DNA of 64,000 nucleotides, taken from a virus. A model generated the notes under the pieces. That model was given only the letters and a program-made list of their open reading frames with translations. It was not told the origin of the DNA and did not search any database. The first letter of the stretch is position 1, and each line of letters opens with the position of its first letter. The stretch is taken from IMG/VR virus record IMGVR_UViG_3300043409_003130, positions 1 to 64,000 of that record. One strand, given 5' to 3'. This document shows positions 1 through 64,000 of the stretch, in pieces. Made by a program: the position numbers and the translations under genes.

Positions 1-1
1 A

Positions 2-3000
2 ATAGCATTTACTAATATTGAAAATATAAAAGCTGAATTACCTAATATAATTGTTAAAACTACAACCGACTGGTCTAAAATTAATAGAATATGTAATTCA
101 AGCTCAATCCTTAATTCTCAATTAACCACTTCAACCATTTCTAACTATTTAAGTACAGCAACTTTAATATTAGAAGATAAAGAAGAAGTTCAAATCAATT
201 ATAATTCTATTGAACTTAGAAAAATTGTAAAACCTAAATTAGGTATTTTATCAATGTTTGAAATTAAAGATTTTAATTTTGAATACCATTCAACTCAATA
301 TTCTAAAATACCGGAAATTGATCTATATCAATACTATTATATACCTAAAGATATTGCTATTTTAGATTTTACTAAATATGTGTATAGAGCAATCGGTTCA
401 GGTATTTTTTTAATAAACGAAACCCAATATAATATATCAGTAGGGTCAACTCAATATATTTCACAAAGTATAGCAGGTTTACATAAATATTCTGTACTTT
501 CTGGAAATGTAATATTAATTCAAACCAATTTAATTCCTCAAAACCAGACAGCTCGACGCCTTGATATTGCAATATTAGATCAGGATCAAAACTTTCAAAA
601 TTTTACTGGATTTTTTGGATTTGGAGCAGACCACAGTGCCCCAGACCCAAATTCAGCAACTTATCAATATAAAGAAAAATTTAAACCTAATAATTTAATT
701 AGCGAATATGCTGCATATTTAGAGAATTATTCAACTGAATTTGCAAATGATAGTAAAATTATTCCATATATTTCAAAATGGGGAATCATTGACTCGACTG
801 ATGCTAGAGGTAATCCATACCGATTAAATTCCGATATTTTATTTGGAAAAGATAATTTTGGACCATCACATAGAGAAAAGTCACCAAATGCTGAAAAGTT
901 AACACACGAATGGTTTTATATTGAATCTGATTTTAACTATTCAAGTAATATTGACCTACTTAAACAAAATTATTACTATTTTAATTCTCCATTAGACATT
1001 AATTTATTAATTAGTGAGGCTTCTTATTTTGAAAAATATTTTACATATGTTCCAACTCTTGATAATATTGAAGTAGATTTTCCACAGTTTAGATATTCTA
1101 AATTAATGAATAACTCATTTAGTCGTCAATATAATACACTATTTAATGGAATACAATTTAGATTTTCAGAATTAGACAGTAGCGGCGTGGTTTCACCTGG
1201 AACTACCCGATTTGAAGACTATAATTTTAGTATTTTATTAAAACCTGTACCTGAGGATTTAAAAAATCCGCAATCTCCAATTAAATATAGAATTATTGAA
1301 AATATTAATGCAAAGTCAATATTAATATTGATTGAAGTTGCACTTAGTGATATTTCAAAAATTAGTAATGAATTATTGTCTATTCCAACCGATTCTGACT
1401 TTGCTCGGGATAGTCGAGTTGACCAGAGTAATATATTAACGGGTAATGGTCTCATCACTGAGGATCAGGTTAGTAGTTTTCAAATAGACACAATCGTTGA
1501 GGTAACTAGCGTTGAAATAATTAAAAAATTATTTCTTAATAATTACTATTTAGATTTAATAGAGGCATTTACCGGGGCAACCGTAACTGACTCAATAACC
1601 GGAGAGGTTATTGTTAATGATAGAGTTAATGGGCTATATGTACCAATTGCTGGCGAAACGGTTTTAGTTAAATATACAGACTCATATAATATTATTCTTG
1701 CATTTTCTGAAAGTAAATTATTTAATGAAATAAAGTCAGGTAATATTACAAACGGCTCAGTTAATAATGCAGATGCAAATCAAAAATTTAATACAAGTAA
1801 AATATTACCAGCCTACATATCTACTGGAATTAGCTCAGGCATATACGGGCCGTCTAATTTACCGTTACCTGAACCAAAAGCCACTATTAATGTAGTTAAA
1901 GTGGTTGACTATCGATCAGTGGCCTATCCACCTGTATTAACTGGATCAAACAAATTAGCACTAAATATCGTTAAAACTGCGCTATTATCAATATTTGGAG
2001 ATTATAGAATTTCATTTAATTCAAATGGTGTCTCTAATTTAACCTATGCCTTTTTGTATGCAGCAAAAGATAAAAAATATAATACAACGGCCTCTGCCTT
2101 TTCAACGGTTAAGCTTGCAGTTGGCGTTGATTTAAGTCCGGGATTAATTAATTTAACCAGCAATGGTTATGTTATACCTGGTGCTAATCTTAAAGATCTT
2201 CCAGAAAACTATTTTAAACTAGAGGAATTTATTAATCCAACGAGTGCAAGTCATTCAACTCTAACTAATCCAACCAACGGAGATATTGCACCATTACCTG
2301 CATTTTCTCCATTAATGTTTATTAATTCAGTTGGTGAAATTTCAATATTATTAAAAACCAGCGCAGAATTTAATAATAATTTAACAAATACCTCATTAGA
2401 TATTAGTCGATCTGGAACAACCACCCATGCACTTAAAACTGTAAATAACAATTTATTAATAATTGATTCGCCTACTGTTATTTATGATATATTAAGTGAA
2501 GTTATTCCATTTAGTACTACAACAACTAGCACAAGTACTACAACAACTACCACAAAGGCCGGAGCAACGACAACAACTACCACTCTAGCCGGCGGTGTAA
2601 CTACTACTACCACTACGGTTATTAGTCAATTAAATTTAGCAATTAACTATGTTGGACAAAGCGTAATAACTAAATCATTTACTCTTCCATCTAAATTTAA
2701 AATTGGAGATATTGTTAAAATATATGCTATTGCTCAACCGACTGTTCATTATTTAATTGGTGCGGTTACTTTGGTAACTGAGACAGTATCTAATAGTGGA
2801 AATTTTTATGCGCTTACTGTATTAGTTCGTAGTCAAACCACGGCAGCCACAACAACTGTTCCAGATTGGGGTATTACCTGTACTCAAAATATTATTGTAT
2901 TAAAGCCGGCAGTAGTTACCAATGGTTCTACTGGGGTTAACCAAATTATATTAAATAAATCAAATTTTCCAAGTGGATCATCCTCTGAATGGTTATTAAA

Positions 3001-4228
3001 TACCCAACAATTTCAACTATTTGGTGGTAAAAATTACTTCTCAAATTTATTTAAAAATCTATCATTTGCTAATTTTAGTGAATTATTATTAAATCAGACA
3101 GATTTAATTTCCTATGAATCTTATATGGATGGAACGCTTTTGCCTGGTAAACAAATACAAATATCAGTTGAGCAAGCTGAACTTGTTAACAAAAATACAA
3201 TTATTTCAACGAGTCCAGAGTTTGTTCAAACCTCAAGTCAACAATTAATGGGAGGAGTAATTCATAGTGAATCTCTTTCTATTCCATACGAGATTTTTAG
3301 ATATTCTGGCGAATATGATATTGTGTATAAACCGGTTTCGAGTTTTAAATTTAATTCTAAATTAGGCTCAACTGATTTATCTGCATCAAATACATTCTTT
3401 AATACTGAGATTAAAAATTTCTTTACTATACCTGAATTTTATTTAGTTAAATATGCAGAGTCTAAAATTTTAGATTTTGAAGATTCTCAATCGTATTTAC
3501 CAGTATATCCATTAATTAATGAGTCACCTATTGATAAAACCAGTTATAATGCCCTATCTAGTAGTTGGGATTTTAATTATCACCAGTTATATAACACTAA
3601 AAATACCTATTCTTTAATACCTGGAAGTAGAAGAATTACTGAAGACTATTCATTTGTTTCAAAACTTATTAATTTACCAATGAGTATTACGGCTGAATCA
3701 TTTAATGTAGTTGAATTACCTATTTTTAATTTTGAAATGAATGATGCTACTTTTAAACAGTTTAATCCAAATGGACAATTTGTTGATTTTATATATGCGA
3801 TATACCCAAATGAAATTAGATTTAAAATAAACTTTGAACTCTTAATTTCAAGAGCCCTAATTATAAATGGCTTAAGATACCAGTTTAATAGATTTTTTAT
3901 TGATGGAAATACAATATTAACTAATGATTCTTTAGTATTTGGAACCTTAACCCAAGAGCAATATCTTTTAGCCTATTGTAAAGATAATTTATCTAAATTA
4001 TATAAGTTAGGCCAGGCTGAATTTTATATAAAATCAAATGGCGGATTAAAAAATACCGTTAATTTTGCGCAAGTTTCCTATGCTAATTTAGCAAGTAATG
4101 GATACACATTAGACTTAAATAATATTCAAATAAATAACACAGGTTCCGCAATATTAACTGGCTCAATACCAGCCGGCCAAAGCACCGGATTTAGCGTAGT
4201 TCCAAAATTAAAAATTAACTATATTTAA
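2..4228 (+). CDS. Large tail or baseplate structural protein, 5' end outside the window
   Basis: The reading frame is open from the first bases of the window through the ATG at 254 with no stop, so that ATG is probably internal and the gene begins upstream. At least 1408 residues lie in the window. Most of the protein is Asn/Ile/Ser/Phe-rich and beta-like, as in phage tail-surface proteins. A Thr-rich linker at about 2514-2625 (runs of T/S broken by KAGA and LAGG) separates two parts. Three other structural genes in the window (10951, 27029, 47207) carry the same kind of linker. The TAA stop overlaps the next ATG (TAATG), which suggests translational coupling. I recognise no named family; the structural role is inferred from composition and from the fibre genes that follow. 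Confidence 0.7.
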   Translation: MAFTNIENIKAELPNIIVKTTTDWSKINRICNSSSILNSQLTTSTISNYLSTATLILEDKEEVQINYNSIELRKIVKPKLGILSMFEIKDFNFEYHSTQYSKIPEIDLYQYYYIPKDIAILDFTKYVYRAIGSGIFLINETQYNISVGSTQYISQSIAGLHKYSVLSGNVILIQTNLIPQNQTARRLDIAILDQDQNFQNFTGFFGFGADHSAPDPNSATYQYKEKFKPNNLISEYAAYLENYSTEFANDSKIIPYISKWGIIDSTDARGNPYRLNSDILFGKDNFGPSHREKSPNAEKLTHEWFYIESDFNYSSNIDLLKQNYYYFNSPLDINLLISEASYFEKYFTYVPTLDNIEVDFPQFRYSKLMNNSFSRQYNTLFNGIQFRFSELDSSGVVSPGTTRFEDYNFSILLKPVPEDLKNPQSPIKYRIIENINAKSILILIEVALSDISKISNELLSIPTDSDFARDSRVDQSNILTGNGLITEDQVSSFQIDTIVEVTSVEIIKKLFLNNYYLDLIEAFTGATVTDSITGEVIVNDRVNGLYVPIAGETVLVKYTDSYNIILAFSESKLFNEIKSGNITNGSVNNADANQKFNTSKILPAYISTGISSGIYGPSNLPLPEPKATINVVKVVDYRSVAYPPVLTGSNKLALNIVKTALLSIFGDYRISFNSNGVSNLTYAFLYAAKDKKYNTTASAFSTVKLAVGVDLSPGLINLTSNGYVIPGANLKDLPENYFKLEEFINPTSASHSTLTNPTNGDIAPLPAFSPLMFINSVGEISILLKTSAEFNNNLTNTSLDISRSGTTTHALKTVNNNLLIIDSPTVIYDILSEVIPFSTTTTSTSTTTTTTKAGATTTTTTLAGGVTTTTTTVISQLNLAINYVGQSVITKSFTLPSKFKIGDIVKIYAIAQPTVHYLIGAVTLVTETVSNSGNFYALTVLVRSQTTAATTTVPDWGITCTQNIIVLKPAVVTNGSTGVNQIILNKSNFPSGSSSEWLLNTQQFQLFGGKNYFSNLFKNLSFANFSELLLNQTDLISYESYMDGTLLPGKQIQISVEQAELVNKNTIISTSPEFVQTSSQQLMGGVIHSESLSIPYEIFRYSGEYDIVYKPVSSFKFNSKLGSTDLSASNTFFNTEIKNFFTIPEFYLVKYAESKILDFEDSQSYLPVYPLINESPIDKTSYNALSSSWDFNYHQLYNTKNTYSLIPGSRRITEDYSFVSKLINLPMSITAESFNVVELPIFNFEMNDATFKQFNPNGQFVDFIYAIYPNEIRFKINFELLISRALIINGLRYQFNRFFIDGNTILTNDSLVFGTLTQEQYLLAYCKDNLSKLYKLGQAEFYIKSNGGLKNTVNFAQVSYANLASNGYTLDLNNIQINNTGSAILTGSIPAGQSTGFSVVPKLKINYI

Positions 4229-6600
4229 TGGCAATAAACATTAACCTAAAAGAAATATTTTCAAACGATAGCGCTGGAGACATTTCATCTAAATTAAATT
4301 TTAATTTTAATCAGTTACTTGCACTTGGTGTAGGCCAAACTGGTTTACAGGGAGAAACTGGATCAAGCGGTTCAGCTGGACCAATTGGCCCAACTGGCTT
4401 AACTGGCGAAAACGGCCCAGTAATATGGTCATCTACTAGTGGATCAACCTCATCACTTGGAGCAAGCTCACCTGCGAATTCAGTAGTTGGAGACTATTAT
4501 ATTAGTGATGACGCTATTTATAAAAAAAATACAGCAGGTACCGATTGGGAAATTATTACAAATTTTAGTAATTTATTTAGTGCAGTTTCTGTAGCTGGAA
4601 CAGTTTCATGGCAAACTGGCATAAATAGTTCTGCTATTTCTAGACTTATTGTAAATACTAGAAATTCAAATGGCCTTGACCGAATTACTACACTTGGAAC
4701 AAGTGGAAATTATGATACAAATTTTCCAAATTGGAAAGCAGCCGATGCTACTTCTCAAAATTCACAAGCTACCCTTTTTAATTTTGATGCAAATACGGTA
4801 AAGTATTATATAGCAGGTAGCGCTGATACTAATGGATATACAGTTACGCCAACTACTAATCAAGCAGGTAGTGCATTAACCGATGAAGTTTTTCCGTATA
4901 CTTCACTACTTTCTCTATATTCATTTTTTAATAGTGCAGATGCGCCAACCGAAGCTAGTCAATATTCTGGAAATATTGGATATAGACACCAGCTTGAACT
5001 AGGTTCAGTTGACGAATTAACTGAAGGTTTGCATGGAACTGCTGGTGCAAGTTCAACATATGTAGTAAGTCCAACCTATCAAAATTTAAGAATTAGAAAA
5101 TATAGAATTGCTGATACCGGTGGAAGTTTTGGTGGAAATAGTGTTATCCTAACTGATTTTAATCTACATGCAGAGGATGGCGTAACCACACCAGCCTTAA
5201 CGTCAAAAATGAGGTGGAGAGTTAATAAAAAAACATCTGCCACTAATAGTACAGGTTCAGTAATTACCTTAACTTTAAATGCTGGAATAGCTGAGGCCAG
5301 TTCAAGTAATAGTATTAGAAACAGTTTAATTACTGAAGTTGACGGTCTTCATTTAGTATCCAGTGAGTCTGGTGGGGGAGTAGGCCCATTTAGATTAGCA
5401 ATTGGGTTTGACTCAGCTAATATTACTAATACTACGAACAAAGCTATAATTAGTTCAGATAGTACAAGTTCAGTAAGTTCAATTACATTTGCTAAATTAC
5501 CAATTACGATAACCAATTCAGCTGCTAATATTACATTGGCTACTACTGGAATTACCTCAAATTCAGTTACTACAATTTCATCAACCAGTACACCAGGTGC
5601 AGGCGATGATGGTATTACAATAAGTTCAACCGGTGGCGGTATTGGTTTATATTCTGGAACAAGCGGTCGATCCATTAAAATTGGCGGAACCAAGGCAAGT
5701 CCAGCAATTACTATTTTAAATACCAGATTAGCGAGTGCTATTCCATTTGCAACCTCTACTGGTACAGCCCCTACCTATTCAAGTACGGATGCCAATACTC
5801 TCGATGAATATCAAGAAGGTACGTTTGTGCCAACTGTTGCATATCTATTTAATGGAGCACCTTTAAATCTATTACCTGCTGAAACTGGTATATTAAGTGC
5901 AAATGAACCAACTATTAGTGGAAATTATGGAATTTATACAAAAATTGGAAAATTAATTCAATTTACAATTAAATTTTCAATAGAAAATTGGTATATTTCT
6001 GCTACTTCAGCTCTAGCTGCTCAGGCTCCGCTTAATGCATTTACCGCATATGATAATATTGATAAATTAAATGTTGGAAATATTGCAAAAACTGCAACTG
6101 ACTTTTATCACTATTATGGTCAAGAACAATATCAAATTGCAATATCTGGAATACCAAATCACTGGCCTGATCTAAACGGAACTGGTCAAAGCGGATACGG
6201 GACAGCCGATATGCACTTTAATGTTTCATTAAATCCAAGAACTCTTACCAATACCGACTCTTGCATTAGAACCTTTCCAATGGACTATTCATATGGAGCT
6301 GGAAGCACAGCGTCAACCCATCCTTTTGAAGCAATTGATCCAGCCTCTATCTATGCACAATTTAATAAACAGGGAAGCGGCGCAGGTGCTACTCCTGAAC
6401 TTAGACTATACGGCAATCGTAAAAGTTGGTCTGATTTAACATCAAATCCGTTTGCTGGTTTATTAGGTAATGTAAGTGGAATACGCTCAAATGTATCAAT
6501 ATATGATTTTTTAACCATTAAGAATCCTATTGCTAACGGTAATATAATTGATGTTGTTATAAGTGGCAGTTATTTAACTGGACACACAACTGCACCTTAA
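4228..6600 (+). CDS. Collagen-like tail fibre protein
   Basis: A 790-residue fibre-type protein. Residues 1-35 form a short N-terminal segment that may attach to the tail. Residues 36-64 are Gly-X-Y triplets (GQT-GLQ-GET-GSS-GSA-GPI-GPT). A long beta-rich Ser/Thr/Asn region follows. Near residue 526 the motif DEYQEGTFVPTV matches a module seen at the start of C-terminal domains in many phage tail fibres. It starts on the ATG overlapping the previous stop. Its stop overlaps the stop of the convergent gene on the other strand. Host-receptor or tail-surface function is inferred; no receptor can be named. Confidence 0.75.
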   Translation: MAININLKEIFSNDSAGDISSKLNFNFNQLLALGVGQTGLQGETGSSGSAGPIGPTGLTGENGPVIWSSTSGSTSSLGASSPANSVVGDYYISDDAIYKKNTAGTDWEIITNFSNLFSAVSVAGTVSWQTGINSSAISRLIVNTRNSNGLDRITTLGTSGNYDTNFPNWKAADATSQNSQATLFNFDANTVKYYIAGSADTNGYTVTPTTNQAGSALTDEVFPYTSLLSLYSFFNSADAPTEASQYSGNIGYRHQLELGSVDELTEGLHGTAGASSTYVVSPTYQNLRIRKYRIADTGGSFGGNSVILTDFNLHAEDGVTTPALTSKMRWRVNKKTSATNSTGSVITLTLNAGIAEASSSNSIRNSLITEVDGLHLVSSESGGGVGPFRLAIGFDSANITNTTNKAIISSDSTSSVSSITFAKLPITITNSAANITLATTGITSNSVTTISSTSTPGAGDDGITISSTGGGIGLYSGTSGRSIKIGGTKASPAITILNTRLASAIPFATSTGTAPTYSSTDANTLDEYQEGTFVPTVAYLFNGAPLNLLPAETGILSANEPTISGNYGIYTKIGKLIQFTIKFSIENWYISATSALAAQAPLNAFTAYDNIDKLNVGNIAKTATDFYHYYGQEQYQIAISGIPNHWPDLNGTGQSGYGTADMHFNVSLNPRTLTNTDSCIRTFPMDYSYGAGSTASTHPFEAIDPASIYAQFNKQGSGAGATPELRLYGNRKSWSDLTSNPFAGLLGNVSGIRSNVSIYDFLTIKNPIANGNIIDVVISGSYLTGHTTAP

Positions 6601-7391
6601 GCTTTTAATTTAAATGGAATGCTCTTTTGCTTTTCCAATAGTCTATGGAAATCTAAAAGAGCATTTGCATCAAAGCCGTGCAACTGATTCATAATTCGAT
6701 TTAATAAAATTGTATCTTTTGCTAAATAAATTCGGTTTATTGGATCTATATTAAGTCCGCCTCCGATTACCATTACATTTTTATCAGGATCAAAATCGTT
6801 AAGTAGTGGCATCTCCTTTAATAGTCGGTCTTTAAATTTATTCTCTTTTAAATTAGGTAATTTAATTGTTTTCATTACCGATACTGAATATCCAAGATTT
6901 CTAGTACTTTTTAAATTTAACTTAATAATTTCATAGTGATCTGGCTCAAGCGTTTTACACACTAAATAAACCCGGTCTTGATTATGAATCCACGAATTAT
7001 TAAAATAAAAATGTATTTTTTCTAAACTCAATATCTGTTTCTCTAAATATTCAGTCATTGTCTCTGCTAAAATTAACGAAGTTTCTTTGATAATTTCTTT
7101 ACCTAGACTATCAGTCTTTTGAGAAAGCTGAGAAATAACAGATAATAAATTAATATTTGTATTAACCACATTAAGGCCAGAATCATATAATTTACCATCT
7201 GATATAATTGTATTAATATTTAAATAGTGAAAAACAATTTCATAAAAATTATCAAATTTTCCAAGTTCTAGATTTTTAAGATATGCCTGTTTTGCCCCAA
7301 GCAGAAGATATGTATAATATTCAAGGTCGACTTTATATGCTTGACAGATCCATGTAGGGTCAAGTATTTGTTTAGGGTTTAGAGATTTCAT
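6597..7391 (-). CDS. Hypothetical protein, opposite strand to the fibre genes
   Basis: About 264 residues from the ATG at 7391. The frame can be extended to a TTG at 7475, but that would overlap the next plus-strand gene and its promoter word, so the ATG is preferred. The protein is mixed alpha/beta, Lys/Leu/Asn-rich, without a signal peptide or membrane segment. I see no recognisable motif; VMVIGGGLNIDP near the C-terminus is glycine-rich but not a proper nucleotide loop. It is a lone minus-strand gene inside a plus-strand structural block, with its stop overlapping the stop of its neighbour. Confidence 0.6.
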   Translation of the reverse strand: MKSLNPKQILDPTWICQAYKVDLEYYTYLLLGAKQAYLKNLELGKFDNFYEIVFHYLNINTIISDGKLYDSGLNVVNTNINLLSVISQLSQKTDSLGKEIIKETSLILAETMTEYLEKQILSLEKIHFYFNNSWIHNQDRVYLVCKTLEPDHYEIIKLNLKSTRNLGYSVSVMKTIKLPNLKENKFKDRLLKEMPLLNDFDPDKNVMVIGGGLNIDPINRIYLAKDTILLNRIMNQLHGFDANALLDFHRLLEKQKSIPFKLKA

Positions 7392-7445
7392 AAAGTAACC
7401 CAGTTTATTATTATTTATTTGAGAGGTATTTCCGGTAACACTGGG

Positions 7446-7453
7446 ATAAATAA
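7446..7453 (+). promoter_or_regulatory. T4-late-like promoter word ATAAATAA
   Basis: The sequence GATAAATAACAAAAAG sits 16 bases before the ATG at 7470. The same word with the same downstream context (ATAAATAACAAAAAG) occurs at 44877, before another structural gene. T4 late promoters are defined by TATAAATA at -10. Use by a phage late sigma factor is inferred. Confidence 0.55.
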
Positions 7454-7469
7454 CAAAAAGATGGTTTAA

Positions 7470-9539
7470 ATGCAAATTGTAGCTTATAAAATAATACCAG
7501 ACGTATCTAAAAATTCAATTAGTTTCAGTAAAAATTACAGGATTTTTTCAACCGGAGAACCATTAGAGCAGGCAATTCAAATAACTGGGTTCGTTGATGA
7601 TATTGACTTGGGTTCAGCCAATTCAGCCTACATTATTAGAAAATTAAGATATTCAACAGATAAGGCAAATTGGTCGCTATGGTATTCATTTACTGAAGAC
7701 AATTTAACTAATTTAACAGATTTAGCCTTTTCAGAATCTAATATTTTCTTTGAGGTTAAATATGAATATGACGATTCTACCTATTCGGCAATCACAACTC
7801 CATTAGCCGTAAATGAAATAAAAATCAGAGTTAAGAGTTCTAAAATACAGGCTGATTTATTTACACCAACCACATATTGTTCATCAGAACAGTGTCCAGC
7901 CCTAATTGCCGAACGTGAAGCAAGCTTTAAACCATATGAACTTAATACAGCAATCGGAATTGCTCATGAATTAAGCTTTCAAACCAATAAATTATTTGGG
8001 CATGAGGTTATCTATTTTAAAACTGAGCCAGATAGAGAAGGAACAGATTTTATATTTAAAGAATATACCTTATTTAAAACAACTGATCGTCAGTGTATTA
8101 AAATACTTGTGCCTGAAAATAAATTCCCAGATAATAAGCCTAACTTTACTGATTTTGGAGTTGATTTTGCAATGGATATACCATTTGAAATTCATATTGA
8201 TAATACCTATTTTCAAATGATTTTTGGAAAAAAGTCTCAGCCTAGAAAACGCGACTATATATTTATTCCATTAGTAAATAGAATGTACGAAATACAGGGT
8301 TCATATCTATATAGAGGATTTGGACTAGAGCCAATTTATTGGAAAATCCAACTGGTTAAATTTAATCCAAATATTGATATGTTTATGAAAGCCGCAGATC
8401 GAACGTTTTTAGATAATATTATTGTATCGACTGAGCAATTATTTGGTGCAGAGGCTGAAGTTCAGAAAAAAGATGCTCTTAATAAACAGCAATTTTCTAC
8501 TATTTCTACCAAATTTGATGAATCCAGACAAAGACTACACCCAGATATAAAAAATAAAATTTTAGATATTACTTTTAACTATTCTCCACTAATTGAATAT
8601 TATTATGATCTTAGCGGCGTATTACCAGCAATTGTTAATTATACGTTAACTGAATCTGCATCGTCCTCTGCCCAAATACTGACAACAACCTCTCCATATG
8701 AAGTTTATGCATATGAATCCAGTAATATTTTTAGTAATTGGCTATCAAATGATTTGGTTACTGGTGATGCTGCTGTAATTAGTGCAACCCAAAATGCCGT
8801 AATTAAAATGAACGGCCCAAAGGATTCATTTACTGCTTCTGGTAAATATGTAGTTGTTGAAGGTTATAAAAACCTTGGCCTAAAATCAACTGAGCGTAGA
8901 GATTTAGTAGCCACGGCTAATGTAATTCAACTTAAGCAGGCTGAGCATGCGGTTGTCTATAAAAAGCCAGCCTCAACTACTGATACTCCAAATATGACAT
9001 TTAGTGCAATTGTTAACTTTAATAGGGTTGCCCAGAATGTGATATTTTTTAGAGGATATGATGATTATACACAAAAAGGATTAGTCATCTCAGGCACAAT
9101 TGTAGATAACTCAGGCGTACCTAATCTAACCATTTATGTCAAAATAAATGAAACGCAATATTCATTTCCAGTAGGTAATATTGAATATTTAAAATGGTAT
9201 CCACTAATTGTTCCAATTTCATCTGAATTTAATCAGCTTGAGGTTAATATGTACTCGCTAAGACAGGACCCTGCAAATATTAAAAACTTTAATAAAATTC
9301 TTCCAGTGTATTCGCATTATGTAAAAACTCAGGCCTTTACTTTTAATACAACTTCATCTTGGTCAATTCCTAGTGCTAATTATTCAATTGCAAATATTAG
9401 ACTCTTTAATACAATGATCCAGACTGAAGATCATGAATTTATTGTAAGCCAGCTGTTTATTAGGGATGAATCTGTTCTGTCAATAATTGATAATGCTCGA
9501 CCTAGATTAAATATTCCATTCATTGGAATTAATAGATAA
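7470..9539 (+). CDS. Tail or baseplate structural protein
   Basis: A 689-residue protein. The N-terminal 110 residues look like a fibronectin-type or Ig-like beta domain (alternating hydrophobics, KLRYSTDKANWSLWYSF). A central part contains a CSSEQC pair of cysteines near residue 140 and a stretch around GSYLYRGFGLEPIYWKIQLV. The C-terminal third is beta-rich and resembles a lectin-like or carbohydrate-binding jelly roll, but only at the level of composition. It lies between fibre genes and begins just after a late-promoter-like word. Structural function is inferred from context; the family is not recognised. Confidence 0.6.
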   Translation: MQIVAYKIIPDVSKNSISFSKNYRIFSTGEPLEQAIQITGFVDDIDLGSANSAYIIRKLRYSTDKANWSLWYSFTEDNLTNLTDLAFSESNIFFEVKYEYDDSTYSAITTPLAVNEIKIRVKSSKIQADLFTPTTYCSSEQCPALIAEREASFKPYELNTAIGIAHELSFQTNKLFGHEVIYFKTEPDREGTDFIFKEYTLFKTTDRQCIKILVPENKFPDNKPNFTDFGVDFAMDIPFEIHIDNTYFQMIFGKKSQPRKRDYIFIPLVNRMYEIQGSYLYRGFGLEPIYWKIQLVKFNPNIDMFMKAADRTFLDNIIVSTEQLFGAEAEVQKKDALNKQQFSTISTKFDESRQRLHPDIKNKILDITFNYSPLIEYYYDLSGVLPAIVNYTLTESASSSAQILTTTSPYEVYAYESSNIFSNWLSNDLVTGDAAVISATQNAVIKMNGPKDSFTASGKYVVVEGYKNLGLKSTERRDLVATANVIQLKQAEHAVVYKKPASTTDTPNMTFSAIVNFNRVAQNVIFFRGYDDYTQKGLVISGTIVDNSGVPNLTIYVKINETQYSFPVGNIEYLKWYPLIVPISSEFNQLEVNMYSLRQDPANIKNFNKILPVYSHYVKTQAFTFNTTSSWSIPSANYSIANIRLFNTMIQTEDHEFIVSQLFIRDESVLSIIDNARPRLNIPFIGINR

Positions 9540-9542
9540 ATA
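9536..9542 (+). promoter_or_regulatory. T4-late-like promoter word ATAAATA
   Basis: TAGATAAATACT overlaps the stop codon of the preceding gene and ends 9 bases before the ATG at 9552. A transcript starting about six bases downstream would have almost no leader. Confidence 0.45.
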
Positions 9543-9551
9543 CTATAAGAT

Positions 9552-10904
9552 ATGTATACTGATATAAACAAGCGCAACCTATTTGAAAATGTAAATCTTG
9601 GATTTGAATTCGAGTTTTTTTCACCAACTAGTAGAAAAGAACTTTCTGAAAAATTAACTAAATATCTTGGTAAAAAGGTAGAATGGTCTGAATCATATCA
9701 TTCACGGCAACCAGTATCTCAAAATGTATTTAAAATTGAACCTGATTTTTCAGGAGGCTTTAAAATGAATGAGCTTATTACTGGAGTAATGCCGTATAAT
9801 GAAGCAATTCATGTAATGTTTAAGGTTTTTAATTTTATTGCAGAACATGGATTTACGAGTGAAAGAACTGGAATTCATATTAATATTTCATTAAATGAGG
9901 ATGCTTTAGAGCTAAAAAGTAAATTACAGACCTTAAATGTATTTAAATATATTTTAAATTTAGATGAGGCTAAAATATTTGAAATGTGGCCATCTGCTAA
10001 ATCTAGGACCCAACGAATTTATAAAAACTCAGTATTAAACATTTATCCAAAAACTAAATTTATTGCTGAAAAAAGTTTGCTATATTCTGGTCCAGCAAAC
10101 CCAAGTAATTTTAACCTACCGCATTCTAAATATTTTGGTTTAAATTTTACAAAGTTATCAAATAATTATCTTGAAGTTAGATATGCAGGCGGTGAAGGTT
10201 ATCAAAATAAACGAAAAGAGTCAGTTGACCTAATTAACTATATTGCAGAAAGCCTCTACTCAGTTTTACAAACAAATAATGAATATTCAGTAAACGAAAC
10301 CCGAAAAATAAATGATATATTAAAGGTTCATACTGATTTAATAAACTCAGTTAAAACATTTGAAGGATTTAAGAGATCATATCCTGACCTTGAGCTATAT
10401 ATTGACTTAAGAGATGATCCTCGAATTGTTGAAGCTAACTATGCCAATGTTAAAGAAAAAATATTTGAGTTAATTACAACTGGTAATCTCCGAAAAGGCT
10501 TAATTAATTATGATACTTCGGCCCAACGGCTTCAATTAAAGGACTCAAAACTAAAAGAGGGATTTTCAATTAATAATATTGATTTTATAAATTGTTCAAT
10601 TGAAGGAGAAATCACAAATTGTAACCTATTTGGTAGTAAAGTAAGATCATCACATATTAGAGAGTGTAGAATTATAACTGGTAATGATATACGATATTGT
10701 TATATTAAAAATTGTCAATTTGAAAGAGACGGAGTTAACCGAATTGACCTTACCTATATTAAAAGTAAACCTGAATATCCTATTTATGCTGATTTAAATG
10801 AGTGTATTATTAGATCAGGAACACTTGGCCTAAACTGTAAAGTTGATTCAAAAACAGAATTTATAAAAGCATATACACCATCCAATAATTCAGATAAGTT
10901 ATAA
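9552..10904 (+). CDS. Amidoligase-like (glutamine-synthetase-fold) enzyme with pentapeptide-like C-terminus
   Basis: A 450-residue protein. Residues 17-22 (GFEFEF), 63-74 (EPDFSGGFKMNE), 106-113 (TGIHINIS, His109) and 207-217 (LEVRYAGGEGY) follow, in order, the conserved blocks of the amidoligase family: an acidic strand, a D-x-S block followed by a conserved Glu, a G-x-H-x-x block and an E-x-R block. Members are ATP-dependent carboxylate-amine ligases that form peptide-like amide bonds. Residues about 340-420 contain imperfect repeats of short strands (for example NCSIEGEITNCNLFGS) resembling pentapeptide-repeat beta-helices. The gene sits between tail-surface genes, so a role in modifying a virion or cell-surface component is plausible but inferred. 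Substrates cannot be read from sequence. Confidence 0.6.
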   Translation: MYTDINKRNLFENVNLGFEFEFFSPTSRKELSEKLTKYLGKKVEWSESYHSRQPVSQNVFKIEPDFSGGFKMNELITGVMPYNEAIHVMFKVFNFIAEHGFTSERTGIHINISLNEDALELKSKLQTLNVFKYILNLDEAKIFEMWPSAKSRTQRIYKNSVLNIYPKTKFIAEKSLLYSGPANPSNFNLPHSKYFGLNFTKLSNNYLEVRYAGGEGYQNKRKESVDLINYIAESLYSVLQTNNEYSVNETRKINDILKVHTDLINSVKTFEGFKRSYPDLELYIDLRDDPRIVEANYANVKEKIFELITTGNLRKGLINYDTSAQRLQLKDSKLKEGFSINNIDFINCSIEGEITNCNLFGSKVRSSHIRECRIITGNDIRYCYIKNCQFERDGVNRIDLTYIKSKPEYPIYADLNECIIRSGTLGLNCKVDSKTEFIKAYTPSNNSDKL

Positions 10905-10918
10905 TACGATTAGCAATA

Positions 10919-10926
10919 ATAAATAA
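10919..10926 (+). promoter_or_regulatory. T4-late-like promoter word ATAAATAA
   Basis: AATAAATAAAG lies 24 bases before the GTG start at 10951, in the short gap after the amidoligase-like gene. Confidence 0.5.
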
Positions 10927-10950
10927 AGAAAAAGATACCAATTAATAAAC

Positions 10951-13900
10951 GTGGCAGTTCAAGTTAAACTTACCTCAGTTAAAAAATTAAGTTCAGTTAG
11001 TACAGCGGCAATGGTTGAACTATCTAACTTTAATTTTACACAAATTGCATCCGCCGTTAGAGAATTTTTAGTATCTATTAGTTATCAACAAGGAGTTGAT
11101 GCCGTATCCGTTGATATTAATACAATTTCAGCCGATACTTTAAATATTAGAAATGGACTTTCGGTATATGGTGCTCAATTAGAAAGTGGTAATTATCCAA
11201 AAGTTATTGAATTAGACCCAAGCGGCTCAATTATTTCTAAAAATATTATATTAGAAGATGTAGTTGATGCAAGGCGAGTTAGATTAAGAGTTTTTGGACT
11301 TTTACCAAGTGTAGGTATTCCTGGTGAACTGGTATATATTGGTACTCAACTTTCTAAATCTGAAGGAATTTACGTTTGGTTAAATTCAACCGGCTGGACC
11401 CTATTGGCTGGAGGAAATGGAGTTGCTAAGTGTATGCAAGAGGTTTCAATGACAGCCACCTCTAATGTTATTAGTGCAGATAATTCAGTTGTTTCTCCTC
11501 AAGGTTTATTTCTATTTCCAGCCCCGCTTGCTGCAACTGGTTTTTTACTATTTGTTAATGGCCATCAAATTACAGTAGGAAATTCGGACTTAACTGCCCC
11601 GGCCTATTTAAGTAAAGATGCTGGAGTCACTGCCTCTTCTTTTAATGAAGTTGATGTGACAGATCAATTATATTGGAATCCATCAGTTGCTGGATTTAAT
11701 TTAGATACTTCTGATACAATTACACTAAGGTATTTTACAGAAGATCCATATTGTTCGCAAACTGGCTATACTTGCATAACCGGAATTTCAAGCTCTTCTA
11801 CTACTACTTGGAATCAATTTACTATTCAAATAATTGGAACCCCAACTGAGCCCGGCCCAATTACTATTTGTAAAATACCTAATTTAACTACCGGCTCTGC
11901 CACTTTACCTACCGGATATTCATTAAGTAATACAATATTATCATATACAATATCTGATCCAACTGGAATCTATCCAACTGGAGCAATTATTAAATTTAAA
12001 GTACCTCAATCACTAAGTGAAGCCGAGTTTAATTTAATTAAAATATTTCATGAGGTTGATTCAGTACTCGTTGATGAAACCGTTAAGGTTGGAGATATTG
12101 TTGGAGATTTATATATTCCAAACTATGCAAGCCGATTAATTTATGCACAAGTAGATTCGTTTAGTCCATTTTATTTAATTCAAGGCCAGAGTATCACAAC
12201 TACTACAAGTTCAACAAGTACAACCACTACTCTTAACTTAACTACAACTACTACCTGTGCGCCTAATTTAATAAATTATTTAATACCTAGTGTATTAGCA
12301 CCAACGCAAATTACTTTTTATGGAACTCCGGCGGGTCCGTTCAATGTAGTATTTACCGATTCAGCCGGCGGAGTCCATGACTTAACCGGCATAACTGGCT
12401 CAATGATTAGATTAGGTTGGAATTTTAACTTAAATAATCCAAACTATTCAGGTATTCCATCTACTGTTGGAACATATATATTTACAAATTCATCAAATTG
12501 TTCTTATACAATTTCAGTACCAGTACCTGAGCTTAATACAACCACAACAACTACTCAAGCCTATGCAGGTGGAACTACCTCTACCTCTACCACAACGACA
12601 ACCACAGCTTCGTGTGCAAACTCATTAACTGCAACCCCTAATCCATTTAATAATCCAGCAACGATAACTTTTGTAGGCTCGCCGATCGGTCCATATTCAG
12701 TTATGTTTACTGAATTAGATAGTGGAATTCAATATTATTTGGGTGCAGGAATTAAAACTCCATGGGTATTTGATAGAAAAAATTACTACTTAGGCGCTAT
12801 TAATAGTTCATATGGAACCTATAAATTTATTTCGCCTATTTGTACTATTAATATACCTGTAATTAGAGCAACAACATCAACTAGTACAACCAGTACCTCA
12901 ACGAGCACTACAAGTACCTCAACGAGTACAACTAGTACTACAAGTACAACCACAGCAGCACCAACTAGTACCTCAACTACTACAAGTACAACTACTGCTG
13001 AGCCAACTACTACGAGTACTACAAGTACAACAACGGCTGAGCCAACTACTACGAGTACTACAAGTACAACAACGGCTGAGCCAACTACTACGAGTACTAC
13101 AAGTACAACAACGGCTGCTCCAACAAGTACAACCAGTACAACAACCGCTGCTCCGACTAGCACAAGTACAACCAGTACAACAACCATTGCATTCCAAACT
13201 CTAACTGGCTATGTTAATAATAATTCAACTAAATTCTGTGCAGCCAATGCAAATAGTGCATTTACAGTCTATACTGCAGCGGATTCAACGCTAGCCTCTG
13301 CCTATGCTAATAGTTCTCCAACTCGTGGTATTTTCTCAGATACTGCATTAACAACCCTAGCTGCTGCAGGTATTTACGGTAACTCAGATGGAGGAAGCGG
13401 AGTCATTTGGTATGATTGGAGTGGTGCAGCATTTACTGCGACTGGTACTTGTGCAGTCGGTTCAACTACTACTACTACTAGTACAACTGCTGCTCCAACT
13501 AGTACAAGTACTACAAGTACAACAACTATTGCATTCCAAACACTAACCGGCTATTCTAATAGTAATTCAACTAAATTCTGTGCAGGCGATGCAACAAATA
13601 CAGCGGTTACTGTCTATACAGCAACCCAAACAACATTAGCCGCTGCCTATGCTAATAGTGCTCAGATTTTCTCAGACACTACATTAACAACCTTAGCTGC
13701 TGCAGGTATTTACGGTAACTCAGATGGAGGCACTTGGTATACTTGGAATGGTACTGCATTTACCACAACTGGTACTTGCGCAGGCGGTTCAACTACTACA
13801 AGTACAACTACTGCTGATCCAACTACTACTAGTACTACAAGTACAACAACGGCTGAGCCAACTACTACGAGTACTACAAGTACAACAACGGCTGAGCCAA

Positions 13901-14397
13901 CGACTACCAGTACTACAAGTACAACAACCGCTGAGCCAACGACTACCAGTACAACAAGTACAACAACCGCTGAGCCAACGACTACCAGTACAACAAGTAC
14001 AACTACTGCTGAGCCAACGACTACCAGTACAACAAGTACAACTACTGCTGCAGCCTCACCAACTAGTACTACAACAACTACTGTAGCTCCAAATACATTT
14101 AATGTAACTGCGAGTGGTTCATCTGCTTATATAATAAATGGACAATCAAATCCAACACTAACACTATTTGAAGAACAAACTTATACATTTAATATAGCTG
14201 CAACTGGCCATCCATTTTGGATTAAACTCGTAAGCTCAACCGGTCCATACAATGAATATCCTGGTATAACTAATAACGGTACAGATAATGGATCAATATC
14301 ATTTACTGTGCCACCTGGTGCAGCTAGCGGCAGCCCTATTTATTATAATTGTGAAAATCATATTAGTATGGCAGGTACAATTAATATATCAGCGTAA
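10951..14397 (+). CDS. Modular Thr-rich fibre protein ending in a cupredoxin-like domain
   Basis: A 1148-residue protein starting at GTG. Its order is an N-terminal structural region (about 1-410), then globular modules joined by Thr/Ser-rich linkers. The modules are two related ones with paired CxxxL/PxxITFxGxPxGP patterns (12258-12535 and 12609-12868), a duplicated pair (13186-13460 and 13528-13788), and a final domain from about residue 1048. That last domain has His1087 (GHPFWIK), Cys1134, His1137 and Met1140 (CENHISM), the His/Cys-x2-His-x2-Met ligand set of type-1 copper proteins with amicyanin-like spacing. Similar HPFWIK...C..H..M domains are known at the ends of marine phage structural proteins. 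Surface-fibre function is inferred from the architecture and neighbours. Confidence 0.7.
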   Translation: MAVQVKLTSVKKLSSVSTAAMVELSNFNFTQIASAVREFLVSISYQQGVDAVSVDINTISADTLNIRNGLSVYGAQLESGNYPKVIELDPSGSIISKNIILEDVVDARRVRLRVFGLLPSVGIPGELVYIGTQLSKSEGIYVWLNSTGWTLLAGGNGVAKCMQEVSMTATSNVISADNSVVSPQGLFLFPAPLAATGFLLFVNGHQITVGNSDLTAPAYLSKDAGVTASSFNEVDVTDQLYWNPSVAGFNLDTSDTITLRYFTEDPYCSQTGYTCITGISSSSTTTWNQFTIQIIGTPTEPGPITICKIPNLTTGSATLPTGYSLSNTILSYTISDPTGIYPTGAIIKFKVPQSLSEAEFNLIKIFHEVDSVLVDETVKVGDIVGDLYIPNYASRLIYAQVDSFSPFYLIQGQSITTTTSSTSTTTTLNLTTTTTCAPNLINYLIPSVLAPTQITFYGTPAGPFNVVFTDSAGGVHDLTGITGSMIRLGWNFNLNNPNYSGIPSTVGTYIFTNSSNCSYTISVPVPELNTTTTTTQAYAGGTTSTSTTTTTTASCANSLTATPNPFNNPATITFVGSPIGPYSVMFTELDSGIQYYLGAGIKTPWVFDRKNYYLGAINSSYGTYKFISPICTINIPVIRATTSTSTTSTSTSTTSTSTSTTSTTSTTTAAPTSTSTTTSTTTAEPTTTSTTSTTTAEPTTTSTTSTTTAEPTTTSTTSTTTAAPTSTTSTTTAAPTSTSTTSTTTIAFQTLTGYVNNNSTKFCAANANSAFTVYTAADSTLASAYANSSPTRGIFSDTALTTLAAAGIYGNSDGGSGVIWYDWSGAAFTATGTCAVGSTTTTTSTTAAPTSTSTTSTTTIAFQTLTGYSNSNSTKFCAGDATNTAVTVYTATQTTLAAAYANSAQIFSDTTLTTLAAAGIYGNSDGGTWYTWNGTAFTTTGTCAGGSTTTSTTTADPTTTSTTSTTTAEPTTTSTTSTTTAEPTTTSTTSTTTAEPTTTSTTSTTTAEPTTTSTTSTTTAEPTTTSTTSTTTAAASPTSTTTTTVAPNTFNVTASGSSAYIINGQSNPTLTLFEEQTYTFNIAATGHPFWIKLVSSTGPYNEYPGITNNGTDNGSISFTVPPGAASGSPIYYNCENHISMAGTINISA
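12870..13185 (+). repeat. Thr-rich tandem repeat linker, first block
   Basis: In-frame tandem repeats encode TSTTSTTTAEPT-type units. The best-conserved unit is 39 bases (13 codons, EPTTTSTTSTTTA) and is nearly identical at the DNA level over several copies. Such a tract can expand or contract by slippage or recombination with the second block at 13788-14090. Confidence 0.8.
13186..13788 (+). repeat. Duplicated globular module inside the Thr-rich fibre gene
   Basis: Two copies of a roughly 90-residue module (13186-13460 and 13528-13788) begin IAFQTLTGY and share TKFCA, FSDT, LTTLAAAGIYGNSDGG and a closing TGTCA. They are separated by a short Thr-rich linker. The two cysteines of each copy could form a disulfide. 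DNA identity over GCTGCTGCAGGTATTTACGG and neighbouring bases shows recent duplication. Confidence 0.8.
13788..14090 (+). repeat. Thr-rich tandem repeat linker, second block
   Basis: Seven or so repeats of a 39-base unit encoding EPTTTSTTSTTTA lead into the cupredoxin-like C-terminal domain. The unit is the same as in the first block (12870-13185), so unequal recombination between the blocks could delete the duplicated module between them. Confidence 0.75.
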
Positions 14398-14413
14398 ACC
14401 TACTTTACTTTAT

Positions 14414-14422
14414 TAGTATAAT
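14414..14422 (+). promoter_or_regulatory. TAGTATAAT promoter-like word before glycosyltransferase
   Basis: TAGTATAAT ends 5 bases before the ATG at 14428. The same word, or one-base variants, precedes the genes at 28401, 52081, 53088 and 62578. If TATAAT acts as a -10 element, transcription would start at or next to the ATG, giving a leaderless mRNA. Confidence 0.45.
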
Positions 14423-14427
14423 TTAGT

Positions 14428-15384
14428 ATGTTAACAAAGAAAATCGTATTTTTATCAGCTCAACCAGATGTGCCGTATTTTCATTGGCAAGTTGAGGTAA
14501 TGATTCATAATTTTATTAAACACGGAATTAATCCAAATTGGATTGAAATTCTATGGGCATACGATAATGAACCTTCTGTAGAACTATTATCATTAAGTGC
14601 AAAATATCCATATGTTAGATTTTTTAGCTATAAAAAAACCCCTATTGATAATTTTGGATATATTCCAATTCTGAGGCCTGATATTATTGAACAACACTTT
14701 ATTAAGTATCCAGAACTTAGAGGTGAAACTATTTTATATCATGATTCAGATATTATTTTTAGAGAATTACCAAATTTTGATGAAATGCACGGGGATCTTT
14801 ATTGGTATTTAAGCGATACAATTTCGTATATTGGTGCTGAATATATTAGATCAAAATCAAATGATCTATTTGTTGATATGTGTAATATTGTTGGAATTTT
14901 ACCAGAGGTGGTTGATCAAAATCAAAAAAATTCAGGCGGAGCCCAATATTTAATGAAAGGCGTAACCGCTAATTATTGGAAAGGTGTAAAAGATGATTCA
15001 CTAGCTCTTTACAAATATATGGTAGATCGAGAAAATTTAGAAAGAACCACCTTAACTCCAGAAGAATTACAGGTGTATAATCCTGTTCAAAAATGGTGTG
15101 CTGATATGTGGGCAGTTCTTTGGGGAGCTTGGAAATTAGGTGCACAAACGGTAATTGAGCCCGGCCTTTCATTTAGTTGGGGTAGTTCTAATTTAGCTGA
15201 ATATTTAAATAATAATATAATGCACAATGCTGGAATTACCTCAAATCAAGAAGGCAAGGTTTTTTATAAAGGAGAATTTATTAATAAGAATCCATTTGAA
15301 TTTGATTTTTCCAATATAGATCAGGATACTGCATCCGCTAAATATGTAGATGCAATTATTTATGCAAAAGAAATGAGGTCCTAA
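14428..15384 (+). CDS. Putative GT-A-type glycosyltransferase
   Basis: A 318-residue soluble protein. The N-terminal half looks like a Rossmann-type nucleotide-sugar fold, with strand KKIVFLSAQ and later ETILYHDSDIIF. The latter gives a D106-S-D108 motif of the DxD type that binds metal and nucleotide sugar in GT-A enzymes. Later segments (GGAQYLMKG, QKWCADMWAVLWGAWKLG) look like acceptor-side helices. It lies between two Ser/Thr-rich fibre genes, which makes a fibre or cell-surface sugar acceptor plausible. Family assignment is moderate because the motif is short; sugar and acceptor cannot be predicted. Confidence 0.6.
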   Translation: MLTKKIVFLSAQPDVPYFHWQVEVMIHNFIKHGINPNWIEILWAYDNEPSVELLSLSAKYPYVRFFSYKKTPIDNFGYIPILRPDIIEQHFIKYPELRGETILYHDSDIIFRELPNFDEMHGDLYWYLSDTISYIGAEYIRSKSNDLFVDMCNIVGILPEVVDQNQKNSGGAQYLMKGVTANYWKGVKDDSLALYKYMVDRENLERTTLTPEELQVYNPVQKWCADMWAVLWGAWKLGAQTVIEPGLSFSWGSSNLAEYLNNNIMHNAGITSNQEGKVFYKGEFINKNPFEFDFSNIDQDTASAKYVDAIIYAKEMRS

Positions 15385-15392
15385 TTTATTAT

Positions 15393-15440
15393 CTAGGTTT
15401 TTGCTGATAAATAATATCAGAAGAAAAAACCTTTACCTAG
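15393..15440. other. Large imperfect hairpin enclosing a late-promoter-like word
   Basis: The arms are CTAGGTTTTT (15393-15402) and AAAAAACCT..CTAG (15424-15440). An inner stem CTGATA/TATCAG (15404-15409 and 15415-15420) surrounds AATAA. The promoter-like word ATAAATAA falls in the inner stem and loop. There is no T-run after the hairpin on the plus strand, so it is not a standard terminator. The ATG of the next gene follows at once. Confidence 0.5.
15407..15414 (+). promoter_or_regulatory. T4-late-like promoter word ATAAATAA
   Basis: GATAAATAATATCAG lies 26 bases before the ATG at 15441, within the hairpin described at 15393-15440. Confidence 0.45.
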
Positions 15441-17732
15441 ATGTCGAATAAGATTAAAATTAAACAAATTGACCTTGCCGGGGTTTCTCAAGATAATACT
15501 AAAACTAGATTTCTAGCAATAAATGATACTGGAACAGTAGTATATTGGAATGATTCTCCACAGGCTGGAACAAGTGGAACAGGTGGATCAGGCTCTAGTG
15601 GAACTTCTGGTACATCAGGTATAAGTGGTTCAAGTGGAATTTCTGGTTCTAGTGGAACTTCCGGTACATCAGGTATAAGTGGTTCAAGTGGAACTTCTGG
15701 TATGGATGGTTCAAGCGGCACATCTGGTACATCAGGCGTAAATGGTTCAAGCGGTTCTTCTGGAACTTCAGGTATAAGTGGTTCAAGTGGAACATCCGGA
15801 ACCGGCTCGTCAGTTGCAATACAGACAAGCGGAACTTCTGTTTTATCAAATACTCAAATAATAAATTTTGGTTCAGGCCTTACGGTTTCAACTTCTGGAA
15901 CATCAGGTCAAGTTGATGTAGCTGCCTCTGGTGGTTCAATTCAATTTTATGATGAAGGCGGGCTCGTTGGATCATATGCAAAGGTTAACTTTGTTGGAAC
16001 CAGTGTTTATGCAGCTGAAAAACCTGGAGACGCTTCAACAATCAACATCTATATTCCAACACCAACATATGCAAGTAATTATAATTCAACTTCTGGAACA
16101 AGTTCAGGCGCAGTTAGTGAAAGCGGAATTACTAGAAGAACTGTTCGAATTAGCTCTCCAACAACAGAAGGTTCTCCATATTATACTGGTGGAGGTTCAA
16201 ATTCACTGTGGGCTGCAACCTCTCAAGCCTCGGTAACACATACAACCTCTCAACCGACTGTTACTTTTTCAACAGCAAATGCGGTAACTGGAGTTGGTGG
16301 AAATTCAACGGTTAAAGTCGAAATGTTTAGCGGAGATGGAACCACCGTCCTTGCAACATATACAACTCCGTCAATCACTGCAAATGCGGTAAATACCTCT
16401 TCTTCGCCGAACGCCGGAATAACTGTAACTATTACTAATTATGCAGCAGACGGTTTAAAATATAAAGCCTCAATTGTAGCAGCGGTAAATGTTGGAACGG
16501 TATTTACGGCAGTTTCATTAAGCGGCGGCCGATATAATATTAAAGTAACACATACTACGGATACGGCAACTGACGGTGGAACTGAATATTCATATATTCA
16601 ACCTGGTGCTTTTTATGACTTAAATGGCTCTACTCCAAGTTTTGGAGGTGCATCGGTTGCTACCATTTCTGAATCAGGTACCTCAGGTAATATTTTAACA
16701 AAACACCTTAGTGGCGTTGAATATTATATTCTTGGTTCTAGATTTGTAGGCGCGGTTGATAAAATTAATAATTTAAATCAAAATACACAGGGCCGAGCAA
16801 ATGCCGCAAATACAAATTTTTCATTTACTGCAGCAAATTATGGAGTTACAGCACTTGCTGAATATTCATGGTCTCAAGGACCTGGTACATGGACTGGCTG
16901 GACCAATGCCTATGACAATACTGATGCCAGCTATTCCTATGCAAGTTGGGATGTTTCTACCTCAAATTATAGATATCGTGGAACTAGTGGAAGTGCCTCG
17001 GCTATATTATATGATCCATGGAGCAATAGTGCAACCAATACTTCAGCCAATACTTCAATACTAGTAGACTCATATTCAACCTCAGGTAATAGCACTCAAT
17101 ATATTGAGTATTTTAATGATGAACAGTGGAGATTAGCCTCAAACTATTCAACTGCATGGGATCCAACTGCTGCTTTATCAAATGGCGAAGCTTGTGTTGT
17201 TGGTGGAACCATCGTTAGACCAGATAGATTCTTTTTAACTGATCCAAGTACGGCAACTATTCAACCTAATCTTGCTGCGTATAAACCTGATAAAAATGGT
17301 ACAAATCCTAACTATACCGGTTTTTCAAATGATGCAAGTTTTTATAGGTTATTTTATACAACACTAAGTGCCTCAGTTACTCCAATTCCAAGCTTTTCAA
17401 TGGTATTTTCTGGAACCTTTGTTGGTACTGCACTAAGCGATTTACAAAATCAATATTTAAAAGTATTTGTTAGAAAAATTGGAGCAACATCCGGTAACTA
17501 TGGAACAGGTTCACCGCCTCTTCTACTACATGGTGCAGAATATGATAATGGTACATTTGTTGATGGAAGTACATCAGGTACTGATACTCCAGGAATTAGA
17601 TTAGGCTCTTCAAGTGGAGGTACAATTAATGGTACCTTTGGAGGATTTAATGCAACAAACGGAATATATGTTGAAATTAGAATTTGTAATAGTGGAATAA
17701 AAATTGATACAGTAACCGTTGCCTTTAATTAA
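15441..17732 (+). CDS. Collagen-like tail fibre protein with GTSGSSG tract
   Basis: A 763-residue protein. Residues 1-41 form an N-terminal segment (KIKIKQIDLAG...RFLAINDTGTVVYW). Residues about 42-126 are Gly-X-Y triplets almost entirely of GTS, GSS and GIS. The remaining 630 residues are beta-rich, Ser/Thr/Asn/Tyr-rich and fibre-like. The tract is a short version of the one in the next large gene, so the two probably belong to the same fibre system. The N-terminal motif, with a time- or index-like opening strand, resembles that of other phage fibre proteins with GTSG tracts. The Ser/Thr-rich tract is a possible glycosylation target; that is inference. Confidence 0.75.
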   Translation: MSNKIKIKQIDLAGVSQDNTKTRFLAINDTGTVVYWNDSPQAGTSGTGGSGSSGTSGTSGISGSSGISGSSGTSGTSGISGSSGTSGMDGSSGTSGTSGVNGSSGSSGTSGISGSSGTSGTGSSVAIQTSGTSVLSNTQIINFGSGLTVSTSGTSGQVDVAASGGSIQFYDEGGLVGSYAKVNFVGTSVYAAEKPGDASTINIYIPTPTYASNYNSTSGTSSGAVSESGITRRTVRISSPTTEGSPYYTGGGSNSLWAATSQASVTHTTSQPTVTFSTANAVTGVGGNSTVKVEMFSGDGTTVLATYTTPSITANAVNTSSSPNAGITVTITNYAADGLKYKASIVAAVNVGTVFTAVSLSGGRYNIKVTHTTDTATDGGTEYSYIQPGAFYDLNGSTPSFGGASVATISESGTSGNILTKHLSGVEYYILGSRFVGAVDKINNLNQNTQGRANAANTNFSFTAANYGVTALAEYSWSQGPGTWTGWTNAYDNTDASYSYASWDVSTSNYRYRGTSGSASAILYDPWSNSATNTSANTSILVDSYSTSGNSTQYIEYFNDEQWRLASNYSTAWDPTAALSNGEACVVGGTIVRPDRFFLTDPSTATIQPNLAAYKPDKNGTNPNYTGFSNDASFYRLFYTTLSASVTPIPSFSMVFSGTFVGTALSDLQNQYLKVFVRKIGATSGNYGTGSPPLLLHGAEYDNGTFVDGSTSGTDTPGIRLGSSSGGTINGTFGGFNATNGIYVEIRICNSGIKIDTVTVAFN

Positions 17733-17747
17733 AAATAAATCATAATA

Positions 17748-17975
17748 ATGGAAAAAAGCTTTGATAAAAAACTAAAAGTAAAAATAAATAAAGAAAAACA
17801 GTCAGTGTCTTTAAGTATGAAGGTTTCAGATGAAATGGTTAACGTATTTAAAACTAGTCTAAACGAATTTAATATTATGGTTGCTGAATATCAAGCTCAG
17901 CTATTTAGTTTAGAAATTGATGAAAATACTATAGTACCTTCAACTGAAATAGATGAAACACCTGAAATAATTTAA
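17748..17975 (+). CDS. Small hypothetical protein between fibre genes
   Basis: A 75-residue, Lys-rich then Glu-rich protein without membrane segments. A predicted strand-helix (KLKVKINKEKQSVSLSMKVS, then DEMVNVFKTSLNEFNIMVAEY) suggests a small alpha/beta or partly coiled structure. It starts 16 bases after the previous stop and ends 8 bases before the giant fibre gene, so it is co-transcribed with them. A fibre chaperone role is conceivable from position only. Confidence 0.6.
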   Translation: MEKSFDKKLKVKINKEKQSVSLSMKVSDEMVNVFKTSLNEFNIMVAEYQAQLFSLEIDENTIVPSTEIDETPEII

Positions 17976-17982
17976 TAATTAA

Positions 17983-20900
17983 ATGGCCGGATATACTGAT
18001 AGTGAAAGATTAAAACTAGTATTTAAAGTTCAAGCAGCAAACGTAATAGATGCTGCCTCTAATTTTAGTTGGTATGAGGCCAAATTTGCTTTTAATCCAA
18101 ATATTGCAGCAAATAGGGTATTAACTCAGTTTGCGACAATTAAAGCTAACCCAGTTGCAAATAAAGCAGCTGCTCTTGCTTTATTAGGCACCGGAAATCC
18201 ACTAGATGGAATAGTTGCAAATGCATATACTACTGGAATAAGATTAACTCAAGTTATATCTGGTAATAATACTACCTGGGTAGTAGCCGGTACCTATGGA
18301 GATATAACAACTCAAATACTTGATTGGATTCAACCTCAAAAGATTTTACAAACAAGCGGCTCACCATCAATCGGTTGGGCTATTGAATTTTGGAATGGTG
18401 ATCCTGCCAGCGGAGGTACCCAAATTACAACAACTGCTAATGCTGGTACTGAGGTAAGTTGGGTATTTAATTATGATAATGGTCTTTTATTATTATCAGA
18501 TTCAATGGTAACCTATTTAACTTCAACATATGGAACAATTAATCCATATATTCGTGGTTTTTATTATATTGGTGATACCCTTGCGGATAGTGTAGGTACG
18601 AGTGGAACATCTGGTACATCAGGTATTACTGGGTCAAGTGGAACTAGCGGCTCTTCTGGAACCTCAGGTTTAAGTGGAAGCTCTGGAACTTCAGGTTTAA
18701 GCGGAAGCTCAGGAACAGCAGGTTCGTCTGGAACATCTGGTTCAAGCGGTACTTCCGGTATAGATGGTTCAGCTGGAACCTCAGGTTCAAGTGGAAGCTC
18801 TGGAACCTCAGGTTCAAGTGGAAGCTCTGGAACATCTGGTATAGACGGTTCTTCTGGAACTTCAGGTTCAAGCGGTAGCTCTGGTTCTTCAGGTTCAAGC
18901 GGAACTTCAGGTTCTGATGGTTCAAGTGGTAGCTCTGGTTCTTCTGGTTCAAGTGGAACCTCAGGATCAAGCGGTTCAAGTGGTAGTTCAGGTTCAAGCG
19001 GAACTTCTGGTTCTAGTGGAACGGCCGGTTCGAGTGGAACTTCTGGTATTTCAGGAATAAACGGAACGTCTGGTTCTAACGGTACTTCTGGTACAGCCGG
19101 TTCAAGTGGAACTTCTGGTTCGTCTGGAACTTCTGGGTCTAATGGTTCTAGTGGAACTTCTGGTTCTAATGGTTCAAGTGGAACAAGTGGTATAAATGGA
19201 TCAAGCGGTACTTCTGGTATTTCCGGTATAAATGGAACATCTGGTTCAAGCGGAACTTCTGGTTCATCTGGAACCTCTGGGTCTAATGGTTCAAGCGGAA
19301 CTTCCGGTACTTCTGGTTCTAGTGGAACGGCCGGTTCTAGTGGAACAAGTGGTATAAATGGTTCTTCCGGAACTTCAGGTATATCAGGAATAAATGGAGC
19401 AGCAGGTTCAAATGGAACTTCTGGTACATCAGGTTCTGACGGTTCAAGTGGTAGTTCGGGTATTTCTGGTTCAAGTGGTTCTTCCGGTTCAGATGGTTCA
19501 AGCGGTAGTTCAGGAACATCTGGTTCAAGTGGTACTTCTGGTATAAATGGTTCTTCCGGAACTTCCGGTATTTCTGGTATAAATGGAACATCAGGTTCAA
19601 GTGGAATAAGCGGTAGTTCAGGTTCAAGTGGAACAAGTGGAATTTCTGGAACTTCTGGTTCTAGTGGAATTTCTGGTTCTTCAGGTTCAAGTGGTTCTTC
19701 TGGTTCTTCAGGTTCAAGTGGTTCTTCTGGTTCAAGCGGTAGCTCAGGAACATCAGGTTCAGATGGTTCAAGCGGAACTTCTGGTACAGCTGGAACATCA
19801 GGTTCAAGTGGTACGTCTGGTATAAATGGTTCAAGCGGAACAAGTGGTATAAATGGTTCAAGCGGAACTTCTGGTATTTCAGGAATAAATGGAACATCAG
19901 GTTCAAGTGGAATAAGTGGTAGCTCAGGAACTTCCGGTTCAAGCGGTAGCTCAGGTATTTCAGGTTCAAGCGGTACTTCTGGAATTGACGGTTCATCTGG
20001 AACTTCAGGTTCAAGTGGAATAAGCGGTAGCTCTGGTTCTTCTGGTTCAAGTGGAACCTCAGGATCAAGCGGTTCAAGTGGTGAATCTGGTTCAAGCGGA
20101 ACTTCTGGTTCTTCTGGTACATCAGGTTCAAGTGGAACAAGCGGTATAAATGGTTCAAGTGGCACTTCTGGTATTTCTGGTATAAACGGTACTTCAGGTT
20201 CAAGCGGAATAAGTGGTAGCTCAGGAACATCAGGAATAAGTGGTAGCTCAGGAACTTCAGGGGTAAACGGTACCTCCGGTACATCAGGTTCAAGCGGTAT
20301 AGACGGTTCAAGTGGTACTTCAGGAACGGCTGGTTCTTCTGGTACGGCTGGTTCGAGCGGTAGTTCTGGTTCTTCCGGTTCAAGCGGTTCATCTGGTTCA
20401 AGTGGAACTTCTGGTTCTTCTGGTTCAAGTGGTAGCTCGGGTATTTCAGGTTCAAGTGGAACTTCTGGTATATCCGGTATAAATGGAACGTCTGGTTCAA
20501 GTGGAACTTCTGGTATATCGGGATCAAGTGGAACTTCTGGTATATCAGGATCAAGTGGAACTTCTGGTATTTCAGGTTCAAGCGGTAGTTCTGGTTCTTC
20601 GGGAATAGACGGTTCAAGTGGAACTTCCGGTTCAAGTGGTAGCTCTGGTACTTCAGGTTCAAGCGGTATATCCGGTTCTTCAGGTACATCCGGTACAGCT
20701 GGAACATCTGGTTCAGACGGTTCTTCTGGTACATCAGGTTCAAGTGGAACATCCGGTATAAATGGTTCTTCTGGAACATCGGGTATTTCTGGTATAAATG
20801 GAACATCAGGTTCAAGTGGTACATCCGGTTCAAGTGGTATTTCAGGTTCAAGTGGTACTTCAGGAATAAGCGGTAGCTCCGGTACATCTGGTATATCCGG

Positions 20901-23900
20901 TTCAAGCGGTAGTTCAGGTTCTGATGGTTCAAGTGGTAGCTCAGGAACTTCAGGTATATCCGGTTCTAGTGGAACTTCTGGTTCTTCAGGAATAGACGGT
21001 TCAAGTGGAACATCAGGTTCAAGCGGCAGTTCCGGAACATCAGGTTCAAGTGGTACGTCTGGTATAAACGGTTCAAGTGGAACTTCAGGTATTTCTGGAA
21101 TAAACGGTACTTCAGGTTCAAGTGGAACATCCGGAATAAGTGGTAGCTCGGGAACTTCCGGTTCAAGTGGAACTTCTGGTTTAGCTGGTTCTAGTGGAAC
21201 TTCTGGTTTAGCTGGTTCTAGTGGAACATCTGGTTCAGATGGTTCAAGTGGAACATCCGGAATAAGTGGTAGTTCAGGAACGTCCGGTTCAGATGGTTCT
21301 TCTGGAACATCAGGTTCTTCAGGTTCAAGTGGTACATCTGGTTCTTCAGGTTCAAGTGGTGCATCTGGCTCAAGTGGTAGTTCTGGAACATCCGGTATAA
21401 ATGGTTCTTCTGGAACTTCTGGTATTTCAGGAATAAATGGTACGGCCGGTTCTTCTGGTTCAAGCGGTACATCAGGTATAAATGGCTCAAGTGGAACTTC
21501 TGGATCTAGTGGTATAGGCGGTTCAAGCGGTACATCTGGTTCAAGTGGAACTTCAGGCTTTGATGGGTCATCTGGTTCAAGTGGAACCTCTGGTATATCA
21601 GGTTCAAGTGGAACATCTGGTTCAAGCGGAACCTCAGGATCAAGCGGTTCAAGTGGTGAATCTGGTTCAAGCGGAACTTCTGGTTCAAGCGGTTCTAGTG
21701 GAACTTCTGGTTCAAGCGGAACAAGTGGTATAAACGGTTCAAGCGGTACATCCGGTATTTCTGGAGTAAATGGAACTTCCGGTTCAAGTGGAACTTCAGG
21801 TAGTTCAGGCTCTAGCGGAACTTCTGGTTCAAGCGGTGAATCTGGTTCTTCCGGTTCAAGTGGAACTTCTGGATCAAGTGGAATAGACGGGTCTTCTGGT
21901 ACATCAGGTTCAAGCGGCACATCTGGTTCTTCAGGCTCAAGCGGTAGCTCAGGAACTTCTGGTACATCAGGTGCATCAGGTTCAAGTGGAACAAGTGGTA
22001 GCTCAGGTTCAAGTGGAACTTCCGGTTCTTCAGGTTCAAGTGGAACTTCGGGTATAAACGGTTCAAGCGGTACTTCAGGTATTTCTGGAATAAATGGTAC
22101 ATCAGGGTCAAGTGGAATAAGTGGTAGCTCTGGTTCAAGCGGTAGCTCAGGAACTTCAGGCTCAAACGGTACTTCAGGAACAGCCGGGTCAGATGGTTCA
22201 AGCGGAACTTCTGGTTCTAGTGGAACATCTGGTATAAACGGTTCAAGTGGAACTTCTGGTTCTTCTGGATCAAGTGGAACAGCTGGATCTTCAGGAACCT
22301 CTGGTTCTTCAGGAACTTCAGGTTCAAGTGGAACTTCTGGTTCTTCAGGTTCAAGTGGAACTTCTGGTTCTTCTGGTTCAAGCGGAACCTCTGGTATAAA
22401 TGGTTCAAGTGGAACTTCTGGTATTTCTGGAGTAAATGGAACTTCTGGTTCAAGTGGAATTTCCGGTTCTTCTGGAACATCAGGAATAAGTGGAAGCTCA
22501 GGAACTTCCGGTTCTGACGGTTCAAGCGGTAGTTCAGGGTCAAGTGGTGCTTCGGGTTCTTCTGGTTCAAGCGGCACTTCTGGTTTGGACGGTTCAAGCG
22601 GTAGTTCAGGCTCTAGTGGAACTTCTGGTTCTTCTGGTTCAAGCGGTGAATCTGGTTCTTCTGGTACATCAGGTTCAAGCGGTTCAAGCGGTTCTAGTGG
22701 AACAAGTGGTATAAATGGTTCAAGTGGAACGTCCGGTATTTCTGGTATAAATGGAACATCAGGTTCAAGTGGAATTTCCGGCTCAAGTGGAACTTCTGGT
22801 ATTTCAGGTTCAAGTGGTAGTTCAGGAACTTCTGGATCAAGCGGAACTTCTGGTATTTCAGGTTCAAGCGGAACATCTGGTTCCGATGGATCTAGTGGTA
22901 GTTCAGGTATTTCTGGTTCAAGTGGGACTTCTGGTTCTTCTGGAACTTCCGGTTCAAGTGGAACTTCTGGTTCTTCTGGTTCAAGTGGAACCTCTGGTTC
23001 TAGTGGTAGTTCTGGTTCTTCAGGTTCAAGTGGTACTTCTGGTATAAACGGTTCAAGTGGAACGTCAGGTATTTCTGGAATAAACGGTACTTCAGGATCA
23101 AGCGGAATAAGTGGTAGTTCAGGTTCAAGTGGAACATCGGGTTCAAGCGGTACATCTGGTTCAAGCGGGTCAAGCGGAACTTCTGGTTTAGCTGGATCAA
23201 GTGGAACATCTGGTTCAGATGGCTCAAGTGGAACATCAGGAATAAGTGGAAGCTCAGGAACTTCAGGTTCAGATGGTTCAAGCGGTAGTTCTGGTTCTTC
23301 AGGTTCAAGTGGAACTTCTGGTTCTTCTGGTTCAAGCGGAACCTCTGGTTCTAGTGGTAGTTCGGGAACATCTGGTATAAATGGTTCTAGTGGAACATCT
23401 GGTATTTCAGGAATAAATGGTACATCCGGTTCTTCAGGTTCAAGCGGTACATCTGGTATAAATGGTTCAAGTGGAACCTCTGGTTCTTCTGGTTCAAGTG
23501 GTGAATCTGGTTCTTCCGGTTCAAGCGGAACTTCTGGATCAAGTGGAATAGACGGGTCTTCTGGGACGTCAGGTTCAAGCGGTAGTTCTGGTTCTTCAGG
23601 TTCAAGTGGTAGCTCAGGAACTTCTGGTTCAAGTGGAATTTCAGGATCAAGCGGTAGTTCTGGTTCTTCAGGTTCAAGTGGTACCTCTGGTATAAATGGT
23701 TCTTCTGGAACATCAGGTATTTCTGGAGTAAATGGTACATCTGGTTCAAGCGGAACCTCAGGAATAAGCGGTAGCTCAGGAACTTCTGGTATATCAGGTT
23801 CAAGTGGTAGCTCAGGAACTTCTGGAACATCAGGTTCAAGTGGGACTTCAGGTTCTTCTGGAACTTCAGGTTCAAGTGGAACTTCCGGTAATGATGGTTC

Positions 23901-26900
23901 TTCCGGTTCAAGCGGAACTTCTGGTATTTCAGGTTCAAGCGGTTCAAGTGGAACTTCTGGCTTAAGCGGTAGTTCAGGAACTTCTGGTATAAATGGTTCT
24001 TCTGGAACTTCCGGTTCAAGTGGAACTTCAGGTATTTCAGGAATAAACGGAACATCAGGTTCTAGTGGAACTTCAGGTATAAATGGTTCAAGCGGAACTT
24101 CAGGTTTAAATGGTTCTTCTGGAACCTCTGGCCTAAGTGGTAGTTCAGGAACTTCAGGTTCAAGCGGTACATCCGGTTCAAGTGGTACATCTGGTATAAA
24201 TGGATCAAGTGGTACATCTGGTTCAAGTGGGACTTCGGGTTCTTCCGGTTCAAGTGGAACTTCTGGAACATCAGGTTCAAGTGGGACTTCAGGTTCAAGT
24301 GGTACATCTGGTTCTTCAGGTTCAAGCGGAACTTCTGGTTTAAATGGTTCAAGTGGAACATCTGGTATAAATGGTACTTCTGGTTCAAGCGGTACTTCTG
24401 GATCAAGTGGAACATCTGGTTCTAGTGGTAGCTCAGGAACTTCAGGTTCAAGCGGATTAAGCGGAGTAAATGGAATAGACGGTTCAAGTGGAACTTCTGG
24501 TATAAATGGTTCAAGTGGAACATCTGGTTCTTCTGGATCAAGCGGAACTTCTGGGTCTAGCGGAACTTCAGGTTCTAGTGGGTCTAGTGGAACATCTGGT
24601 TCTTCTGGATCAAGCGGAACATCTGGTTCTAGTGGTAGTTCAGGAACTTCAGGTATAAATGGTAGTTCAGGAACTTCGGGTATAAATGGTTCAAGTGGAA
24701 CTTCAGGCTCAAGTGGAACTTCGGGTTCAAGTGGTTCTAGTGGAACTTCAGGTTCAAGTGGTTCTAGTGGAACGTCTGGTTCTTCTGGAACATCTGGGTC
24801 TAGTGGAACATCTGGAACTTCTGGTTCTAGTGGTACTTCTGGATCAAGCGGAACTTCTGGTATTTCAGGAATAAATGGTACTTCAGGTTCAAGCGGTATT
24901 TCAGGTTCAAGTGGAACTTCTGGAATATCTGGAACTTCAGGTTCAAGTGGTAGTTCAGGCTCTAGTGGAACTTCTGGTATTTCAGGTTCAAGTGGAACTT
25001 CTGGTTCAAGCGGTAGTTCAGGTTCAAGCGGAACGTCTGGTTCTTCAGGTTCAAGCGGTAGTTCAGGAATATCTGGTTCTTCTGGAACTTCTGGTTCAAG
25101 TGGTTCAAGCGGTTCATCTGGTACATCAGGTTCAAGTGGTACTTCTGGTATTTCAGGAATAAATGGTACATCTGGTACATCTGGTGCAACTGGTTCAAAC
25201 GGTTCTTCTGGAACTTCAGGTTCAAGTGGTAGCTCAGGTACATCAGGTTCAAGTGGTAGTTCAGGTTCAAGCGGAACTTCTGGTTCTAGCGGTAGTTCTG
25301 GAACATCAGGTATAAATGGTTCAAGCGGTAGCTCTGGAACTTCTGGAAATTCAGGTTCAAGTGGGACTTCGGGTTCTTCAGGCTCAAGCGGTAGTTCAGG
25401 TTCTTCAGGTTCAAGTGGTAGTTCTGGAACATCAGGCGTATCAGGTTCAAGTGGAACATCTGGAATATCTGGAACTTCTGGTTCAAGTGGTAGCTCAGGT
25501 ACATCAGGTTCAAGTGGTAGTTCAGGTTCAAGTGGAACTTCTGGTTCAAGTGGAACTTCTGGTTCTTCAGGTTCAAGTGGTAGTTCTGGAACATCAGGTT
25601 TAAGCGGTTCAAGTGGTACTTCTGGTATTTCTGGAGTAAATGGAACTTCTGGTACTTCTGGTGCAAATGGTTCAAGCGGAACCTCTGGTTCAAATGGTTC
25701 AAGCGGTACTTCTGGTAATTCAGGTTCTAGCGGGTCAAGTGGAACTTCCGGTAACTCAGGTTCAAGTGGTACGTCTGGCTTAAACGGTGCAAATGGTTCA
25801 AGCGGAACTTCAGGTTCAAGCGGAACTTCTGGTTCTTCAGGCTCAAGCGGTAGTTCAGGTTCTTCAGGTTCTAGTGGTAGTTCAGGAACTTCCGGTTCTT
25901 CAGGTTCGTCAGGTTCAAGTGGAACTTCTGGTATAAATGGTTCAAGCGGAACCTCTGGTACGTCAGGTGCAACTGGGTCAAATGGCTCTAGTGGAACATC
26001 AGGTTCAAGCGGTAGCTCTGGAACATCAGGCTCTTCTGGTTCAAGTGGAACAAGCGGCAGCTCAGGTTCAAGCGGTAGTTCAGGAACATCAGGCTCAAGC
26101 GGTTCAAGTGGAACTTCTGGTATTAGTGGCAGTTCAGGTACTTCAGGTATTTCTGGAGTAAATGGAACTTCTGGTACATCAGGCGGAACTGGTTCAAACG
26201 GTTCAAGTGGAACTTCAGGTTCTTCAGGTTCTAGCGGTACGTCCGGTGCAACTGGTTCAAACGGTTTAAATGGTTCAAGTGGAACTTCAGGTTCTTCAGG
26301 TTCTAGTGGTGCAACCGGCTCAAACGGTTCTTCTGGAACTTCAGGTTCTAGTGGATCAAGCGGTTCAACTGGTTCAAATGGTTCTTCTGGAACTTCAGGT
26401 TCTAGCGGTACTTCTGTTGCTGTTTCTGGAACAAATAATACCCTTGTTAAATTTACATCTTCTTCAACTGTTGGTAATTCAACAATAACGGATGATGGAA
26501 CTAATATAAAAGCGACAACAACTTCATTAGTCGCTGGATATGACCCAACTCCATTAGCTGGAACCATACGAGACGGGGTAACATCAGTGCTAGGTGATTT
26601 AAATTCATGGAATAGTAATTTCTATCAAGGAACTGTATTATATTCAGAAACAGCAGGAGCAACAATTACCTTTGGTCAATTATGTTATAGAACACAAAAC
26701 GAAACTTGGGAATTAGCTGATGCAACAGCAATTGCATCCGCAGCAACTAACATGTTAGGCATTTGTGTTAAATCTTCAACTTCAACTAATCCAACTTCCA
26801 TACTAATTAATGGGTTTGTTGAAACTGCTACTTATGCAGCTATTTTAAAATCTGGAGAACCTTTGTATATGGCTATAACTGCAGGCAGTATGACTAAAAC

Positions 26901-27018
26901 CGCACCAACCACTGCTGGAAACATAGTTAGATTAATAGGTCATACATTTTGGGACTCTAATACAAATTCAAAAATAGTAATACGCTTTAATCCTGAAAAT
27001 TCTTGGATAGAATTATAA
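17983..27018 (+). CDS. Giant collagen-like fibre protein (3011 residues)
   Basis: Residues 1-204 form an N-terminal domain with aromatic and hydrophobic residues (for example FSWYEAKFAFNPN, GWAIEFWNGDPASGG). Residues about 205-2810 are an unbroken run of roughly 870 Gly-X-Y triplets, nearly all GTS, GSS, GIS, GIN, GID, GLS or GTA, without proline or basic residues. Residues about 2811-3011 form a globular C-terminal domain (VAVSGTNNTLVKFTSSS to FNPENSWIEL). Gly at every third position fits a collagen triple helix or a polyglycine-II bundle as in some phage adhesins. At 0.29 nm per residue the tract would extend for about 0.75 micrometre. About two of three residues are Ser or Thr, so roughly 1700 hydroxyls are available for O-glycosylation. 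Fibre function is inferred; the fold is not proven. Confidence 0.8.
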   Translation: MAGYTDSERLKLVFKVQAANVIDAASNFSWYEAKFAFNPNIAANRVLTQFATIKANPVANKAAALALLGTGNPLDGIVANAYTTGIRLTQVISGNNTTWVVAGTYGDITTQILDWIQPQKILQTSGSPSIGWAIEFWNGDPASGGTQITTTANAGTEVSWVFNYDNGLLLLSDSMVTYLTSTYGTINPYIRGFYYIGDTLADSVGTSGTSGTSGITGSSGTSGSSGTSGLSGSSGTSGLSGSSGTAGSSGTSGSSGTSGIDGSAGTSGSSGSSGTSGSSGSSGTSGIDGSSGTSGSSGSSGSSGSSGTSGSDGSSGSSGSSGSSGTSGSSGSSGSSGSSGTSGSSGTAGSSGTSGISGINGTSGSNGTSGTAGSSGTSGSSGTSGSNGSSGTSGSNGSSGTSGINGSSGTSGISGINGTSGSSGTSGSSGTSGSNGSSGTSGTSGSSGTAGSSGTSGINGSSGTSGISGINGAAGSNGTSGTSGSDGSSGSSGISGSSGSSGSDGSSGSSGTSGSSGTSGINGSSGTSGISGINGTSGSSGISGSSGSSGTSGISGTSGSSGISGSSGSSGSSGSSGSSGSSGSSGSSGTSGSDGSSGTSGTAGTSGSSGTSGINGSSGTSGINGSSGTSGISGINGTSGSSGISGSSGTSGSSGSSGISGSSGTSGIDGSSGTSGSSGISGSSGSSGSSGTSGSSGSSGESGSSGTSGSSGTSGSSGTSGINGSSGTSGISGINGTSGSSGISGSSGTSGISGSSGTSGVNGTSGTSGSSGIDGSSGTSGTAGSSGTAGSSGSSGSSGSSGSSGSSGTSGSSGSSGSSGISGSSGTSGISGINGTSGSSGTSGISGSSGTSGISGSSGTSGISGSSGSSGSSGIDGSSGTSGSSGSSGTSGSSGISGSSGTSGTAGTSGSDGSSGTSGSSGTSGINGSSGTSGISGINGTSGSSGTSGSSGISGSSGTSGISGSSGTSGISGSSGSSGSDGSSGSSGTSGISGSSGTSGSSGIDGSSGTSGSSGSSGTSGSSGTSGINGSSGTSGISGINGTSGSSGTSGISGSSGTSGSSGTSGLAGSSGTSGLAGSSGTSGSDGSSGTSGISGSSGTSGSDGSSGTSGSSGSSGTSGSSGSSGASGSSGSSGTSGINGSSGTSGISGINGTAGSSGSSGTSGINGSSGTSGSSGIGGSSGTSGSSGTSGFDGSSGSSGTSGISGSSGTSGSSGTSGSSGSSGESGSSGTSGSSGSSGTSGSSGTSGINGSSGTSGISGVNGTSGSSGTSGSSGSSGTSGSSGESGSSGSSGTSGSSGIDGSSGTSGSSGTSGSSGSSGSSGTSGTSGASGSSGTSGSSGSSGTSGSSGSSGTSGINGSSGTSGISGINGTSGSSGISGSSGSSGSSGTSGSNGTSGTAGSDGSSGTSGSSGTSGINGSSGTSGSSGSSGTAGSSGTSGSSGTSGSSGTSGSSGSSGTSGSSGSSGTSGINGSSGTSGISGVNGTSGSSGISGSSGTSGISGSSGTSGSDGSSGSSGSSGASGSSGSSGTSGLDGSSGSSGSSGTSGSSGSSGESGSSGTSGSSGSSGSSGTSGINGSSGTSGISGINGTSGSSGISGSSGTSGISGSSGSSGTSGSSGTSGISGSSGTSGSDGSSGSSGISGSSGTSGSSGTSGSSGTSGSSGSSGTSGSSGSSGSSGSSGTSGINGSSGTSGISGINGTSGSSGISGSSGSSGTSGSSGTSGSSGSSGTSGLAGSSGTSGSDGSSGTSGISGSSGTSGSDGSSGSSGSSGSSGTSGSSGSSGTSGSSGSSGTSGINGSSGTSGISGINGTSGSSGSSGTSGINGSSGTSGSSGSSGESGSSGSSGTSGSSGIDGSSGTSGSSGSSGSSGSSGSSGTSGSSGISGSSGSSGSSGSSGTSGINGSSGTSGISGVNGTSGSSGTSGISGSSGTSGISGSSGSSGTSGTSGSSGTSGSSGTSGSSGTSGNDGSSGSSGTSGISGSSGSSGTSGLSGSSGTSGINGSSGTSGSSGTSGISGINGTSGSSGTSGINGSSGTSGLNGSSGTSGLSGSSGTSGSSGTSGSSGTSGINGSSGTSGSSGTSGSSGSSGTSGTSGSSGTSGSSGTSGSSGSSGTSGLNGSSGTSGINGTSGSSGTSGSSGTSGSSGSSGTSGSSGLSGVNGIDGSSGTSGINGSSGTSGSSGSSGTSGSSGTSGSSGSSGTSGSSGSSGTSGSSGSSGTSGINGSSGTSGINGSSGTSGSSGTSGSSGSSGTSGSSGSSGTSGSSGTSGSSGTSGTSGSSGTSGSSGTSGISGINGTSGSSGISGSSGTSGISGTSGSSGSSGSSGTSGISGSSGTSGSSGSSGSSGTSGSSGSSGSSGISGSSGTSGSSGSSGSSGTSGSSGTSGISGINGTSGTSGATGSNGSSGTSGSSGSSGTSGSSGSSGSSGTSGSSGSSGTSGINGSSGSSGTSGNSGSSGTSGSSGSSGSSGSSGSSGSSGTSGVSGSSGTSGISGTSGSSGSSGTSGSSGSSGSSGTSGSSGTSGSSGSSGSSGTSGLSGSSGTSGISGVNGTSGTSGANGSSGTSGSNGSSGTSGNSGSSGSSGTSGNSGSSGTSGLNGANGSSGTSGSSGTSGSSGSSGSSGSSGSSGSSGTSGSSGSSGSSGTSGINGSSGTSGTSGATGSNGSSGTSGSSGSSGTSGSSGSSGTSGSSGSSGSSGTSGSSGSSGTSGISGSSGTSGISGVNGTSGTSGGTGSNGSSGTSGSSGSSGTSGATGSNGLNGSSGTSGSSGSSGATGSNGSSGTSGSSGSSGSTGSNGSSGTSGSSGTSVAVSGTNNTLVKFTSSSTVGNSTITDDGTNIKATTTSLVAGYDPTPLAGTIRDGVTSVLGDLNSWNSNFYQGTVLYSETAGATITFGQLCYRTQNETWELADATAIASAATNMLGICVKSSTSTNPTSILINGFVETATYAAILKSGEPLYMAITAGSMTKTAPTTAGNIVRLIGHTFWDSNTNSKIVIRFNPENSWIEL
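18595..26414 (+). repeat. 7.8 kb Gly-Ser-Thr coding repeat with higher-order cassettes
   Basis: A 9-base codon-triplet repeat (Gly-X-Y) continues without a break. A longer cassette, GINGSSGTSGISGINGTSG with small variants (VNG, TAG, AAG), recurs about twenty times at irregular spacing of roughly 90-150 residues, so the tract grew by duplication of larger blocks. Ser is spelled TCA, TCT, TCC, AGT and AGC, and Gly GGT, GGA, GGC and GGG, in scrambled order, so long identical DNA stretches are fewer than the protein repetition would allow. The two antisense frames are also open, but only as a by-product of the repeat. Confidence 0.9.
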
Positions 27019-27028
27019 TATTTAATTT

Positions 27029-27976
27029 ATGAAAATTAAAGGAGTAGATACAACGGTTATTGTTAAAATAAATGGAATTGCTCGAGCTTCAATTGTAAAA
27101 GCCTCTGGAGTAGCCCTTCCAGTTATATCAACTACCACTACAACAACCTCTGGTGGATTTACCTCAGCAACTGGTGGAACCGTAACAACTTCTGGTGACT
27201 ATAAAATACATACATTTACTAGTGTAGGCAGTACAAACTTTGTAGTTAGTACCGTTGGAACTGCTCCAAATAATAAGTTTGAAATATTATTAGTTGCAGG
27301 CGGAGGTGGTGGAGGTGGACAGTATGTAGGAGGCGGTGGCGGTGGCGGCGGAGTCATTGAAAATACAAACTATGGTTTATCAAGTGGTGCAACAACATAT
27401 AGTGTAGCAGTAGGTGGTGGTGGAGCTGGAAGTAGTTACTTTGAAACAGCCGGCGGTAACGGTACAAACACAACTTTTGATAGTAATACGGCAGTCGGCG
27501 GTGGCGGCGGAGCAAGCCATGGAGCTAATGCTCAAGTTGGAGGTTCAGGTGGAGGTGGTGCCGGTCTACAATATAACAATCCAACACAGGAATTAGGAGC
27601 AGCTGGAACAGCAAGTCAAGGTAATGCAGGTGGTAATGGTTCTGGTGCAGGTCCATACTATGGTGCAGGTGGTGGAGGAGGAGCCGGGGCAGTTGGAAGT
27701 GTTGGAACTGGTACAAATGGCGGAGCTGGTGGAGCCGGAGTAGTATCAGCAATAGATAGTAATTACTACGGTGGAGGCGGCGGAGGCTCGGTTTATACAG
27801 CAAATGGAACCGGCGGAGCTGGAGGAACTGGCGGCGGTGGAGCTGGAAGTGATGGAGGCGGAACGAATGGCACTGCTAATACCGGCGGTGGAGGCGGTGG
27901 TTCTGAAAGAAATGGAACAGCTACCGGTGGTTCAGGTGGTTCAGGTATTGTAATAATAAAATATAAATTTCAATAA
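27029..27976 (+). CDS. Glycine-rich tail fibre tip or adhesin-like protein
   Basis: A 315-residue protein. Residues 1-35 are a short strand-rich segment, then a TTTTTTSGG linker. Residues from about 50 contain YKIHTFTSVGSTNFVVS leading into VAGGGGGGG and many poly-Gly strings. The end, GGSGIVIIKYKF, is the usual close of phage glycine-rich domain proteins. Glycine-rich adhesins of this type (as at the tips of some T4-like long tail fibres) form polyglycine-II sandwiches that carry variable receptor-binding loops. It starts 11 bases after the giant fibre gene, so it may be its tip partner; that pairing is inferred from position. Confidence 0.7.
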   Translation: MKIKGVDTTVIVKINGIARASIVKASGVALPVISTTTTTTSGGFTSATGGTVTTSGDYKIHTFTSVGSTNFVVSTVGTAPNNKFEILLVAGGGGGGGQYVGGGGGGGGVIENTNYGLSSGATTYSVAVGGGGAGSSYFETAGGNGTNTTFDSNTAVGGGGGASHGANAQVGGSGGGGAGLQYNNPTQELGAAGTASQGNAGGNGSGAGPYYGAGGGGGAGAVGSVGTGTNGGAGGAGVVSAIDSNYYGGGGGGSVYTANGTGGAGGTGGGGAGSDGGGTNGTANTGGGGGGSERNGTATGGSGGSGIVIIKYKFQ

Positions 27977-28345
27977 ATGGCACATTTTGCACTTATAAAA
28001 GAAACTATTGTAATTGCAGTAATTATAGTTGATAATAATGCAATTACCGATAATGGAGTTGAGGTTGAACAATTAGGTATTGACTTAATAGACTCTTTAA
28101 ATATTAAAGGGCTTTATGATTATGATACGGTAAGACAAACCTCTTATAATTCAAATTTTAGAAGTAAATATGCCAGAATAGGAGACACTTGGAATGAAAT
28201 TAATAATGTTTTTATTTCACCTAAACCCTTTCCAAGTTGGGTATTAGATGCTAATTTTAAATGGAAATCACAAGTAACCTATCCAAGTAGTGGTCACTAT
28301 ACCTGGAATGAAACCCTATCTGAATGGGTACCTTTATCATTTTAA
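27977..28345 (+). CDS. Conserved small phage protein of fibre clusters
   Basis: 122 residues starting MAHFALIKE and containing VIIVDNNAI, RQTSYNSNFRSKYARIG and a C-terminal PKPFPSWVLD...YTWNETLSEWV. This block order (an N-terminal query-like strand, a QTSYN motif, a P-K-P-[YF]-P-S-W motif and a final W-W segment) is familiar from many marine and freshwater T4-like phages, where the protein is found next to structural genes. Its role is unknown. The ATG follows the previous stop directly. Confidence 0.7.
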   Translation: MAHFALIKETIVIAVIIVDNNAITDNGVEVEQLGIDLIDSLNIKGLYDYDTVRQTSYNSNFRSKYARIGDTWNEINNVFISPKPFPSWVLDANFKWKSQVTYPSSGHYTWNETLSEWVPLSF

Positions 28346-28373
28346 TTAATCTTAAAAACCACTAGTGTAATAT

Positions 28374-28382
28374 AAGTATAAT
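28374..28382 (+). promoter_or_regulatory. AAGTATAAT promoter-like word before glycosyltransferase
   Basis: AAGTATAAT, preceded by AGTGTAATAT, sits 18 bases before the ATG at 28401. It is a one-base variant of the TAGTATAAT word found at 14414, 52052 and 62563. Confidence 0.45.
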
Positions 28383-28400
28383 CTTAAAAGATTTAATTAT

Positions 28401-30725
28401 ATGTCAAATTTAAAAATAAAGGCTCATACTTCGTTTATTGGAACCACCGGTTATAATAATCATGCTCAGTCATTTTTTAAAACCCTATCAAAGTATACAC
28501 CAGTTGAAGTTAGAAATTTTACAATAGGTAAAAGCTGGACTAATTATTCAGATGAACCACATAATGGTGAGCCTTATTTAGATAATACCCTAAAAACAAT
28601 GTTAGTTCAACAAAGTTTATGGGATCATAATAAGCGGCTGTCGGACTATCCAATTTATAAAAATTGGCATAATCCAGGCAAAGCGGATATTAACTTAGTT
28701 TTAAATGAAACCAATCATCACTATTTTTATCAAGACTATCAAGGCTATTCAATTGCCTATAACGTTTGGGAATCAACTTTACAACCTGAAGCTTTTTTTA
28801 ATAGACTATTAGACTTTAATGAATTATGGGTTCCTTCAAAATGGCAACGAGACTGTACGATTGCTCAAGGTTATCCAGCTGATAAAATATTTGTTATACC
28901 AGAAGGCGTTGACTCTGATATATTTTTTCCAGAAGAGGTTAGCCATCCACTAACCAGTAATGGCAGATTTACCTTTTCTATATTTGGAAGATGGGATTAC
29001 CGAAAGTCAACCAAGGAATTAATAGAAACTTTTTTATCTGAATTTTCAAAAGACGAACCGGTTGACCTAATATTAAGTATTGATAATCCATACTCTGGTG
29101 ATGGGCTAACGAGTACAGAAGAGAGACTTGCCCATTATAACTTTACAGATGACCGCCTTAAAGTATTACACTTACCGCCTAGAGAAGAATATATTAAATT
29201 ATTAAAGTCAACTAGCGTATTTCTTTCATGTGCCCGAGCCGAAGGTTGGAATCTTCCATTAATTGAGGCAATGTCATGCGGAACTCCATCAATCTATTCA
29301 AACTGCTCAGCTCAATTAGAATTTGCAGAAGGTAAAGGTTTACCAGTTAAAATAGTTGGTGAAAGGCCGATTAGTGAAAGTACCTATGCTCATTTTAATG
29401 AGAGTATTGGAAACTATTATGAGCCTGACTTTGTAGACCTAGCAAAGGTAATGAGATCAGCCTATACAGATTGGGCTAAATATAAAAAGGAGGCACTATC
29501 CCAGGCCAAGGAAATTCATAAAAATTTTAATTGGGATAAAATTGCAAAAGAGGCAATGGATCATATTAATAGTCAGTCTGAAATCATTAACCGTGTGAAC
29601 TCAGCTGCTAGCAAACCGCTAAATATTGGCCATCATTTTGTTAGAGGCGCACATATTGAGTTATCCGGAGGCGATCCTAATCAATATTGGGTTGAATTTA
29701 TAAATCAATCAACCGGCAAAGTTGAACACTCTGGAGAAATTTCAAATAGTATGTGGATTAAAACCAGTAAAACCTATTTTATTGACTGGTTAATAACTGT
29801 AAAAGACCTTTCGTCAGGAGAAATTGTGTTTAACAAAAAATTAGATCTATTAGATAAACGTGTCTATATTTCGCTTGATTCAAAATCATTAGGTGATACC
29901 CTAGCCTGGTTTCCAGCAGTTGAAGAATTTCGTAAAAAACACAAGTGTAAAGTTATATGCTCTACTTTTCAAAATGATTTTTTTGAAAAAACCTATCCAG
30001 AAATAGAATTTATTAAACCTGGAGATGAAGTACACGATGTAAAAGCCCTATATTCAATTGGGTGGTATTATGGTGAAAATGAAGAATTAAATCCAAATAT
30101 GAATCCTAACGAGACTAAAAATCAACCAATGCAAAAAACTGCATTTGATATTTTAGGGCTTGAATATCAAGAAGTTGTTCCAAAATTAAGTATTCCAACT
30201 GAAACTAAAAAGAAACAGGTTGCCATTGCAATTCATGCAACTTGTCAGGCTAAATATTGGAATAATCCAACCGGTTGGCAAGAGGTTGTTGACTGGTGTA
30301 GTTCCCATAATTATGAAGTTGTCCTAATTTCAAGAGAAGATTCAGGTTTCATGGGAAATATTCAGCCTACTGGTATTAGAAAATTACCAAGCGGTCCAAT
30401 TGAGGCAGCTATTTCTGAAATTTCAAAGTCTGAAGCTTTTATTGGAATAGGCAGTGGTCTAAGTTGGTTAGCATGGGCATTAGGAACTCCAACTATCCTA
30501 ATTTCAGGATTCTCACATGACTATACCGAACCACTTACAAATACCAATAGAATTTGTTCACCGGCTGGTAAATGTGCAGGTTGTTTTAATACTCATAAAT
30601 TAGATCCAAGCGACTGGAATTGGTGCCCGATCCATAAAGGAACTGACCGCCAATTTGAATGTTCTAAATTAATTACAGCAGACTCGGTAATATCTCAATT
30701 AAAGACGATACTTGGTCTCGTATAG
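28401..30725 (+). CDS. GT4 plus autotransporter-type O-heptosyltransferase-like fusion
   Basis: A 774-residue two-domain glycosyltransferase. Residues 1-400 look like a GT-B enzyme of the GT4 type: IFGRWDYRKS, then EGWNLPLIEAMSCGTPS near residue 280, with the E-x7-E pattern. Residues about 410-774 match the bacterial autotransporter heptosyltransferase (BAHT; Aah/TibC) family: a beta domain (RGAHIELSGG...NSMW), SLGDTLAWFPAVEEFRKKH, CQAKYWNNPTGWQEVV, GIGSGLSWLAWALGTP and the metal-site cysteines Cys725, Cys728, Cys742 and Cys754 (KCAGC, WCPIHKGTDRQFEC). BAHT enzymes attach heptose to Ser/Thr of repetitive surface adhesins. The gene lies 1.4 kb after the giant Ser/Thr fibre gene, the likely acceptor by inference. 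The sugar donor is not predictable. Confidence 0.8.
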   Translation: MSNLKIKAHTSFIGTTGYNNHAQSFFKTLSKYTPVEVRNFTIGKSWTNYSDEPHNGEPYLDNTLKTMLVQQSLWDHNKRLSDYPIYKNWHNPGKADINLVLNETNHHYFYQDYQGYSIAYNVWESTLQPEAFFNRLLDFNELWVPSKWQRDCTIAQGYPADKIFVIPEGVDSDIFFPEEVSHPLTSNGRFTFSIFGRWDYRKSTKELIETFLSEFSKDEPVDLILSIDNPYSGDGLTSTEERLAHYNFTDDRLKVLHLPPREEYIKLLKSTSVFLSCARAEGWNLPLIEAMSCGTPSIYSNCSAQLEFAEGKGLPVKIVGERPISESTYAHFNESIGNYYEPDFVDLAKVMRSAYTDWAKYKKEALSQAKEIHKNFNWDKIAKEAMDHINSQSEIINRVNSAASKPLNIGHHFVRGAHIELSGGDPNQYWVEFINQSTGKVEHSGEISNSMWIKTSKTYFIDWLITVKDLSSGEIVFNKKLDLLDKRVYISLDSKSLGDTLAWFPAVEEFRKKHKCKVICSTFQNDFFEKTYPEIEFIKPGDEVHDVKALYSIGWYYGENEELNPNMNPNETKNQPMQKTAFDILGLEYQEVVPKLSIPTETKKKQVAIAIHATCQAKYWNNPTGWQEVVDWCSSHNYEVVLISREDSGFMGNIQPTGIRKLPSGPIEAAISEISKSEAFIGIGSGLSWLAWALGTPTILISGFSHDYTEPLTNTNRICSPAGKCAGCFNTHKLDPSDWNWCPIHKGTDRQFECSKLITADSVISQLKTILGLV

Positions 30726-30735
30726 ATAATTCTAT

Positions 30736-31353
30736 ATGATTTTAAACTCAAGACAGAATGGATTTCTAATAAATTTACCGCAGGATTTTTTTAATGCTGA
30801 GGTTCAAACCCGATATGATAAATATTACAGAAATTTATTATTACCGTATAAGTCAATTTCAGATTTTATGGCATCTACCATTCAAGGAGTTAATTTTCCA
30901 GGTTTAACAACGGTATTGCCTACTCAAATTAGAACACTAGGCAAAATTCAAGAAGTGCAAAGTGCAAAACCTATTGCGGATATGTTTACTAGAGAGTTAA
31001 AATTAACTTTTAAGTTAACTGATGCATATCTTAACTATTTTATATTTTTAGATAATGCACTAAATTATTTAGAACCAGCAAACACCTCAACCTCGTATAT
31101 TGGAAATACGGCACTAGGCCAATCGTTAACCGTTCCGCCAATTGCCAATAATAATCATCCATTTTTTAGTCCAATCCGATTAACTCTATTAAATAACGAA
31201 GGGTATGCAGTAAGTTCAGTAATATTTAACCGGCCTCAGCTTAAACAGCTCAGTGAATTAACCCTAAGTTATTCAGCAGTGGTTCCAAAGTTTAGCTTTT
31301 TTACTGCAACTTTTAGCTATTATAATTTTGATTTAGAATTAGACTTTGACTAA
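30736..31353 (+). CDS. Tail-tube-like structural protein
   Basis: A 205-residue beta-rich protein. Segments such as IQGVNFPGL, RELKLTFKLTD...NYFIFLDNALNYL, a LTLLNNEG strand and a final FFTATFSYYNFDLELDFD give the alternating strand and helix pattern of tail-tube-fold proteins, which in T4 include gp19 and tube-initiation relatives. It begins 10 bases after the glycosyltransferase and faces the minus-strand block tail to tail. Tail-tube assignment is a pattern judgement, not a clear family match. Confidence 0.4.
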   Translation: MILNSRQNGFLINLPQDFFNAEVQTRYDKYYRNLLLPYKSISDFMASTIQGVNFPGLTTVLPTQIRTLGKIQEVQSAKPIADMFTRELKLTFKLTDAYLNYFIFLDNALNYLEPANTSTSYIGNTALGQSLTVPPIANNNHPFFSPIRLTLLNNEGYAVSSVIFNRPQLKQLSELTLSYSAVVPKFSFFTATFSYYNFDLELDFD

Positions 31354-32147
31354 TCGATTCCGCCTGGAATTACTAAACCTTCTTCTGCTAGTTTAGCTCG
31401 ATACTCTTTTAAAATAAGAGGCATATTTAATTTAGGATTAGTACTTTGACTAGCGGTTGTTAATAAAGCGAGCGTCTTTTCGTAGGTATTCCATTTAGCA
31501 TATGGATAATTTTTTCCAAATAATATATCTGAAATTTCAGGAATTGTATCTGCAATAAGCTTGCGATCAACTATTTTATAATTAATCTTTTTTAATTCTT
31601 TAGTAAATTGATATATTCCGTCCGGTCTAAACATATATCCTTTAAACTGGGTTACAGTACTGTTCTTTTCAATTTTATCAAACTGCATAGAGTCTAGTGC
31701 ACAAAATATCAAAAAGACTCGGTGCTTAGTGGAATAGTCTTCTTCATCAATTGACTTATAGAAAATATCATTTATATTACGATTTGTGTCTAATGGTTTG
31801 ACAAACATATCAAATTGTACAAAGTGCCCTTTAGAAATTTCAAATTTAACTGACACAATATTAAATCCATAAAATATTTTTGTTTCGTATCCAGCCGTTT
31901 GAATTTTTGCTGATATATCAGGCAAACTAAGCTCAGAATAAAATAGTGCATCAAGATCTCCGGAAATATCTTTTTGTCTCCATGAACCAATTAATTCAAG
32001 TTCAGCTTCTCCAAATAATTGAGTCATTGCACTTTGGAATTTAGCAAAGGCCGGCTCAACTTCTGCACGATTAAGACTCTGTGCATCCGGAAAAGCATTT
32101 CCACCTTCGGTAACGGTAAATGTTTTAAACTCTACTAGATACTTCAT
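31350..32147 (-). CDS. Polymerase-beta-fold nucleotidyltransferase
   Basis: A 265-residue protein. Gly54-Ser55 followed by Asp64 and Asp66 (IGSWRQKDISGDLDALF) is the hG[GS]...DxD signature of nucleotidyltransferases. Asp113 (FVQFDMFV) supplies the third acidic residue, so the catalytic triad is intact. Enzymes of this fold transfer a nucleotide to RNA, protein or small molecules; the target is not predictable. The N-terminus (MKYLVEFKTFTVTE) resembles T4 capsid-targeting peptides with a V-T-E cleavage-like site at 12-14. The ATG overlaps the TGA of the gp15-like gene (ATGA), so the two are co-translated. Confidence 0.65.
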   Translation of the reverse strand: MKYLVEFKTFTVTEGGNAFPDAQSLNRAEVEPAFAKFQSAMTQLFGEAELELIGSWRQKDISGDLDALFYSELSLPDISAKIQTAGYETKIFYGFNIVSVKFEISKGHFVQFDMFVKPLDTNRNINDIFYKSIDEEDYSTKHRVFLIFCALDSMQFDKIEKNSTVTQFKGYMFRPDGIYQFTKELKKINYKIVDRKLIADTIPEISDILFGKNYPYAKWNTYEKTLALLTTASQSTNPKLNMPLILKEYRAKLAEEGLVIPGGID

Positions 32148-32911
32148 ATATTTGGATCTTGGCCGGTTGTTTGATCAACCCAACCACTTGTTAGTGTATT
32201 ATTATTAATTGAATCCTTTTTAACTATACCAATTTTGTCCATAATATTAGAACTTTTACGTTTAGAAGTTTTTTCAAAACTAGGGAAATACGTTTCAACC
32301 GCAACTGCTAACGAAACCGTTATTTTATTATCCGTGTTCATGGTAAATGTTGAATATTTTTTATCAACCAGTTCAGTAGACGGAAATGAAAATTGTGCAG
32401 GAATTCGAACTCCATTATATTGAAAATACATTACTCTATTTGAATAATATATGTCTAATAACTGTTCAGCAATTTTAAATGCTTTATTTAAATTATCACA
32501 AATAATTTTAATATCAAATTTTACAGAGAGCGGAAGTGTATAGAGTTGAGCTGAATAACCAGTAAGAATATTTGCATCATTTGCTCCCTTTTCAGTAGCT
32601 GAAAATTGTCCTCTAACAAATTTATTTGTAATATCAGCCGAGCTCACCTCAAAAGAAGTCAATGATACAATTCCTCTAGGAATAATATCGTAAGCTCCTT
32701 CCGCTACCGGTATTTCACAGTTATCCGGTAAACCTACATAAAAATCCTTTAAGAAACCTTCATCGGTTGCAAAATTATATAAAAATGGCACTGAAAATGT
32801 CTCTTTATGATCTGCTCTAGAAATAGTAAGATGCATTTCGCTATTTAATAAGTCAAGCAGAGAAATTGTTAAATTTCTTAAAAATATATCATCGGTATTT
32901 AATGTATTCAT
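32144..32911 (-). CDS. gp15-like tail completion or sheath-stabiliser protein
   Basis: A 255-residue protein. The block PRGIVSLTSFEVSSADITNK, followed by YSAQLYTLPLSVKFDIKIIC and FKIAEQLLDIYY, follows the pattern of T4 gp15 (conserved PRI.L...DF, a P-L/I-..y.l.i.. strand, then IVEQILPYF). T4 gp15 closes the tail tube and sheath and contacts the neck. It is the first structural gene of the minus-strand block. The match is by motif order; overall length is close to T4 gp15 (272 residues). Confidence 0.5.
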   Translation of the reverse strand: MNTLNTDDIFLRNLTISLLDLLNSEMHLTISRADHKETFSVPFLYNFATDEGFLKDFYVGLPDNCEIPVAEGAYDIIPRGIVSLTSFEVSSADITNKFVRGQFSATEKGANDANILTGYSAQLYTLPLSVKFDIKIICDNLNKAFKIAEQLLDIYYSNRVMYFQYNGVRIPAQFSFPSTELVDKKYSTFTMNTDNKITVSLAVAVETYFPSFEKTSKRKSSNIMDKIGIVKKDSINNNTLTSGWVDQTTGQDPNI

Positions 32912-32920
32912 ATTTATTAT

Positions 32921-33334
32921 TTAATTTGATGAAAATCCGATTACTGCTAATACTGCAAATACACCAGCTGCAATTTTTATAATTTTATTCTTACTACGTT
33001 CTTTCTTAACGTCCTTTTCTAAACCTGTAACAATTTGGGTGTACTTAACCTCTTTTTGTCTATATAAATCAATTTGTGATGAAAAATTAGCTACTTTAGA
33101 AACATATGTATTAACCAGTCTCTCATTAGTTAAATTCTTTTCTTCTAACTGATTTACTAATATAATAGTTTTAGTTAATTCTATTTTAGCAGAGTCACCT
33201 CTTACTAAATCTATTGCAATCTGCTTTGCAATACTATCTGGAAAGCAGTGAACTTTTTTATTTGTAGCGATTTGTGAAAAAGTCATCGAGCTCAACAGGA
33301 GTAGCCCGACTAATATCTTTAATTTTCTTACCAT
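32921..33334 (-). CDS. Spanin-like or exported lysis protein with signal peptide
   Basis: A 137-residue protein. Residues 1-20 are a Sec signal peptide (KLKILVGLLLLSSMTFSQ). The middle is a long coiled coil beginning KKVHCFPDSIAKQIAIDLVRGDS. Residues about 117-133 are a hydrophobic membrane segment near the C-terminus (IIKIAAGVFAVLAVIGF). Proteins of the C-x-P-x-S-x-A-x-x-I-x-x-D-L type occur next to lysis genes in Bacteroidota phages. Its start lies inside the preceding minus-strand gene (77-base overlap), like nested spanin pairs, but no lipobox cysteine follows the signal peptide. The lysis role is inferred. Confidence 0.5.
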   Translation of the reverse strand: MVRKLKILVGLLLLSSMTFSQIATNKKVHCFPDSIAKQIAIDLVRGDSAKIELTKTIILVNQLEEKNLTNERLVNTYVSKVANFSSQIDLYRQKEVKYTQIVTGLEKDVKKERSKNKIIKIAAGVFAVLAVIGFSSN

Positions 33335-33611
33335 AATAATTTTGTATTTCTTTTATTTTATTTTTAGTTGAGTCAATTTGTTGATCTGCAACAACTAAGT
33401 TATGTTGATACCCTATAATTAGGCTATCGTATTTAAGTTGATCCTTTTCTAATTTAGAGATAATTGTTGATAAACTATCAATTTGTGACTTTTCTTTACT
33501 ATACTTGTCTGACTGGTCTGGGTCAATTGAAATACACAGTGATACAATTAAAATTACAATTATAATTACCAAGGTCCAAATTAGTTTGGTTCCATTTTCT
33601 AGTCCTGTCAT
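33258..33611 (-). CDS. Inner-membrane spanin-like protein
   Basis: A 117-residue protein with one N-terminal membrane segment (about 9-30, IWTLVIIIVILIVSLCISI). A coiled coil of about 70 residues follows (heptad-like SLSTIISKLEKDQLKYDSL...). The C-terminus (ATPVELDDFFTNRY) resembles the end of Rz-like proteins in Bacteroidota phages. N-in topology with a periplasmic coiled coil is the layout of an i-spanin, which helps disrupt the outer membrane at lysis. No endolysin is seen in this window. A late-promoter-like word stands 4 bases before the ATG. Confidence 0.5.
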   Translation of the reverse strand: MTGLENGTKLIWTLVIIIVILIVSLCISIDPDQSDKYSKEKSQIDSLSTIISKLEKDQLKYDSLIIGYQHNLVVADQQIDSTKNKIKEIQNYYGKKIKDISRATPVELDDFFTNRYK

Positions 33612-33615
33612 ATAG

Positions 33616-33624
33616 TTATTTATA
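33616..33624 (-). promoter_or_regulatory. T4-late-like promoter word TATAAATAA on the minus strand
   Basis: TATAAATAACTAT reads into the ATG at 33611 with 4 bases between. It drives the spanin-like pair and probably the gp15-like and nucleotidyltransferase genes behind them. Confidence 0.55.
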
Positions 33625-33648
33625 TTAAGTTTTAGTTACTTTACCTAT

Positions 33649-33685
33649 TAAAAAATTATGCACTACTGTTGAGATAGTGCATAAT
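33649..33685 (-). terminator. Intrinsic terminator after tmRNA
   Basis: On the minus strand, an 11-base-pair stem (ATTATGCACTA / TAGTGCATAAT) is followed by six T's. It starts 9 bases after the tmRNA acceptor stem. The stem is AT-rich but long. Confidence 0.75.
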
Positions 33686-33693
33686 TATTCCCG

Positions 33694-34075
33694 TGGAGGC
33701 GGAGAGATTCGAACTCTCGTCCGTATAGCCTCAAATTAGGCCTTCGTTTACATGCTTAGTTAATTTTGCTAAACTAACAAACTTCACAGTTCCCTTATTG
33801 AATAGGTCGGTTTACTGAGAACTTATCTTCTATATCACTTTTAACGATATTGATCATATCGGTTTGCAACTTTGGGTTACTTAAGCAGTTGCCGCTTACC
33901 ACTTATGCAGCTAATAAAAGCTCTTCAGTAGCTGGAGTGTTAACTTGGTTAACAAGGCTCCAGAAAGTTATATTGTTGTCAATTAACTTACAGTAATACC
34001 AGGTTTACGAGCTTTAAGTATCATCCTCGACATGCAGACTCAATTGGATAACTAACGTCAAATCCGGTCGCCCCC
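33694..34075 (-). ncRNA. ssrA: tmRNA (transfer-messenger RNA)
   Basis: The 382-base RNA begins GGGGGCGACCGGATTTGACG and ends in a T-arm GAGAGTTCGAATCTCTC and CGCCTCC-A. The acceptor stem has 7 pairs (one G-U) between GGGGGCG and CGCCTCC. CCA is not encoded, so it must be added. GGGCGACCGGATTTGACG...GCATGTCGAGG is the usual tmRNA 5' domain. The tag frame ends at 33903-33905 (TAA) and reads ...NTPATEELLLAA. The most likely resume codon is GCT at 33930, giving ATEELLLAA, which has the hydrophobic ...LAA end recognised by Clp-type proteases. A hairpin (CTGGAG..GTTAAC..GTTAAC..CTCCAG) just before it may be pseudoknot 1. tmRNA rescues stalled ribosomes; a phage copy is uncommon. Confidence 0.9.
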
Positions 34076-34079
34076 AATT

Positions 34080-34110
34080 AGTATAATAATAATATACTAT
34101 AATTATTTAT
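34080..34110 (-). promoter_or_regulatory. Promoter region of tmRNA
   Basis: On the minus strand, ATAAATAA at 34103-34110 (late-like word) stands 27 bases before the mature 5' end. TATACT at 34080-34085, a possible -10 box, lies only 4 bases before it. The plus strand of the same stretch carries TTAGTATAATAATAA, so it is a two-way promoter candidate facing the baseplate gene at 34175. Confidence 0.4.
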
Positions 34111-34144
34111 CTGGTATCAAAAATTAGGTAATAAATATTGGGAT

Positions 34145-34153
34145 TATAAATAA
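34145..34153 (+). promoter_or_regulatory. T4-late-like promoter word TATAAATAA
   Basis: TATAAATAACTAAAAAGAAG ends 21 bases before the ATG at 34175, the first gene of the baseplate-terminase operon. TATAAATAAC is shared exactly with 44876 and 59736. Confidence 0.65.
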
Positions 34154-34174
34154 CTAAAAAGAAGTCTCAAGATA

Positions 34175-36037
34175 ATGGCTAATTTATCAACTCAAAATAA
34201 TTCGCTTAGGCTATTTACAAGCCTTAAAATAAGAATCGGTGATATCTTAGGTGAAACTATTGGTTTTTTACAGGAAACCTTTAAACAAAGTAAAACAATA
34301 TTTACTGCAGCTTCTCCATTTGGCCAATTACTAATTGTTTTTGAAAACTTAAGTCAATTAATTTTTTATTATATTGAAGATTCAATTACTGAACTTAATA
34401 TTTATGAAGCGTCTAGAGCATCTTCAATATATTCGTTAGCTAGTTTAGCTGGACACAATCCAAGCCGAGCCATTGGAGCAATTGCCCAAATTAGAATTAA
34501 ACCAAAGACTGGTATATCATTTGAAAATAATATCATAGTATTAAATGATTTGCTTAAACTTAGGTGTACAAATAATGGACTTCAATACGTGCTTGAATTA
34601 CCACAAGATGAACTTAGGCTTGACTTAACAGATTTTCAAACCCTAACTGTTTTAGGTATTAGACAGGGGGAGGTTCAGTCCCAGACCTTTACGGCAAAGG
34701 GTATTGCATTTGAGAGTTATCAAATGGGTTTAGAAAATAATTATTATGTTGATAATTTTAAAGTAAATGTTTATGTAAATGGAGAAATATGGACTAAATA
34801 CGAGTCCCTATTAGATATTCCGCGCGGTGATAAAGGTTTTATTATTAAAACTGGAATAACCAACGGTTTAGATCTGTATTTTGGAAATGGATCATTTGGT
34901 AAAATACCAACTCTTGGCTCTACTATTGTTGTTGAATATCTTAGTTCAGAAGGAGCTGGCGGCAATATCAAAATAGATGATGCTAGACAAATTAATTTTA
35001 CGTTTGACGAAACAGGTTTTTCAATAGTAGGCGATGAAATTGACTTAAATTCAGTATTAGAAATTACCGTAATAAGTCCTCCAAGCTTTGGAGTTGACCC
35101 AGAAGAGCTTGAATTAACCAGATTAATTGCACCAAAGGCATCTAAGAATTTTGCACTAATTAACGTGGATAATTATGAAGTCTTATTACACAAATTACAA
35201 ATGTTTTCAACTATTCGAGTATTTTTAGCTCCGCCTCCTGCGCCAACTTCGAATACTATACCTGCTGTAATTGCTGCTACTGGCCTGGTTGTTACTGGCC
35301 CGGTTACTGGTGTTGCTTTACCAACTACTGTATCGGGTAGTTCCCCTACTATAACTGCTGCACTTGGAGGTTCTTCACTTGCGCGTATGATTAATTTATT
35401 TTTAATACCCGATGTTTCACAGTTATTTGCAAATGGTAGTGACTATTTTAAACTAAATACCGATAAGTTTAAATTAACAAATTATCAAAAAAATCAACTT
35501 TTAAATTTTATAGAACGATCTGGAACTAAAATGATTTCTACCGATATTATAATTATTGACCCTATCATAACTAAATATGTTTTAAATATAAGTGTTATTG
35601 GATTTGAAGATGTTTCAAATGATATAATTAAATCGGATATAACTAATGCAATTGGTCAATATTTTATTAAATTAAGTAGATATGATCGAGTTCCAAAAAG
35701 TGATTTAATTAAAATTATAGAAGAGGTAAATGGAGTAGACTCAGTAAGTATCACCATATTATCTGAACTAAATGAAAAGGCTGCAATTGATAGAGCCACT
35801 CTTGTGTTAACTGGGGCGAGTTCCACAACTAACCAAATTCAATCTGAAGTATTAATTGGATTAGATGAATTTAACGATATCATTATTAATTCTAATCAAT
35901 TTCCAGTTATTAGAGGAGGCTGGAGAGATCGTGCCCAAAATTTGTATAGTGAAGTTATCTCAACTACTGAACTTAGCCCAATTAATATTGAAATAAAAAC
36001 GGTTAAAACAAAACGTAACAAAATAACATTATTATGA
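34175..36037 (+). CDS. Baseplate wedge protein, gp6 / baseplate-J-like
   Basis: A 620-residue protein. It opens with a helical segment (IGDILGETIGFLQETF...QLIFYYIEDSITELNIYEASRASSIYSLASLAGHNPSRA), continues with beta-domains (TNGLDLYFGNGSFGKIP...VVEYLSSEGAGGNI) and ends with YFIKLSRYDRVPKSDLIKIIEEVNGVDSV. The GxxxFGxxP...G..I.V.Y......GN pattern and the C-terminal V-x-x-D-I...i..v.GV are typical of T4 gp6 and the baseplate-J family, which form the ring that clamps baseplate wedges. A Pro/Ala/Val-rich insert at about 352-400 is unusual. It is the first gene after the tmRNA region and is followed directly by terminase genes. Confidence 0.8.
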   Translation: MANLSTQNNSLRLFTSLKIRIGDILGETIGFLQETFKQSKTIFTAASPFGQLLIVFENLSQLIFYYIEDSITELNIYEASRASSIYSLASLAGHNPSRAIGAIAQIRIKPKTGISFENNIIVLNDLLKLRCTNNGLQYVLELPQDELRLDLTDFQTLTVLGIRQGEVQSQTFTAKGIAFESYQMGLENNYYVDNFKVNVYVNGEIWTKYESLLDIPRGDKGFIIKTGITNGLDLYFGNGSFGKIPTLGSTIVVEYLSSEGAGGNIKIDDARQINFTFDETGFSIVGDEIDLNSVLEITVISPPSFGVDPEELELTRLIAPKASKNFALINVDNYEVLLHKLQMFSTIRVFLAPPPAPTSNTIPAVIAATGLVVTGPVTGVALPTTVSGSSPTITAALGGSSLARMINLFLIPDVSQLFANGSDYFKLNTDKFKLTNYQKNQLLNFIERSGTKMISTDIIIIDPIITKYVLNISVIGFEDVSNDIIKSDITNAIGQYFIKLSRYDRVPKSDLIKIIEEVNGVDSVSITILSELNEKAAIDRATLVLTGASSTTNQIQSEVLIGLDEFNDIIINSNQFPVIRGGWRDRAQNLYSEVISTTELSPINIEIKTVKTKRNKITLL

Positions 36038-36279
36038 TAAGAAATTCAATTTATTGGGGTATATACAATAGAAAAGACCTTCGACTAAATTTAGGATTTA
36101 GATATAAAGGTCAAGTTTTAAAAAAGACCCTATCTAATCAAATGTTTGGAGTTAATCCAATATTAGATGGATTTATTGACTATATGGAATCATTTATATA
36201 TGAACATATTGAGGCAGTAAAACAAATAAAAATCTTTGCCAATCCGGCACTAGATAAAAACGAAAACCGACTAAATTAA
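36034..36279 (+). CDS. Small hypothetical structural protein
   Basis: 81 residues; Arg/Lys/Ile/Phe-rich, ending in a helix (DGFIDYMESFIYEHIEAVKQIKIF). It overlaps the end of the baseplate gene by 4 bases (ATGA) and lies 8 bases before the next gene. Position next to gp6 and the terminase suggests a small baseplate or packaging factor. No family recognised. Confidence 0.6.
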   Translation: MIRNSIYWGIYNRKDLRLNLGFRYKGQVLKKTLSNQMFGVNPILDGFIDYMESFIYEHIEAVKQIKIFANPALDKNENRLN

Positions 36280-36286
36280 ATAATTC

Positions 36287-37024
36287 ATGGCTCAAGTATT
36301 TAACAAAGAAAAAAAGGCACAAATTCGCGGTGAACTTGAAGACCTATTATCCACATACCAAGGCGGACCAAATCCAGTAGATGATATTGCGGATTCTCAA
36401 CTAGGTGAAATTGCAATGGCTCCGCCGCTTGATTTTGAAGAGATGAATTCTAACTTTGAAAAACAGGCAAAGGATATTACAAATTCAATGCTTAAATTTT
36501 ATGTAGAATTAGGAGTACTTGAAAAACATGAATATTTAAAACAGAAACAGATTTTAGATAATTCAAATATTCAAAATATCTTTTTTCAGTTAAAAACAAT
36601 TCGAATGGCAATTGAAAAAATAACAGAAGAAATTAATCAAGGCAATACTCATCCACGACTTTTTGAAGTATTTGGGCAGTTACAGGATAAATTAACAATG
36701 GTTGTAAAAACCCAAGCCAATTACATGTTATTTCTAGAGGATACCTATAAAAAAGTACATCAAGATATTGAACAACGAGGCAGTGGATCTTCTAAGTCAG
36801 TAACTCCATTAATTGAGTCTAGTAATGAATATTATATAACAGCCGGCACTAAAAATTTAATAAAAGAGATAACAGTTGAGGAAATTGATAAACCATCAGA
36901 TACTCGCCACCTAACTCATCCTGATCGAAAAACTGAAGTTATGCAAGAACGCGGATTAACTCAAATAATAAAGCCTGAAACTTTGATCGATGATTTGTCA
37001 GATGATGTTAACTCGTTAATATGA
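36287..37024 (+). CDS. Putative terminase small subunit
   Basis: A 245-residue, mostly alpha-helical and charged protein. A central antiparallel-helix-like region (about 55-165: NFEKQAKDITNSMLKFYVEL, IRMAIEKITEEI, LTMVVKTQANYMLFLEDTYK) is flanked by a Gly/Ser linker and an acidic C-terminus (DDLSDDVNSL). The stop codon overlaps the ATG of the large terminase gene by 4 bases, the usual gp16-gp17 arrangement. The helical core fits the DNA-recognition subunit of a T4-like packaging motor. Assignment rests on position and helix content, since small terminases diverge strongly. Confidence 0.55.
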   Translation: MAQVFNKEKKAQIRGELEDLLSTYQGGPNPVDDIADSQLGEIAMAPPLDFEEMNSNFEKQAKDITNSMLKFYVELGVLEKHEYLKQKQILDNSNIQNIFFQLKTIRMAIEKITEEINQGNTHPRLFEVFGQLQDKLTMVVKTQANYMLFLEDTYKKVHQDIEQRGSGSSKSVTPLIESSNEYYITAGTKNLIKEITVEEIDKPSDTRHLTHPDRKTEVMQERGLTQIIKPETLIDDLSDDVNSLI

Positions 37025-38970
37025 AAGATTTTATAACAAATAGTGGAGGAACCTCTAAATTAAAACTTTCAAATTTAGATCCTGAGAATAATGCAATTTG
37101 GACATCCGAAAAGATTAATCAACTATTAGAAGATTTTGAAAATGGAGTAATTGATATTAAAACAATCAAAAATTCTCCGTTTAAAGATAATGATCCAGCC
37201 TGGAAAAAAGCAAATCTAGTATTTGAATATACTCCAGAAGAGCTTGATGAAATCCGAAAGTGTAAAGCTGATCCTGTTTATTTTGCAAGTAGGCATGCTC
37301 AAGTAATGCAGGAACAGGGCATTGAGCAAATTATGCTAAGAGATTATCAAGAAGAGATAATTAAATCATTTAAAGATAACCGATTTAACTGTTTAATGGC
37401 GTCTAGACAAATTGGAAAAACTGTAATGTCTGGCCTATTTATTGCATGGTACCTAGTATTTCATACTGATAAAAATGTATTGGCTGTAGCCAATATTGCA
37501 TCAACCACTAAGGAGGTTTTAGATAAAATTAAATCAGTACTTGAAAATTTACCGTTCTTCTTAAAACCTGGCTGTGTTTCAAATAATGTAATGTCAATGA
37601 AGTACGATAATGGGTGCAGACTAATTGGCCGTACTACCACTAAAAATACTGGTATTGGTTTTACAATCCATGTACTCTATATTGACGAATTTGCGCATAT
37701 TAATGCCTCATATTTGGACTTTTTTTATCGAGCAATTTATCCAACTATTTCAGCATCAAAGAACTCAAAAATCATAATAACTTCAACTCCAAATGGTATG
37801 AATCGTTTTTATGAAATTTACATGGATGCAATGAATCATAATAATGAATATGTTCCATTAAGAGTAGATTGGTGGCAGGTTCCTGGAAGAGATGATGAAT
37901 GGAAACGCAGTACAATTGCAAACTTAGGCTCAGAAGAAGACTTTAACCAGGAATATGGGTTGCAATTCTTTTCATCAGATAAATTATTACTACAGTCTAA
38001 AGATCTTAAAAAAATATTTGCCCTTAGAACTCAATACGTCATCCCAGAGTGGGCTCAAAACCCAACTACATTAGATCTATTACACGGACTTACCGTTCAC
38101 CCAAACTTTAACAAGTTAACCCTAAATGATATTAAAAATGATAAAAACTACTATATATTTTCAATTGATACAGCTGACGGTTTAAATCGTGACTATTCAG
38201 TAATTAATATTTTTAAGTTTATTGCACTGCCATTAAAAATGCTGACTCCAGTAAAGGAGTTCATTAAAAACGAAACTGATATTTTTTCGCTAGTTCAAGT
38301 TGCAACGTTTAGAACAAATACCAAAGATATTAATCAATATTGTAATTCGTTAGAGTATTTATTATATACGGTATTTAATACTGATAAGGTAAGATTATTA
38401 GTCGAGTTAAATCATAAAGGCGAATATGTAATGGATAAAATTATGAAACATGAAGCCTATTGGAGTGGACTCCTTGTTTTTTCAAAGCATACAGAATCTG
38501 CACAGCACCTTAAACCTGGCCTTAAATTAACCACAACTAATAAAATTAAATTTTGCGAACGATTTAAATACTTAACGGCGGTTAATAAGATATTACCAAA
38601 TGAATTTAAAACAGTTCATGAGCTTGGAGCATTTGGCCGAACTTCTAATGGTACATACCGCAGCCAAAGTGGCAATGACGATTTGGCAATGACGTGTGTT
38701 AATTCAGCAGCATTTTTTGAATCTCCTAATTTTTTTGAATTAGCCAGTGATGAACTTGATAAACAGTCACCAGAATATATGGCAGAACTCTACTTAAATT
38801 TTTTAAATGAAGTATATTTATCAAAAGAGTCAAATTATGATTTTGAAATGATAAATTCTATGAATAGTGCAGGCACGGCTAGAACCAGTAATGCTAGCCA
38901 CCGACTAGATGAAAATTATATTGATAATCATAAATTAACTCTACAAAAATTTTATGGAAACACTGACTAA
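37021..38970 (+). CDS. Terminase large subunit, gp17-like
   Basis: A 649-residue packaging motor and nuclease. ATPase: Walker A ASRQIGKT (127-134), Walker B VLYIDEFAH with Asp/Glu near 221-222, and the coupling motif TSTPNG (about 255). RNase-H-like nuclease: Asp383 (FSIDTADG), a second acidic site in LLVELNHKGEY (about 460) and Asp553/Asp554 (GNDDLAMT). Both catalytic centres look complete and the length matches T4 gp17 (610). It translocates DNA into the prohead and cuts headful lengths. The ATG overlaps the stop of the small subunit gene. Confidence 0.95.
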   Translation: MKDFITNSGGTSKLKLSNLDPENNAIWTSEKINQLLEDFENGVIDIKTIKNSPFKDNDPAWKKANLVFEYTPEELDEIRKCKADPVYFASRHAQVMQEQGIEQIMLRDYQEEIIKSFKDNRFNCLMASRQIGKTVMSGLFIAWYLVFHTDKNVLAVANIASTTKEVLDKIKSVLENLPFFLKPGCVSNNVMSMKYDNGCRLIGRTTTKNTGIGFTIHVLYIDEFAHINASYLDFFYRAIYPTISASKNSKIIITSTPNGMNRFYEIYMDAMNHNNEYVPLRVDWWQVPGRDDEWKRSTIANLGSEEDFNQEYGLQFFSSDKLLLQSKDLKKIFALRTQYVIPEWAQNPTTLDLLHGLTVHPNFNKLTLNDIKNDKNYYIFSIDTADGLNRDYSVINIFKFIALPLKMLTPVKEFIKNETDIFSLVQVATFRTNTKDINQYCNSLEYLLYTVFNTDKVRLLVELNHKGEYVMDKIMKHEAYWSGLLVFSKHTESAQHLKPGLKLTTTNKIKFCERFKYLTAVNKILPNEFKTVHELGAFGRTSNGTYRSQSGNDDLAMTCVNSAAFFESPNFFELASDELDKQSPEYMAELYLNFLNEVYLSKESNYDFEMINSMNSAGTARTSNASHRLDENYIDNHKLTLQKFYGNTD

Positions 38971-39275
38971 TGAAATTTACAGATTTAGAAAAACCGGATT
39001 TTTTAAAAGATAAGCATGTAATTTTTACTAAAATTATTAATGCAATTGAACGCTCTCATTTAAAAAAGTCTCCAAATATTTTCATTAAGAATATTAAATT
39101 AATGGAAGAAGTTGTTGATGTAATCGCAACCCGTGATGAATGGCCAGGTTGTTTAACTAGAGCCTTAACATTTTTTGAAAGTATTGAAGATTATGAATCA
39201 TGTCAAAGGTGTAAAAATCTTAATCAATTAATTAAATTACCAATTAAAAAAACTAGAAAAAATGGAAAATCGTAA
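38970..39275 (+). CDS. Hypothetical protein between terminase and PhoH
   Basis: 101 residues; helical with a Lys-rich tail (LPIKKTRKNGKS) and a CQRC motif near residue 81 (ESCQRCKNL). Its start overlaps the stop of the terminase gene by one base and its end overlaps the PhoH start by 14 bases. The CxxC is solitary, so a metal site would need a partner or a dimer. Function unknown; co-translation with the terminase and PhoH is likely. Confidence 0.6.
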   Translation: MKFTDLEKPDFLKDKHVIFTKIINAIERSHLKKSPNIFIKNIKLMEEVVDVIATRDEWPGCLTRALTFFESIEDYESCQRCKNLNQLIKLPIKKTRKNGKS

Positions 39276-40002
39276 GGATTCTAAAAAACCGGCCAGGTCA
39301 AATAAACCTAAACGTGAGACGTATGAAATTTCAAAAAAGGATTTAAGAAATATTACGCTAAAGCAGTCTCAACAAATATATTTTAATAAAATTATAGCAA
39401 ATGAAATAACCTTTTGTTATGGACCAGCTGGAACGTCTAAAACGTTTACTGCATGTCTAGCGGCTCTTCAATTATATTTAGATGGCAAAATAAAAAAGAT
39501 CATTTTATCTAAGCCTATCCAAGAGTCTGGTGAAAAGCTTGGATTTTTACCTGGAGAAATAAAGGACAAAATTGATCCATTTATGGAAAGTTATCGATCA
39601 AATTTAGTAAAATTAATACATGACCCAAATTTAGTTAGTTGGTTAGAGTCAATTGGAGTTATTGAATTTAGGCCACTTGCCTATATGAGAGGCGCAACCT
39701 TTGATAATTGCTTAATGATATTAGATGAAGCTCAAAATGCAGATTTTAAACAATTAATGTTATTTGTAACCAGAATGGGAAAAGATTCTAAAGTATTGAT
39801 TTGCGGAGATGTAAGCCAATATGATATTGCAAAGAGTAAAGTAGCTTTACCGGATTTTATAAATGTGCTATCTGGAATTAACGGATTAGACGTTCATAAA
39901 TTTAACGATGAAGATATTGTAAGAAATAAAATTTTAATTCAAATAGCTGACCGCTATGATAAATGGAAAGAGTCAAACCCAAATCATCAATTTTTTAAGT
40001 AA
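39262..40002 (+). CDS. phoH: PhoH-family ATPase
   Basis: A 246-residue P-loop protein. Walker A GPAGTSKT (54-61), Walker B LDEAQN (about 153-159), and the family blocks SKPIQESGEKLGFLPGEI, FRPLAYMRGATFDN and LICGDVSQYDI are all present. PhoH ATPases are frequent in large phages, and some have RNA-associated activity; the role in infection is unknown. The gene overlaps the previous one and is 17 bases ahead of the sigma-factor gene. Confidence 0.9.
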   Translation: MENRKDSKKPARSNKPKRETYEISKKDLRNITLKQSQQIYFNKIIANEITFCYGPAGTSKTFTACLAALQLYLDGKIKKIILSKPIQESGEKLGFLPGEIKDKIDPFMESYRSNLVKLIHDPNLVSWLESIGVIEFRPLAYMRGATFDNCLMILDEAQNADFKQLMLFVTRMGKDSKVLICGDVSQYDIAKSKVALPDFINVLSGINGLDVHKFNDEDIVRNKILIQIADRYDKWKESNPNHQFFK

Positions 40003-40019
40003 GTTTTAAAAACCAAAAT

Positions 40020-40646
40020 ATGAGCGCATACGACCTAATAAACAAGCAACTCAATAATGAGATGCAAAAACTTGCTGAAAAAATAAAAAGCAAAGACTAT
40101 ACTGAACGTGATCGAAACCGATTAGCATCAATTATGTATCCAAAATTAAAATATTTTATATGGAAATTTTTTAATGATGAAGATGAAACTGCTGAAGTAT
40201 TGCATAATACTTTATTTAAAATATTTAAAGGCCTGGATTCGTATAATGATACATTTAGATTTACTACGTGGATTTATACAATTGCAAAAAATGAGGCACT
40301 ATTACATAAGCATAAGTTAATTAAAAATTATGCTATCAGAATTGATAATATGACTCGACCTTTAAATATTGAAGATGATAGTGTTTTTAATTTTGATAAA
40401 GAAATATACATTGAGTCTCTATATAAAATGACAACTGATGAATTGCAATCTCTGCCGGACGGTATTGAAAAATCAATTTTAGTAGACAAGGAAATTCATT
40501 CAATGAAAGGCGATGCAATTGCCTCTAAATATAATATGAATTTGAATACAGTTAAGACTAAAATTAGAAAGGCTCGAAAGATGCTAAAGGATTCTGTGCT
40601 TATTAAAAATCCACAAATGAAAGAAAATTTAACTACTTATTTTTAA
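40020..40646 (+). CDS. Sigma-70-family (ECF-type) RNA polymerase sigma factor
   Basis: A 208-residue protein. Region 2 lies at about 24-95 (DRNRLASIMYPKLKYFIWKFF, DEDETAEVLHNTLFKIFKGL, FTTWIYTIAKNEALLHKHK). The -10-recognition helix carries FRFTTWIYTIAKNEA. Region 4 is at about 140-195 with the helix-turn-helix MKGDAIASKYNMNLNTVKTK. There is no region 1.1. T4-like phages use a small sigma factor (gp55) to read TATAAATA late promoters, and this window has many such words, so it is a good candidate for that role; the link is inferred. It sits beside gene 17 and PhoH, in the late region. Confidence 0.8.
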   Translation: MSAYDLINKQLNNEMQKLAEKIKSKDYTERDRNRLASIMYPKLKYFIWKFFNDEDETAEVLHNTLFKIFKGLDSYNDTFRFTTWIYTIAKNEALLHKHKLIKNYAIRIDNMTRPLNIEDDSVFNFDKEIYIESLYKMTTDELQSLPDGIEKSILVDKEIHSMKGDAIASKYNMNLNTVKTKIRKARKMLKDSVLIKNPQMKENLTTYF

Positions 40647-40649
40647 ATT

Positions 40650-41150
40650 ATGAAAGATTTTATTAATCCTGTTACTTTTTATGAAACTATTGTAATCATA
40701 GTTAAAAATTTAAAAAATTTTATTTTTTATAGAACCAAAATGTCAGCTATCAATAAAAGTGGAGTTCTAAAACAGACAGGTTTAAGATTAGACCTTCGAG
40801 CTAGGGCATATTACGTATTAAATATTGAACCTGAATTATTAATGATGGGCCAAGATACACTAGAGTTAGAAAAAAGTAGAGTATTTGAGTCATTAACTAA
40901 AAAGAAAGAACTTTTTGAAAACCATAATTTAACTGAATTAATTGAGGCAAAAACTGACCGAATTAAAACCTCTGACTACTATGCCTACCTAATTCAAATT
41001 AAATATAGACCCATGGCTACTGTTTCAAACCATATATATGTATTAAGCTGGTTAACCTGTTTAGGTTTTATTGCCTATTGGATATACCTAGGTTTTTTAA
41101 ATTACAATGAAATCCAAACCGGATTAGGGGACTTGCTTAATAAAAAGTAA
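40650..41150 (+). CDS. Putative membrane protein of unknown function
   Basis: A 166-residue protein. Residues 1-100 are soluble, with basic and acidic helices (RAYYVLNIEPELLMMGQDTL). One membrane segment lies near residues 128-148 (YVLSWLTCLGFIAYWIYLGF). A short tail follows. It starts 3 bases after the sigma-factor stop and sits in front of two further membrane proteins, so the three may act together at the envelope. No family recognised. Confidence 0.55.
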   Translation: MKDFINPVTFYETIVIIVKNLKNFIFYRTKMSAINKSGVLKQTGLRLDLRARAYYVLNIEPELLMMGQDTLELEKSRVFESLTKKKELFENHNLTELIEAKTDRIKTSDYYAYLIQIKYRPMATVSNHIYVLSWLTCLGFIAYWIYLGFLNYNEIQTGLGDLLNKK

Positions 41151-41158
41151 ATAAATAA
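41151..41158 (+). promoter_or_regulatory. T4-late-like promoter word ATAAATAA
   Basis: AAATAAATAACTAAAAAATAAA overlaps the end of the preceding gene and ends 18 bases before the ATG at 41177. It shares AAATAACTAAAAA with the word at 34145. Confidence 0.5.
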
Positions 41159-41176
41159 CTAAAAAATAAATTATAA

Positions 41177-41479
41177 ATGAAATTTATAGATCAACACTTT
41201 ACTAAAATTGTAATTATCATATTGTTTATTGCCTTTATACAAACCTGTACAATTTCACGAAAGTCTTCAAGTTTAGAAAAGCAGTCAAAAATAACAAATG
41301 CAAGATTAGATTCAATTCAGGCTATCTTATTTACTAAAAATGATATTGCTAAATTAATTGAAATTGAAGGTTTAAAATCTGAAAAAAGAATGATTCAATC
41401 AACTGACCGTAAGATATTTGATGTAAATCGTCAAGCCGAAATTGATAAAGAGATTAAAAAGATTGAATCAACTAAGTAA
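41177..41479 (+). CDS. Small membrane-anchored coiled-coil protein
   Basis: 100 residues: a hydrophobic N-terminal segment (about 9-24, FTKIVIIILFIAFIQTC) and then a charged, probably coiled helix (KSSSLEKQSKITNARLDSIQ, then REIDKEIKKIES-type heptads). The FIQTC at the end of the hydrophobic stretch could be a weak lipobox. It overlaps the next gene by one base. A topology like that of a spanin or a membrane-tethering factor is possible; function is not known. Confidence 0.55.
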   Translation: MKFIDQHFTKIVIIILFIAFIQTCTISRKSSSLEKQSKITNARLDSIQAILFTKNDIAKLIEIEGLKSEKRMIQSTDRKIFDVNRQAEIDKEIKKIESTK

Positions 41480-42168
41480 TGGGGTCAAATACTGTTAAAT
41501 ATTTTATAATCAGTACATTTGTAACTCTATACCTGTTAGTATCCGTTATCTCTACAATTCACGTAATTAGCTTTTTTGAATTATCAAATCCGCAATGGTT
41601 AGCTATAAGCTTGGCTATTGCATTTGAAATTGGAGCAGCTGCCTCATTAGCATCATTAATAACCCTTGATAAAATGAATAAGGGTATTGTATGGGGCCTT
41701 TTTATTATATTAACATGCATGCAGGCAATGGGTAATACATATTATGCCTATATTAATTTAGAAAACTTTCAAGGTTGGATTGAACTATTTGGATTAAGTG
41801 AAGAGGACCAAATTTATCAAAAACGAATTTTATCAATTGTAAGCGGTGCAATTTTACCAGTCATTGCCTTGGGTTTTATTAAAGCACTGGTTGACTATAT
41901 TAAGCCAACCCCTGAGCAAATTGAGGTTAAAACTGATAATATAGTTGAGCCTGACATTAAATCAGCAATTCCTATAATAAATAGTATTGAGCCTGATCCA
42001 ATTGAGGACACTGATACTACTTATATGGATCAATATTTACCAAGCAAACCGGCTGAGCCAGTTGTTATAGATACGCCCGAAATTAATAAAACTCGGGTAT
42101 CCACTAAACTAACAGATTCAGCCCTTGCAAGAGGGTTTAGTGGTTTAAAAAAACCATTTGACCCATAA
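41479..42168 (+). CDS. Polytopic membrane protein
   Basis: A 229-residue protein with four predicted membrane helices (about 8-30, 40-60, 72-92 and 120-140), including IISTFVTLYLLVSVISTIHV and WLAISLAIAFEIGAAASLAS. A Pro/Glu-rich cytoplasmic tail follows from residue 150. The ATG shares its A with the previous stop (TAATG). The four-helix bundle in front of a soluble tail is not a clear holin, which is usually shorter; role unknown. Confidence 0.6.
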   Translation: MGSNTVKYFIISTFVTLYLLVSVISTIHVISFFELSNPQWLAISLAIAFEIGAAASLASLITLDKMNKGIVWGLFIILTCMQAMGNTYYAYINLENFQGWIELFGLSEEDQIYQKRILSIVSGAILPVIALGFIKALVDYIKPTPEQIEVKTDNIVEPDIKSAIPIINSIEPDPIEDTDTTYMDQYLPSKPAEPVVIDTPEINKTRVSTKLTDSALARGFSGLKKPFDP

Positions 42169-42184
42169 AAATATTAACCAATGA

Positions 42185-42853
42185 ATGCCGTATATTACAT
42201 ATAAGGATGATCCTTTAGCCAAAAGAGTTAGTGCAGCATATGCCAATCTGTGTAGTAAATTTCCAAGTAAGAAATTTTTAAAACTAGTAGACCGATGTTT
42301 TGCTATTTTTAATGGGTCAAAGAAAGAGGCTAACTTTTGTGAATTAGAAGAGTTTATTTATCCAGTAGATGGACAATTATCAATTAATTTTGAAGTATGT
42401 GCAAATGAAACCTTATCAATATTTGATAATGGATTAGATGATATTAGTTCATACACTGCATCTGGGACTCCATCTAATTATCCACTTGGAGCTGACGCTG
42501 AATATATTGAATCGGTTGGAAATGGTACAGTTTTTTACTTAACGGCAAATGACCGAAACTATGCTAGAGGCTGTATACTATATGTAACCTATCCATCGCT
42601 TGATAAAAACGGAGATGATATATTACCAGCAGATCATGAATGTAACTTAATATTAACAAATAGAACTCTTGAAACCTATACAGTTTCATTACATCAGTTT
42701 TTCGCTCATTTCTCTAATCCTGAAACCAGGGGAGCGGATAGTTTGATAAATAAAATAGAGATATTTAATCCAAATGATAATTTTAGTATTAAAGTAACTG
42801 GATTAATTGTATATGTAAAAAGTAATGAAGACCCAAGCGATTGTGCTTGTTAA
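42185..42853 (+). CDS. Hypothetical virion-associated protein
   Basis: A 222-residue protein: an N-terminal helical part (1-60) and a beta-rich C-terminal part with a CAC ending (SNEDPSDCAC). An ATG four bases upstream (42181) is in another frame, so 42185 is used. Two short structural-looking genes follow, making this a likely head-decoration or tail-accessory protein. Evidence for function is positional only. Confidence 0.5.
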   Translation: MPYITYKDDPLAKRVSAAYANLCSKFPSKKFLKLVDRCFAIFNGSKKEANFCELEEFIYPVDGQLSINFEVCANETLSIFDNGLDDISSYTASGTPSNYPLGADAEYIESVGNGTVFYLTANDRNYARGCILYVTYPSLDKNGDDILPADHECNLILTNRTLETYTVSLHQFFAHFSNPETRGADSLINKIEIFNPNDNFSIKVTGLIVYVKSNEDPSDCAC

Positions 42854-42868
42854 AAAAAAGATAATAAA

Positions 42869-43195
42869 ATGATCGGACCTCCTGCTAAATTTTTAAGAAA
42901 ACATACCTCTGCTGAGAATTCAACAAATTATACCCCAGCTTTTACTGACCTATCGGGTTTCGGAAGCTCAAATGGATCAGTTGGTTCATGGACTCCTCTG
43001 TATTATGGTGTACATAACTATAGTGCTGCTCAAACAATTTCAGTATGGACAGTTGAACAAGGAACTGCTGGAACTGGAGTAAGCGTTTATGTATCTCAAG
43101 GAGGTACGTTTTATGCAAATATTTCAAAATTAACGGTTGGAACCAGTGGACCAGTTACGTTACTCGGTACAACAAATACTCAAGTTTCTCTATAA
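42869..43195 (+). CDS. Small Ser/Thr/Gly-rich structural protein
   Basis: 108 residues with a Pro-rich start (MIGPPAKFLRKHTSAENST), then strands with many Ser, Thr, Gly and Tyr (TPLYYGVHNYSAAQTISVW). The composition fits a beta-sandwich head-decoration or fibre subunit. It ends one base into the next gene (TAATGG). No family recognised. Confidence 0.55.
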   Translation: MIGPPAKFLRKHTSAENSTNYTPAFTDLSGFGSSNGSVGSWTPLYYGVHNYSAAQTISVWTVEQGTAGTGVSVYVSQGGTFYANISKLTVGTSGPVTLLGTTNTQVSL

Positions 43196-43647
43196 TGGTA
43201 CCAGTTTTAACCTTTGGTCAAAGACAACAAGCACTAACCGGTCTTCCATTTTATGGAAAATCTGACTTTAATTTTGTTGCCTCAAAATCACCATTCAGTA
43301 ATGGTATTTCAATTAAATTACTGCCGTTGGCTGATTTATCTAGACCTGAAGTGGTTGCAACTGATGAATTTGATATGGATCTTAGAGCTCTAAACAATCA
43401 ATTTAAAAAGGGCTCTAGAATTACTGGTGTAAAAATTAATTCAACATTTACCAATAAGAAAAAGGAACCAACTATGATAATTGGTAAATTTGAAGGCATG
43501 ACAATAGATAAAGGAACCAAGACAATTCGAGCATTTATTACTGATCAACAAACCTTCAAGAAAGTTGAAGTTTATCCAGAAAGTTTAAACCGATTAACTG
43601 AATCCAAATCATACCTAGCGAAAACCTTCCTAGCATTTGTGATATAA
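43195..43647 (+). CDS. Hypothetical protein
   Basis: 150 residues with mixed alpha/beta character, Lys/Thr/Phe-rich (KVEVYPESLNRLTESKSYL) and no signal or membrane segment. The start shares its A with the previous stop. It lies before the hub protein gene and may be a baseplate or head accessory factor; unproven. Confidence 0.5.
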   Translation: MVPVLTFGQRQQALTGLPFYGKSDFNFVASKSPFSNGISIKLLPLADLSRPEVVATDEFDMDLRALNNQFKKGSRITGVKINSTFTNKKKEPTMIIGKFEGMTIDKGTKTIRAFITDQQTFKKVEVYPESLNRLTESKSYLAKTFLAFVI

Positions 43648-43670
43648 TTATCTAAACAACTCAATTAATT

Positions 43671-44696
43671 ATGATAGAAGAAGAACAACCATTAGATGAG
43701 GCTGCGCTTTTTTTGGAAAATCAAGATAAGATTTACGGAAAAAATGTTGATATTAACCAGGCAATTAAAACTGCTCAAACTGCTCAACCTGCTCCAATTA
43801 CTTCATTAGGTAATGCCTTAACTCCAATGCTAGAGTCTACAATTGGTGGACCAAATGATTCACTTTGGAAAAATGTGCCAATTGAAAACCTGCCAAGTAA
43901 AGGCCTATTTTATCCAGCAGACGCGGAGATTACGATAAAAGCCGCAACCGTTGCTGAAATTAGACACTGGTCTACAATTGATGACTCTGACATATTAGAT
44001 ATTGATGATAAACTAAATTATGTTATTGAGAAGTGCAGTCGATTTAAAATAAAGGGTGGAACTTCATGGTTATCATGGAGAGATATTTCAGAATTAGACA
44101 GAGTTGCTATAATTTTTCTAATTCAAGAATTAACATTTCCGGCTGATCAAAATTCATTATTTTCAGAATTTGAGTGTACTGAATCATGTAAAGGCCAGGT
44201 TAAATGGAAAGACTCTGTCAAGATTAAGAGTTCAATGTTAACCTTTATAGAATTACCTGAAGAGATAATGAAATATTATTCAGCTGAATATCGATGCTTT
44301 GAAGTAAAGTCAGAAAAATTAAATGAGATTTTTTATCTATACATGCCAACAATTGGAGCAATTGAAAGGTTAAGAGCCAGAATTGCTGAGGCTCGATCTA
44401 AAAATCGAAAACCTGATATGGCATTTTTATCAGTAGCGGCCTATTTAATTCAAGACTGGCAAGCATTTACTCAACAAGAATATTATAACTTGGTTAATAC
44501 CTCTTACGCTTGGCATATTAATAAATTTACATTTATTAAAAAGTTTACTGAATTAATAGAAAATGCTAGAGAATCGGTTGTAAGTACAGTTTGTCCAAAT
44601 TGTGGAAACAAGGTAACATCACCTCTTTTTACACAGTCCAGCTTCACGTTCAGGGATTTTTTCCTTATTTCAGGTGGACTTGACGAACTTATTTGA
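43671..44696 (+). CDS. Baseplate hub protein, gp26-like
   Basis: A 341-residue protein. The block LPSKGLFYPADAEITIKAATVAEIRHWSTI, then DKLNYVIEKCSRFKI, corresponds to the LPSKGxFY...AxExxx segment of T4 gp26-type baseplate proteins. Cysteines at about 169/173 (ECTESC) and 308/311 (CPNCG) could form a zinc site. The TGA stop lies inside an overlapping frame (44674-44853) whose peptide resembles the end of gp26/gp51-type proteins in other T4-like phages, so the product may be two separate proteins or a frameshifted one. Assignment is moderate; the central motif is short. Confidence 0.5.
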   Translation: MIEEEQPLDEAALFLENQDKIYGKNVDINQAIKTAQTAQPAPITSLGNALTPMLESTIGGPNDSLWKNVPIENLPSKGLFYPADAEITIKAATVAEIRHWSTIDDSDILDIDDKLNYVIEKCSRFKIKGGTSWLSWRDISELDRVAIIFLIQELTFPADQNSLFSEFECTESCKGQVKWKDSVKIKSSMLTFIELPEEIMKYYSAEYRCFEVKSEKLNEIFYLYMPTIGAIERLRARIAEARSKNRKPDMAFLSVAAYLIQDWQAFTQQEYYNLVNTSYAWHINKFTFIKKFTELIENARESVVSTVCPNCGNKVTSPLFTQSSFTFRDFFLISGGLDELI

Positions 44697-44853
44697 TATT
44701 AACCGGATTCTGGCAGTGAAGCTTAATCAATCATTTAATAGTCTATATGAATTACCTTATTATGAATATATGTACTATTTAAAACTTTTAATAAATGAGA
44801 CTAGTGAAAATTCAAATGAAGTCTTTGAACTTGAACCAAACCGGCCAACGTAA
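44674..44853 (+). CDS. Overlapping small frame, gp51-like or gp26 extension
   Basis: A 59-residue frame from GTG at 44674 (TTG at 44680 is an alternative): LFDINRILAVKLNQSFNSLY, then ELPYYEYMYYLKLLINE. It is +1 relative to the gp26-like gene and open back to a stop at 44614. The pattern NQ.F..L.ELPYYE..YYL.LLI.E resembles the C-terminal element of gp26/gp51 proteins in T4-like cyanophages (Y/F..L..LP..E...Y..LL..E). The region 44653-44665 contains GGGATTTTTTCC, a possible slippery run, but the shift required is +1 or -2. The terminator starts inside its last codons. Confidence 0.5.
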   Translation: MDLTNLFDINRILAVKLNQSFNSLYELPYYEYMYYLKLLINETSENSNEVFELEPNRPT

Positions 44854-44873
44854 TTAGCCAGTTTGGTTTTTTT
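44834..44873 (+). terminator. Intrinsic terminator after the gp26-like genes
   Basis: AACCAAAC and GGC (34-45) pair with GCC and GTTTGGTT (57-68) with one C-A mismatch; seven T's follow. It ends the transcript and is followed by a late-promoter word at 44876. Confidence 0.8.
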
Positions 44874-44875
44874 AT

Positions 44876-44884
44876 TATAAATAA
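44876..44884 (+). promoter_or_regulatory. T4-late-like promoter word TATAAATAA
   Basis: TATAAATAACAAAAAG directly follows the terminator T-run and ends 29 bases before the ATG at 44914. The AAC and AAAAAG context matches 7446. Confidence 0.65.
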
Positions 44885-44913
44885 CAAAAAGAAATACTAA
44901 ATTATTTAAGTAA

Positions 44914-46980
44914 ATGGCTAATTCTAAGGAAATCGTAATTAAGATAGAAGGAGTAACTGACTTGGCTGCAAGTGGCGGAGCCCAAATAGTTGAATGTAAT
45001 AGTACTGGAAAGTCAAATATGCTTGGACCATTAGCTAAAGGTCTTAACCAAAACTCAACATGGAACGCTACCGTTTTAAATGATAAAGGTACAGTTACAA
45101 TTCCTAATATATCAATTTCTACATACTATTTAATACAGTTAGTTGGTACTCTGCCTGCTATAGTTAAGTCAGATGACCTTAATAAATCAGGTGAAGTTGT
45201 ATTAAAAAGAGACCCTAACACTGTTCTTGCGGAGCAGGAGGTGATTACCGATAAATTTGTTAAACCACCAGATGAGATAGAGGAGACCCCTGCTAGCACA
45301 GAGGACGGTGCCAGATTTGAATATGAAATTAATAATGATGTAAAAAAATCCAGAGTATCCGTTTCATTATACGGAATACTTCAACATAATGGAGTAATAG
45401 TAGACGATAAATTAATAGGAACTAGCGAAATCAAAAAATATAAAAAAGGTGACACTGGTGCAGATAGTATAGAGGTTATTGCCTCTGAGTTAAAAAGGCA
45501 AATAATTTATGATTCTCAAAATTTTATTCAATATAAGTATGATACTTATATTGAAACTGATAAAGTCAAAGAACGAAATGCTAAAAAGAGTGTACCGTCT
45601 AAAGTAACAAAAGCCGAAGCTGAAGCTATTACTAAGGACTTATGGAAAAAAATTGAAGCAAAGCGCGCACAAGACATAACGCCAACTAATGTAATTAATA
45701 CAGAGAATAAAGCCAACAGCCAATCCAATACCAAAAAAGGAGCGCTTAATTTGATGAAAATAGAGGGCGGCCATAATCTATTAGACGCGGACCCAGCTGC
45801 ATTTTATGAAAAAATAGATAAGACTGGTAAAGAGCCTAAGGTCGAACAAATTCCTTCAAATAATCAGTCAACTAATATATCCAAGATAATTACTGATAAT
45901 TCAGTTAAACAAGATAAAGATGGAAATATAATTACCTATTCAAATTCAAAAACTCAAAATATATCTAACAATAGCTCAAATGAAATAACTAATTCTATAG
46001 TCAAAACAGGTAGCCCTTCATCTGATGACAAATATAAAGATGCAGCAAAGGCAAATATTAATACCTATCAAGAATCTCAAAAGGTTCTGAAAGATGCACT
46101 TGGAGATCCTACGATAGATAAAGCGGGTAAAGCTGCAATAAAAAAAGAACTTGCTGCGGTAACTGCCACTCTTAAACAAGAAATAGCTAATTACAATAAA
46201 GAGTATCCTGATGATAAAACATACCAATCCGCTGGGGCTAAAGCAAATGTTACTAAAACAAATAAAAAAATATCAGCTGAGGCAAAAACTGAAAAAAAGG
46301 CTGAAACTAAATCCGCTGATGCCAAAACCGGACAAAAACTTGCTGAACCGGCTAAAACTGCTTTAGATAGCAAACAAAAAACTGAATCTGGTAAATCAGC
46401 CGACAGTGTATTACAGCAGCTTAGTGGAATGGATGATAAAAAAGATCCAGAGGTTAAGTCTAACACAAGTAGTTCAGTTGAAGATATTCAAAAGATTATT
46501 AATCAAGAATTAGATTATGACCCTCGTACAGATGCTGAAATTACTGATACAGTTAAGTCTGACTCTGGTATTAGTGCTGCTTCTGAGAAGTCAACGTTAA
46601 AGAACCAACCCCAACCTAAAATCAAGGTAAAAAAAGAAAAACAGAGTACCAAATCCATATTGGAAGAGAAGCCTAAGGCTATTGAATCTAAAACGGTTAA
46701 GGAATTAACTGCACTTAACAATAATATACAAAATTTAAACAAAAACCCAGTCAATATTGATAACGGGAGCCAAATTACAAATACCAATACTAATAATAAT
46801 AATACTAATCCAGTTGACCTTTATAAGAATCCTCGACCTGCGTCCAAACCTGGTAGCATGGCTAAAGAAACAAAAGAGAAACCTGAACCGGTTGATAATT
46901 CACAATCGGCTCTTAATTCTCAACTATTACATGCAATATACGATTTACTAAGTACCGGAATAAAAGTAAAATACTCATAA
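44914..46980 (+). CDS. Long disordered or coiled protein of unknown function
   Basis: A 688-residue protein. Residues 1-100 have a compact beta pattern (EIVIKIEGVTDLAA...NISISTYYLIQLVG). The rest is Lys/Ser/Asn/Glu-rich and low in hydrophobic residues, with stretches such as AKTEKKAETKSADAK and SNTSSSVEDIQKIINQEL, typical of disorder or loose coils. The codon mix is less AT-biased in places than in its neighbours. It is placed where T4-like phages have hub and tape-measure genes, but the composition is unlike a normal tape measure. It is alone behind its own promoter. Confidence 0.5.
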   Translation: MANSKEIVIKIEGVTDLAASGGAQIVECNSTGKSNMLGPLAKGLNQNSTWNATVLNDKGTVTIPNISISTYYLIQLVGTLPAIVKSDDLNKSGEVVLKRDPNTVLAEQEVITDKFVKPPDEIEETPASTEDGARFEYEINNDVKKSRVSVSLYGILQHNGVIVDDKLIGTSEIKKYKKGDTGADSIEVIASELKRQIIYDSQNFIQYKYDTYIETDKVKERNAKKSVPSKVTKAEAEAITKDLWKKIEAKRAQDITPTNVINTENKANSQSNTKKGALNLMKIEGGHNLLDADPAAFYEKIDKTGKEPKVEQIPSNNQSTNISKIITDNSVKQDKDGNIITYSNSKTQNISNNSSNEITNSIVKTGSPSSDDKYKDAAKANINTYQESQKVLKDALGDPTIDKAGKAAIKKELAAVTATLKQEIANYNKEYPDDKTYQSAGAKANVTKTNKKISAEAKTEKKAETKSADAKTGQKLAEPAKTALDSKQKTESGKSADSVLQQLSGMDDKKDPEVKSNTSSSVEDIQKIINQELDYDPRTDAEITDTVKSDSGISAASEKSTLKNQPQPKIKVKKEKQSTKSILEEKPKAIESKTVKELTALNNNIQNLNKNPVNIDNGSQITNTNTNNNNTNPVDLYKNPRPASKPGSMAKETKEKPEPVDNSQSALNSQLLHAIYDLLSTGIKVKYS

Positions 46981-47210
46981 TGAAATATCTAGACCAAATA
47001 AAGAAAATCGTATTAAATTACGATAAAATTCAGCAATCTTTAAATTTATTAGAAGAACAGGCTCATATACTAAATTTAAGTAAAAATGCAATTGAATTAC
47101 AGTTAGCTGAAGTAAAAGAGTCAGAACGACTCCTAATAGATAAAATAAAGTCTGAAACTGGAGAAGTTCCTGACTTTTATAAAATTTTACAAGAATTACA
47201 AAAAGTATGA
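46980..47210 (+). CDS. Small coiled-coil protein
   Basis: 76 residues, one long amphipathic helix with heptad-like spacing (IKKIVLNYDKIQQSLNLLEE, LQLAEVKESERLLIDKIKSE). It starts on the A of the previous stop (TAATG) and its stop overlaps the next ATG. A scaffold or chaperone for the neighbouring tail proteins is possible; unproven. Confidence 0.6.
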   Translation: MKYLDQIKKIVLNYDKIQQSLNLLEEQAHILNLSKNAIELQLAEVKESERLLIDKIKSETGEVPDFYKILQELQKV

Positions 47211-50137
47211 TTTCAAATTTTATAAATTTATCAAGTTATTGTGTACTTGAATTTAGAGCAACCCCAATTGGCGATGCAAATCCACCATTATTAACTTCAC
47301 AATTTTATCTAGTTGATAATAAACACTTAGGTATTAAACAAATTTATAATACTGATGGATATTCAGCAACAACTCGCAATACTAGAAATTTTAGTCTTAT
47401 TGGACTAGGCGGATCTAAGTTAATATATAATGATATTACATTAATCCCAATGTATTCAGATTTTGATCCATTAATAACAGAAACCACTGTTTCTAGTGAA
47501 TTAAGTATTAATATGGTAATGGACACAATGCGATTTCATTTTGCATCAGGTTTTAATTTTACTGACGTTGAACATATAATTGTTGGAGCCCGTCATAAAC
47601 TTAATAATATTACTCAAATCCAATTAGCCAATATTATATTAAATGCAGTAACCACTGCCGCACTTTTTAGTTATAATACCCGACCTCTATTTTTAGCCAA
47701 TACAATATATGATAAGTATATTGATATTAAAATTCCATCAATTCCATGGCTAGATGCAGACTTTAAACAGTTTGGAGCCAGTTCATTTGAACATGCAATA
47801 ACTGGTGGTATTGGTTTCATTAAAAATGCCCCAATTACAGTATTTTTAGCAGAAGCGACCCAATCTGATTACTTTGCACCAAATAATATAACATATGAGC
47901 AATATCAAATTACTCAATATTATGAAGGTTCAGTTTCGCAAATTAATAAATTTGATACACTAGGTTGCCAAATTGCCGAGGCAGAGGACGGCGACTATAT
48001 TGAATTTTTTGCAACCTGGAATGGAGCATTTCCAGATTCATTAATTGCAACCCTAAATGAGAGTGGAGCTGATCAAGAATGGATAATATCACATCAACTG
48101 ACTATATACGAACATATTGGTTCAGATATTGTGCTATCTGGAAATTCTTTAATTTATCAAGAGTCTAATTTTGATACCCCATTAACCTATCGGCCTATAT
48201 TAAAACAGGCTGGCTTTGCGGTAGCAATGTCAATTGACTATATAATGAGATTAATCAATAAAAAAAATGGGGACCAAGTAATAAAAAGTGCCTCAATGAG
48301 TATTATTAATCCAAACCGATATGGTAAAAAATTAGAAAAAATTGAATTATTAAACGGCCCGCAGTCAATGCGAATATACAATAAAATTGAGCAAAAAAAC
48401 TTTGAGACCAATGCAATTTTTTCAGGATCAGTACCGTCAATAAGCACAAGTGCTCCAAGTACTACACTCTTAACTAATCAAATTACGTTATTAACCTCTC
48501 AAAGAGATACACTACAGGCCCTATATACTAGTGCCCAAATTCCAATTACGTCGGTTATTAAACAGATAAGTATTCAATTAAGTAGCGGTAATGCACTATC
48601 CCCAATTGGTGAACAGCTTATTTATGGACAAGGTCGAGCGGTGTTAGTAATTGATCCAGTTGATAATTTAATAAAATTAACACTTTATAAAAAAGAAACT
48701 CTAGGTACCTCAATACTAAGTTTAGCCCCAATAAATTTAGTGGCTGGATTTAATAGCGTAACATTTAAATTAACATTCGGTACCACTAACGATTTTATAT
48801 TTTCAAATACTTCAATTGGTAACATATCTAGTTTGGCAAACGGCGAACTTTTATTTAGAATTCCAAAGGTTCAGGCTAAATTACTATTAGAGAATTCAGA
48901 GAATACGTTTATGGTAACCAAAGTTGACCCACTTGGAACCGAAACTCTTATGTATACTGGTACCTGGTTATCATCATCTGATTACCAAGCCGCAAATACC
49001 GCGGTTGATATTGCCAGAGAAAATGCCGTAACCGCTGCTGCCTTAGCCACTGCCCTTGCAACAATTAATACATTAAATCTTGAAAAGAGTTTATTAACGA
49101 CTCAGAAAAATGCAGCAATTGCACAGAAAAATACAGCAATTGCAGAGAAAAATACAGCAGTTACGGCATTTGCAACGCATATGGCAATACCGCATAATAC
49201 CGGAACTGGCGGCGGTCCGCCGCCACCGACAACTACAACAACTACGGCGCCAGCAATAGTTGAAGCAATTTCAGGATTTGGTCCACAAACCGGAAACGTT
49301 GGATCAACGGTTGCCTTAAGTGGAAATTTTAATTTTGGCAACCCTGGAACTATTAAGGTTGGAAGTACCCCAGCGGTAATTAGCCTGCTACGTCCAAATG
49401 ATAATGCGATTAACTTCACTATTCCAGCTGGTGTAAATATTGGAACAGGTAATCTGTCAGGTACTCCAAATTTAATATATTATACTGGTTCAAATGGAAG
49501 TGTTAGCACAAGTGCAGGTCCATTTACTGTAACTGAACCTGCTAATACAACTACAACGGTTCACTATCATGTATATGTAGGTAATAGAACTGGATCAGCT
49601 GGTGCATATACCTATGCTGACTGGCCAATGGACAGTCCGACTACAATGTTCTATTACAACATGTTTGAAATACAAACGGAAATAATGGTTAATGGAGTTG
49701 GACAAGGATTTAGCAATCCAAGTACACAAAAGGTATTTATGAGGTCTCCAGCTAGTACATATTCAGGGTTAACCCAGCTTCAAATAACTGGACCAAATCC
49801 AGCGGCTGCAGTATATGTAAACGGTCTATCATATGATAGTGGATGGGTTAGCGGAACCTTTACCATGCTTAAAACTGATAGATTTAAAATAATTAGAAGC
49901 TCTAGTACAAGTAACAATGCCACAAGCATATCAGATTCGGTTTGGTTAACTGATGATCAGATCTATCGTAGAAATTACACAAGCGGCCAATTTGGATATA
50001 GTGCTCCATATAACATTGGATTAGGAAACGGGCTTCCATATAGTGCACAAGTTTCAAATGGATATATCTATTTTACTGAGGAGCAGTTATCTGGTAAAAC
50101 GATACATATTTGGTCTGGCGCAAAAAGCGCATATTAA
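47207..50137 (+). CDS. Large tail structural protein with IPT/TIG-like domain
   Basis: A 976-residue protein. The first half is beta-rich with no familiar motif. A coiled segment lies at about residues 597-655 (AAALATALATINTL, EKSLLTTQKNAAIAQKN). A proline-rich then Thr-rich linker (GGGPPPPTTTTTT at about 49210-49250) leads to an Ig-like IPT/TIG domain at 49255-49550 (ISGFGPQTGNVGSTVALSG, then TIPAGVNIGTG). A final beta domain of about 180 residues has a terminal aromatic-rich segment. IPT/TIG domains are common in adhesins and phage tail surfaces. The role is inferred from architecture. Confidence 0.6.
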   Translation: MISNFINLSSYCVLEFRATPIGDANPPLLTSQFYLVDNKHLGIKQIYNTDGYSATTRNTRNFSLIGLGGSKLIYNDITLIPMYSDFDPLITETTVSSELSINMVMDTMRFHFASGFNFTDVEHIIVGARHKLNNITQIQLANIILNAVTTAALFSYNTRPLFLANTIYDKYIDIKIPSIPWLDADFKQFGASSFEHAITGGIGFIKNAPITVFLAEATQSDYFAPNNITYEQYQITQYYEGSVSQINKFDTLGCQIAEAEDGDYIEFFATWNGAFPDSLIATLNESGADQEWIISHQLTIYEHIGSDIVLSGNSLIYQESNFDTPLTYRPILKQAGFAVAMSIDYIMRLINKKNGDQVIKSASMSIINPNRYGKKLEKIELLNGPQSMRIYNKIEQKNFETNAIFSGSVPSISTSAPSTTLLTNQITLLTSQRDTLQALYTSAQIPITSVIKQISIQLSSGNALSPIGEQLIYGQGRAVLVIDPVDNLIKLTLYKKETLGTSILSLAPINLVAGFNSVTFKLTFGTTNDFIFSNTSIGNISSLANGELLFRIPKVQAKLLLENSENTFMVTKVDPLGTETLMYTGTWLSSSDYQAANTAVDIARENAVTAAALATALATINTLNLEKSLLTTQKNAAIAQKNTAIAEKNTAVTAFATHMAIPHNTGTGGGPPPPTTTTTTAPAIVEAISGFGPQTGNVGSTVALSGNFNFGNPGTIKVGSTPAVISLLRPNDNAINFTIPAGVNIGTGNLSGTPNLIYYTGSNGSVSTSAGPFTVTEPANTTTTVHYHVYVGNRTGSAGAYTYADWPMDSPTTMFYYNMFEIQTEIMVNGVGQGFSNPSTQKVFMRSPASTYSGLTQLQITGPNPAAAVYVNGLSYDSGWVSGTFTMLKTDRFKIIRSSSTSNNATSISDSVWLTDDQIYRRNYTSGQFGYSAPYNIGLGNGLPYSAQVSNGYIYFTEEQLSGKTIHIWSGAKSAY

Positions 50138-50165
50138 AAAGCTAATTTATTATAAAAAGCCATAG

Positions 50166-50173
50166 ATAAATAA
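50166..50173 (+). promoter_or_regulatory. T4-late-like promoter word ATAAATAA, upstream copy
   Basis: AGATAAATAAAGTTAG is 46 bases before the ATG at 50220 and 18 bases before a second copy at 50192. A tandem pair before one gene is unusual in this window and suggests strong late expression. Confidence 0.5.
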
Positions 50174-50191
50174 AGTTAGAGAATATATTAA

Positions 50192-50199
50192 ATAAATAA
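50192..50199 (+). promoter_or_regulatory. T4-late-like promoter word ATAAATAA, proximal copy
   Basis: TAAATAAATAATAAAAAAG ends 20 bases before the ATG at 50220. The AAATAATAAAAA context matches 54167. Confidence 0.5.
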
Positions 50200-50219
50200 T
50201 AAAAAAGATAACTAGTTCA

Positions 50220-51758
50220 ATGAACAGTCTCATACAAGAATTAACAACAGAGTTAAAATCAAATACTCAAATCAAAGATAGTATTGTCGTAAAGGTAGTA
50301 TTAGAGTCAATTAATAATTCAGTACTATTAGGAGTCTCTTCTTCTGATGTATTGGAAAATGCACTTTCTACACTTGACCAGTTAGCCCAGGCTACAGTTA
50401 ATGAAAACTTAAAAGAGGTGGTTGCTAAATTTAAAAAAATGGCAGTAAAACCTACACAAAGACTTCAAAATATGGCAAAAGAGGCTGGCATATCAATAAA
50501 GATTAAGGCCTTAAAAGAGTCAGCGATGTATGGAGATCCAACTTTTAAATATACAATTTCTAAAATTGAAGAAAAGTTAGCCGGTATTCCAGAGTTTAGA
50601 CTAATTGGAGTTATTTCTGAAGCATTAACACCGTATTCATATGACAAGAATGTTGCCGATACTATTTCTGAATTAGCAAAATATGTAAATGAAAATCGTG
50701 CAAAATTAGAGGTAATCAATGCAATATTTGAAATGAGACAAACAAGTTCAATGATTTATAGCGAATCTATTGCAGAACTTGAAAATTCATTATTAGAAAA
50801 TTCATATAGTTCAGATACGCTTAAGATGAAAATGCGTGGAAAATCTACACTACCTATTGTAAATAGACTTATTAATACCTTAAGTATGGTTGAGTCTAAA
50901 TTATCAGGTAAATTTAATATTGGACTAGGAAATGGAGATGCAAAAGTTAATTCAATTATTGCTCCGTTCTGTAAAATATCAGAGTCAGAAGCAGTTGTTT
51001 TTGTAGATAATAAGTTTATTAAATTAACTGAAGAGGATAGCCCTAAGCAGGTAGAAATTTCAGACCTTGCTGAATTTCCAGAATTTGTTGAAGTTTGCGA
51101 AGCTTTTGCAGGTTTAAATTTCCAGGAGCAAGATAATTCAATTGTTACAAACGGTAGAAATTTACAAATTAAGTTCTCAATAAATGAAAATGGTAACTTA
51201 ACCCTATTTGTTAATAATAATATAGTTGAAGACTTAACTAAAATGAACTTGTCTGAATTATTTGTTATGGAACAGTTTGAAACTCGTTCTAAATTAACAA
51301 AGATATTTAATTCATTAGACACTATTGTTAATTTGGAATTTGCTAAGAAAATCGTAAATGAAAGATTAGATAAAGACTCATTGGTATTTACACTTGGAGA
51401 AACTCTTTATATCTTTGAAAAGTTAGGTCAAACCAGACTTATCAAGAAAATGGATGGTTTACAATTTCATAATTACGTAATGGAAAATTTCAAATATGAT
51501 GTTAGCGAACTATATTCAATTCAGTTAGAAGATAATGAATTTAAACTTCGTGAACTTGAAGAAGATAAAAAGATAATTGAGTCAGACTTATCTAAACTAG
51601 AATTATCAATTTCTAAATTAGAAGAAGCCTTAACCGACTCTACTTTATCTGAAGAGTATCAAACGCAATTATCTGATCTTAAAGTTTCAATTGAAAAGAA
51701 CGTAAACTCTCTTAAGAATCACTATATTCAATTAGATCAATCGAAAAAAAAAGCATAA
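50220..51758 (+). CDS. Structural protein with probable frameshifted extension, zero-frame part
   Basis: A 512-residue protein in its zero frame, alpha-helical in the first 230 residues and with a coiled-coil end (about 435-500, LEEDKKIIESDLSKLELSIS). It has a beta-rich middle part (NIGLGNGDAKVNSI...). It ends ...DQSKKKA at a TAA that directly follows nine A's. The -1 frame continues for 98 residues from the same site (51744-52048). Two late-promoter words suggest high expression, as for a prohead-core or major accessory protein, but I recognise no family. Confidence 0.6.
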   Translation: MNSLIQELTTELKSNTQIKDSIVVKVVLESINNSVLLGVSSSDVLENALSTLDQLAQATVNENLKEVVAKFKKMAVKPTQRLQNMAKEAGISIKIKALKESAMYGDPTFKYTISKIEEKLAGIPEFRLIGVISEALTPYSYDKNVADTISELAKYVNENRAKLEVINAIFEMRQTSSMIYSESIAELENSLLENSYSSDTLKMKMRGKSTLPIVNRLINTLSMVESKLSGKFNIGLGNGDAKVNSIIAPFCKISESEAVVFVDNKFIKLTEEDSPKQVEISDLAEFPEFVEVCEAFAGLNFQEQDNSIVTNGRNLQIKFSINENGNLTLFVNNNIVEDLTKMNLSELFVMEQFETRSKLTKIFNSLDTIVNLEFAKKIVNERLDKDSLVFTLGETLYIFEKLGQTRLIKKMDGLQFHNYVMENFKYDVSELYSIQLEDNEFKLRELEEDKKIIESDLSKLELSISKLEEALTDSTLSEEYQTQLSDLKVSIEKNVNSLKNHYIQLDQSKKKA

Positions 51759-52048
51759 ACGAGGCTGAGTCGATTACACTAGTTTCTCCAAAAACTTCAA
51801 AATATAGTGTTGGAAAACGGGTTGTACTAAATGATAATACTTCAGGTACAATTATTGGAATAGATGCAGTTAGTGGAACTTATCTATTAATGACTTCAGA
51901 TAACAGGTCAATTCGGGTTAAAACCTCAGATATTGAAAGTTTAGAAAAACCCAAGGATAATGACTATCAAATATCTGGAATTAATCCAGATAAAACTGAT
52001 GAACTTTCAATTAAAGATACTCCATTTGATTTAAACCAAGACAAGTAA
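51744..52048 (+). CDS. C-terminal extension read by probable -1 frameshift
   Basis: The zero frame reads TCG-AAA-AAA-AAA-GCA-TAA. A one-base backward slip on the A-run gives ...AGC-ATA-AAC-GAG and 98 further codons, SINEAESITLVSPKTSKYSV and onward to FDLNQDK and TAA at 52046. There is no ATG, GTG or TTG in this frame until 51889, so a separate gene is unlikely. The stretch GKRVVLNDNTSGTIIGID...RVKTSDIESL looks like a small KOW or SH3-type barrel. The fused product would be about 609 residues. Alternatives are polymerase slippage on nine A's or a one-base assembly error. Confidence 0.65.
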
Positions 52049-52051
52049 TTA

Positions 52052-52060
52052 TAGTATAAT
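52052..52060 (+). promoter_or_regulatory. TAGTATAAT promoter-like word before FkbM methyltransferase
   Basis: TAGTATAATAGTCTAAAC begins 4 bases after the stop of the frameshifted protein and ends 20 bases before the ATG at 52081. The nine-base word is identical to those at 14414 and 62563. Confidence 0.45.
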
Positions 52061-52080
52061 AGTCTAAACATTATAGAAAA

Positions 52081-52881
52081 ATGGCAGACGTATTATGCTC
52101 AATTGAGGAAGCTAGAGAAGCTGGAACTCTTCAAGTCTTTGAAAAAAAGACTAAATATCACGAATATAAATTTCTGGTTAGGTCAGAAGAAGAGATCAAA
52201 TTCAATGTTTCTCAAAATATCTCAATGAAGCCGACTGGTGGAGAGTATTTTAAACCATTATTTTTACCTCACTATGCACAGGACGGTAATCCATTAAGCC
52301 TGGATGATCTTAATCAAGAAGATACTTGGTTAGATGCTGGAGCCCATATTGGTATATTTGCAACCCGACTACTTACCCAATTTCCAAAAATTAAAAAAGT
52401 TTATTCATATGAGCCGTTTCATAATAATGTAGAATTTGCTCAACAGAATATTGAAATGAATGGTGTACAAGATCGTTGCGAAATTATTGAAAAGGCTGTT
52501 GTACCTGGTGACGAAACCTCAGTAGACTTTTTTCTTTCTCAAGATTCAGGTAAACACTCAGTTCATCCAGTAAAAGGTAGAAAAGTAATGACTGTGCCTG
52601 CTGAGAATATTAATGAAGTTCTTAAAAAGGTTAACTGTGTAAAGATGGATATTGAAGGTCTAGAATATGAGATGATTAAGTCAATTACTGACTGGAGTAA
52701 AATAAAATTATTTATTGTAGAATATCATTTTCATTATAGTTGGCTACTTGAAAATCGCACTCAAAAGTTTAATGAAGTAATGTCAATTATGGAAAATAAC
52801 TTTGATCGTATTTTTGTAAACCGAAATGCTGGAACAAGTAAGCATTTCATAACTCACTTTGCTGGATTTAAAAATGTGTAA
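52081..52881 (+). CDS. FkbM-family methyltransferase
   Basis: A 266-residue SAM-dependent methyltransferase. SAM motif I is LDAGAHIGIF (84-93), followed by YSYEPFHNNVEFAQQNIEMN, CVKMDIEGLEYEMIK (the D-I-E-G block of FkbM) and a final IVEYHFHYSW. The FkbM family commonly O-methylates sugars or polyketides. The glycosyltransferase-like gene that follows and shares its promoter type makes a glycan-methylation role plausible; the acceptor is not known. It ends directly at the ATG of a small gene. Confidence 0.8.
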   Translation: MADVLCSIEEAREAGTLQVFEKKTKYHEYKFLVRSEEEIKFNVSQNISMKPTGGEYFKPLFLPHYAQDGNPLSLDDLNQEDTWLDAGAHIGIFATRLLTQFPKIKKVYSYEPFHNNVEFAQQNIEMNGVQDRCEIIEKAVVPGDETSVDFFLSQDSGKHSVHPVKGRKVMTVPAENINEVLKKVNCVKMDIEGLEYEMIKSITDWSKIKLFIVEYHFHYSWLLENRTQKFNEVMSIMENNFDRIFVNRNAGTSKHFITHFAGFKNV

Positions 52882-53064
52882 ATGGAAGTATTAAAAGTAA
52901 TTGAAGAGGCTAGAGAAATTGTAGAGTCAATTGGTGAAACTTGCCCAGTCTATGTTGGATTTGAAAAATCTGAATATATTGTTACTGGCAAGCAGATGCA
53001 AAAAATCGCCGAGGCTCTTTATTCAGCAGACTGTGAACTTTATAATATATTAAATAAAACTTAA
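52882..53064 (+). CDS. Small hypothetical protein
   Basis: 60 residues with two helices separated by a strand (MEVLKVIEEAREIVESIGET, VYVGFEKSEYIVTGKQMQKI). It begins immediately after the methyltransferase stop. The amphipathic helices and the size fit a small binding or anti-factor protein. No family recognised. Confidence 0.5.
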   Translation: MEVLKVIEEAREIVESIGETCPVYVGFEKSEYIVTGKQMQKIAEALYSADCELYNILNKT

Positions 53065-53073
53065 TTATCTAAA

Positions 53074-53082
53074 TAGTATAAC
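53074..53082 (+). promoter_or_regulatory. TAGTATAAC promoter-like word
   Basis: TAGTATAACTAGAT ends 5 bases before the ATG at 53088. It is a one-base variant of the word at 14414 with the same 5-base spacing to the ATG. Confidence 0.4.
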
Positions 53083-53087
53083 TAGAT

Positions 53088-54152
53088 ATGCAAACTACTG
53101 AATCTAAATCTTTATATGCTTATTTTGGAGAATTAGGTTTATTTAGTGGAAATATTCCAGGCCATACCTTTTATCAATTAGGTTTACTTGACTCCATTTC
53201 TGAAAAATATGGAGTTAGCCGATTTGATTTTTTAAACTATATAGATGATGCTCCGCCAGTCGATATGGTTCCAATTTTTGGAGATGGTAAATTAGGTTCA
53301 ATATTTCATACCTATAGCAAAAAATTAATTGATCATTACCGAATAGGCTTTAATCGAGTTATTTCTAATATTGAGGATAAGCGGTATTCAAAATTATTTC
53401 TAAAAGCCAGATTTCGTAATTTATCAACTCTTGAAAAAAAATTAACGGATGCTTCAAAATTTGAAAAAATTATTGAAGTTGCAATTAACTCAGGTTATGA
53501 CCCAAAAGATATTGTAGTATTAGATACTGACCTTTCACTTAGTGAATCTTTTATTGCCAGACTGGCTGAATTAGGAATCACTAGGGAAATTCCATCAATT
53601 ACAATACCTGGCATAGGCAAATCATTTTTGAAAAGTTGCATGGATCTACATCAAAAGTCAAGTGTTATTAAGCCAGCGAATCTTATATACTATGGAAATT
53701 TATCATTTGAAAATTATAAATCTGGCCACAGTAAAAATACAATTATTAATGATATTATTAATAATGTAGACCATATGACACTATTTAGCGGTGACTCTTT
53801 TAAAATGACTGTTGCTGCAAAGTCAACTCCTGAACTTGAGCAATGGATTAATTCAACTAAGTTGGTTAAGTTATGCCCTAGAGAGAACCGTAAAGATATT
53901 TGGACTGCGCTGGAAAATTCACTGGTTTCGGTAAATGTAAGTAAAGATCTCTATTTAAAAGAAGGTTTTATTCCAGCCCGGGTATACGAATCAGTTATAT
54001 TTGGAACCGTTCCAATTTCATATAAGGTTGGAAGCCAGCCTGCACTAACCTTCAATACAGTATCTGAATTTGAAGAAATTTGTAAATTTCTAAAAGACTG
54101 TTCCGGGGCTGACTATTTTAAAATACTTAGCCAAATAGCAGATTCACTTTAA
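53088..54152 (+). CDS. Putative GT-B-type glycosyltransferase
   Basis: A 354-residue soluble protein. The C-terminal half contains ARVYESVIFGTVPISYK (about residues 295-311), the P-x-R-x-Y/F-E-x-x-x-x-G-x-x-P-I/V pattern typical of the nucleotide-sugar site of GT-B enzymes. The N-terminal half has YAYFGELGLFSGNIPG and later IVVLDTDLSLSE. Upstream the FkbM methyltransferase gene carries the same promoter type. Acceptor could be DNA, a fibre protein or a surface glycan; T4-like phages have all three kinds. The fold assignment is moderate. Confidence 0.5.
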   Translation: MQTTESKSLYAYFGELGLFSGNIPGHTFYQLGLLDSISEKYGVSRFDFLNYIDDAPPVDMVPIFGDGKLGSIFHTYSKKLIDHYRIGFNRVISNIEDKRYSKLFLKARFRNLSTLEKKLTDASKFEKIIEVAINSGYDPKDIVVLDTDLSLSESFIARLAELGITREIPSITIPGIGKSFLKSCMDLHQKSSVIKPANLIYYGNLSFENYKSGHSKNTIINDIINNVDHMTLFSGDSFKMTVAAKSTPELEQWINSTKLVKLCPRENRKDIWTALENSLVSVNVSKDLYLKEGFIPARVYESVIFGTVPISYKVGSQPALTFNTVSEFEEICKFLKDCSGADYFKILSQIADSL

Positions 54153-54166
54153 TTAATATTTCACTA

Positions 54167-54174
54167 ATAAATAA
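54167..54174 (+). promoter_or_regulatory. T4-late-like promoter word ATAAATAA
   Basis: TAATAAATAATAAAAAGTATT ends 19 bases before the ATG at 54194 and opens the run of virion-internal-type genes. Confidence 0.5.
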
Positions 54175-54193
54175 TAAAAAGTATTAATGATTA

Positions 54194-56551
54194 ATGAAAT
54201 TTATAACATCATCGACTGAATTTTTTGAACTTCATAATAATCCTAAATTAATTAAACTTAGGGAATCTATATTAGCAGTTCCTATTGAGAATTGGAAATA
54301 TATCAGTACTCTTAAATTTAAACAAGCTAAGGAAATTTCTAAACAAGAGGCCTGGGCCATAACTTCTCACCAAATATACCTATTAGAAAATTTTGATAGA
54401 ATTTCAGATATTAATAGAAATGAAAGCTTACTAACCAGATATGGATATAATTCAGTCTCTTTAACTCTAGAAGGAGCATATTTAGAAACGCTTGAATCAC
54501 TTGAATCTTTAAATGAAAGTTTGTTCTCTTCAGTTAAAGACTTTTTATCTATGATGACCGATGGCGGCACGCCAATGGGTGTATTACATTTTGTATTAGA
54601 TATTATTGGAATTATTCCAGGCTCATGGATTGGTTTTCCTAGTGATGTTATTGCAAACTTATTAAATGCACTAATTTATGCTTTTCAAGATAAACCAAGT
54701 TATATACTAGCTTTTTTGAATCTTGCATTTGCATTTTCTGGCCCAATTGGAGCGGGTTTTAAAACTTTATTTAAACCGTTTATGGTAGGCGGAGAAAAAT
54801 TAATTGCTTTAATATTTAAGGGTTCAAGTTCAGCAGCATTAAGGGCTGGAGTAATGGACTTTAAAGCTGGTGCACTTGCTATTGATAAAGGAGCGGCAGC
54901 CGGTATTATTCCAAAATTTGGAGACCTATTAAAAGGAGTTGGGACATTTATTATTACCACTGGCCTAAAGATAATTAAATCATTAATTTCAATTATATCT
55001 AGTGCAGTTAAATTTGTATCGGTCGGTATAATTGATTTAAAAAAACTATTACCAGTAACTAAATGGATTGATGAACTTGTTATTAAAGCAACCGCTGCTG
55101 GAAAAGCCTCAACTGAAGCTGGTGAACTTTTACTAAAACAAGATGCCCAATTAGTGGCTGGTGCTGAACGCACGGCCGCTGCTGGTTCAGCCTTATCCAA
55201 GGATGCAGCTCTTGCTTTAGGTAAAGATGCAACAGCTGCTGCCGAAATTGAAGCTAAAACATCAAAAGCCCTTGGTGATCTTGAAGGATTAAGTGCAAAG
55301 ATTGAAAATGATATTCTAAAATCTGCTGAGTATGAAGCATTTTTGCTAGCCAAGCCAGGCGAAGCAATTAAAGCACTGTATAAGAAATCTGCCACTACTG
55401 AAAAATTAATAGGCGGCGTTCTTAATACTAAATCAGCAAGTTCAATTGTAAATTTAATGAAAGAGACTAAAATATCTAGTGAACTTGTAAAAATGGGCTG
55501 GAAGCCAGGTGAAGCTGCTCTAGTTAAGGCAATCAAAACTGGAGACGCTGCTACTATTTCTAAATTATTTGGTCAAATGGCAGAAAATCCTAAAATTATG
55601 GAACAGATTCTGTTAAAGGAACCTCGGGTTGCAGCAACATTATCTATATTTAAAGAGGCACCTGAGGCCTTAATTGCTGGAACTAAAAACCTTAAGGCTA
55701 TTCAAAAAACTCTTACTAAATTAACTGGTGGCTTGGCATATCGTGGAATTACCCTAAAAGCCCTTATTGGATTTGTTTTAAAACAGTGTATGAAAGGCGA
55801 ATGTGCACAATCTATAATAAATGGAGGGCCTGATAAAATTTTATCAAATGTATCAGCCGCTGCATCTGGCGCAGCAACCTCTGCCTTAATGAGTTCAATG
55901 AATGAACTATTATCTAACGTTACAATAAATGAAGAATCTGATCCACTTTCTGAAATAAGTGCAGCTGATCTTGAAGAATTTAAAACCAATGACCCTGAGC
56001 AATATCAGATATTATCTAAGCAAATAGCTGATGCCAAATCGGCTAAGTCAAAGTTAATTAAAGAAACTAACGCTGACCCATGCCAATTGGAAAGTAACTT
56101 AGCTGAGGCTAAGACTGGTGTTGTGTTAAAGTGGCATCATGCATATCAAGAAGGAAAGGTTGTAACCAATTTAGTTACACCTGAGGATTGGGAACAATCC
56201 GGCCTAAATGAATATAGCAAATCATTTCTTACCCTAGTCGGAGAAGATTCTAATATTGATGCACAGCATCCAATATCTGCATCGGATCCTTATCATGTAG
56301 CATATTTATCAGAGATATTTGACCATAAATCTGGGTCAATATTAATTAATGAAACTGATAAGTCTAATTTAGATAAAACGCTTGAAGAATTGGTAGAGGA
56401 AGGATCATTAAATCCATCTAAAAAAGAAGAGGTTAAGAAAGAAACTCTTGATCATTGGAAAAATGGAACAGTACCAAAGTCATTTGGTCTTGATGATGTT
56501 AAGTTAGATGAATCTTTTTTTAAAATTGGAAAATTAATAACACGTAGATGA
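54194..56551 (+). CDS. Membrane-active virion or tail protein, pre-toxin-like
   Basis: A 785-residue protein. Residues 129-180 (GVLHFVLDIIGIIPGS, then DVIANLLNALIYAFQDK, and AFLNLAFAFSGPIGAGFKTL) resemble the hydrophobic PT-TG-type segment of polymorphic toxins and some phage virion proteins. Further hydrophobic stretches lie at about 195-285 (FIITTGLKIIKSLISIISSA). A long Ala/Lys-rich helical section follows (290-560), and a charged C-terminus. The N-terminus (MKFITSSTEFFELHNN) is only loosely similar to the capsid-targeting pattern of its neighbours. A role in membrane passage or in protecting ejected DNA is conceivable; function is inferred from character only. Confidence 0.5.
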   Translation: MKFITSSTEFFELHNNPKLIKLRESILAVPIENWKYISTLKFKQAKEISKQEAWAITSHQIYLLENFDRISDINRNESLLTRYGYNSVSLTLEGAYLETLESLESLNESLFSSVKDFLSMMTDGGTPMGVLHFVLDIIGIIPGSWIGFPSDVIANLLNALIYAFQDKPSYILAFLNLAFAFSGPIGAGFKTLFKPFMVGGEKLIALIFKGSSSAALRAGVMDFKAGALAIDKGAAAGIIPKFGDLLKGVGTFIITTGLKIIKSLISIISSAVKFVSVGIIDLKKLLPVTKWIDELVIKATAAGKASTEAGELLLKQDAQLVAGAERTAAAGSALSKDAALALGKDATAAAEIEAKTSKALGDLEGLSAKIENDILKSAEYEAFLLAKPGEAIKALYKKSATTEKLIGGVLNTKSASSIVNLMKETKISSELVKMGWKPGEAALVKAIKTGDAATISKLFGQMAENPKIMEQILLKEPRVAATLSIFKEAPEALIAGTKNLKAIQKTLTKLTGGLAYRGITLKALIGFVLKQCMKGECAQSIINGGPDKILSNVSAAASGAATSALMSSMNELLSNVTINEESDPLSEISAADLEEFKTNDPEQYQILSKQIADAKSAKSKLIKETNADPCQLESNLAEAKTGVVLKWHHAYQEGKVVTNLVTPEDWEQSGLNEYSKSFLTLVGEDSNIDAQHPISASDPYHVAYLSEIFDHKSGSILINETDKSNLDKTLEELVEEGSLNPSKKEEVKKETLDHWKNGTVPKSFGLDDVKLDESFFKIGKLITRR

Positions 56552-57276
56552 TAAGACCATTTGATGAGTTTCAAGTTCATGATATTTTCTCTAAAAAAAT
56601 TGCCTTAATTGGAGAAAACCATAATATTCCTGACCTATTTAATAGTGATGCAAAGATTAGCGTACAAATTACCCCAAATGAATATTCAACACATCAAGTA
56701 TTTAATAGATTAGCCGGCTCAGACTTAATTCCAGGATTTGTAGGAGACCGATTTAAGGCTATGAAATTAAGGACACCAATTTCAGTAATTTCTCCAAACT
56801 CTACTATTCAAACTTTTCCAACATTTAGACACCTGAATAGTGCAAATTTATTAAAGGGTTCAATTTATTTTAGTAAACCAAAAATTGATACTCAAATTCA
56901 GGTTGCTACATATGAAGGGCGTATAATTGGAGCTAGAGAAATAATTGACGGCAGGCCAATTCATTTAAATATCTCTCGATATCCTGAGATTCCAATATTA
57001 TCTCAAATTTCTGAAAACTTATATTCTAAATTATCATCGGAATTTTCTAGATTTAGAATAGGTTTTACTAAATCTGGTCCAATCCTATTGGCAATGGAAA
57101 ATTTTAAATTAAAAACACCTGAGCTTGTTGATTTATATTTCCAAGCATATGAATCTAAACTTGGAAAAATCCCAAACTGGTATAGACACCAAACCTCTAA
57201 ATCATTAGTTGAAAAATATTTAAGTGAGTATATTAATAGAGAGGAGATTTCCAAGAAGTGTCCTTATCTACTTTAA
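56548..57276 (+). CDS. Hypothetical protein, possibly degenerate ATP-grasp-like
   Basis: A 242-residue protein. Its order of strands (KKIALIGENHNI..., KGSIYFSKPKID, then FRIGFTKSGPILLAMENFKL) recalls an ATP-grasp core with a terminal E-x-N-like segment, but the lysines and metal ligands are not clearly present. The N-terminus MIRPFDEFQVHD has the M-[IK]-x-x-F-[ED]-x-F pattern shared by the Nudix gene and others. It overlaps the previous stop by 4 bases. Family call is weak. Confidence 0.35.
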   Translation: MIRPFDEFQVHDIFSKKIALIGENHNIPDLFNSDAKISVQITPNEYSTHQVFNRLAGSDLIPGFVGDRFKAMKLRTPISVISPNSTIQTFPTFRHLNSANLLKGSIYFSKPKIDTQIQVATYEGRIIGAREIIDGRPIHLNISRYPEIPILSQISENLYSKLSSEFSRFRIGFTKSGPILLAMENFKLKTPELVDLYFQAYESKLGKIPNWYRHQTSKSLVEKYLSEYINREEISKKCPYLL

Positions 57277-57285
57277 TAACTAACT

Positions 57286-57768
57286 ATGATTAATACATTT
57301 GAAAAGTTCGCTAATCGTGACTCTAAAAAAAAGAGAGACAGTGCAGGAATTGCAATAATTTACAATTCAAAAAATTCTAAACCTAAAATTTTATTGGTTC
57401 ATGCAACCAATGGTAGCTGGGCCAAGCCAGTTATGGGAATTCCCAAGGGTAAAATAGAGGATGGCGAATCTCCAGAAGATGCTGCAGTTAGGGAAACATA
57501 CGAGGAAATTGGCATACTGATTAAGCCTAATCAAGTAGAGCCACATACTGAAATAATTCAGGTATATTCTGGCAAAACGGTTATTAATAATATTCACTAT
57601 TTAATTTGTAATATCGATAGCCTATCTGAAATTGGCTTAACTGGTTTAACCGTGCCTAAATCACAATTACAAAGTGGCGAAATTGACTGGGCTGGGTTTA
57701 TTGATATTGAGCTAGCCTATTCTAAAATAGCAGCAGCTCAGCGAATAATTTTAGATAGATTTTCCTGA
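57286..57768 (+). CDS. Nudix hydrolase
   Basis: A 160-residue Nudix protein. The Nudix box is at 55-77: Gly55, Glu61, Arg69-Glu70, Glu73-Glu74 and Gly76 (GKIEDGESPEDAAVRETYEE plus IGI), so catalytic residues are intact; Thr71 takes a usually hydrophobic position. Flanking segments (LLVHATNGSWAKPVMGIPKG) fit the (di)nucleoside polyphosphate and RppH/MutT class. T4-like phages use Nudix proteins for RNA 5'-end or nucleotide turnover. The N-terminus (MINTFEKFANRD) resembles a T4 capsid-targeting peptide, which could make this a packaged enzyme; that is inference. It stops at TGA. Confidence 0.85.
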   Translation: MINTFEKFANRDSKKKRDSAGIAIIYNSKNSKPKILLVHATNGSWAKPVMGIPKGKIEDGESPEDAAVRETYEEIGILIKPNQVEPHTEIIQVYSGKTVINNIHYLICNIDSLSEIGLTGLTVPKSQLQSGEIDWAGFIDIELAYSKIAAAQRIILDRFS

Positions 57769-57820
57769 AACTTGCCTATTTTTTTTAGTAAGATAATCTA
57801 AATATTAAACTAAATAATTT

Positions 57821-58345
57821 ATGAAACAAACAAAAGACCTAATTACTGATTCACTAGTAATGGATGCGCCTGATACTGAAATAGTTGCAGGACCTGAGTC
57901 ATCTACCGAAACTACCACTGAGCCTGAGGCTAAAGAAATGTCAGAAGTTGACAAATTAATTAATAAGCGTACTGGCTATTGGGCTGTTAATTTAGACTTG
58001 GCTGATTTAAAATGGATTAAAAATGGCTGCAATAACAAATTTCCATTTACTGGTCCAAATGAGGCTTTTATGTTAATGAATTGCTACTTAGGATTTGCCT
58101 CTGCAATTGGAACGCTAGAGGCAGCAACGAATAGCGGAATTGATAACTCTACTGCAAATTTATCAGCATCTGCAATTGAAGCCTGTGCCTTAATTTTAAA
58201 TAGATATGATGGCTCTGGATTAGATACTGCTCAACGAGTATTTAGAATTGCAATTGCATTAAATAATGTAATTATGGAAATGAAATCATTAGATTCTCAA
58301 ATTGCAAAATTACGAGAAGCTGAAACCACTCCAGACTCTAATTAA
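57821..58345 (+). CDS. Hypothetical protein
   Basis: A 174-residue protein. Residues 1-40 are Thr/Glu/Pro-rich and disordered (STETTTEPEAKEMSEVDK). Residues 60-170 are helical with many Ala and Asn (AFMLMNCYLGFASAIGTLEA, ALILNRYDGSGLDTAQRVFR). It sits in its own small operon with the next gene and is preceded by AGTAAGATAATCTAAAT, a weak variant of the TATAAT-type word. No family recognised. Confidence 0.55.
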   Translation: MKQTKDLITDSLVMDAPDTEIVAGPESSTETTTEPEAKEMSEVDKLINKRTGYWAVNLDLADLKWIKNGCNNKFPFTGPNEAFMLMNCYLGFASAIGTLEAATNSGIDNSTANLSASAIEACALILNRYDGSGLDTAQRVFRIAIALNNVIMEMKSLDSQIAKLREAETTPDSN

Positions 58346-58548
58346 TGGGATATCATAAGCGATTATTAGATATTGATCTAATTAAATTAGCAGCAGCTTC
58401 ATCTAGCCATGAATTATTTGAAAAATACATGACTGCTGCAGATGCCTATTCATTTATGGATACTGAGTCCTCTATTCTTTGGGATAAATATTCAAATGGA
58501 AATGCTAAAAATAGACTAAAACTCTATAATACAATTAAACTAATGTAA
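58345..58548 (+). CDS. Small hypothetical protein
   Basis: 67 residues, basic and helical (KRLLDIDLIKLAAASSSHEL, RLKLYNTIKLM). It starts on the last base of the previous stop (TAATGG). A bidirectional terminator lies 20 bases after it. A DNA- or protein-binding function is possible; nothing specific is visible. Confidence 0.5.
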   Translation: MGYHKRLLDIDLIKLAAASSSHELFEKYMTAADAYSFMDTESSILWDKYSNGNAKNRLKLYNTIKLM

Positions 58549-58567
58549 AATCGTTTTATTTCAAATT

Positions 58568-58593
58568 AAAAAGCCGCATTAGCGGCTTTTTTT
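58568..58593. terminator. Bidirectional intrinsic terminator
   Basis: AAAAAGCCGC (58568-58577) and GCGGCTTTTT (58582-58591) pair with a 4-base loop. T-runs lie at both ends on the two strands, so it serves the plus gene ending at 58548 and the minus gene ending at 58579. The stop codon of the minus gene lies in the loop and stem. Confidence 0.85.
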
Positions 58594-59706
58594 GGTAAGA
58601 TCCTTTAATAGTCGTTTGGCATAGTCAACTGGCCTTTGAATTGCAGTTTTTCTAATATCAGGTAATATTTTAAATAAATTTCTTCCTGGAATTGAATTTA
58701 CCTCTAACATGTAGATTTCGCCACTTTGATCTATTAAAAAATCCAATCCAACTTCGCCAATCGGACCAGACTTTTTATCTAAAATATCAAATATTACCTG
58801 TGATGAATCTCTAATTGACTGGGCAATCGGGCCGTCTATGTCTTGGTTAAATATTGATTTTAAAATATTACTTAGGGTTTCTTTACTGCCGCCTTGATGT
58901 AAATTTGCTGTAATTTTACTGGGCTTAGCCAATCTAACTGCCATACCTGTTCGTATAGGTTTTTTAGCCTTATCTCGTTGATATATTACCCTAACGTCAA
59001 ATACTCCTCCGTTATATTGAGGTAGAGCAATACACTCCTGAATAATATAGGTTCGGCCATTAGACCTCATGCTTTTACGAACTTCATCAATACGGTCTAC
59101 TAAATTTAAGTCAGTTGCCGTGGTTGACTTATCTAAATATTTAATTAAATAGCCTGACTCTTTTTTAGCTACCTTAATTATACCTTTACCGCCGGATCCA
59201 AATCTAGGTTTAATAATTGCTTCTGGGTAATTACTCATAAACCTAATAAGATTAGATTTACTGTATTTTTGGGTATGCGGAATCTTTAATTTGCCAAGGT
59301 CTTCATTTATTAAGGTTTTGTGTGTTAAATATTTATCAAGTGAAACTTTTCTAAAATCTGGACTGTTTAGCGGAGTACACCCAAGATTTAATAAAAATCG
59401 GGTATTTGAAGTTTTACCGGTATTGGTTTTATTTTTAAAGCTTCTATCATAAAATACCGCAGGTAGTCCTCTAACTGATGAGGTCCAATCATCATTAACT
59501 AGGGTCCAGGCAGTACAGCCAGTTGAGGTAAAGTCAGTAAATACAAATGCATCAATCTCTGAGTCATTTGCATATTGAATTAATTCTTTAAAATAGCCGG
59601 TTTGTTCACCAAATTGAGAGTCCTCACCGGTGTCACCAAGTATCCCAAATGCCTGATCCTGTGCAGTTGAATCTAAATATTCTGCAAATTCAAAAAGATA
59701 CTTCAT
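58579..59706 (-). CDS. ATP-grasp ligase, YheC/YheD-like
   Basis: A 375-residue protein. Lys166 (IIKPRFGSGGKG) and GSGGKG (170-175) form the ATP-binding loop. The C-terminal block EVGLDFLIDQSGEIY, followed by MLEVNSIPG with the metal-binding E-x-N (about 334-337), completes the ATP-grasp core. The overall order fits the YheC/D type. ATP-grasp enzymes form amide or thioester bonds through an acyl phosphate. With the amidoligase at 9552 the phage has two ligases of this chemistry. The N-terminus (MKYLFEFAEYLD) resembles the capsid-targeting pattern of the neighbours. Substrate unknown. Confidence 0.75.
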   Translation of the reverse strand: MKYLFEFAEYLDSTAQDQAFGILGDTGEDSQFGEQTGYFKELIQYANDSEIDAFVFTDFTSTGCTAWTLVNDDWTSSVRGLPAVFYDRSFKNKTNTGKTSNTRFLLNLGCTPLNSPDFRKVSLDKYLTHKTLINEDLGKLKIPHTQKYSKSNLIRFMSNYPEAIIKPRFGSGGKGIIKVAKKESGYLIKYLDKSTTATDLNLVDRIDEVRKSMRSNGRTYIIQECIALPQYNGGVFDVRVIYQRDKAKKPIRTGMAVRLAKPSKITANLHQGGSKETLSNILKSIFNQDIDGPIAQSIRDSSQVIFDILDKKSGPIGEVGLDFLIDQSGEIYMLEVNSIPGRNLFKILPDIRKTAIQRPVDYAKRLLKDLTKKSR

Positions 59707-59712
59707 ATTAAT

Positions 59713-59720
59713 TTATTTAT
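59713..59720 (-). promoter_or_regulatory. T4-late-like promoter word ATAAATAA on the minus strand
   Basis: GAGATAAATAAATTAAT ends 6 bases before the ATG at 59706. It stands back to back with the plus-strand word at 59736 in a 90-base divergent gap. Confidence 0.5.
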
Positions 59721-59735
59721 CTCTACTGTGTTCTA

Positions 59736-59744
59736 TATAAATAA
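59736..59744 (+). promoter_or_regulatory. T4-late-like promoter word TATAAATAA
   Basis: TATAAATAACTA ends 52 bases before the ATG at 59797. The exact TATAAATAAC word matches 34145 and 44876. Confidence 0.55.
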
Positions 59745-59796
59745 CTATGTATAACTAAGATATTATTTAGTTAATTATAAAAAAGTAAATAAATTT

Positions 59797-60828
59797 ATGA
59801 TATTTAAATCATTTAATCAGTTTATAACCGAATCAAATTCAGCAAGTTTAGTACCGGTTAATGAAGGTATTTTTCAACAGGACGTAGTTTTTAAACTTAA
59901 AAAAAGAACAGCAGACGAAGACGGCGGTGAACGTGCTAAGCTTTCAATGATTGCAAAAGTTAATCCACCAAACGGTACTCCTGAACCTGCAGCAATAGAG
60001 TTAGTTAGACAAATGGCTCAAGATAAATTAGCAAATGATGCACTATTTAAAGTATCAACGGAAGGTAATATTGTATTTATTACAATAGATAAAAATAGAC
60101 AAAGATTTGTGATTAATGACCAGGCAATATTAATTGCCGTACTATCATTTAGAAATTCTGATAATTTTGATATGTCAAAGGCCGATAGTTTAAACTTAAA
60201 ACCGTTTATGATAGCCGGTGATATACAAATTTGGGAAGACAAAGATATGGCTGCCTTATCTAAATTAAATGTAACTAACCCCATTAAACAAGGGAAAAAT
60301 CAAGAGATTATTGATGATGAGCATAAAGAGAATAAAGAGAATAAGCAGACTGATCAAACTCCAATTAAGTTACCTACTGCTGATTCTGATGTATTGGCAT
60401 TTTTAAAAGAAAAGCTGTTAGGCGATGCTGGAAAAGTAGTTGAATCAGTTAATGGCACAGTTGCACTTGCTAAATCTGGAATAAAGAGTAGAGAAGTAAA
60501 ATTTGCCCAGTTAATATTATTAGCTCCTGAATTTAGTAAAGAATTACCTAATATAAAACTTGCAAGTACGCTAGGTTCAGCAGACGGATCCTACGGACCA
60601 AAAACAGCAGCGGCATATGGTCTTCTACTTGATGGTAAGTCAGATACTTCACGTAATTCGCTTGAAGTAGCCGACATTGAAAAACTTGCTCAATACTGTA
60701 CCTTAGTTAAATTAACCAAACCTAGATTACAACAAATATGGGATGCATCTGAGTTAAAAACTGGAGGTGAAGATAAATCCGATACCAGCGGTAAGGACGG
60801 GTCATTTACCTTTGTTAATAAACCTTAA
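59797..60828 (+). CDS. Putative capsid-targeted internal protein with a PG-binding-like motif
   Basis: A 343-residue protein. The N-terminus MIFKSFNQFITES matches the T4 internal-protein pattern, with I-T-E at 10-12 as a prohead-protease-like site ((L/I)-x-E). A middle stretch with charged repeats (HKENKENKQTDQ, about 175-190) is likely disordered. Residues about 263-275 (SADGSYGPKTAAAYG) resemble a peptidoglycan-binding repeat of the D-G-x-Y-G-P-x-T-A type. It is 24 bases before a second protein with a similar N-terminus. Role as virion-internal or ejected protein is inferred. Confidence 0.45.
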   Translation: MIFKSFNQFITESNSASLVPVNEGIFQQDVVFKLKKRTADEDGGERAKLSMIAKVNPPNGTPEPAAIELVRQMAQDKLANDALFKVSTEGNIVFITIDKNRQRFVINDQAILIAVLSFRNSDNFDMSKADSLNLKPFMIAGDIQIWEDKDMAALSKLNVTNPIKQGKNQEIIDDEHKENKENKQTDQTPIKLPTADSDVLAFLKEKLLGDAGKVVESVNGTVALAKSGIKSREVKFAQLILLAPEFSKELPNIKLASTLGSADGSYGPKTAAAYGLLLDGKSDTSRNSLEVADIEKLAQYCTLVKLTKPRLQQIWDASELKTGGEDKSDTSGKDGSFTFVNKP

Positions 60829-60849
60829 ATATTTAAAAAAATTCCAAAT

Positions 60850-62505
60850 ATGAAACATATAAATTTAACAAACTATGCAATTCTTACTGAGAATAAAAGT
60901 AGTGGATACTATTCAGTAACTGAAGCTGATATTGTTGCACCAAAGATTGCGGCAAAACCACTCTCAATTGATGCTGGAGACTCTGAAGAAATTAAGGCAA
61001 TAAAGGGTGTAATTATTAACAAGACTCCAGTTGAGGCATTTAATGCATTAACCGCAGGAGCTACTGCTTTAGCTGCTTCTACTTCTGTAAAATCAGTAGT
61101 TGATATTACAATTGATACTAAAACCTATAAGGTTGACTTAAATAAAATAGCTGATACAAAACCTTCTCAAATTTGGATTGACTATGACAGTGCAAGTCTA
61201 AAATTAATTGAAGGCTTAAATTTAGAATATATTACAAATTATATAAGGGAACAAACCGAGGGTATTGGAACAGCTGAGGAAGAACTTGCCTCAATGGCTG
61301 GTGCAATATACGCATATTGTAGAGAAAACGGTGGCAATACTAAAGCCGTAATGGCAGCAGTTGCAGACTACTATACTAAAAATAAAGGTCAAGAATTTTA
61401 TTCAATGTTAGATGATGACTTTGATGGTTCTCCTAAAGTATTAGTTGATGCCTTATTTGGAAAAACTGTTACTCAAGATCAAATTAATACTGCATTAATG
61501 GTGGATGCAGGTCAAAGTTTATTAGTTGATTTAACAATTATGTTAGGAACTTGGGGATTAACGGCCCTTAGTGCTGGCGCCGCTGCTCCAGCTGCGGCTG
61601 TTCAAACTGCTAGGGTTGGATCTACCTTAAAAAATATATTTACTTTTGGAAAATCCGCAAGGACAGCCAAAGCTTTAGAAACTGGAATTGTTGCAGCTGA
61701 AACTGCATTAACTGGAGCTAAGCTACTAACTGGTGCTAATAAACTAAGACAACTAGGCTCTGCAATTAGTCTAAGTGCCGAAGAGGTTAAATTAATACAG
61801 GGTGTTAAAAATGCATCTCAGATTAATAGGTTCCTAACTGCAACCAAAGGCGGTTCCATGAGTTTGAATGGACAAAAAATGGCAGCTGAACTTGCAGCAG
61901 ATTCTCCTGGTTTTTTTAAATCAATTAAGGAGCTATTTAAAATTTCTCCAGGTGTAGTAACCAAATTAGTTGCAGCAGTTGGTGGTCCTAAAACTGCTAC
62001 ATTAATCGCAACTGCGCCTGGAGCAATAGATACTATTCTTGATACCACTGCCTGGGTAACCAGTAATCCAGAAGATGAAAATGAAACTGGTTCAAGTACT
62101 GATATTAGCGAAGATGGTATTAATAAACTTGTAAATGCACTATATAATGAGGCTAAGAGCGGAACTTTTGGATATACAGATGGAGGCGCTGAACTTAAAA
62201 TTGCATTTTTAATGTTGAGTTTAACTCCACAAACATATGAGTTAGTAGATAAAGCCTGGACAATTTCATATGGCGATAAATACGGAAATTTATATGATTC
62301 ATGTGTTGCTGGAGAATTAGATTTTGATCTATTTGATTTAGTTAATGGCTATTTAGGTAGTTTTGGAAAAGGCGAACTTGCCGGACAGGTTGCAAAACTT
62401 AAAGCTAATATAGCTAAGCCAGCTAGCGCTGAACCAGTAAAACCAATAAAGGAGTCAATTACACAAGCTAGGCTAAAAACGTTTAATGATTTTTACAAAA
62501 AATAG
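60850..62505 (+). CDS. Annexin-like virion-internal protein
   Basis: A 551-residue protein. The N-terminus (MKHINLTNYAILTEN) has an L-T-E site at 12-14. Residues about 135-200 (TEGIGTAEEELASMAGAIYA to YYTKNKGQEFYSMLDDDFDG) have the G-x-G-T-x-E loop, a Y-x5-G segment and acidic residues of an annexin-type calcium/membrane repeat. A second weaker copy lies at about 425-500 (YGDKYGNLYDSCVAGELDFD). Between them is a hydrophobic Ala-rich segment (about 220-250) and a helical section. Annexin repeats bind membranes in a Ca-dependent way. The family call is a pattern judgement. Confidence 0.45.
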   Translation: MKHINLTNYAILTENKSSGYYSVTEADIVAPKIAAKPLSIDAGDSEEIKAIKGVIINKTPVEAFNALTAGATALAASTSVKSVVDITIDTKTYKVDLNKIADTKPSQIWIDYDSASLKLIEGLNLEYITNYIREQTEGIGTAEEELASMAGAIYAYCRENGGNTKAVMAAVADYYTKNKGQEFYSMLDDDFDGSPKVLVDALFGKTVTQDQINTALMVDAGQSLLVDLTIMLGTWGLTALSAGAAAPAAAVQTARVGSTLKNIFTFGKSARTAKALETGIVAAETALTGAKLLTGANKLRQLGSAISLSAEEVKLIQGVKNASQINRFLTATKGGSMSLNGQKMAAELAADSPGFFKSIKELFKISPGVVTKLVAAVGGPKTATLIATAPGAIDTILDTTAWVTSNPEDENETGSSTDISEDGINKLVNALYNEAKSGTFGYTDGGAELKIAFLMLSLTPQTYELVDKAWTISYGDKYGNLYDSCVAGELDFDLFDLVNGYLGSFGKGELAGQVAKLKANIAKPASAEPVKPIKESITQARLKTFNDFYKK

Positions 62506-62525
62506 TTTTACTTAAATAAATTTTT

Positions 62526-62554
62526 AAAAAAGCTGAAGAAATTCGGCTTTTTTT
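62526..62554 (+). terminator. Intrinsic terminator
   Basis: AAAAAAGCTGAA and TTCGGCTTTTTT form a 12-pair stem (one G-U pair) with a GAAA loop, and a T follows. It ends the operon of the internal-protein-like genes. The ligase promoter begins 8 bases later. Confidence 0.8.
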
Positions 62555-62562
62555 GTTTTATT

Positions 62563-62571
62563 TAGTATAAT
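62563..62571 (+). promoter_or_regulatory. TAGTATAAT promoter-like word before DNA ligase
   Basis: TTTAGTATAATAGTTTT ends 6 bases before the ATG at 62578. If TATAAT is a -10 box, the RNA starts at the ATG (leaderless). Confidence 0.5.
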
Positions 62572-62577
62572 AGTTTT

Positions 62578-63873
62578 ATGCAAAATGATTTTATACAGTT
62601 ACAAAACTTTATTGAAGAGATGAAATCTAACTCTTCAGTCCTTATAAAGAAAGAGATTCTATTAAAATATGATTCTCCATTCTTAAGAAAAATATTTGAA
62701 TATACCTATTCTCCATTTAAACAGTACCATGTAACCTCTGCTAATCTTAAAAAGCGATCAGATCTAACCCTAGTATATAACTATAATGACTTATTTCAGT
62801 TACTTGATGATCTAAACGATAAGCATGTGACTGGCCACACTGCAATTCAGTGTGTTAATGGTTTTATTGCAACATATCCGGAGTTCTCAAATGTCATCTA
62901 TGATATTGTTGATCGTAATATAAAAACCCGAGCAACGGCCACCCTAATTAATTCAGTTTTACCTGGAACAGTTCCAACTTTTAATGTAGCCTTGGCTGAA
63001 AAATTTGAATCTGCTGAAAAAAAGATAGACTTTGAGACTCAAACCTGGTGGGCAAGCCGTAAACTTGATGGAGTCAGGTGTATTGCAGTTATCGATAAGG
63101 CTGGAGAAATAAAGTTTTTTTCCAGACAAGGTAAAGAGTTTTTAACCTTGGCTAATCTAGCTACTGATCTTAAAAAATTAGGCTTAAGGTCAACTGTGCT
63201 GGACGGAGAAGTTTGCCTAATGCAAGAGTCTGGTCTTGAAGATTTTCAGGGTGTAATAAAAGAAATTGGTAAAAAAGATCACGTAATTAAGTCTCCAAAA
63301 TATCATATATTTGACCTATTAACGCTTGATGAATTTGAAAAAGGTATTGGCGAAATATCATTAACTGCCAGGCTGGTAATAATAAGTAAACTATTTGAAG
63401 AGGTAGAACTTGAATTTGCCGAGCCACTGTATCAGTTTAAAGTAGAGAGTCGTGATCATTTTGAAGTATTAGTAGCTGATGCATCAGCAATGGGCTATGA
63501 AGGTATAATGATTAGACATGATGTTGGGTATGAAGGCCGTCGCTCAAAAAATCTGTTAAAAGTTAAAAAGATGCATGATGCTGAGTATACAGTAACTGGA
63601 CTAGATTCAGGTATAAATCGTATTATTGATGCAGGTAAAGAGGTTGAAGAGGTTATGTTAAAGGCTGTAATCGTAGAGCATAAGGGCAATACGGTAAGAG
63701 TTGGTTCAGGTTTTAATCTTGAACAGCGCAGGTATTATCATCAAAACCCAAATGAAATTTTAGGTAAAATAATAACAGTACAATTTTTTGAAGAAAGTCA
63801 AGATATGAAAGGTAATTTTTCTCTCAGATTCCCAGTATTCAAAGGTATATACGGAAAAGCTAGAGAATTTTAA
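62578..63873 (+). CDS. ATP-dependent DNA ligase
   Basis: A 431-residue ligase. The adenylation motif is KLDGVR with Lys162; motif Ia/III regions include FSRQGKEF, VLDGEVCL (about 207-214) and IFDLLT (about 245); motif IV is EGIMIRHD (about 308); motif V is KNLLKVKK (about 324-331). The OB-fold part follows (VTGLDSGINR..., FEESQDMKG). Its length is a little less than T4 gp30 (487). It seals nicks during replication, recombination or repair. It has its own promoter of the TAGTATAAT type, which separates it from the late structural genes. Confidence 0.9.
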   Translation: MQNDFIQLQNFIEEMKSNSSVLIKKEILLKYDSPFLRKIFEYTYSPFKQYHVTSANLKKRSDLTLVYNYNDLFQLLDDLNDKHVTGHTAIQCVNGFIATYPEFSNVIYDIVDRNIKTRATATLINSVLPGTVPTFNVALAEKFESAEKKIDFETQTWWASRKLDGVRCIAVIDKAGEIKFFSRQGKEFLTLANLATDLKKLGLRSTVLDGEVCLMQESGLEDFQGVIKEIGKKDHVIKSPKYHIFDLLTLDEFEKGIGEISLTARLVIISKLFEEVELEFAEPLYQFKVESRDHFEVLVADASAMGYEGIMIRHDVGYEGRRSKNLLKVKKMHDAEYTVTGLDSGINRIIDAGKEVEEVMLKAVIVEHKGNTVRVGSGFNLEQRRYYHQNPNEILGKIITVQFFEESQDMKGNFSLRFPVFKGIYGKAREF

Positions 63874-63876
63874 AAT

Positions 63877-64000
63877 ATGAAACACAAACGAATAATATTA
63901 GTAGGCAAGGCTGCAAGCGGCAAAGACTATATTCGTAAAACATTTGAGGCTCAAGGTTTTAAATATGCAGTAAGCTATACAACTAGACCTCCAAGACCAG
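63877..64000 (+). CDS. Guanylate-kinase-like nucleotide kinase, 3' end outside the window
   Basis: The first 41 codons read MKHKRIILVGKAASGKDYIR and continue with SYTTRPPR. GKAASGKD is a P-loop, and S-x-T-T-R-P-P-R is the guanylate-kinase nucleotide-monophosphate site. It starts 3 bases after the ligase stop. Phage enzymes of this kind phosphorylate dNMPs for DNA synthesis. The rest is beyond the window. Confidence 0.75.
   Translation, partial: MKHKRIILVGKAASGKDYIRKTFEAQGFKYAVSYTTRPPRP

Follow-up and report, generated by a model that had tools for sequence, protein, structure and literature searches.

A predicted amide ligase with a pentapeptide-like beta-helix tail in huge phages, and its possible role at the baseplate

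What does an amidoligase-like gene do in a phage, and on which partner does its product act, when the adjacent genes encode surface and fibre-type proteins? The question is raised by a 450-aa ORF in a stretch of viral DNA of 64,000 nucleotides (positions 1 to 64,000 of the IMG/VR virus record IMGVR_UViG_3300043409_003130), which is called the window in the following. An earlier note, made from the sequence alone, had described the product as an amidoligase-like enzyme with a beta-helix-like tail, and had suggested that it modifies a fibre or attacks a peptide on the host surface. The features of the locus are collected in Table 1.

Table 1. Features of the amidoligase locus and its surroundings, in window coordinates
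Feature	Position	Strand	Basis or remark
Amidoligase-like protein, 450 aa, pentapeptide-like beta-helix at the C-terminus	9552..10904	+	intact ORF, Pfam, AlphaFold2, Foldseek
N-terminal domain, residues 1-240, GS/gamma-GCS-like carboxylate-amine ligase fold (predicted)	9552..10271	+	AlphaFold2 secondary structure, Foldseek, Pfam (residues 13-132)
E19-F-E21, invariant acidic pair, first strand, presumed metal ligands	9606..9614	+	70/70 relatives
D65-F-S67, D and S invariant	9744..9752	+	70/70 relatives
E74, invariant, presumed metal ligand	9771..9773	+	70/70 relatives
H109 of the GIH motif	9876..9878	+	His 58/70, Gln 12/70
N198, invariant	10143..10145	+	70/70 relatives
E208-V-R210 of the LE-x-RY-x-GG motif, E and R invariant	10173..10181	+	70/70 relatives
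Pentapeptide-like beta-helix, residues 316-422	10497..10817	+	AlphaFold2 strands, lag-5 periodicity, weak profile matches, Foldseek
Upstream neighbour, 689 aa, kept in the window's clade	7470..9539	+	weak PHROG match to head-closure Hc2
Downstream neighbour, 1148 aa, Thr/Ser-rich repetitive surface-type protein, kept in the window's clade	10951..14397	+	
gp6-like baseplate wedge homologue	34175..36037	+	about 23 kb from the window amidoligase

The profile comparison with amidoligase families assigned the protein to PF12224 (Amidoligase_2), with 25.5 bits and an E value of 1.5e-5 against a curated cut-off of 22 bits, the match covering part of the profile (positions 2-136 of 245). In a close relative (L011) the match is longer, residues 13-212 corresponding to profile positions 2-225 of 245, and 18 of 31 aligned relatives match Amidoligase_2 at E<=0.01. 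The same model finds 2 of 11 large related records and misses the other nine, and a search of the window protein against NCBIfam gave no match. According to Iyer et al. (2009), as cited in PMC7824862, the family comprises glutamine-synthetase-like COOH-NH2 ligases.

For both domains, the structure prediction agrees with the earlier description. An AlphaFold2 model built from 31 sequences (pLDDT 87.9, pTM 0.85) has a ligase-like N-terminal fold followed by a beta-helix tail. The top Foldseek matches in the PDB are bifunctional glutathione synthetases (GshF), glutamine synthetases and gamma-GCS, with E values from 1.6e-5 to 1e-3, and the pentapeptide proteins QnrB1, AlbG and MfpA rank lower in the same list. 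Global TM-scores against solved structures are low (0.2-0.3), so that the match to the ligase fold is a local one. In the viral library a full-length relative ranks first (E 3.5e-52, TM 0.89), and many other matches carry an amidoligase annotation.

Conservation was counted across 70 relatives, non-redundant at 80%. The blocks GFEFEF, D-x-S, G-I-H and E-V-R that had suggested the family are all present in the window protein, at residues 17-22, 65-67, 107-109 and 208-210. G17, E19, E21, D65, S67, G69, E74, T77 and E139 never vary, and neither do K193, Y194, G196, N198, E208, R210, Y211 and G213. The expected catalytic Glu residues are thus constant (E19, E21, E74 and E208), while the expected His is present in the window at H109 and in 58 of the relatives, with Gln at this position in the other 12. 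The metal and ATP/glutamate ligands of glutamine synthetase presumably have their counterparts in the ExE pair, the acidic residues after it, the His and the ExR. One close pair has a dN of about 0.017 versus a dS of about 0.76, and in close pairs the gene is under strong purifying selection in both domains. Pfam score, predicted fold and conserved active-site-like residues all place the protein in the amidoligase family, and it is very probably an amide-ligase enzyme. The glutamine-synthetase superfamily includes hydrolase/deamidase and kinase activities, and substrate and reaction are not readable from the sequence; the same fold could therefore serve as a hydrolase or deamidase (as Dop relates to PafA) or as a guanidino-kinase-type kinase. 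Such a change of chemistry is improbable here, as the closest family and fold matches are ligases.

The C-terminal pentapeptide-like repeat is likewise borne out. Strands of the modelled tail recur every 5 residues, and the lag-5 autocorrelation of hydropathy, averaged over the alignment beforehand, is 0.49 for residues 330-395, a value reached in 0 of 10,000 shuffles. The corresponding value for residues 1-316 is -0.11, i.e. the periodicity is absent there. Profile matches of the tail are weak and lead to MfpA, McbG-like and designed beta-helix proteins; the pentapeptide Pfam models PF00805/PF13599 stay under their cut-offs, with 13.0 bits for the window protein versus 38 required for PF13599, and 26.8 bits for the best relative. 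The tail of one relative weakly resembled a type III effector model in NCBIfam, which was disregarded because the match falls on the beta-helix.

In about 60 loci the gene order is gp53-like, C5, C8, gp5-OB hub, an unassigned gene, S1-like, amidoligase, Ad2-like, gp25, gp6, C15 and C16, i.e. the gene lies within a baseplate operon. To avoid selecting on the amidoligase itself, loci were also gathered by their gp6-like protein, and the 80 loci nearest to one gp6 query formed the gp6-selected set. The amidoligase is present in all 57 loci of the set with at least 6 kb upstream, a count that speaks for one lineage, because the set consists of the nearest loci to a single query. Several Mahaphage-type loci are arranged differently, with gp5-OB-like and gp53-like genes a few genes away from the amidoligase.

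The most constant immediate neighbour is a translation gene and not a virion gene, which counts against a virion substrate. In the gp6-selected set the amidoligase comes directly after every one of the 65 S1-like genes, usually with an ORF overlap of about 8-14 bases. The S1-like protein matches ribosomal protein S1 in NCBIfam (E about 1e-20), and S1-domain matches were found in all 11 related records searched. It is known that RimK modifies S6. By analogy, the enzyme could modify the phage S1-like protein or a host ribosomal protein and redirect the ribosome to phage messages. A target in translation stays the main rival because of this neighbour, and yet we consider it unlikely: the amidoligase is retained without an adjacent S1-like gene in the window's clade and in the largest phages, and most of the other neighbours are baseplate genes.

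The placement between tail-surface genes, on which the earlier note had built, holds for the window's clade, and the same neighbour set recurs in other phages within this clade only. There, the gene lies outside the baseplate operon, between the 689-aa protein and the Thr/Ser-rich surface-type protein. Elsewhere the baseplate operon contains it or lies close by, often with the S1-like gene directly in front of it, and in sister lineages the gp6-like orthologue is found a few genes downstream. In a tree of 55 rows, rooted at the midpoint, the rows with the window's neighbour type cluster in a single group (100/98) next to the groups with the S1/baseplate arrangement, which suggests that the gene left the baseplate operon once. 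The fibre-side placement in the window is likely to be the derived state, the direction not being proven under a midpoint root. Because this placement is specific to the window's clade, the local fibre neighbours say little about virion modification, which nevertheless stays the leading idea.

The second part of the earlier proposal, by which the enzyme would attack a peptide of the host surface or cell wall from the outside, fares worse. It would suit the surface and fibre-type neighbours of the window, a placement that is probably derived. Known enzymes of this fold depend on ATP, which is not available outside the cytoplasm, and in the AlphaFold2 model the first strand of the ligase domain begins at residue 14, too early for a signal peptide to precede it. 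For an ATP-dependent enzyme of this build, such a mode of action is very unlikely.

Several other features of the window and its clade were recorded. A reverse-strand gene lies beside the amidoligase in the window's clade (6597-7475, -), and is found in another order in L059 and L069; an NCBIfam search revealed no clear family. At 33693-34075 (-) the window carries a phage tmRNA gene with the tag peptide DNNITFWSLVNQVNTPATEELLLAA. A 3011-aa protein (17983-27018, +) consists mostly of GSSGTSG-type collagen-like repeats, and a 2667-aa frame is open on the opposite strand. A PADLOC search gave no match, and a known defence module is therefore unlikely.

The window also encodes a YheC/D-type ATP-grasp ligase (58579-59706, -), the nearest NCBIfam models being the glutamate ligases MptN and RimK. 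As an obligate partner of the amidoligase it was rejected because it is patchy across 12 records, being clear in three, weaker in four and without a match in five. Its presence in the window would fit an enzyme that makes a small molecule, e.g. a gamma-glutamyl or polyglutamyl compound, possibly as a baseplate cofactor, and the nearest solved folds (GshF, glutamine synthetase and gamma-GCS) act on small molecules. The T4 baseplate reportedly contains polyglutamylated folate, which would fit the cofactor idea, but these reports were not found in the literature searched. In addition, several amidoligase-bearing records lack the ATP-grasp gene or show it only at the limit of detection, and the beta-helix arm suggests a macromolecular partner. 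We regard a small-molecule product as rather improbable.

Two profile scans of viral contigs gave at least 592 and at least 517 confirmed relatives. Six records of metagenomic phages, 462-735 kb in length, carry the amidoligase. These large phage records or their clade are discussed in PMC9723777 and PMC7162821, and the predicted hosts of the largest of these phages are Bacteroidetes. One record, LR756502 (L101 1495-2589, -), has a second amidoligase-like ORF, which contains the EFRYVGG block and has no beta-helix tail. Bacterial genomes yielded three matches, all on MAG contigs and two of them with phage synteny, and a cellular origin of the gene was rejected on these grounds. Nine moraphage genomes are reported to contain a glutamine synthetase (PMC12619734), and some of these could be amidoligases of the window type.

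Two distant homologues from cultured jumbo phages align over the ligase domain in hhalign, i.e. AUZ94978.1 of Agrobacterium phage Atu_ph07 (E 2.7e-10) and gp125 of Salicola phage SCTP-2 (E 8.1e-10). In SCTP-2, gp125 and gp124 are adjacent (L025 4921-8681); gp124 is weakly similar to the Atu_ph07 homologue (E 0.1), and the two genes are perhaps a tandem duplication. AUZ94980, AUZ94986 and AUZ94997 correspond to gp198, gp204 and gp215 of PMC6102473, and AUZ94978.1 is therefore gp196, which by gene numbering lies inside the Atu_ph07 virion-protein cluster (CDS 170-215). This location and the position in the baseplate operon are what would be expected of a virion component of the baseplate or tail, with the fold being structural or carried into the host with the particle. 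Catalytic-type residues that never vary, in a gene under purifying selection, speak for an enzyme instead, and a virion component is an explanation to which we give little weight, marginally less than to a small-molecule product.

The best explanation, to which we assign an even chance, is an ATP-dependent amide ligase that is made in the infected cell and whose most likely target is a baseplate or tail protein of the virion; that the substrate is a virion protein, taken alone, we put slightly below even. The enzyme would be a carboxylate-amine ligase of the glutamine-synthetase/gamma-glutamylcysteine-ligase fold, in which Mg-ATP and the carboxylate would be bound by the acidic residues E19/E21, D65 and E74 together with H109 and E208-x-R210. 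An acyl-phosphate would be formed and then passed to an amine, and the C-terminal beta-helix may be a docking arm that recognises the protein partner. During assembly the enzyme would create an amide or isopeptide bond on its target, either adding an amino acid or amine or cross-linking subunits. Sequence family, predicted fold, constant residues, purifying selection and the baseplate-operon context are observations, from which the catalysis, the part played by the beta-helix and the substrate are inferred. It is a more tentative idea that in many huge phages such a beta-helix-docked ligase is a core enzyme that modifies or cross-links the contractile-tail baseplate or the fibres during assembly. 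If so, maturation of the baseplate would involve an enzyme, which is not established for phage baseplates.

Most of what huge phages encode lacks annotation. An enzyme family that spans several huge-phage lineages, is tied to the baseplate operon and, in one lineage, occurs in all 57 independently chosen loci indicates a step that these phages need, either to mature the particle or to take over the host. The homologues in Atu_ph07 and SCTP-2 make the family testable. Amidoligases in phages are already known. A fusion of an amidoligase with a pentapeptide-like tail was not found in the accessible text of the literature searched, where one paper had both terms, and the core position in the baseplate operon appears to be undescribed in the open literature searched. 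A jumbo-phage overview names amidoligase only in the title of a reference (PMC7824862), and the word is absent from a paper on huge phages (PMC7162821).

For comparison with known systems, the LUZ24-like phage UFV-P2 also encodes an amidoligase of the same Pfam family (ORF23, PMC3890496). In contrast to the window gene, it lies among early genes, together with a glutamine amidotransferase, an ATP-grasp protein and GGCT, and its hhalign match to the window clade is not significant, so that the LUZ24 and window types look like different subfamilies. The homologues in the two cultured jumbo phages share the ligase domain, but are annotated as hypothetical, align over this domain only and have other neighbours. 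Glutamine synthetase, gamma-GCS and GshF are the best structural matches to the ligase domain, but at 10-14% identity and with low global TM-scores. The tail shares the 5-residue periodicity and the beta-helix with QnrB1, MfpA and AlbG, but is a short, degenerate helix fused to an enzyme, and scores below the Pfam cut-offs. With Amidoligase_2 the window protein has the ExE, DxS, E, GIH and ExR blocks, the fold and a score above the cut-off in common; it differs in its partial profile coverage, the extra LE-x-RY-x-GG block and the pentapeptide-like C-terminal beta-helix, and a minority of its relatives have Gln in place of the His.

Follow-up and report, generated by a model that had tools for sequence, protein, structure and literature searches.

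This uncultured tailed phage probably glycosylates its own virion through two parallel systems, each with its own type of acceptor. Within the window, meaning the whole stretch of 64,000 nucleotides that was analysed (positions 1 to 64,000 of virus record IMGVR_UViG_3300043409_003130), one candidate enzyme is a fusion of two glycosyltransferase domains encoded downstream of a giant Gly-Ser/Thr collagen-like fibre, and the other is a predicted GT-A glycosyltransferase of the phrog_4417 family encoded next to a mucin-like protein (Table 1). The reading draws on the identity of the domains, the conservation of active-site residues, the folds predicted for the proteins, and the linkage and co-occurrence of the genes; from these we infer the acceptors, the order of the sugars, the donor and the benefit.

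Table 1. Features of the window considered in the two putative virion glycosylation systems.
Feature	Coordinates	Strand	Remark	Basis
Mucin-like protein, 1148 aa	10951..14397	+	268 Thr and 142 Ser; proposed acceptor	composition
Predicted GT-A glycosyltransferase of the phrog_4417 family, 318 aa	14428..15384	+	D106-x-D108; proposed Thr-tract enzyme	phrog_4417, model
Second fibre-type protein, 763 aa	15441..17732	+	short Gly-Ser/Thr-X array 15591-15797; possible acceptor	PF01391 38.4 bits, phrog_31482
Giant collagen-like fibre, 3011 aa	17983..27018	+	Gly-X-Y array 18595-26415; proposed BAHT acceptor	PF01391
Gly-rich domain protein, 315 aa	27029..27976	+	STTTTTTS run; 10 bp past fibre, same gene run	PF21722 69.3 bits, phrog_2295
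122-aa protein	27977..28345	+	between fibre and enzyme	phrog_7759
GT4-type (GT-B fold) glycosyltransferase domain, N-terminal	28401..29588	+	residues 1-396	PF00534, phrog_2170, model alignment
TibC/AAH-type (BAHT) domain, C-terminal	29613..30710	+	residues 405-770	TIGR04414, TibC structure match, residue map
205-aa gene	30736..31353	+	10 bp past enzyme gene	gene order
FkbM-type methyltransferase	52081..52881	+	possible glycan methylase	PF05050 45.8 bits

The open reading frame at 28401-30725 is intact and open throughout and encodes 774 residues. Judged by sequence and predicted structure, the protein joins a GT4 domain to a TibC-type O-heptosyltransferase (BAHT) domain. The earlier note had proposed this from a BAHT signature with four cysteines at 725, 728, 742 and 754 and a GT4-type fusion partner, and had suggested profile searches for both families and structure prediction of the C-terminal half; both families scored above cut-off and the predicted half has the TibC fold. 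The C-terminal half scored 273.6 bits against TIGR04414 (hepto_Aah_TibC; curated cut-off 200), with 276 bits in the genome search, matched TibC (PDB 4rap) in a sequence search at E 2.4e-57 and reached 39.6 bits against Pfam GT9 (cut-off 22). In the predicted model, residues 407-774 superpose on TibC residues 22-390 with a Z score of 36.9 and 2.3 Å over 357 aligned residues, the N-terminal barrel region included; Pfam TibC_1st gave 15 bits, under its cut-off of 27, and the beta-barrel domain is supported by the model instead. The four cysteines of the predicted metal site are kept and align with the iron-finger residues Cys-339, Cys-342, Cys-358 and Cys-370 of TibC. The catalytic base Asp-110 and the donor contacts Thr-226, Lys-230 and Trp-305 of TibC correspond to D499, T614, K618 and W689. 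These four residues and the four cysteines are invariant in all 28 phage BAHT representatives, a set that excludes the partial L058. The N-terminal half scored 33.3 bits against PF00534 (cut-off 26.4) and matched phrog_2170 at 3.5e-35, and the model of residues 1-396 matched GT4-type enzymes, MshA and BshA among them, with Z scores of 30-32.

The gap between the fibre gene and the enzyme gene is 1382 bp, in agreement with the 1.4 kb given before. The regular Gly-X-Y array of the fibre was likewise recovered, with 867 triplets in which GSS and GTS predominate and a PF01391 collagen score of 1123 bits. The previous figure of about 1700 Ser and Thr was too high: the count is 1553 (1212 Ser and 341 Thr), of which 1463 lie inside triplets. 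The entire protein contains only 13 Pro, which makes the stability of its putative triple helix questionable; as a Pro-poor triple helix the fibre could extend up to about 0.74 micrometres. Its putative place in the virion follows from genomic setting and resemblance. A 2667-residue antisense reading frame at 18564-26567 was dismissed, on reading the sequence, as an artefact of the GSS/GTS codons. Among 22 window proteins scanned, including the neighbours from 9552 to 31353, no Pfam match to an autotransporter was detected.

That the fusion enzyme is directed at the Gly-Ser/Thr fibre, as had been suggested, is supported by cross-phage co-occurrence with controls. Of 55 phage BAHT loci, 34 had such a fibre within the flanking stretch examined, compared with none of 239 control loci (0/120 and 0/119); the sequence totals were 904 kb for BAHT loci against 1026 and 1060 kb for controls, individual BAHT loci being longer. 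When loci were grouped into 5-mer clusters (26 for BAHT, omitting phage-collection loci L002-L004), a fibre lay near the BAHT gene in 15, including the window's own cluster. The examined stretch of the other 11, five of which spanned less than 10 kb, contained no Gly-Ser/Thr fibre; these were mainly the L010-L024 group, with L035, L040 and L058. In the reverse test, TIGR04414 was found in 21 of 79 fibre-bearing contigs versus 1 of 95 control contigs (1/46 and 0/49), and in 16 of the 21 the fibre fell inside the stretch examined around the BAHT gene. The sole BAHT-bearing control contig, from the PhoH set, carried no Gly-Ser/Thr fibre. BAHT was not seen in 58 of the 79 fibre contigs, many of them fragments; among contigs of at least 60 kb, counted manually, it occurred in 11 of 20 with a fibre (absent from 9) versus 1 of 31 controls.

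Gene order around the enzyme varies. The fibre precedes the enzyme in the window, follows it by 56-60 bp in L027, L028 and L037, and lies on the opposite strand across a 12-bp gap in L506. In a sister lineage with terminases 77-94% identical, 11 of the 13 contigs (several being near-copies) exceeded the TIGR04414 cut-off, and all seven contigs inspected contained a Gly-Ser/Thr fibre, which in loci L519-L525 is non-adjacent, 4.5-5.2 kb away from BAHT. L519 encodes GT4-FkbM and methyltransferase-BAHT proteins as two genes, placed between the fibre and a 205-aa gene, compared with the single fused gene of the window. A 205-aa reading frame follows the BAHT gene in L519 as well, a likeness of length and position, and the FkbM-type domain, encoded separately in the window, is fused to GT4 in sister phages.

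Neither type of control, PhoH or a Gly-Pro pattern, represents tail genes or is matched for tail position, so part of the fibre enrichment could reflect the position of BAHT among tail genes. The same choice of controls leaves room for co-location merely through a shared variable host-recognition region, with the enzyme modifying phage DNA or something else; phage glycosyltransferases are often taken as DNA-protecting (PMC10202952). We give this explanation a slim chance, since gaps of 12-60 bp recur in several different arrangements and no DNA glucosyltransferase family appeared among the family-search matches. The distribution of phrog_4417, described below, also argues against it.

The earlier note had stated that members of this family add heptose. 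Assignment to the O-heptosyltransferase family stands by profile and fold, but the donor pocket has changed. In the TibC study (PMC4358343), Arg-286 touches the adenine of ADP-heptose and its loss abolished or largely diminished TibC activity. The equivalent residue is Ala670 in the window protein, and Arg occupies this position in 2 of 28 phage representatives versus 12 of 12 reading frames from 11 bacterial loci. Heptose is thus unproven, because the adenine-contact Arg is missing here and in 26 of the 28 phage representatives; its loss weakens the case for ADP-heptose, with TIGR04414 membership retained. Virion glycosylation with ADP-heptose as the BAHT donor, exactly as for TibC and AAH, is a sub-case of the two-system reading, not exclusive of it, and we regard it as possible but doubtful. 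The TIGR04414 score and the conserved D, T, K and W residues speak for this donor, as does a GmhA-type heptose isomerase gene (TIGR00441) in 3 of 43 BAHT-bearing records, one above cut-off. Yet the HldE-type adenylyltransferase TIGR02199 was above cut-off in none of these 43 records, with weaker matches in 5, and a fully supported branch of 1.32 in the tree divides the phage BAHT rows from 10 of the 12 bacterial rows. The GmhA neighbours in two phages contained no further heptose-pathway domain (10 proteins against Pfam, 6 against NCBIfam), a gene content compatible with heptose and with another sugar alike.

The second enzyme had been called a glycosyltransferase from sequence. Its predicted GT-A fold with a DxD motif supports the name, though neither Pfam nor NCBIfam gave a match at E up to 1. 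The protein belongs to phrog_4417 (8.1e-63), a family of unknown function. Its model (pLDDT 95.6) resembles glycogenin (Z 14.6, 3.5 Å, 224 aligned residues), and the fold is of the glycogenin/LgtC/UGGT type, with Z scores of 13.1-14.6 over 210-246 residues among the 50 matches listed. D106 and D108 of the DxD metal motif are invariant in 41 of 41 aligned relatives. None of the 41 phrog_4417 members matched the Pfam GT8 family, and the predicted fold by itself is compatible with GT8 without deciding placement there. Sequence matches of the family to PDB chains were TALE-repeat chains and other evident chance hits, and were discarded.

Thr-rich linkers in other virion genes, which the earlier note had grouped with the fibre, appear paired with the phrog_4417 enzyme rather than mainly with BAHT. 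Reading frames with at least 9 Thr in 15 residues occurred near phrog_4417 in 77 of 80 viral loci versus 4 of 239 controls (0/120 and 4/119), and in 45 of 47 phrog_4417 clusters. A looser detector (8 Ser/Thr in 15, at least 6 of them Thr) matched 30/120 and 66/119 control loci and was dropped as unspecific in favour of the stricter one. In the window the phrog_4417 gene starts 30 bp downstream of the mucin-like gene, whose tracts are encoded at 12868-13185, 13462-13527 and 13819-14082. In 69 of 80 loci and 40 of 47 clusters a same-strand mucin-like reading frame precedes the gene, with a gap of 16-115 bp in 50 loci. The family ranges over large uncultured phages, a Chryseobacterium phage, and Lactococcus and Enterococcus phages. 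Among isolate phages, 16 of 19 neighbourhoods had a strict Thr tract near the gene; SAC12B, ENFP1 and LP65 fell below the strict cut, and by eye their upstream genes show PTTVAP- or TTTET-type repeats. In phiFL1A and bIL285 the tract is on the annotated major tail protein, and in Lactococcus phage 1706 structural proteins encoded beside phrog_4417 end in poly-Thr tails. That the Thr-tract link reaches capsid and tail proteins of phages with Gram-positive hosts is what speaks against co-location through a host-recognition region.

In the mechanism we propose, both systems would act in the host cytoplasm. The GT4-BAHT fusion would recognise the Gly-Ser/Thr-Ser array of the giant fibre; its TibC-like half would place a first sugar onto Ser/Thr from a host-derived nucleotide-sugar donor with Asp499 as base, and the GT4 half would probably add a second. 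The glycan may then be methylated, because sister phages add methyltransferase domains, one of them FkbM-type. The phrog_4417 enzyme would act on the mucin-like protein encoded directly upstream and glycosylate its Thr tracts. The benefit may be a shield or a stiff, hydrated, protease-resistant fibre; the earlier note had suggested stiffness, protease resistance or evasion of receptors. The glycosyltransferases could instead act on the host surface, changing its lipopolysaccharide O-chain or capsule and so blocking superinfection. The GT4 and GT9 families do include lipopolysaccharide enzymes, and such a role has been proposed for pelagimyophage glycosyltransferases that are encoded next to tail genes, in the host-recognition region (PMC7029224). 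We consider it unlikely here: TibC, the nearest relative with a solved structure, O-glycosylates protein and has the same four-Cys iron finger (PMC4358343), neither the BAHT fusion nor the phrog_4417 protein has a long hydrophobic stretch by eye, and the linkage is with one particular class of Ser/Thr-rich protein.

Each of the two predicted enzymes is encoded near a type of Ser/Thr-rich virion protein that also accompanies its relatives in many other phages, which points to glycosylation of their own fibres and tails as a common habit of phages. We lean slightly towards a broader statement, that virion O-glycosylation is widespread among tailed phages in two or more systems, each with its own acceptor code. 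One would be a BAHT clade with an altered nucleotide pocket that serves Gly-Ser/Thr collagen-like fibres, the other phrog_4417 GT-A enzymes for poly-Thr/mucin-like tracts on capsid, tail and fibre proteins; in the fibre, sugars may replace proline/hydroxyproline in stabilising a Pro-poor triple helix. If true, the function-unknown phrog_4417 family and the phage BAHT genes would become a testable statement on the changes that phages make to their own particles. A few mycobacteriophages are reported to glycosylate their virions; such modification would be common in large uncultured phages and those of Gram-positive hosts, and acceptor tracts that can be recognised would go with it. A collagen of such length that is Pro-poor and glycosylated would be unusual, and phage BAHTs lacking the adenine-contact Arg would offer a natural experiment on how protein O-heptosyltransferases choose their donor. 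Among the papers listed in searches of open-licence PMC literature, none connected BAHT enzymes with phages, or Thr tracts with phrog_4417-type proteins.

With the TibC/AAH BAHTs (TIGR04414; PDB 4rap and 4rb4) the window enzyme shares an above-cut-off family score, the fold over 357 residues including the barrel region, the catalytic Asp, the Lys, Thr and Trp, the four iron-finger Cys, and a Ser/Thr-rich repetitive surface protein encoded nearby. Unlike them, it is phage-encoded and GT4-fused, has lost the adenine-contact Arg and falls in a mostly separate clade, and the genes around it encode a collagen-like fibre and a Gly-rich protein but gave no autotransporter match. A protein of similar layout is WWT39291 of Microcystis phage Mel-JY01, annotated as methyltransferase FkbM, which also has an N-terminal GT4 and a C-terminal BAHT domain (47.5% identity over 98% of the query; TIGR04414, 317 bits) but is 1227 residues long with an extra central region. 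A 1016-residue Gly-Ser/Thr reading frame lies 1.7 kb upstream of its gene; it is mostly unannotated, the record placing an opposite-strand gene there. The phrog_4417 model shares its fold and DxD motif with the GT-A enzymes glycogenin/GT8, LgtC, UGGT and LARGE1, and differs from them in sequence, with 5-14% identity among the matches listed and nothing convincing in sequence searches of Pfam, NCBIfam and PDB. In mycobacteriophages Che8, Corndog and Myrna, according to PMC12363180 and PMC12619734, a phage-encoded glycosyltransferase decorates capsid and tail tube proteins of the same phage, the glycans sitting at protein C-termini (Freeman et al. 2023, cited therein). The phage studied here would likewise use its own enzymes on its own virion proteins, a likeness of role; in this uncultured phage the sugars would go to a giant Gly-Ser/Thr fibre and to a mucin-like protein.

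The C-terminal half of the 774-residue GT4-BAHT protein exceeded the curated cut-off of TIGR04414, the equivalog model for TibC/AAH O-heptosyltransferases, in a profile search and retrieved TibC from the PDB by sequence (2.4e-57). In an AlphaFold model (18 sequences, mean pLDDT 83.9, pTM 0.58), residues 407-774 superimposed on TibC (Z 36.9, 2.3 Å, 357 residues) and residues 1-396 on GT4-type enzymes (Z 30-32). Profile search and structure prediction, two of the checks proposed in the earlier note, both bore out its reading of a BAHT domain fused to a GT4-type enzyme. Equivalents of the TibC catalytic Asp-110, the contact residues Thr-226, Lys-230 and Trp-305, and the four iron-finger cysteines (TibC numbering, from excerpts of PMC4358343) are present and invariant in all 28 phage representatives. 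According to the same excerpts, Arg-286 contacts the donor adenine and its alanine substitution abolished or largely diminished TibC activity. This position is Ala670 in the window enzyme; arginine occupies it in two of the 28 phage representatives versus all 12 ORFs of 11 bacterial loci, which came from one sequence search and include two identical to each other. In a tree of 42 BAHT rows, a fully supported branch of 1.32 sets ten bacterial rows apart from the rest; two of the 12 bacterial ORFs, distinct from the identical pair and both on one 5.4-kb contig, fall in the phage-rich part. Given the cut-off, the TibC match and the kept residues, together with the lost Arg-286 and the tree split, the domain is BAHT by family but from a mainly phage clade with an altered nucleotide pocket. 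The 5.4-kb contig (L486, a Thioalkalivibrio MAG), on which the two ORFs adjoin each other, may be viral. At three other fetched loci (L498, L511 and L514), a second, shorter BAHT-like ORF adjoins the full-length one.

Heptose is only a candidate sugar, since the domain lacks one residue that TibC requires and few of these phages carry genes for making heptose. GmhA-type heptose isomerase genes lie on the phage contigs of loci L040 and L045 (G201:C1:175631-176089 and G203:C1:77891-78349) and in the record of L004 (W03:C1:430182-430640). Because the L040 group keeps both a GmhA-type gene and Arg-286, its enzyme may genuinely use heptose. This pairing is not strict: L004 has Leu at this position, and GmhA was not found in the L003 record, though L003 keeps the Arg.

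The proposed acceptor, a giant fibre of 3011 residues, contains 867 Gly-X-Y triplets, among them 402 GSS and 267 GTS, with X chiefly Ser (430), Thr (278) or Ile (117) and Y chiefly Ser (749). The regular array described earlier therefore stands; the accompanying figure of about 1700 Ser and Thr does not, the composition being 1212 Ser, 341 Thr and just 13 Pro. With the triple-helix rise of 0.286 nm per residue, the fibre would span ~0.74 micrometres if triple-helical. In a vent worm, glycosylated Thr can reportedly stabilise collagen without hydroxyproline. An antisense ORF across the fibre gene was rejected as an artefact of the codon repeat.

Starting from the window enzyme, we fetched 55 viral loci with its relatives. 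A Gly-Ser/Thr fibre ORF lay in the fetched flanks of 34 of them, or 15 of 26 clusters (one being the window's own), versus 0/120 PhoH P-loop-pattern and 0/119 Gly-Pro-pattern loci with the same detector (904 kb of BAHT loci against 1026 and 1060 kb, single BAHT loci being ~2x as long as control loci), a comparison with the weak point that the control genes are not tail genes. In the reverse direction, TIGR04414 was found in 21 of 79 GTSGSS-pattern contigs versus 1/46 and 0/49 control contigs, and, among contigs of at least 60 kb, in 11/20 fibre contigs versus 1/31 controls. In the window the enzyme gene follows the fibre by 1.4 kb, as had been noted; at L027, L028 and L037 the enzyme comes first and the fibre 56-60 bp on, at L506 the two lie on opposite strands 12 bp apart, and elsewhere several kb separate them. 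The pairing has other weak points: BAHT was absent from nine of the 20 large fibre contigs, and such a fibre was not seen in the fetched stretch of 11 BAHT clusters or found in L518, which comes from the BAHT-bearing PhoH control contig; in 5/21 contigs it lay outside the stretch fetched around BAHT.

Among phages with a terminase 77-94% identical (mostly 77%), 11 of the 13 contigs searched, several of which are near-copies, scored above the TIGR04414 cut-off, and the fibre was present in all seven contigs inspected. At L519 the slot is occupied by separate genes: one encodes a 936-aa fusion of GT4 and FkbM methyltransferase domains, one a small protein whose methyltransferase match is borderline (26.4 bits against a cut-off of 26.3), and one a 924-aa methyltransferase-BAHT protein, after which comes a 205-aa ORF. 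That GT4 and BAHT form one protein in the window and are near neighbours in these sister phages speaks for the two working on a single glycan. A 254-kb Bacteroidetes MAG contig (L483) carries sister-type GT4 (935 aa) and BAHT (924 aa) ORFs and a fibre-end match; the contig is probably of phage origin and was placed in a bacterial bin, which gives a weak hint of a Bacteroidota host.

The virus record totals 82.5 kb, of which the window covers 64 kb, and has baseplate-wedge and terminase genes; among the phage records listed, the nearest terminase relatives are uncultured huge phages, Sphingomonas phage PAU and Tenacibaculum phages (30-36% identity). Genes 9552 to 30736 form a single plus-strand run. 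Intergenic gaps measure 0-56 bp, and the one longer gap, of 250 bp, lies ahead of the giant fibre. The amidoligase-like and ATP-grasp proteins are possible additional peptide-modifying enzymes. Two more proteins of the region, at 254-4228 and 27029-27976, have brief Ser/Thr runs: STTTTSTSTTTTTT; STTTTTTS.

Features of the window discussed in the text
Feature	Position	Strand	Remarks
Amidoligase-like ORF	9552-10904	+	Amidoligase_2 25.5 bits (cut-off 22); directly 5' of mucin-like gene
Mucin-like protein	start 10951	+	
phrog_4417 gene	start 14428	+	
Gly-Ser/Thr fibre	start 15441	+	
Giant Gly-Ser/Thr fibre	start 17983	+	
Gly-rich protein	start 27029	+	
Small phrog_7759 protein	start 27977	+	
GT4-BAHT enzyme	start 28401	+	774 aa
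205-aa gene	start 30736	+	
tmRNA gene	33691-34075	-	RF00023 103.8 bits; predicted tag DNNITFWSLVNQVNTPATEELLLAA
FkbM gene	52081		window's own
YheC/D-type ATP-grasp protein	58579-59706	-	

The 14428 protein gave no match in Pfam and NCBIfam searches and belongs to phrog_4417, annotated as function unknown. Its model (41 aligned sequences, pLDDT 95.6) has a predicted GT-A fold resembling glycogenin (Z 14.6, 3.5 Å, 224 residues) and also UGGT, LgtC and LARGE1 (Z 13 to 14), with D106-x-D108 invariant, consistent with the second glycosyltransferase proposed here. One pattern scan returned 454 viral stretches encoding relatives; among the best 80 of 454 (47 clusters), a mucin-like ORF preceded the gene on its own strand at 69 loci (40 clusters), 16-115 bp away in 50 of these. 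ORFs with nine or more Thr within a stretch of fifteen residues occurred at 77 of the same best 80 (45/47 clusters) versus 0/120 and 4/119 controls. The mucin detector registered such an ORF at 0/55 BAHT loci; the nine-in-fifteen test was positive at 8/55 BAHT and 15/120 fibre loci. The gene is present in 74 isolate-phage records, mostly Lactobacillus, Enterococcus, Staphylococcus and Lactococcus phages. Sixteen of 19 isolate neighbourhoods inspected reached the strict Thr count; examples are the major tail protein of phiFL1A, at its C-terminus, and two structural proteins in Lactococcus phage 1706. In the remaining three, repeats of the PTTVAP or TTTET type can be seen by eye next to the gene. 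In phiFL1A-C and Semele, the gene immediately 5' is annotated as major tail protein. In bIL285 the annotation of that gene is major head protein, and the Thr tract itself belongs to the major tail protein, encoded farther along. The phrog_4417 system may be wider in reach than the BAHT system.

Modification by the phage of its own virion proteins is the simplest account of both the BAHT-fibre and the phrog_4417-Thr-tract linkage. Phage glycosyltransferases could instead change the host surface, the published reading for pelagimyophages (excerpts of PMC7029224), or protect phage DNA, as read for freshwater actinophages (excerpts of PMC10202952). The idea that the phage glycosylates its own fibres is partly supported: fibre linkage against controls speaks for it, and Ala670 in place of Arg-286 speaks against the heptose part. 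Virion glycosylation by phage enzymes has already been reported, in mycobacteriophages, where the C-termini of capsid and tail tube proteins are modified (Freeman et al. 2023, as cited in excerpts of PMC12363180 and PMC12619734). The window studied here would hold two such systems, the second of them unexpected.
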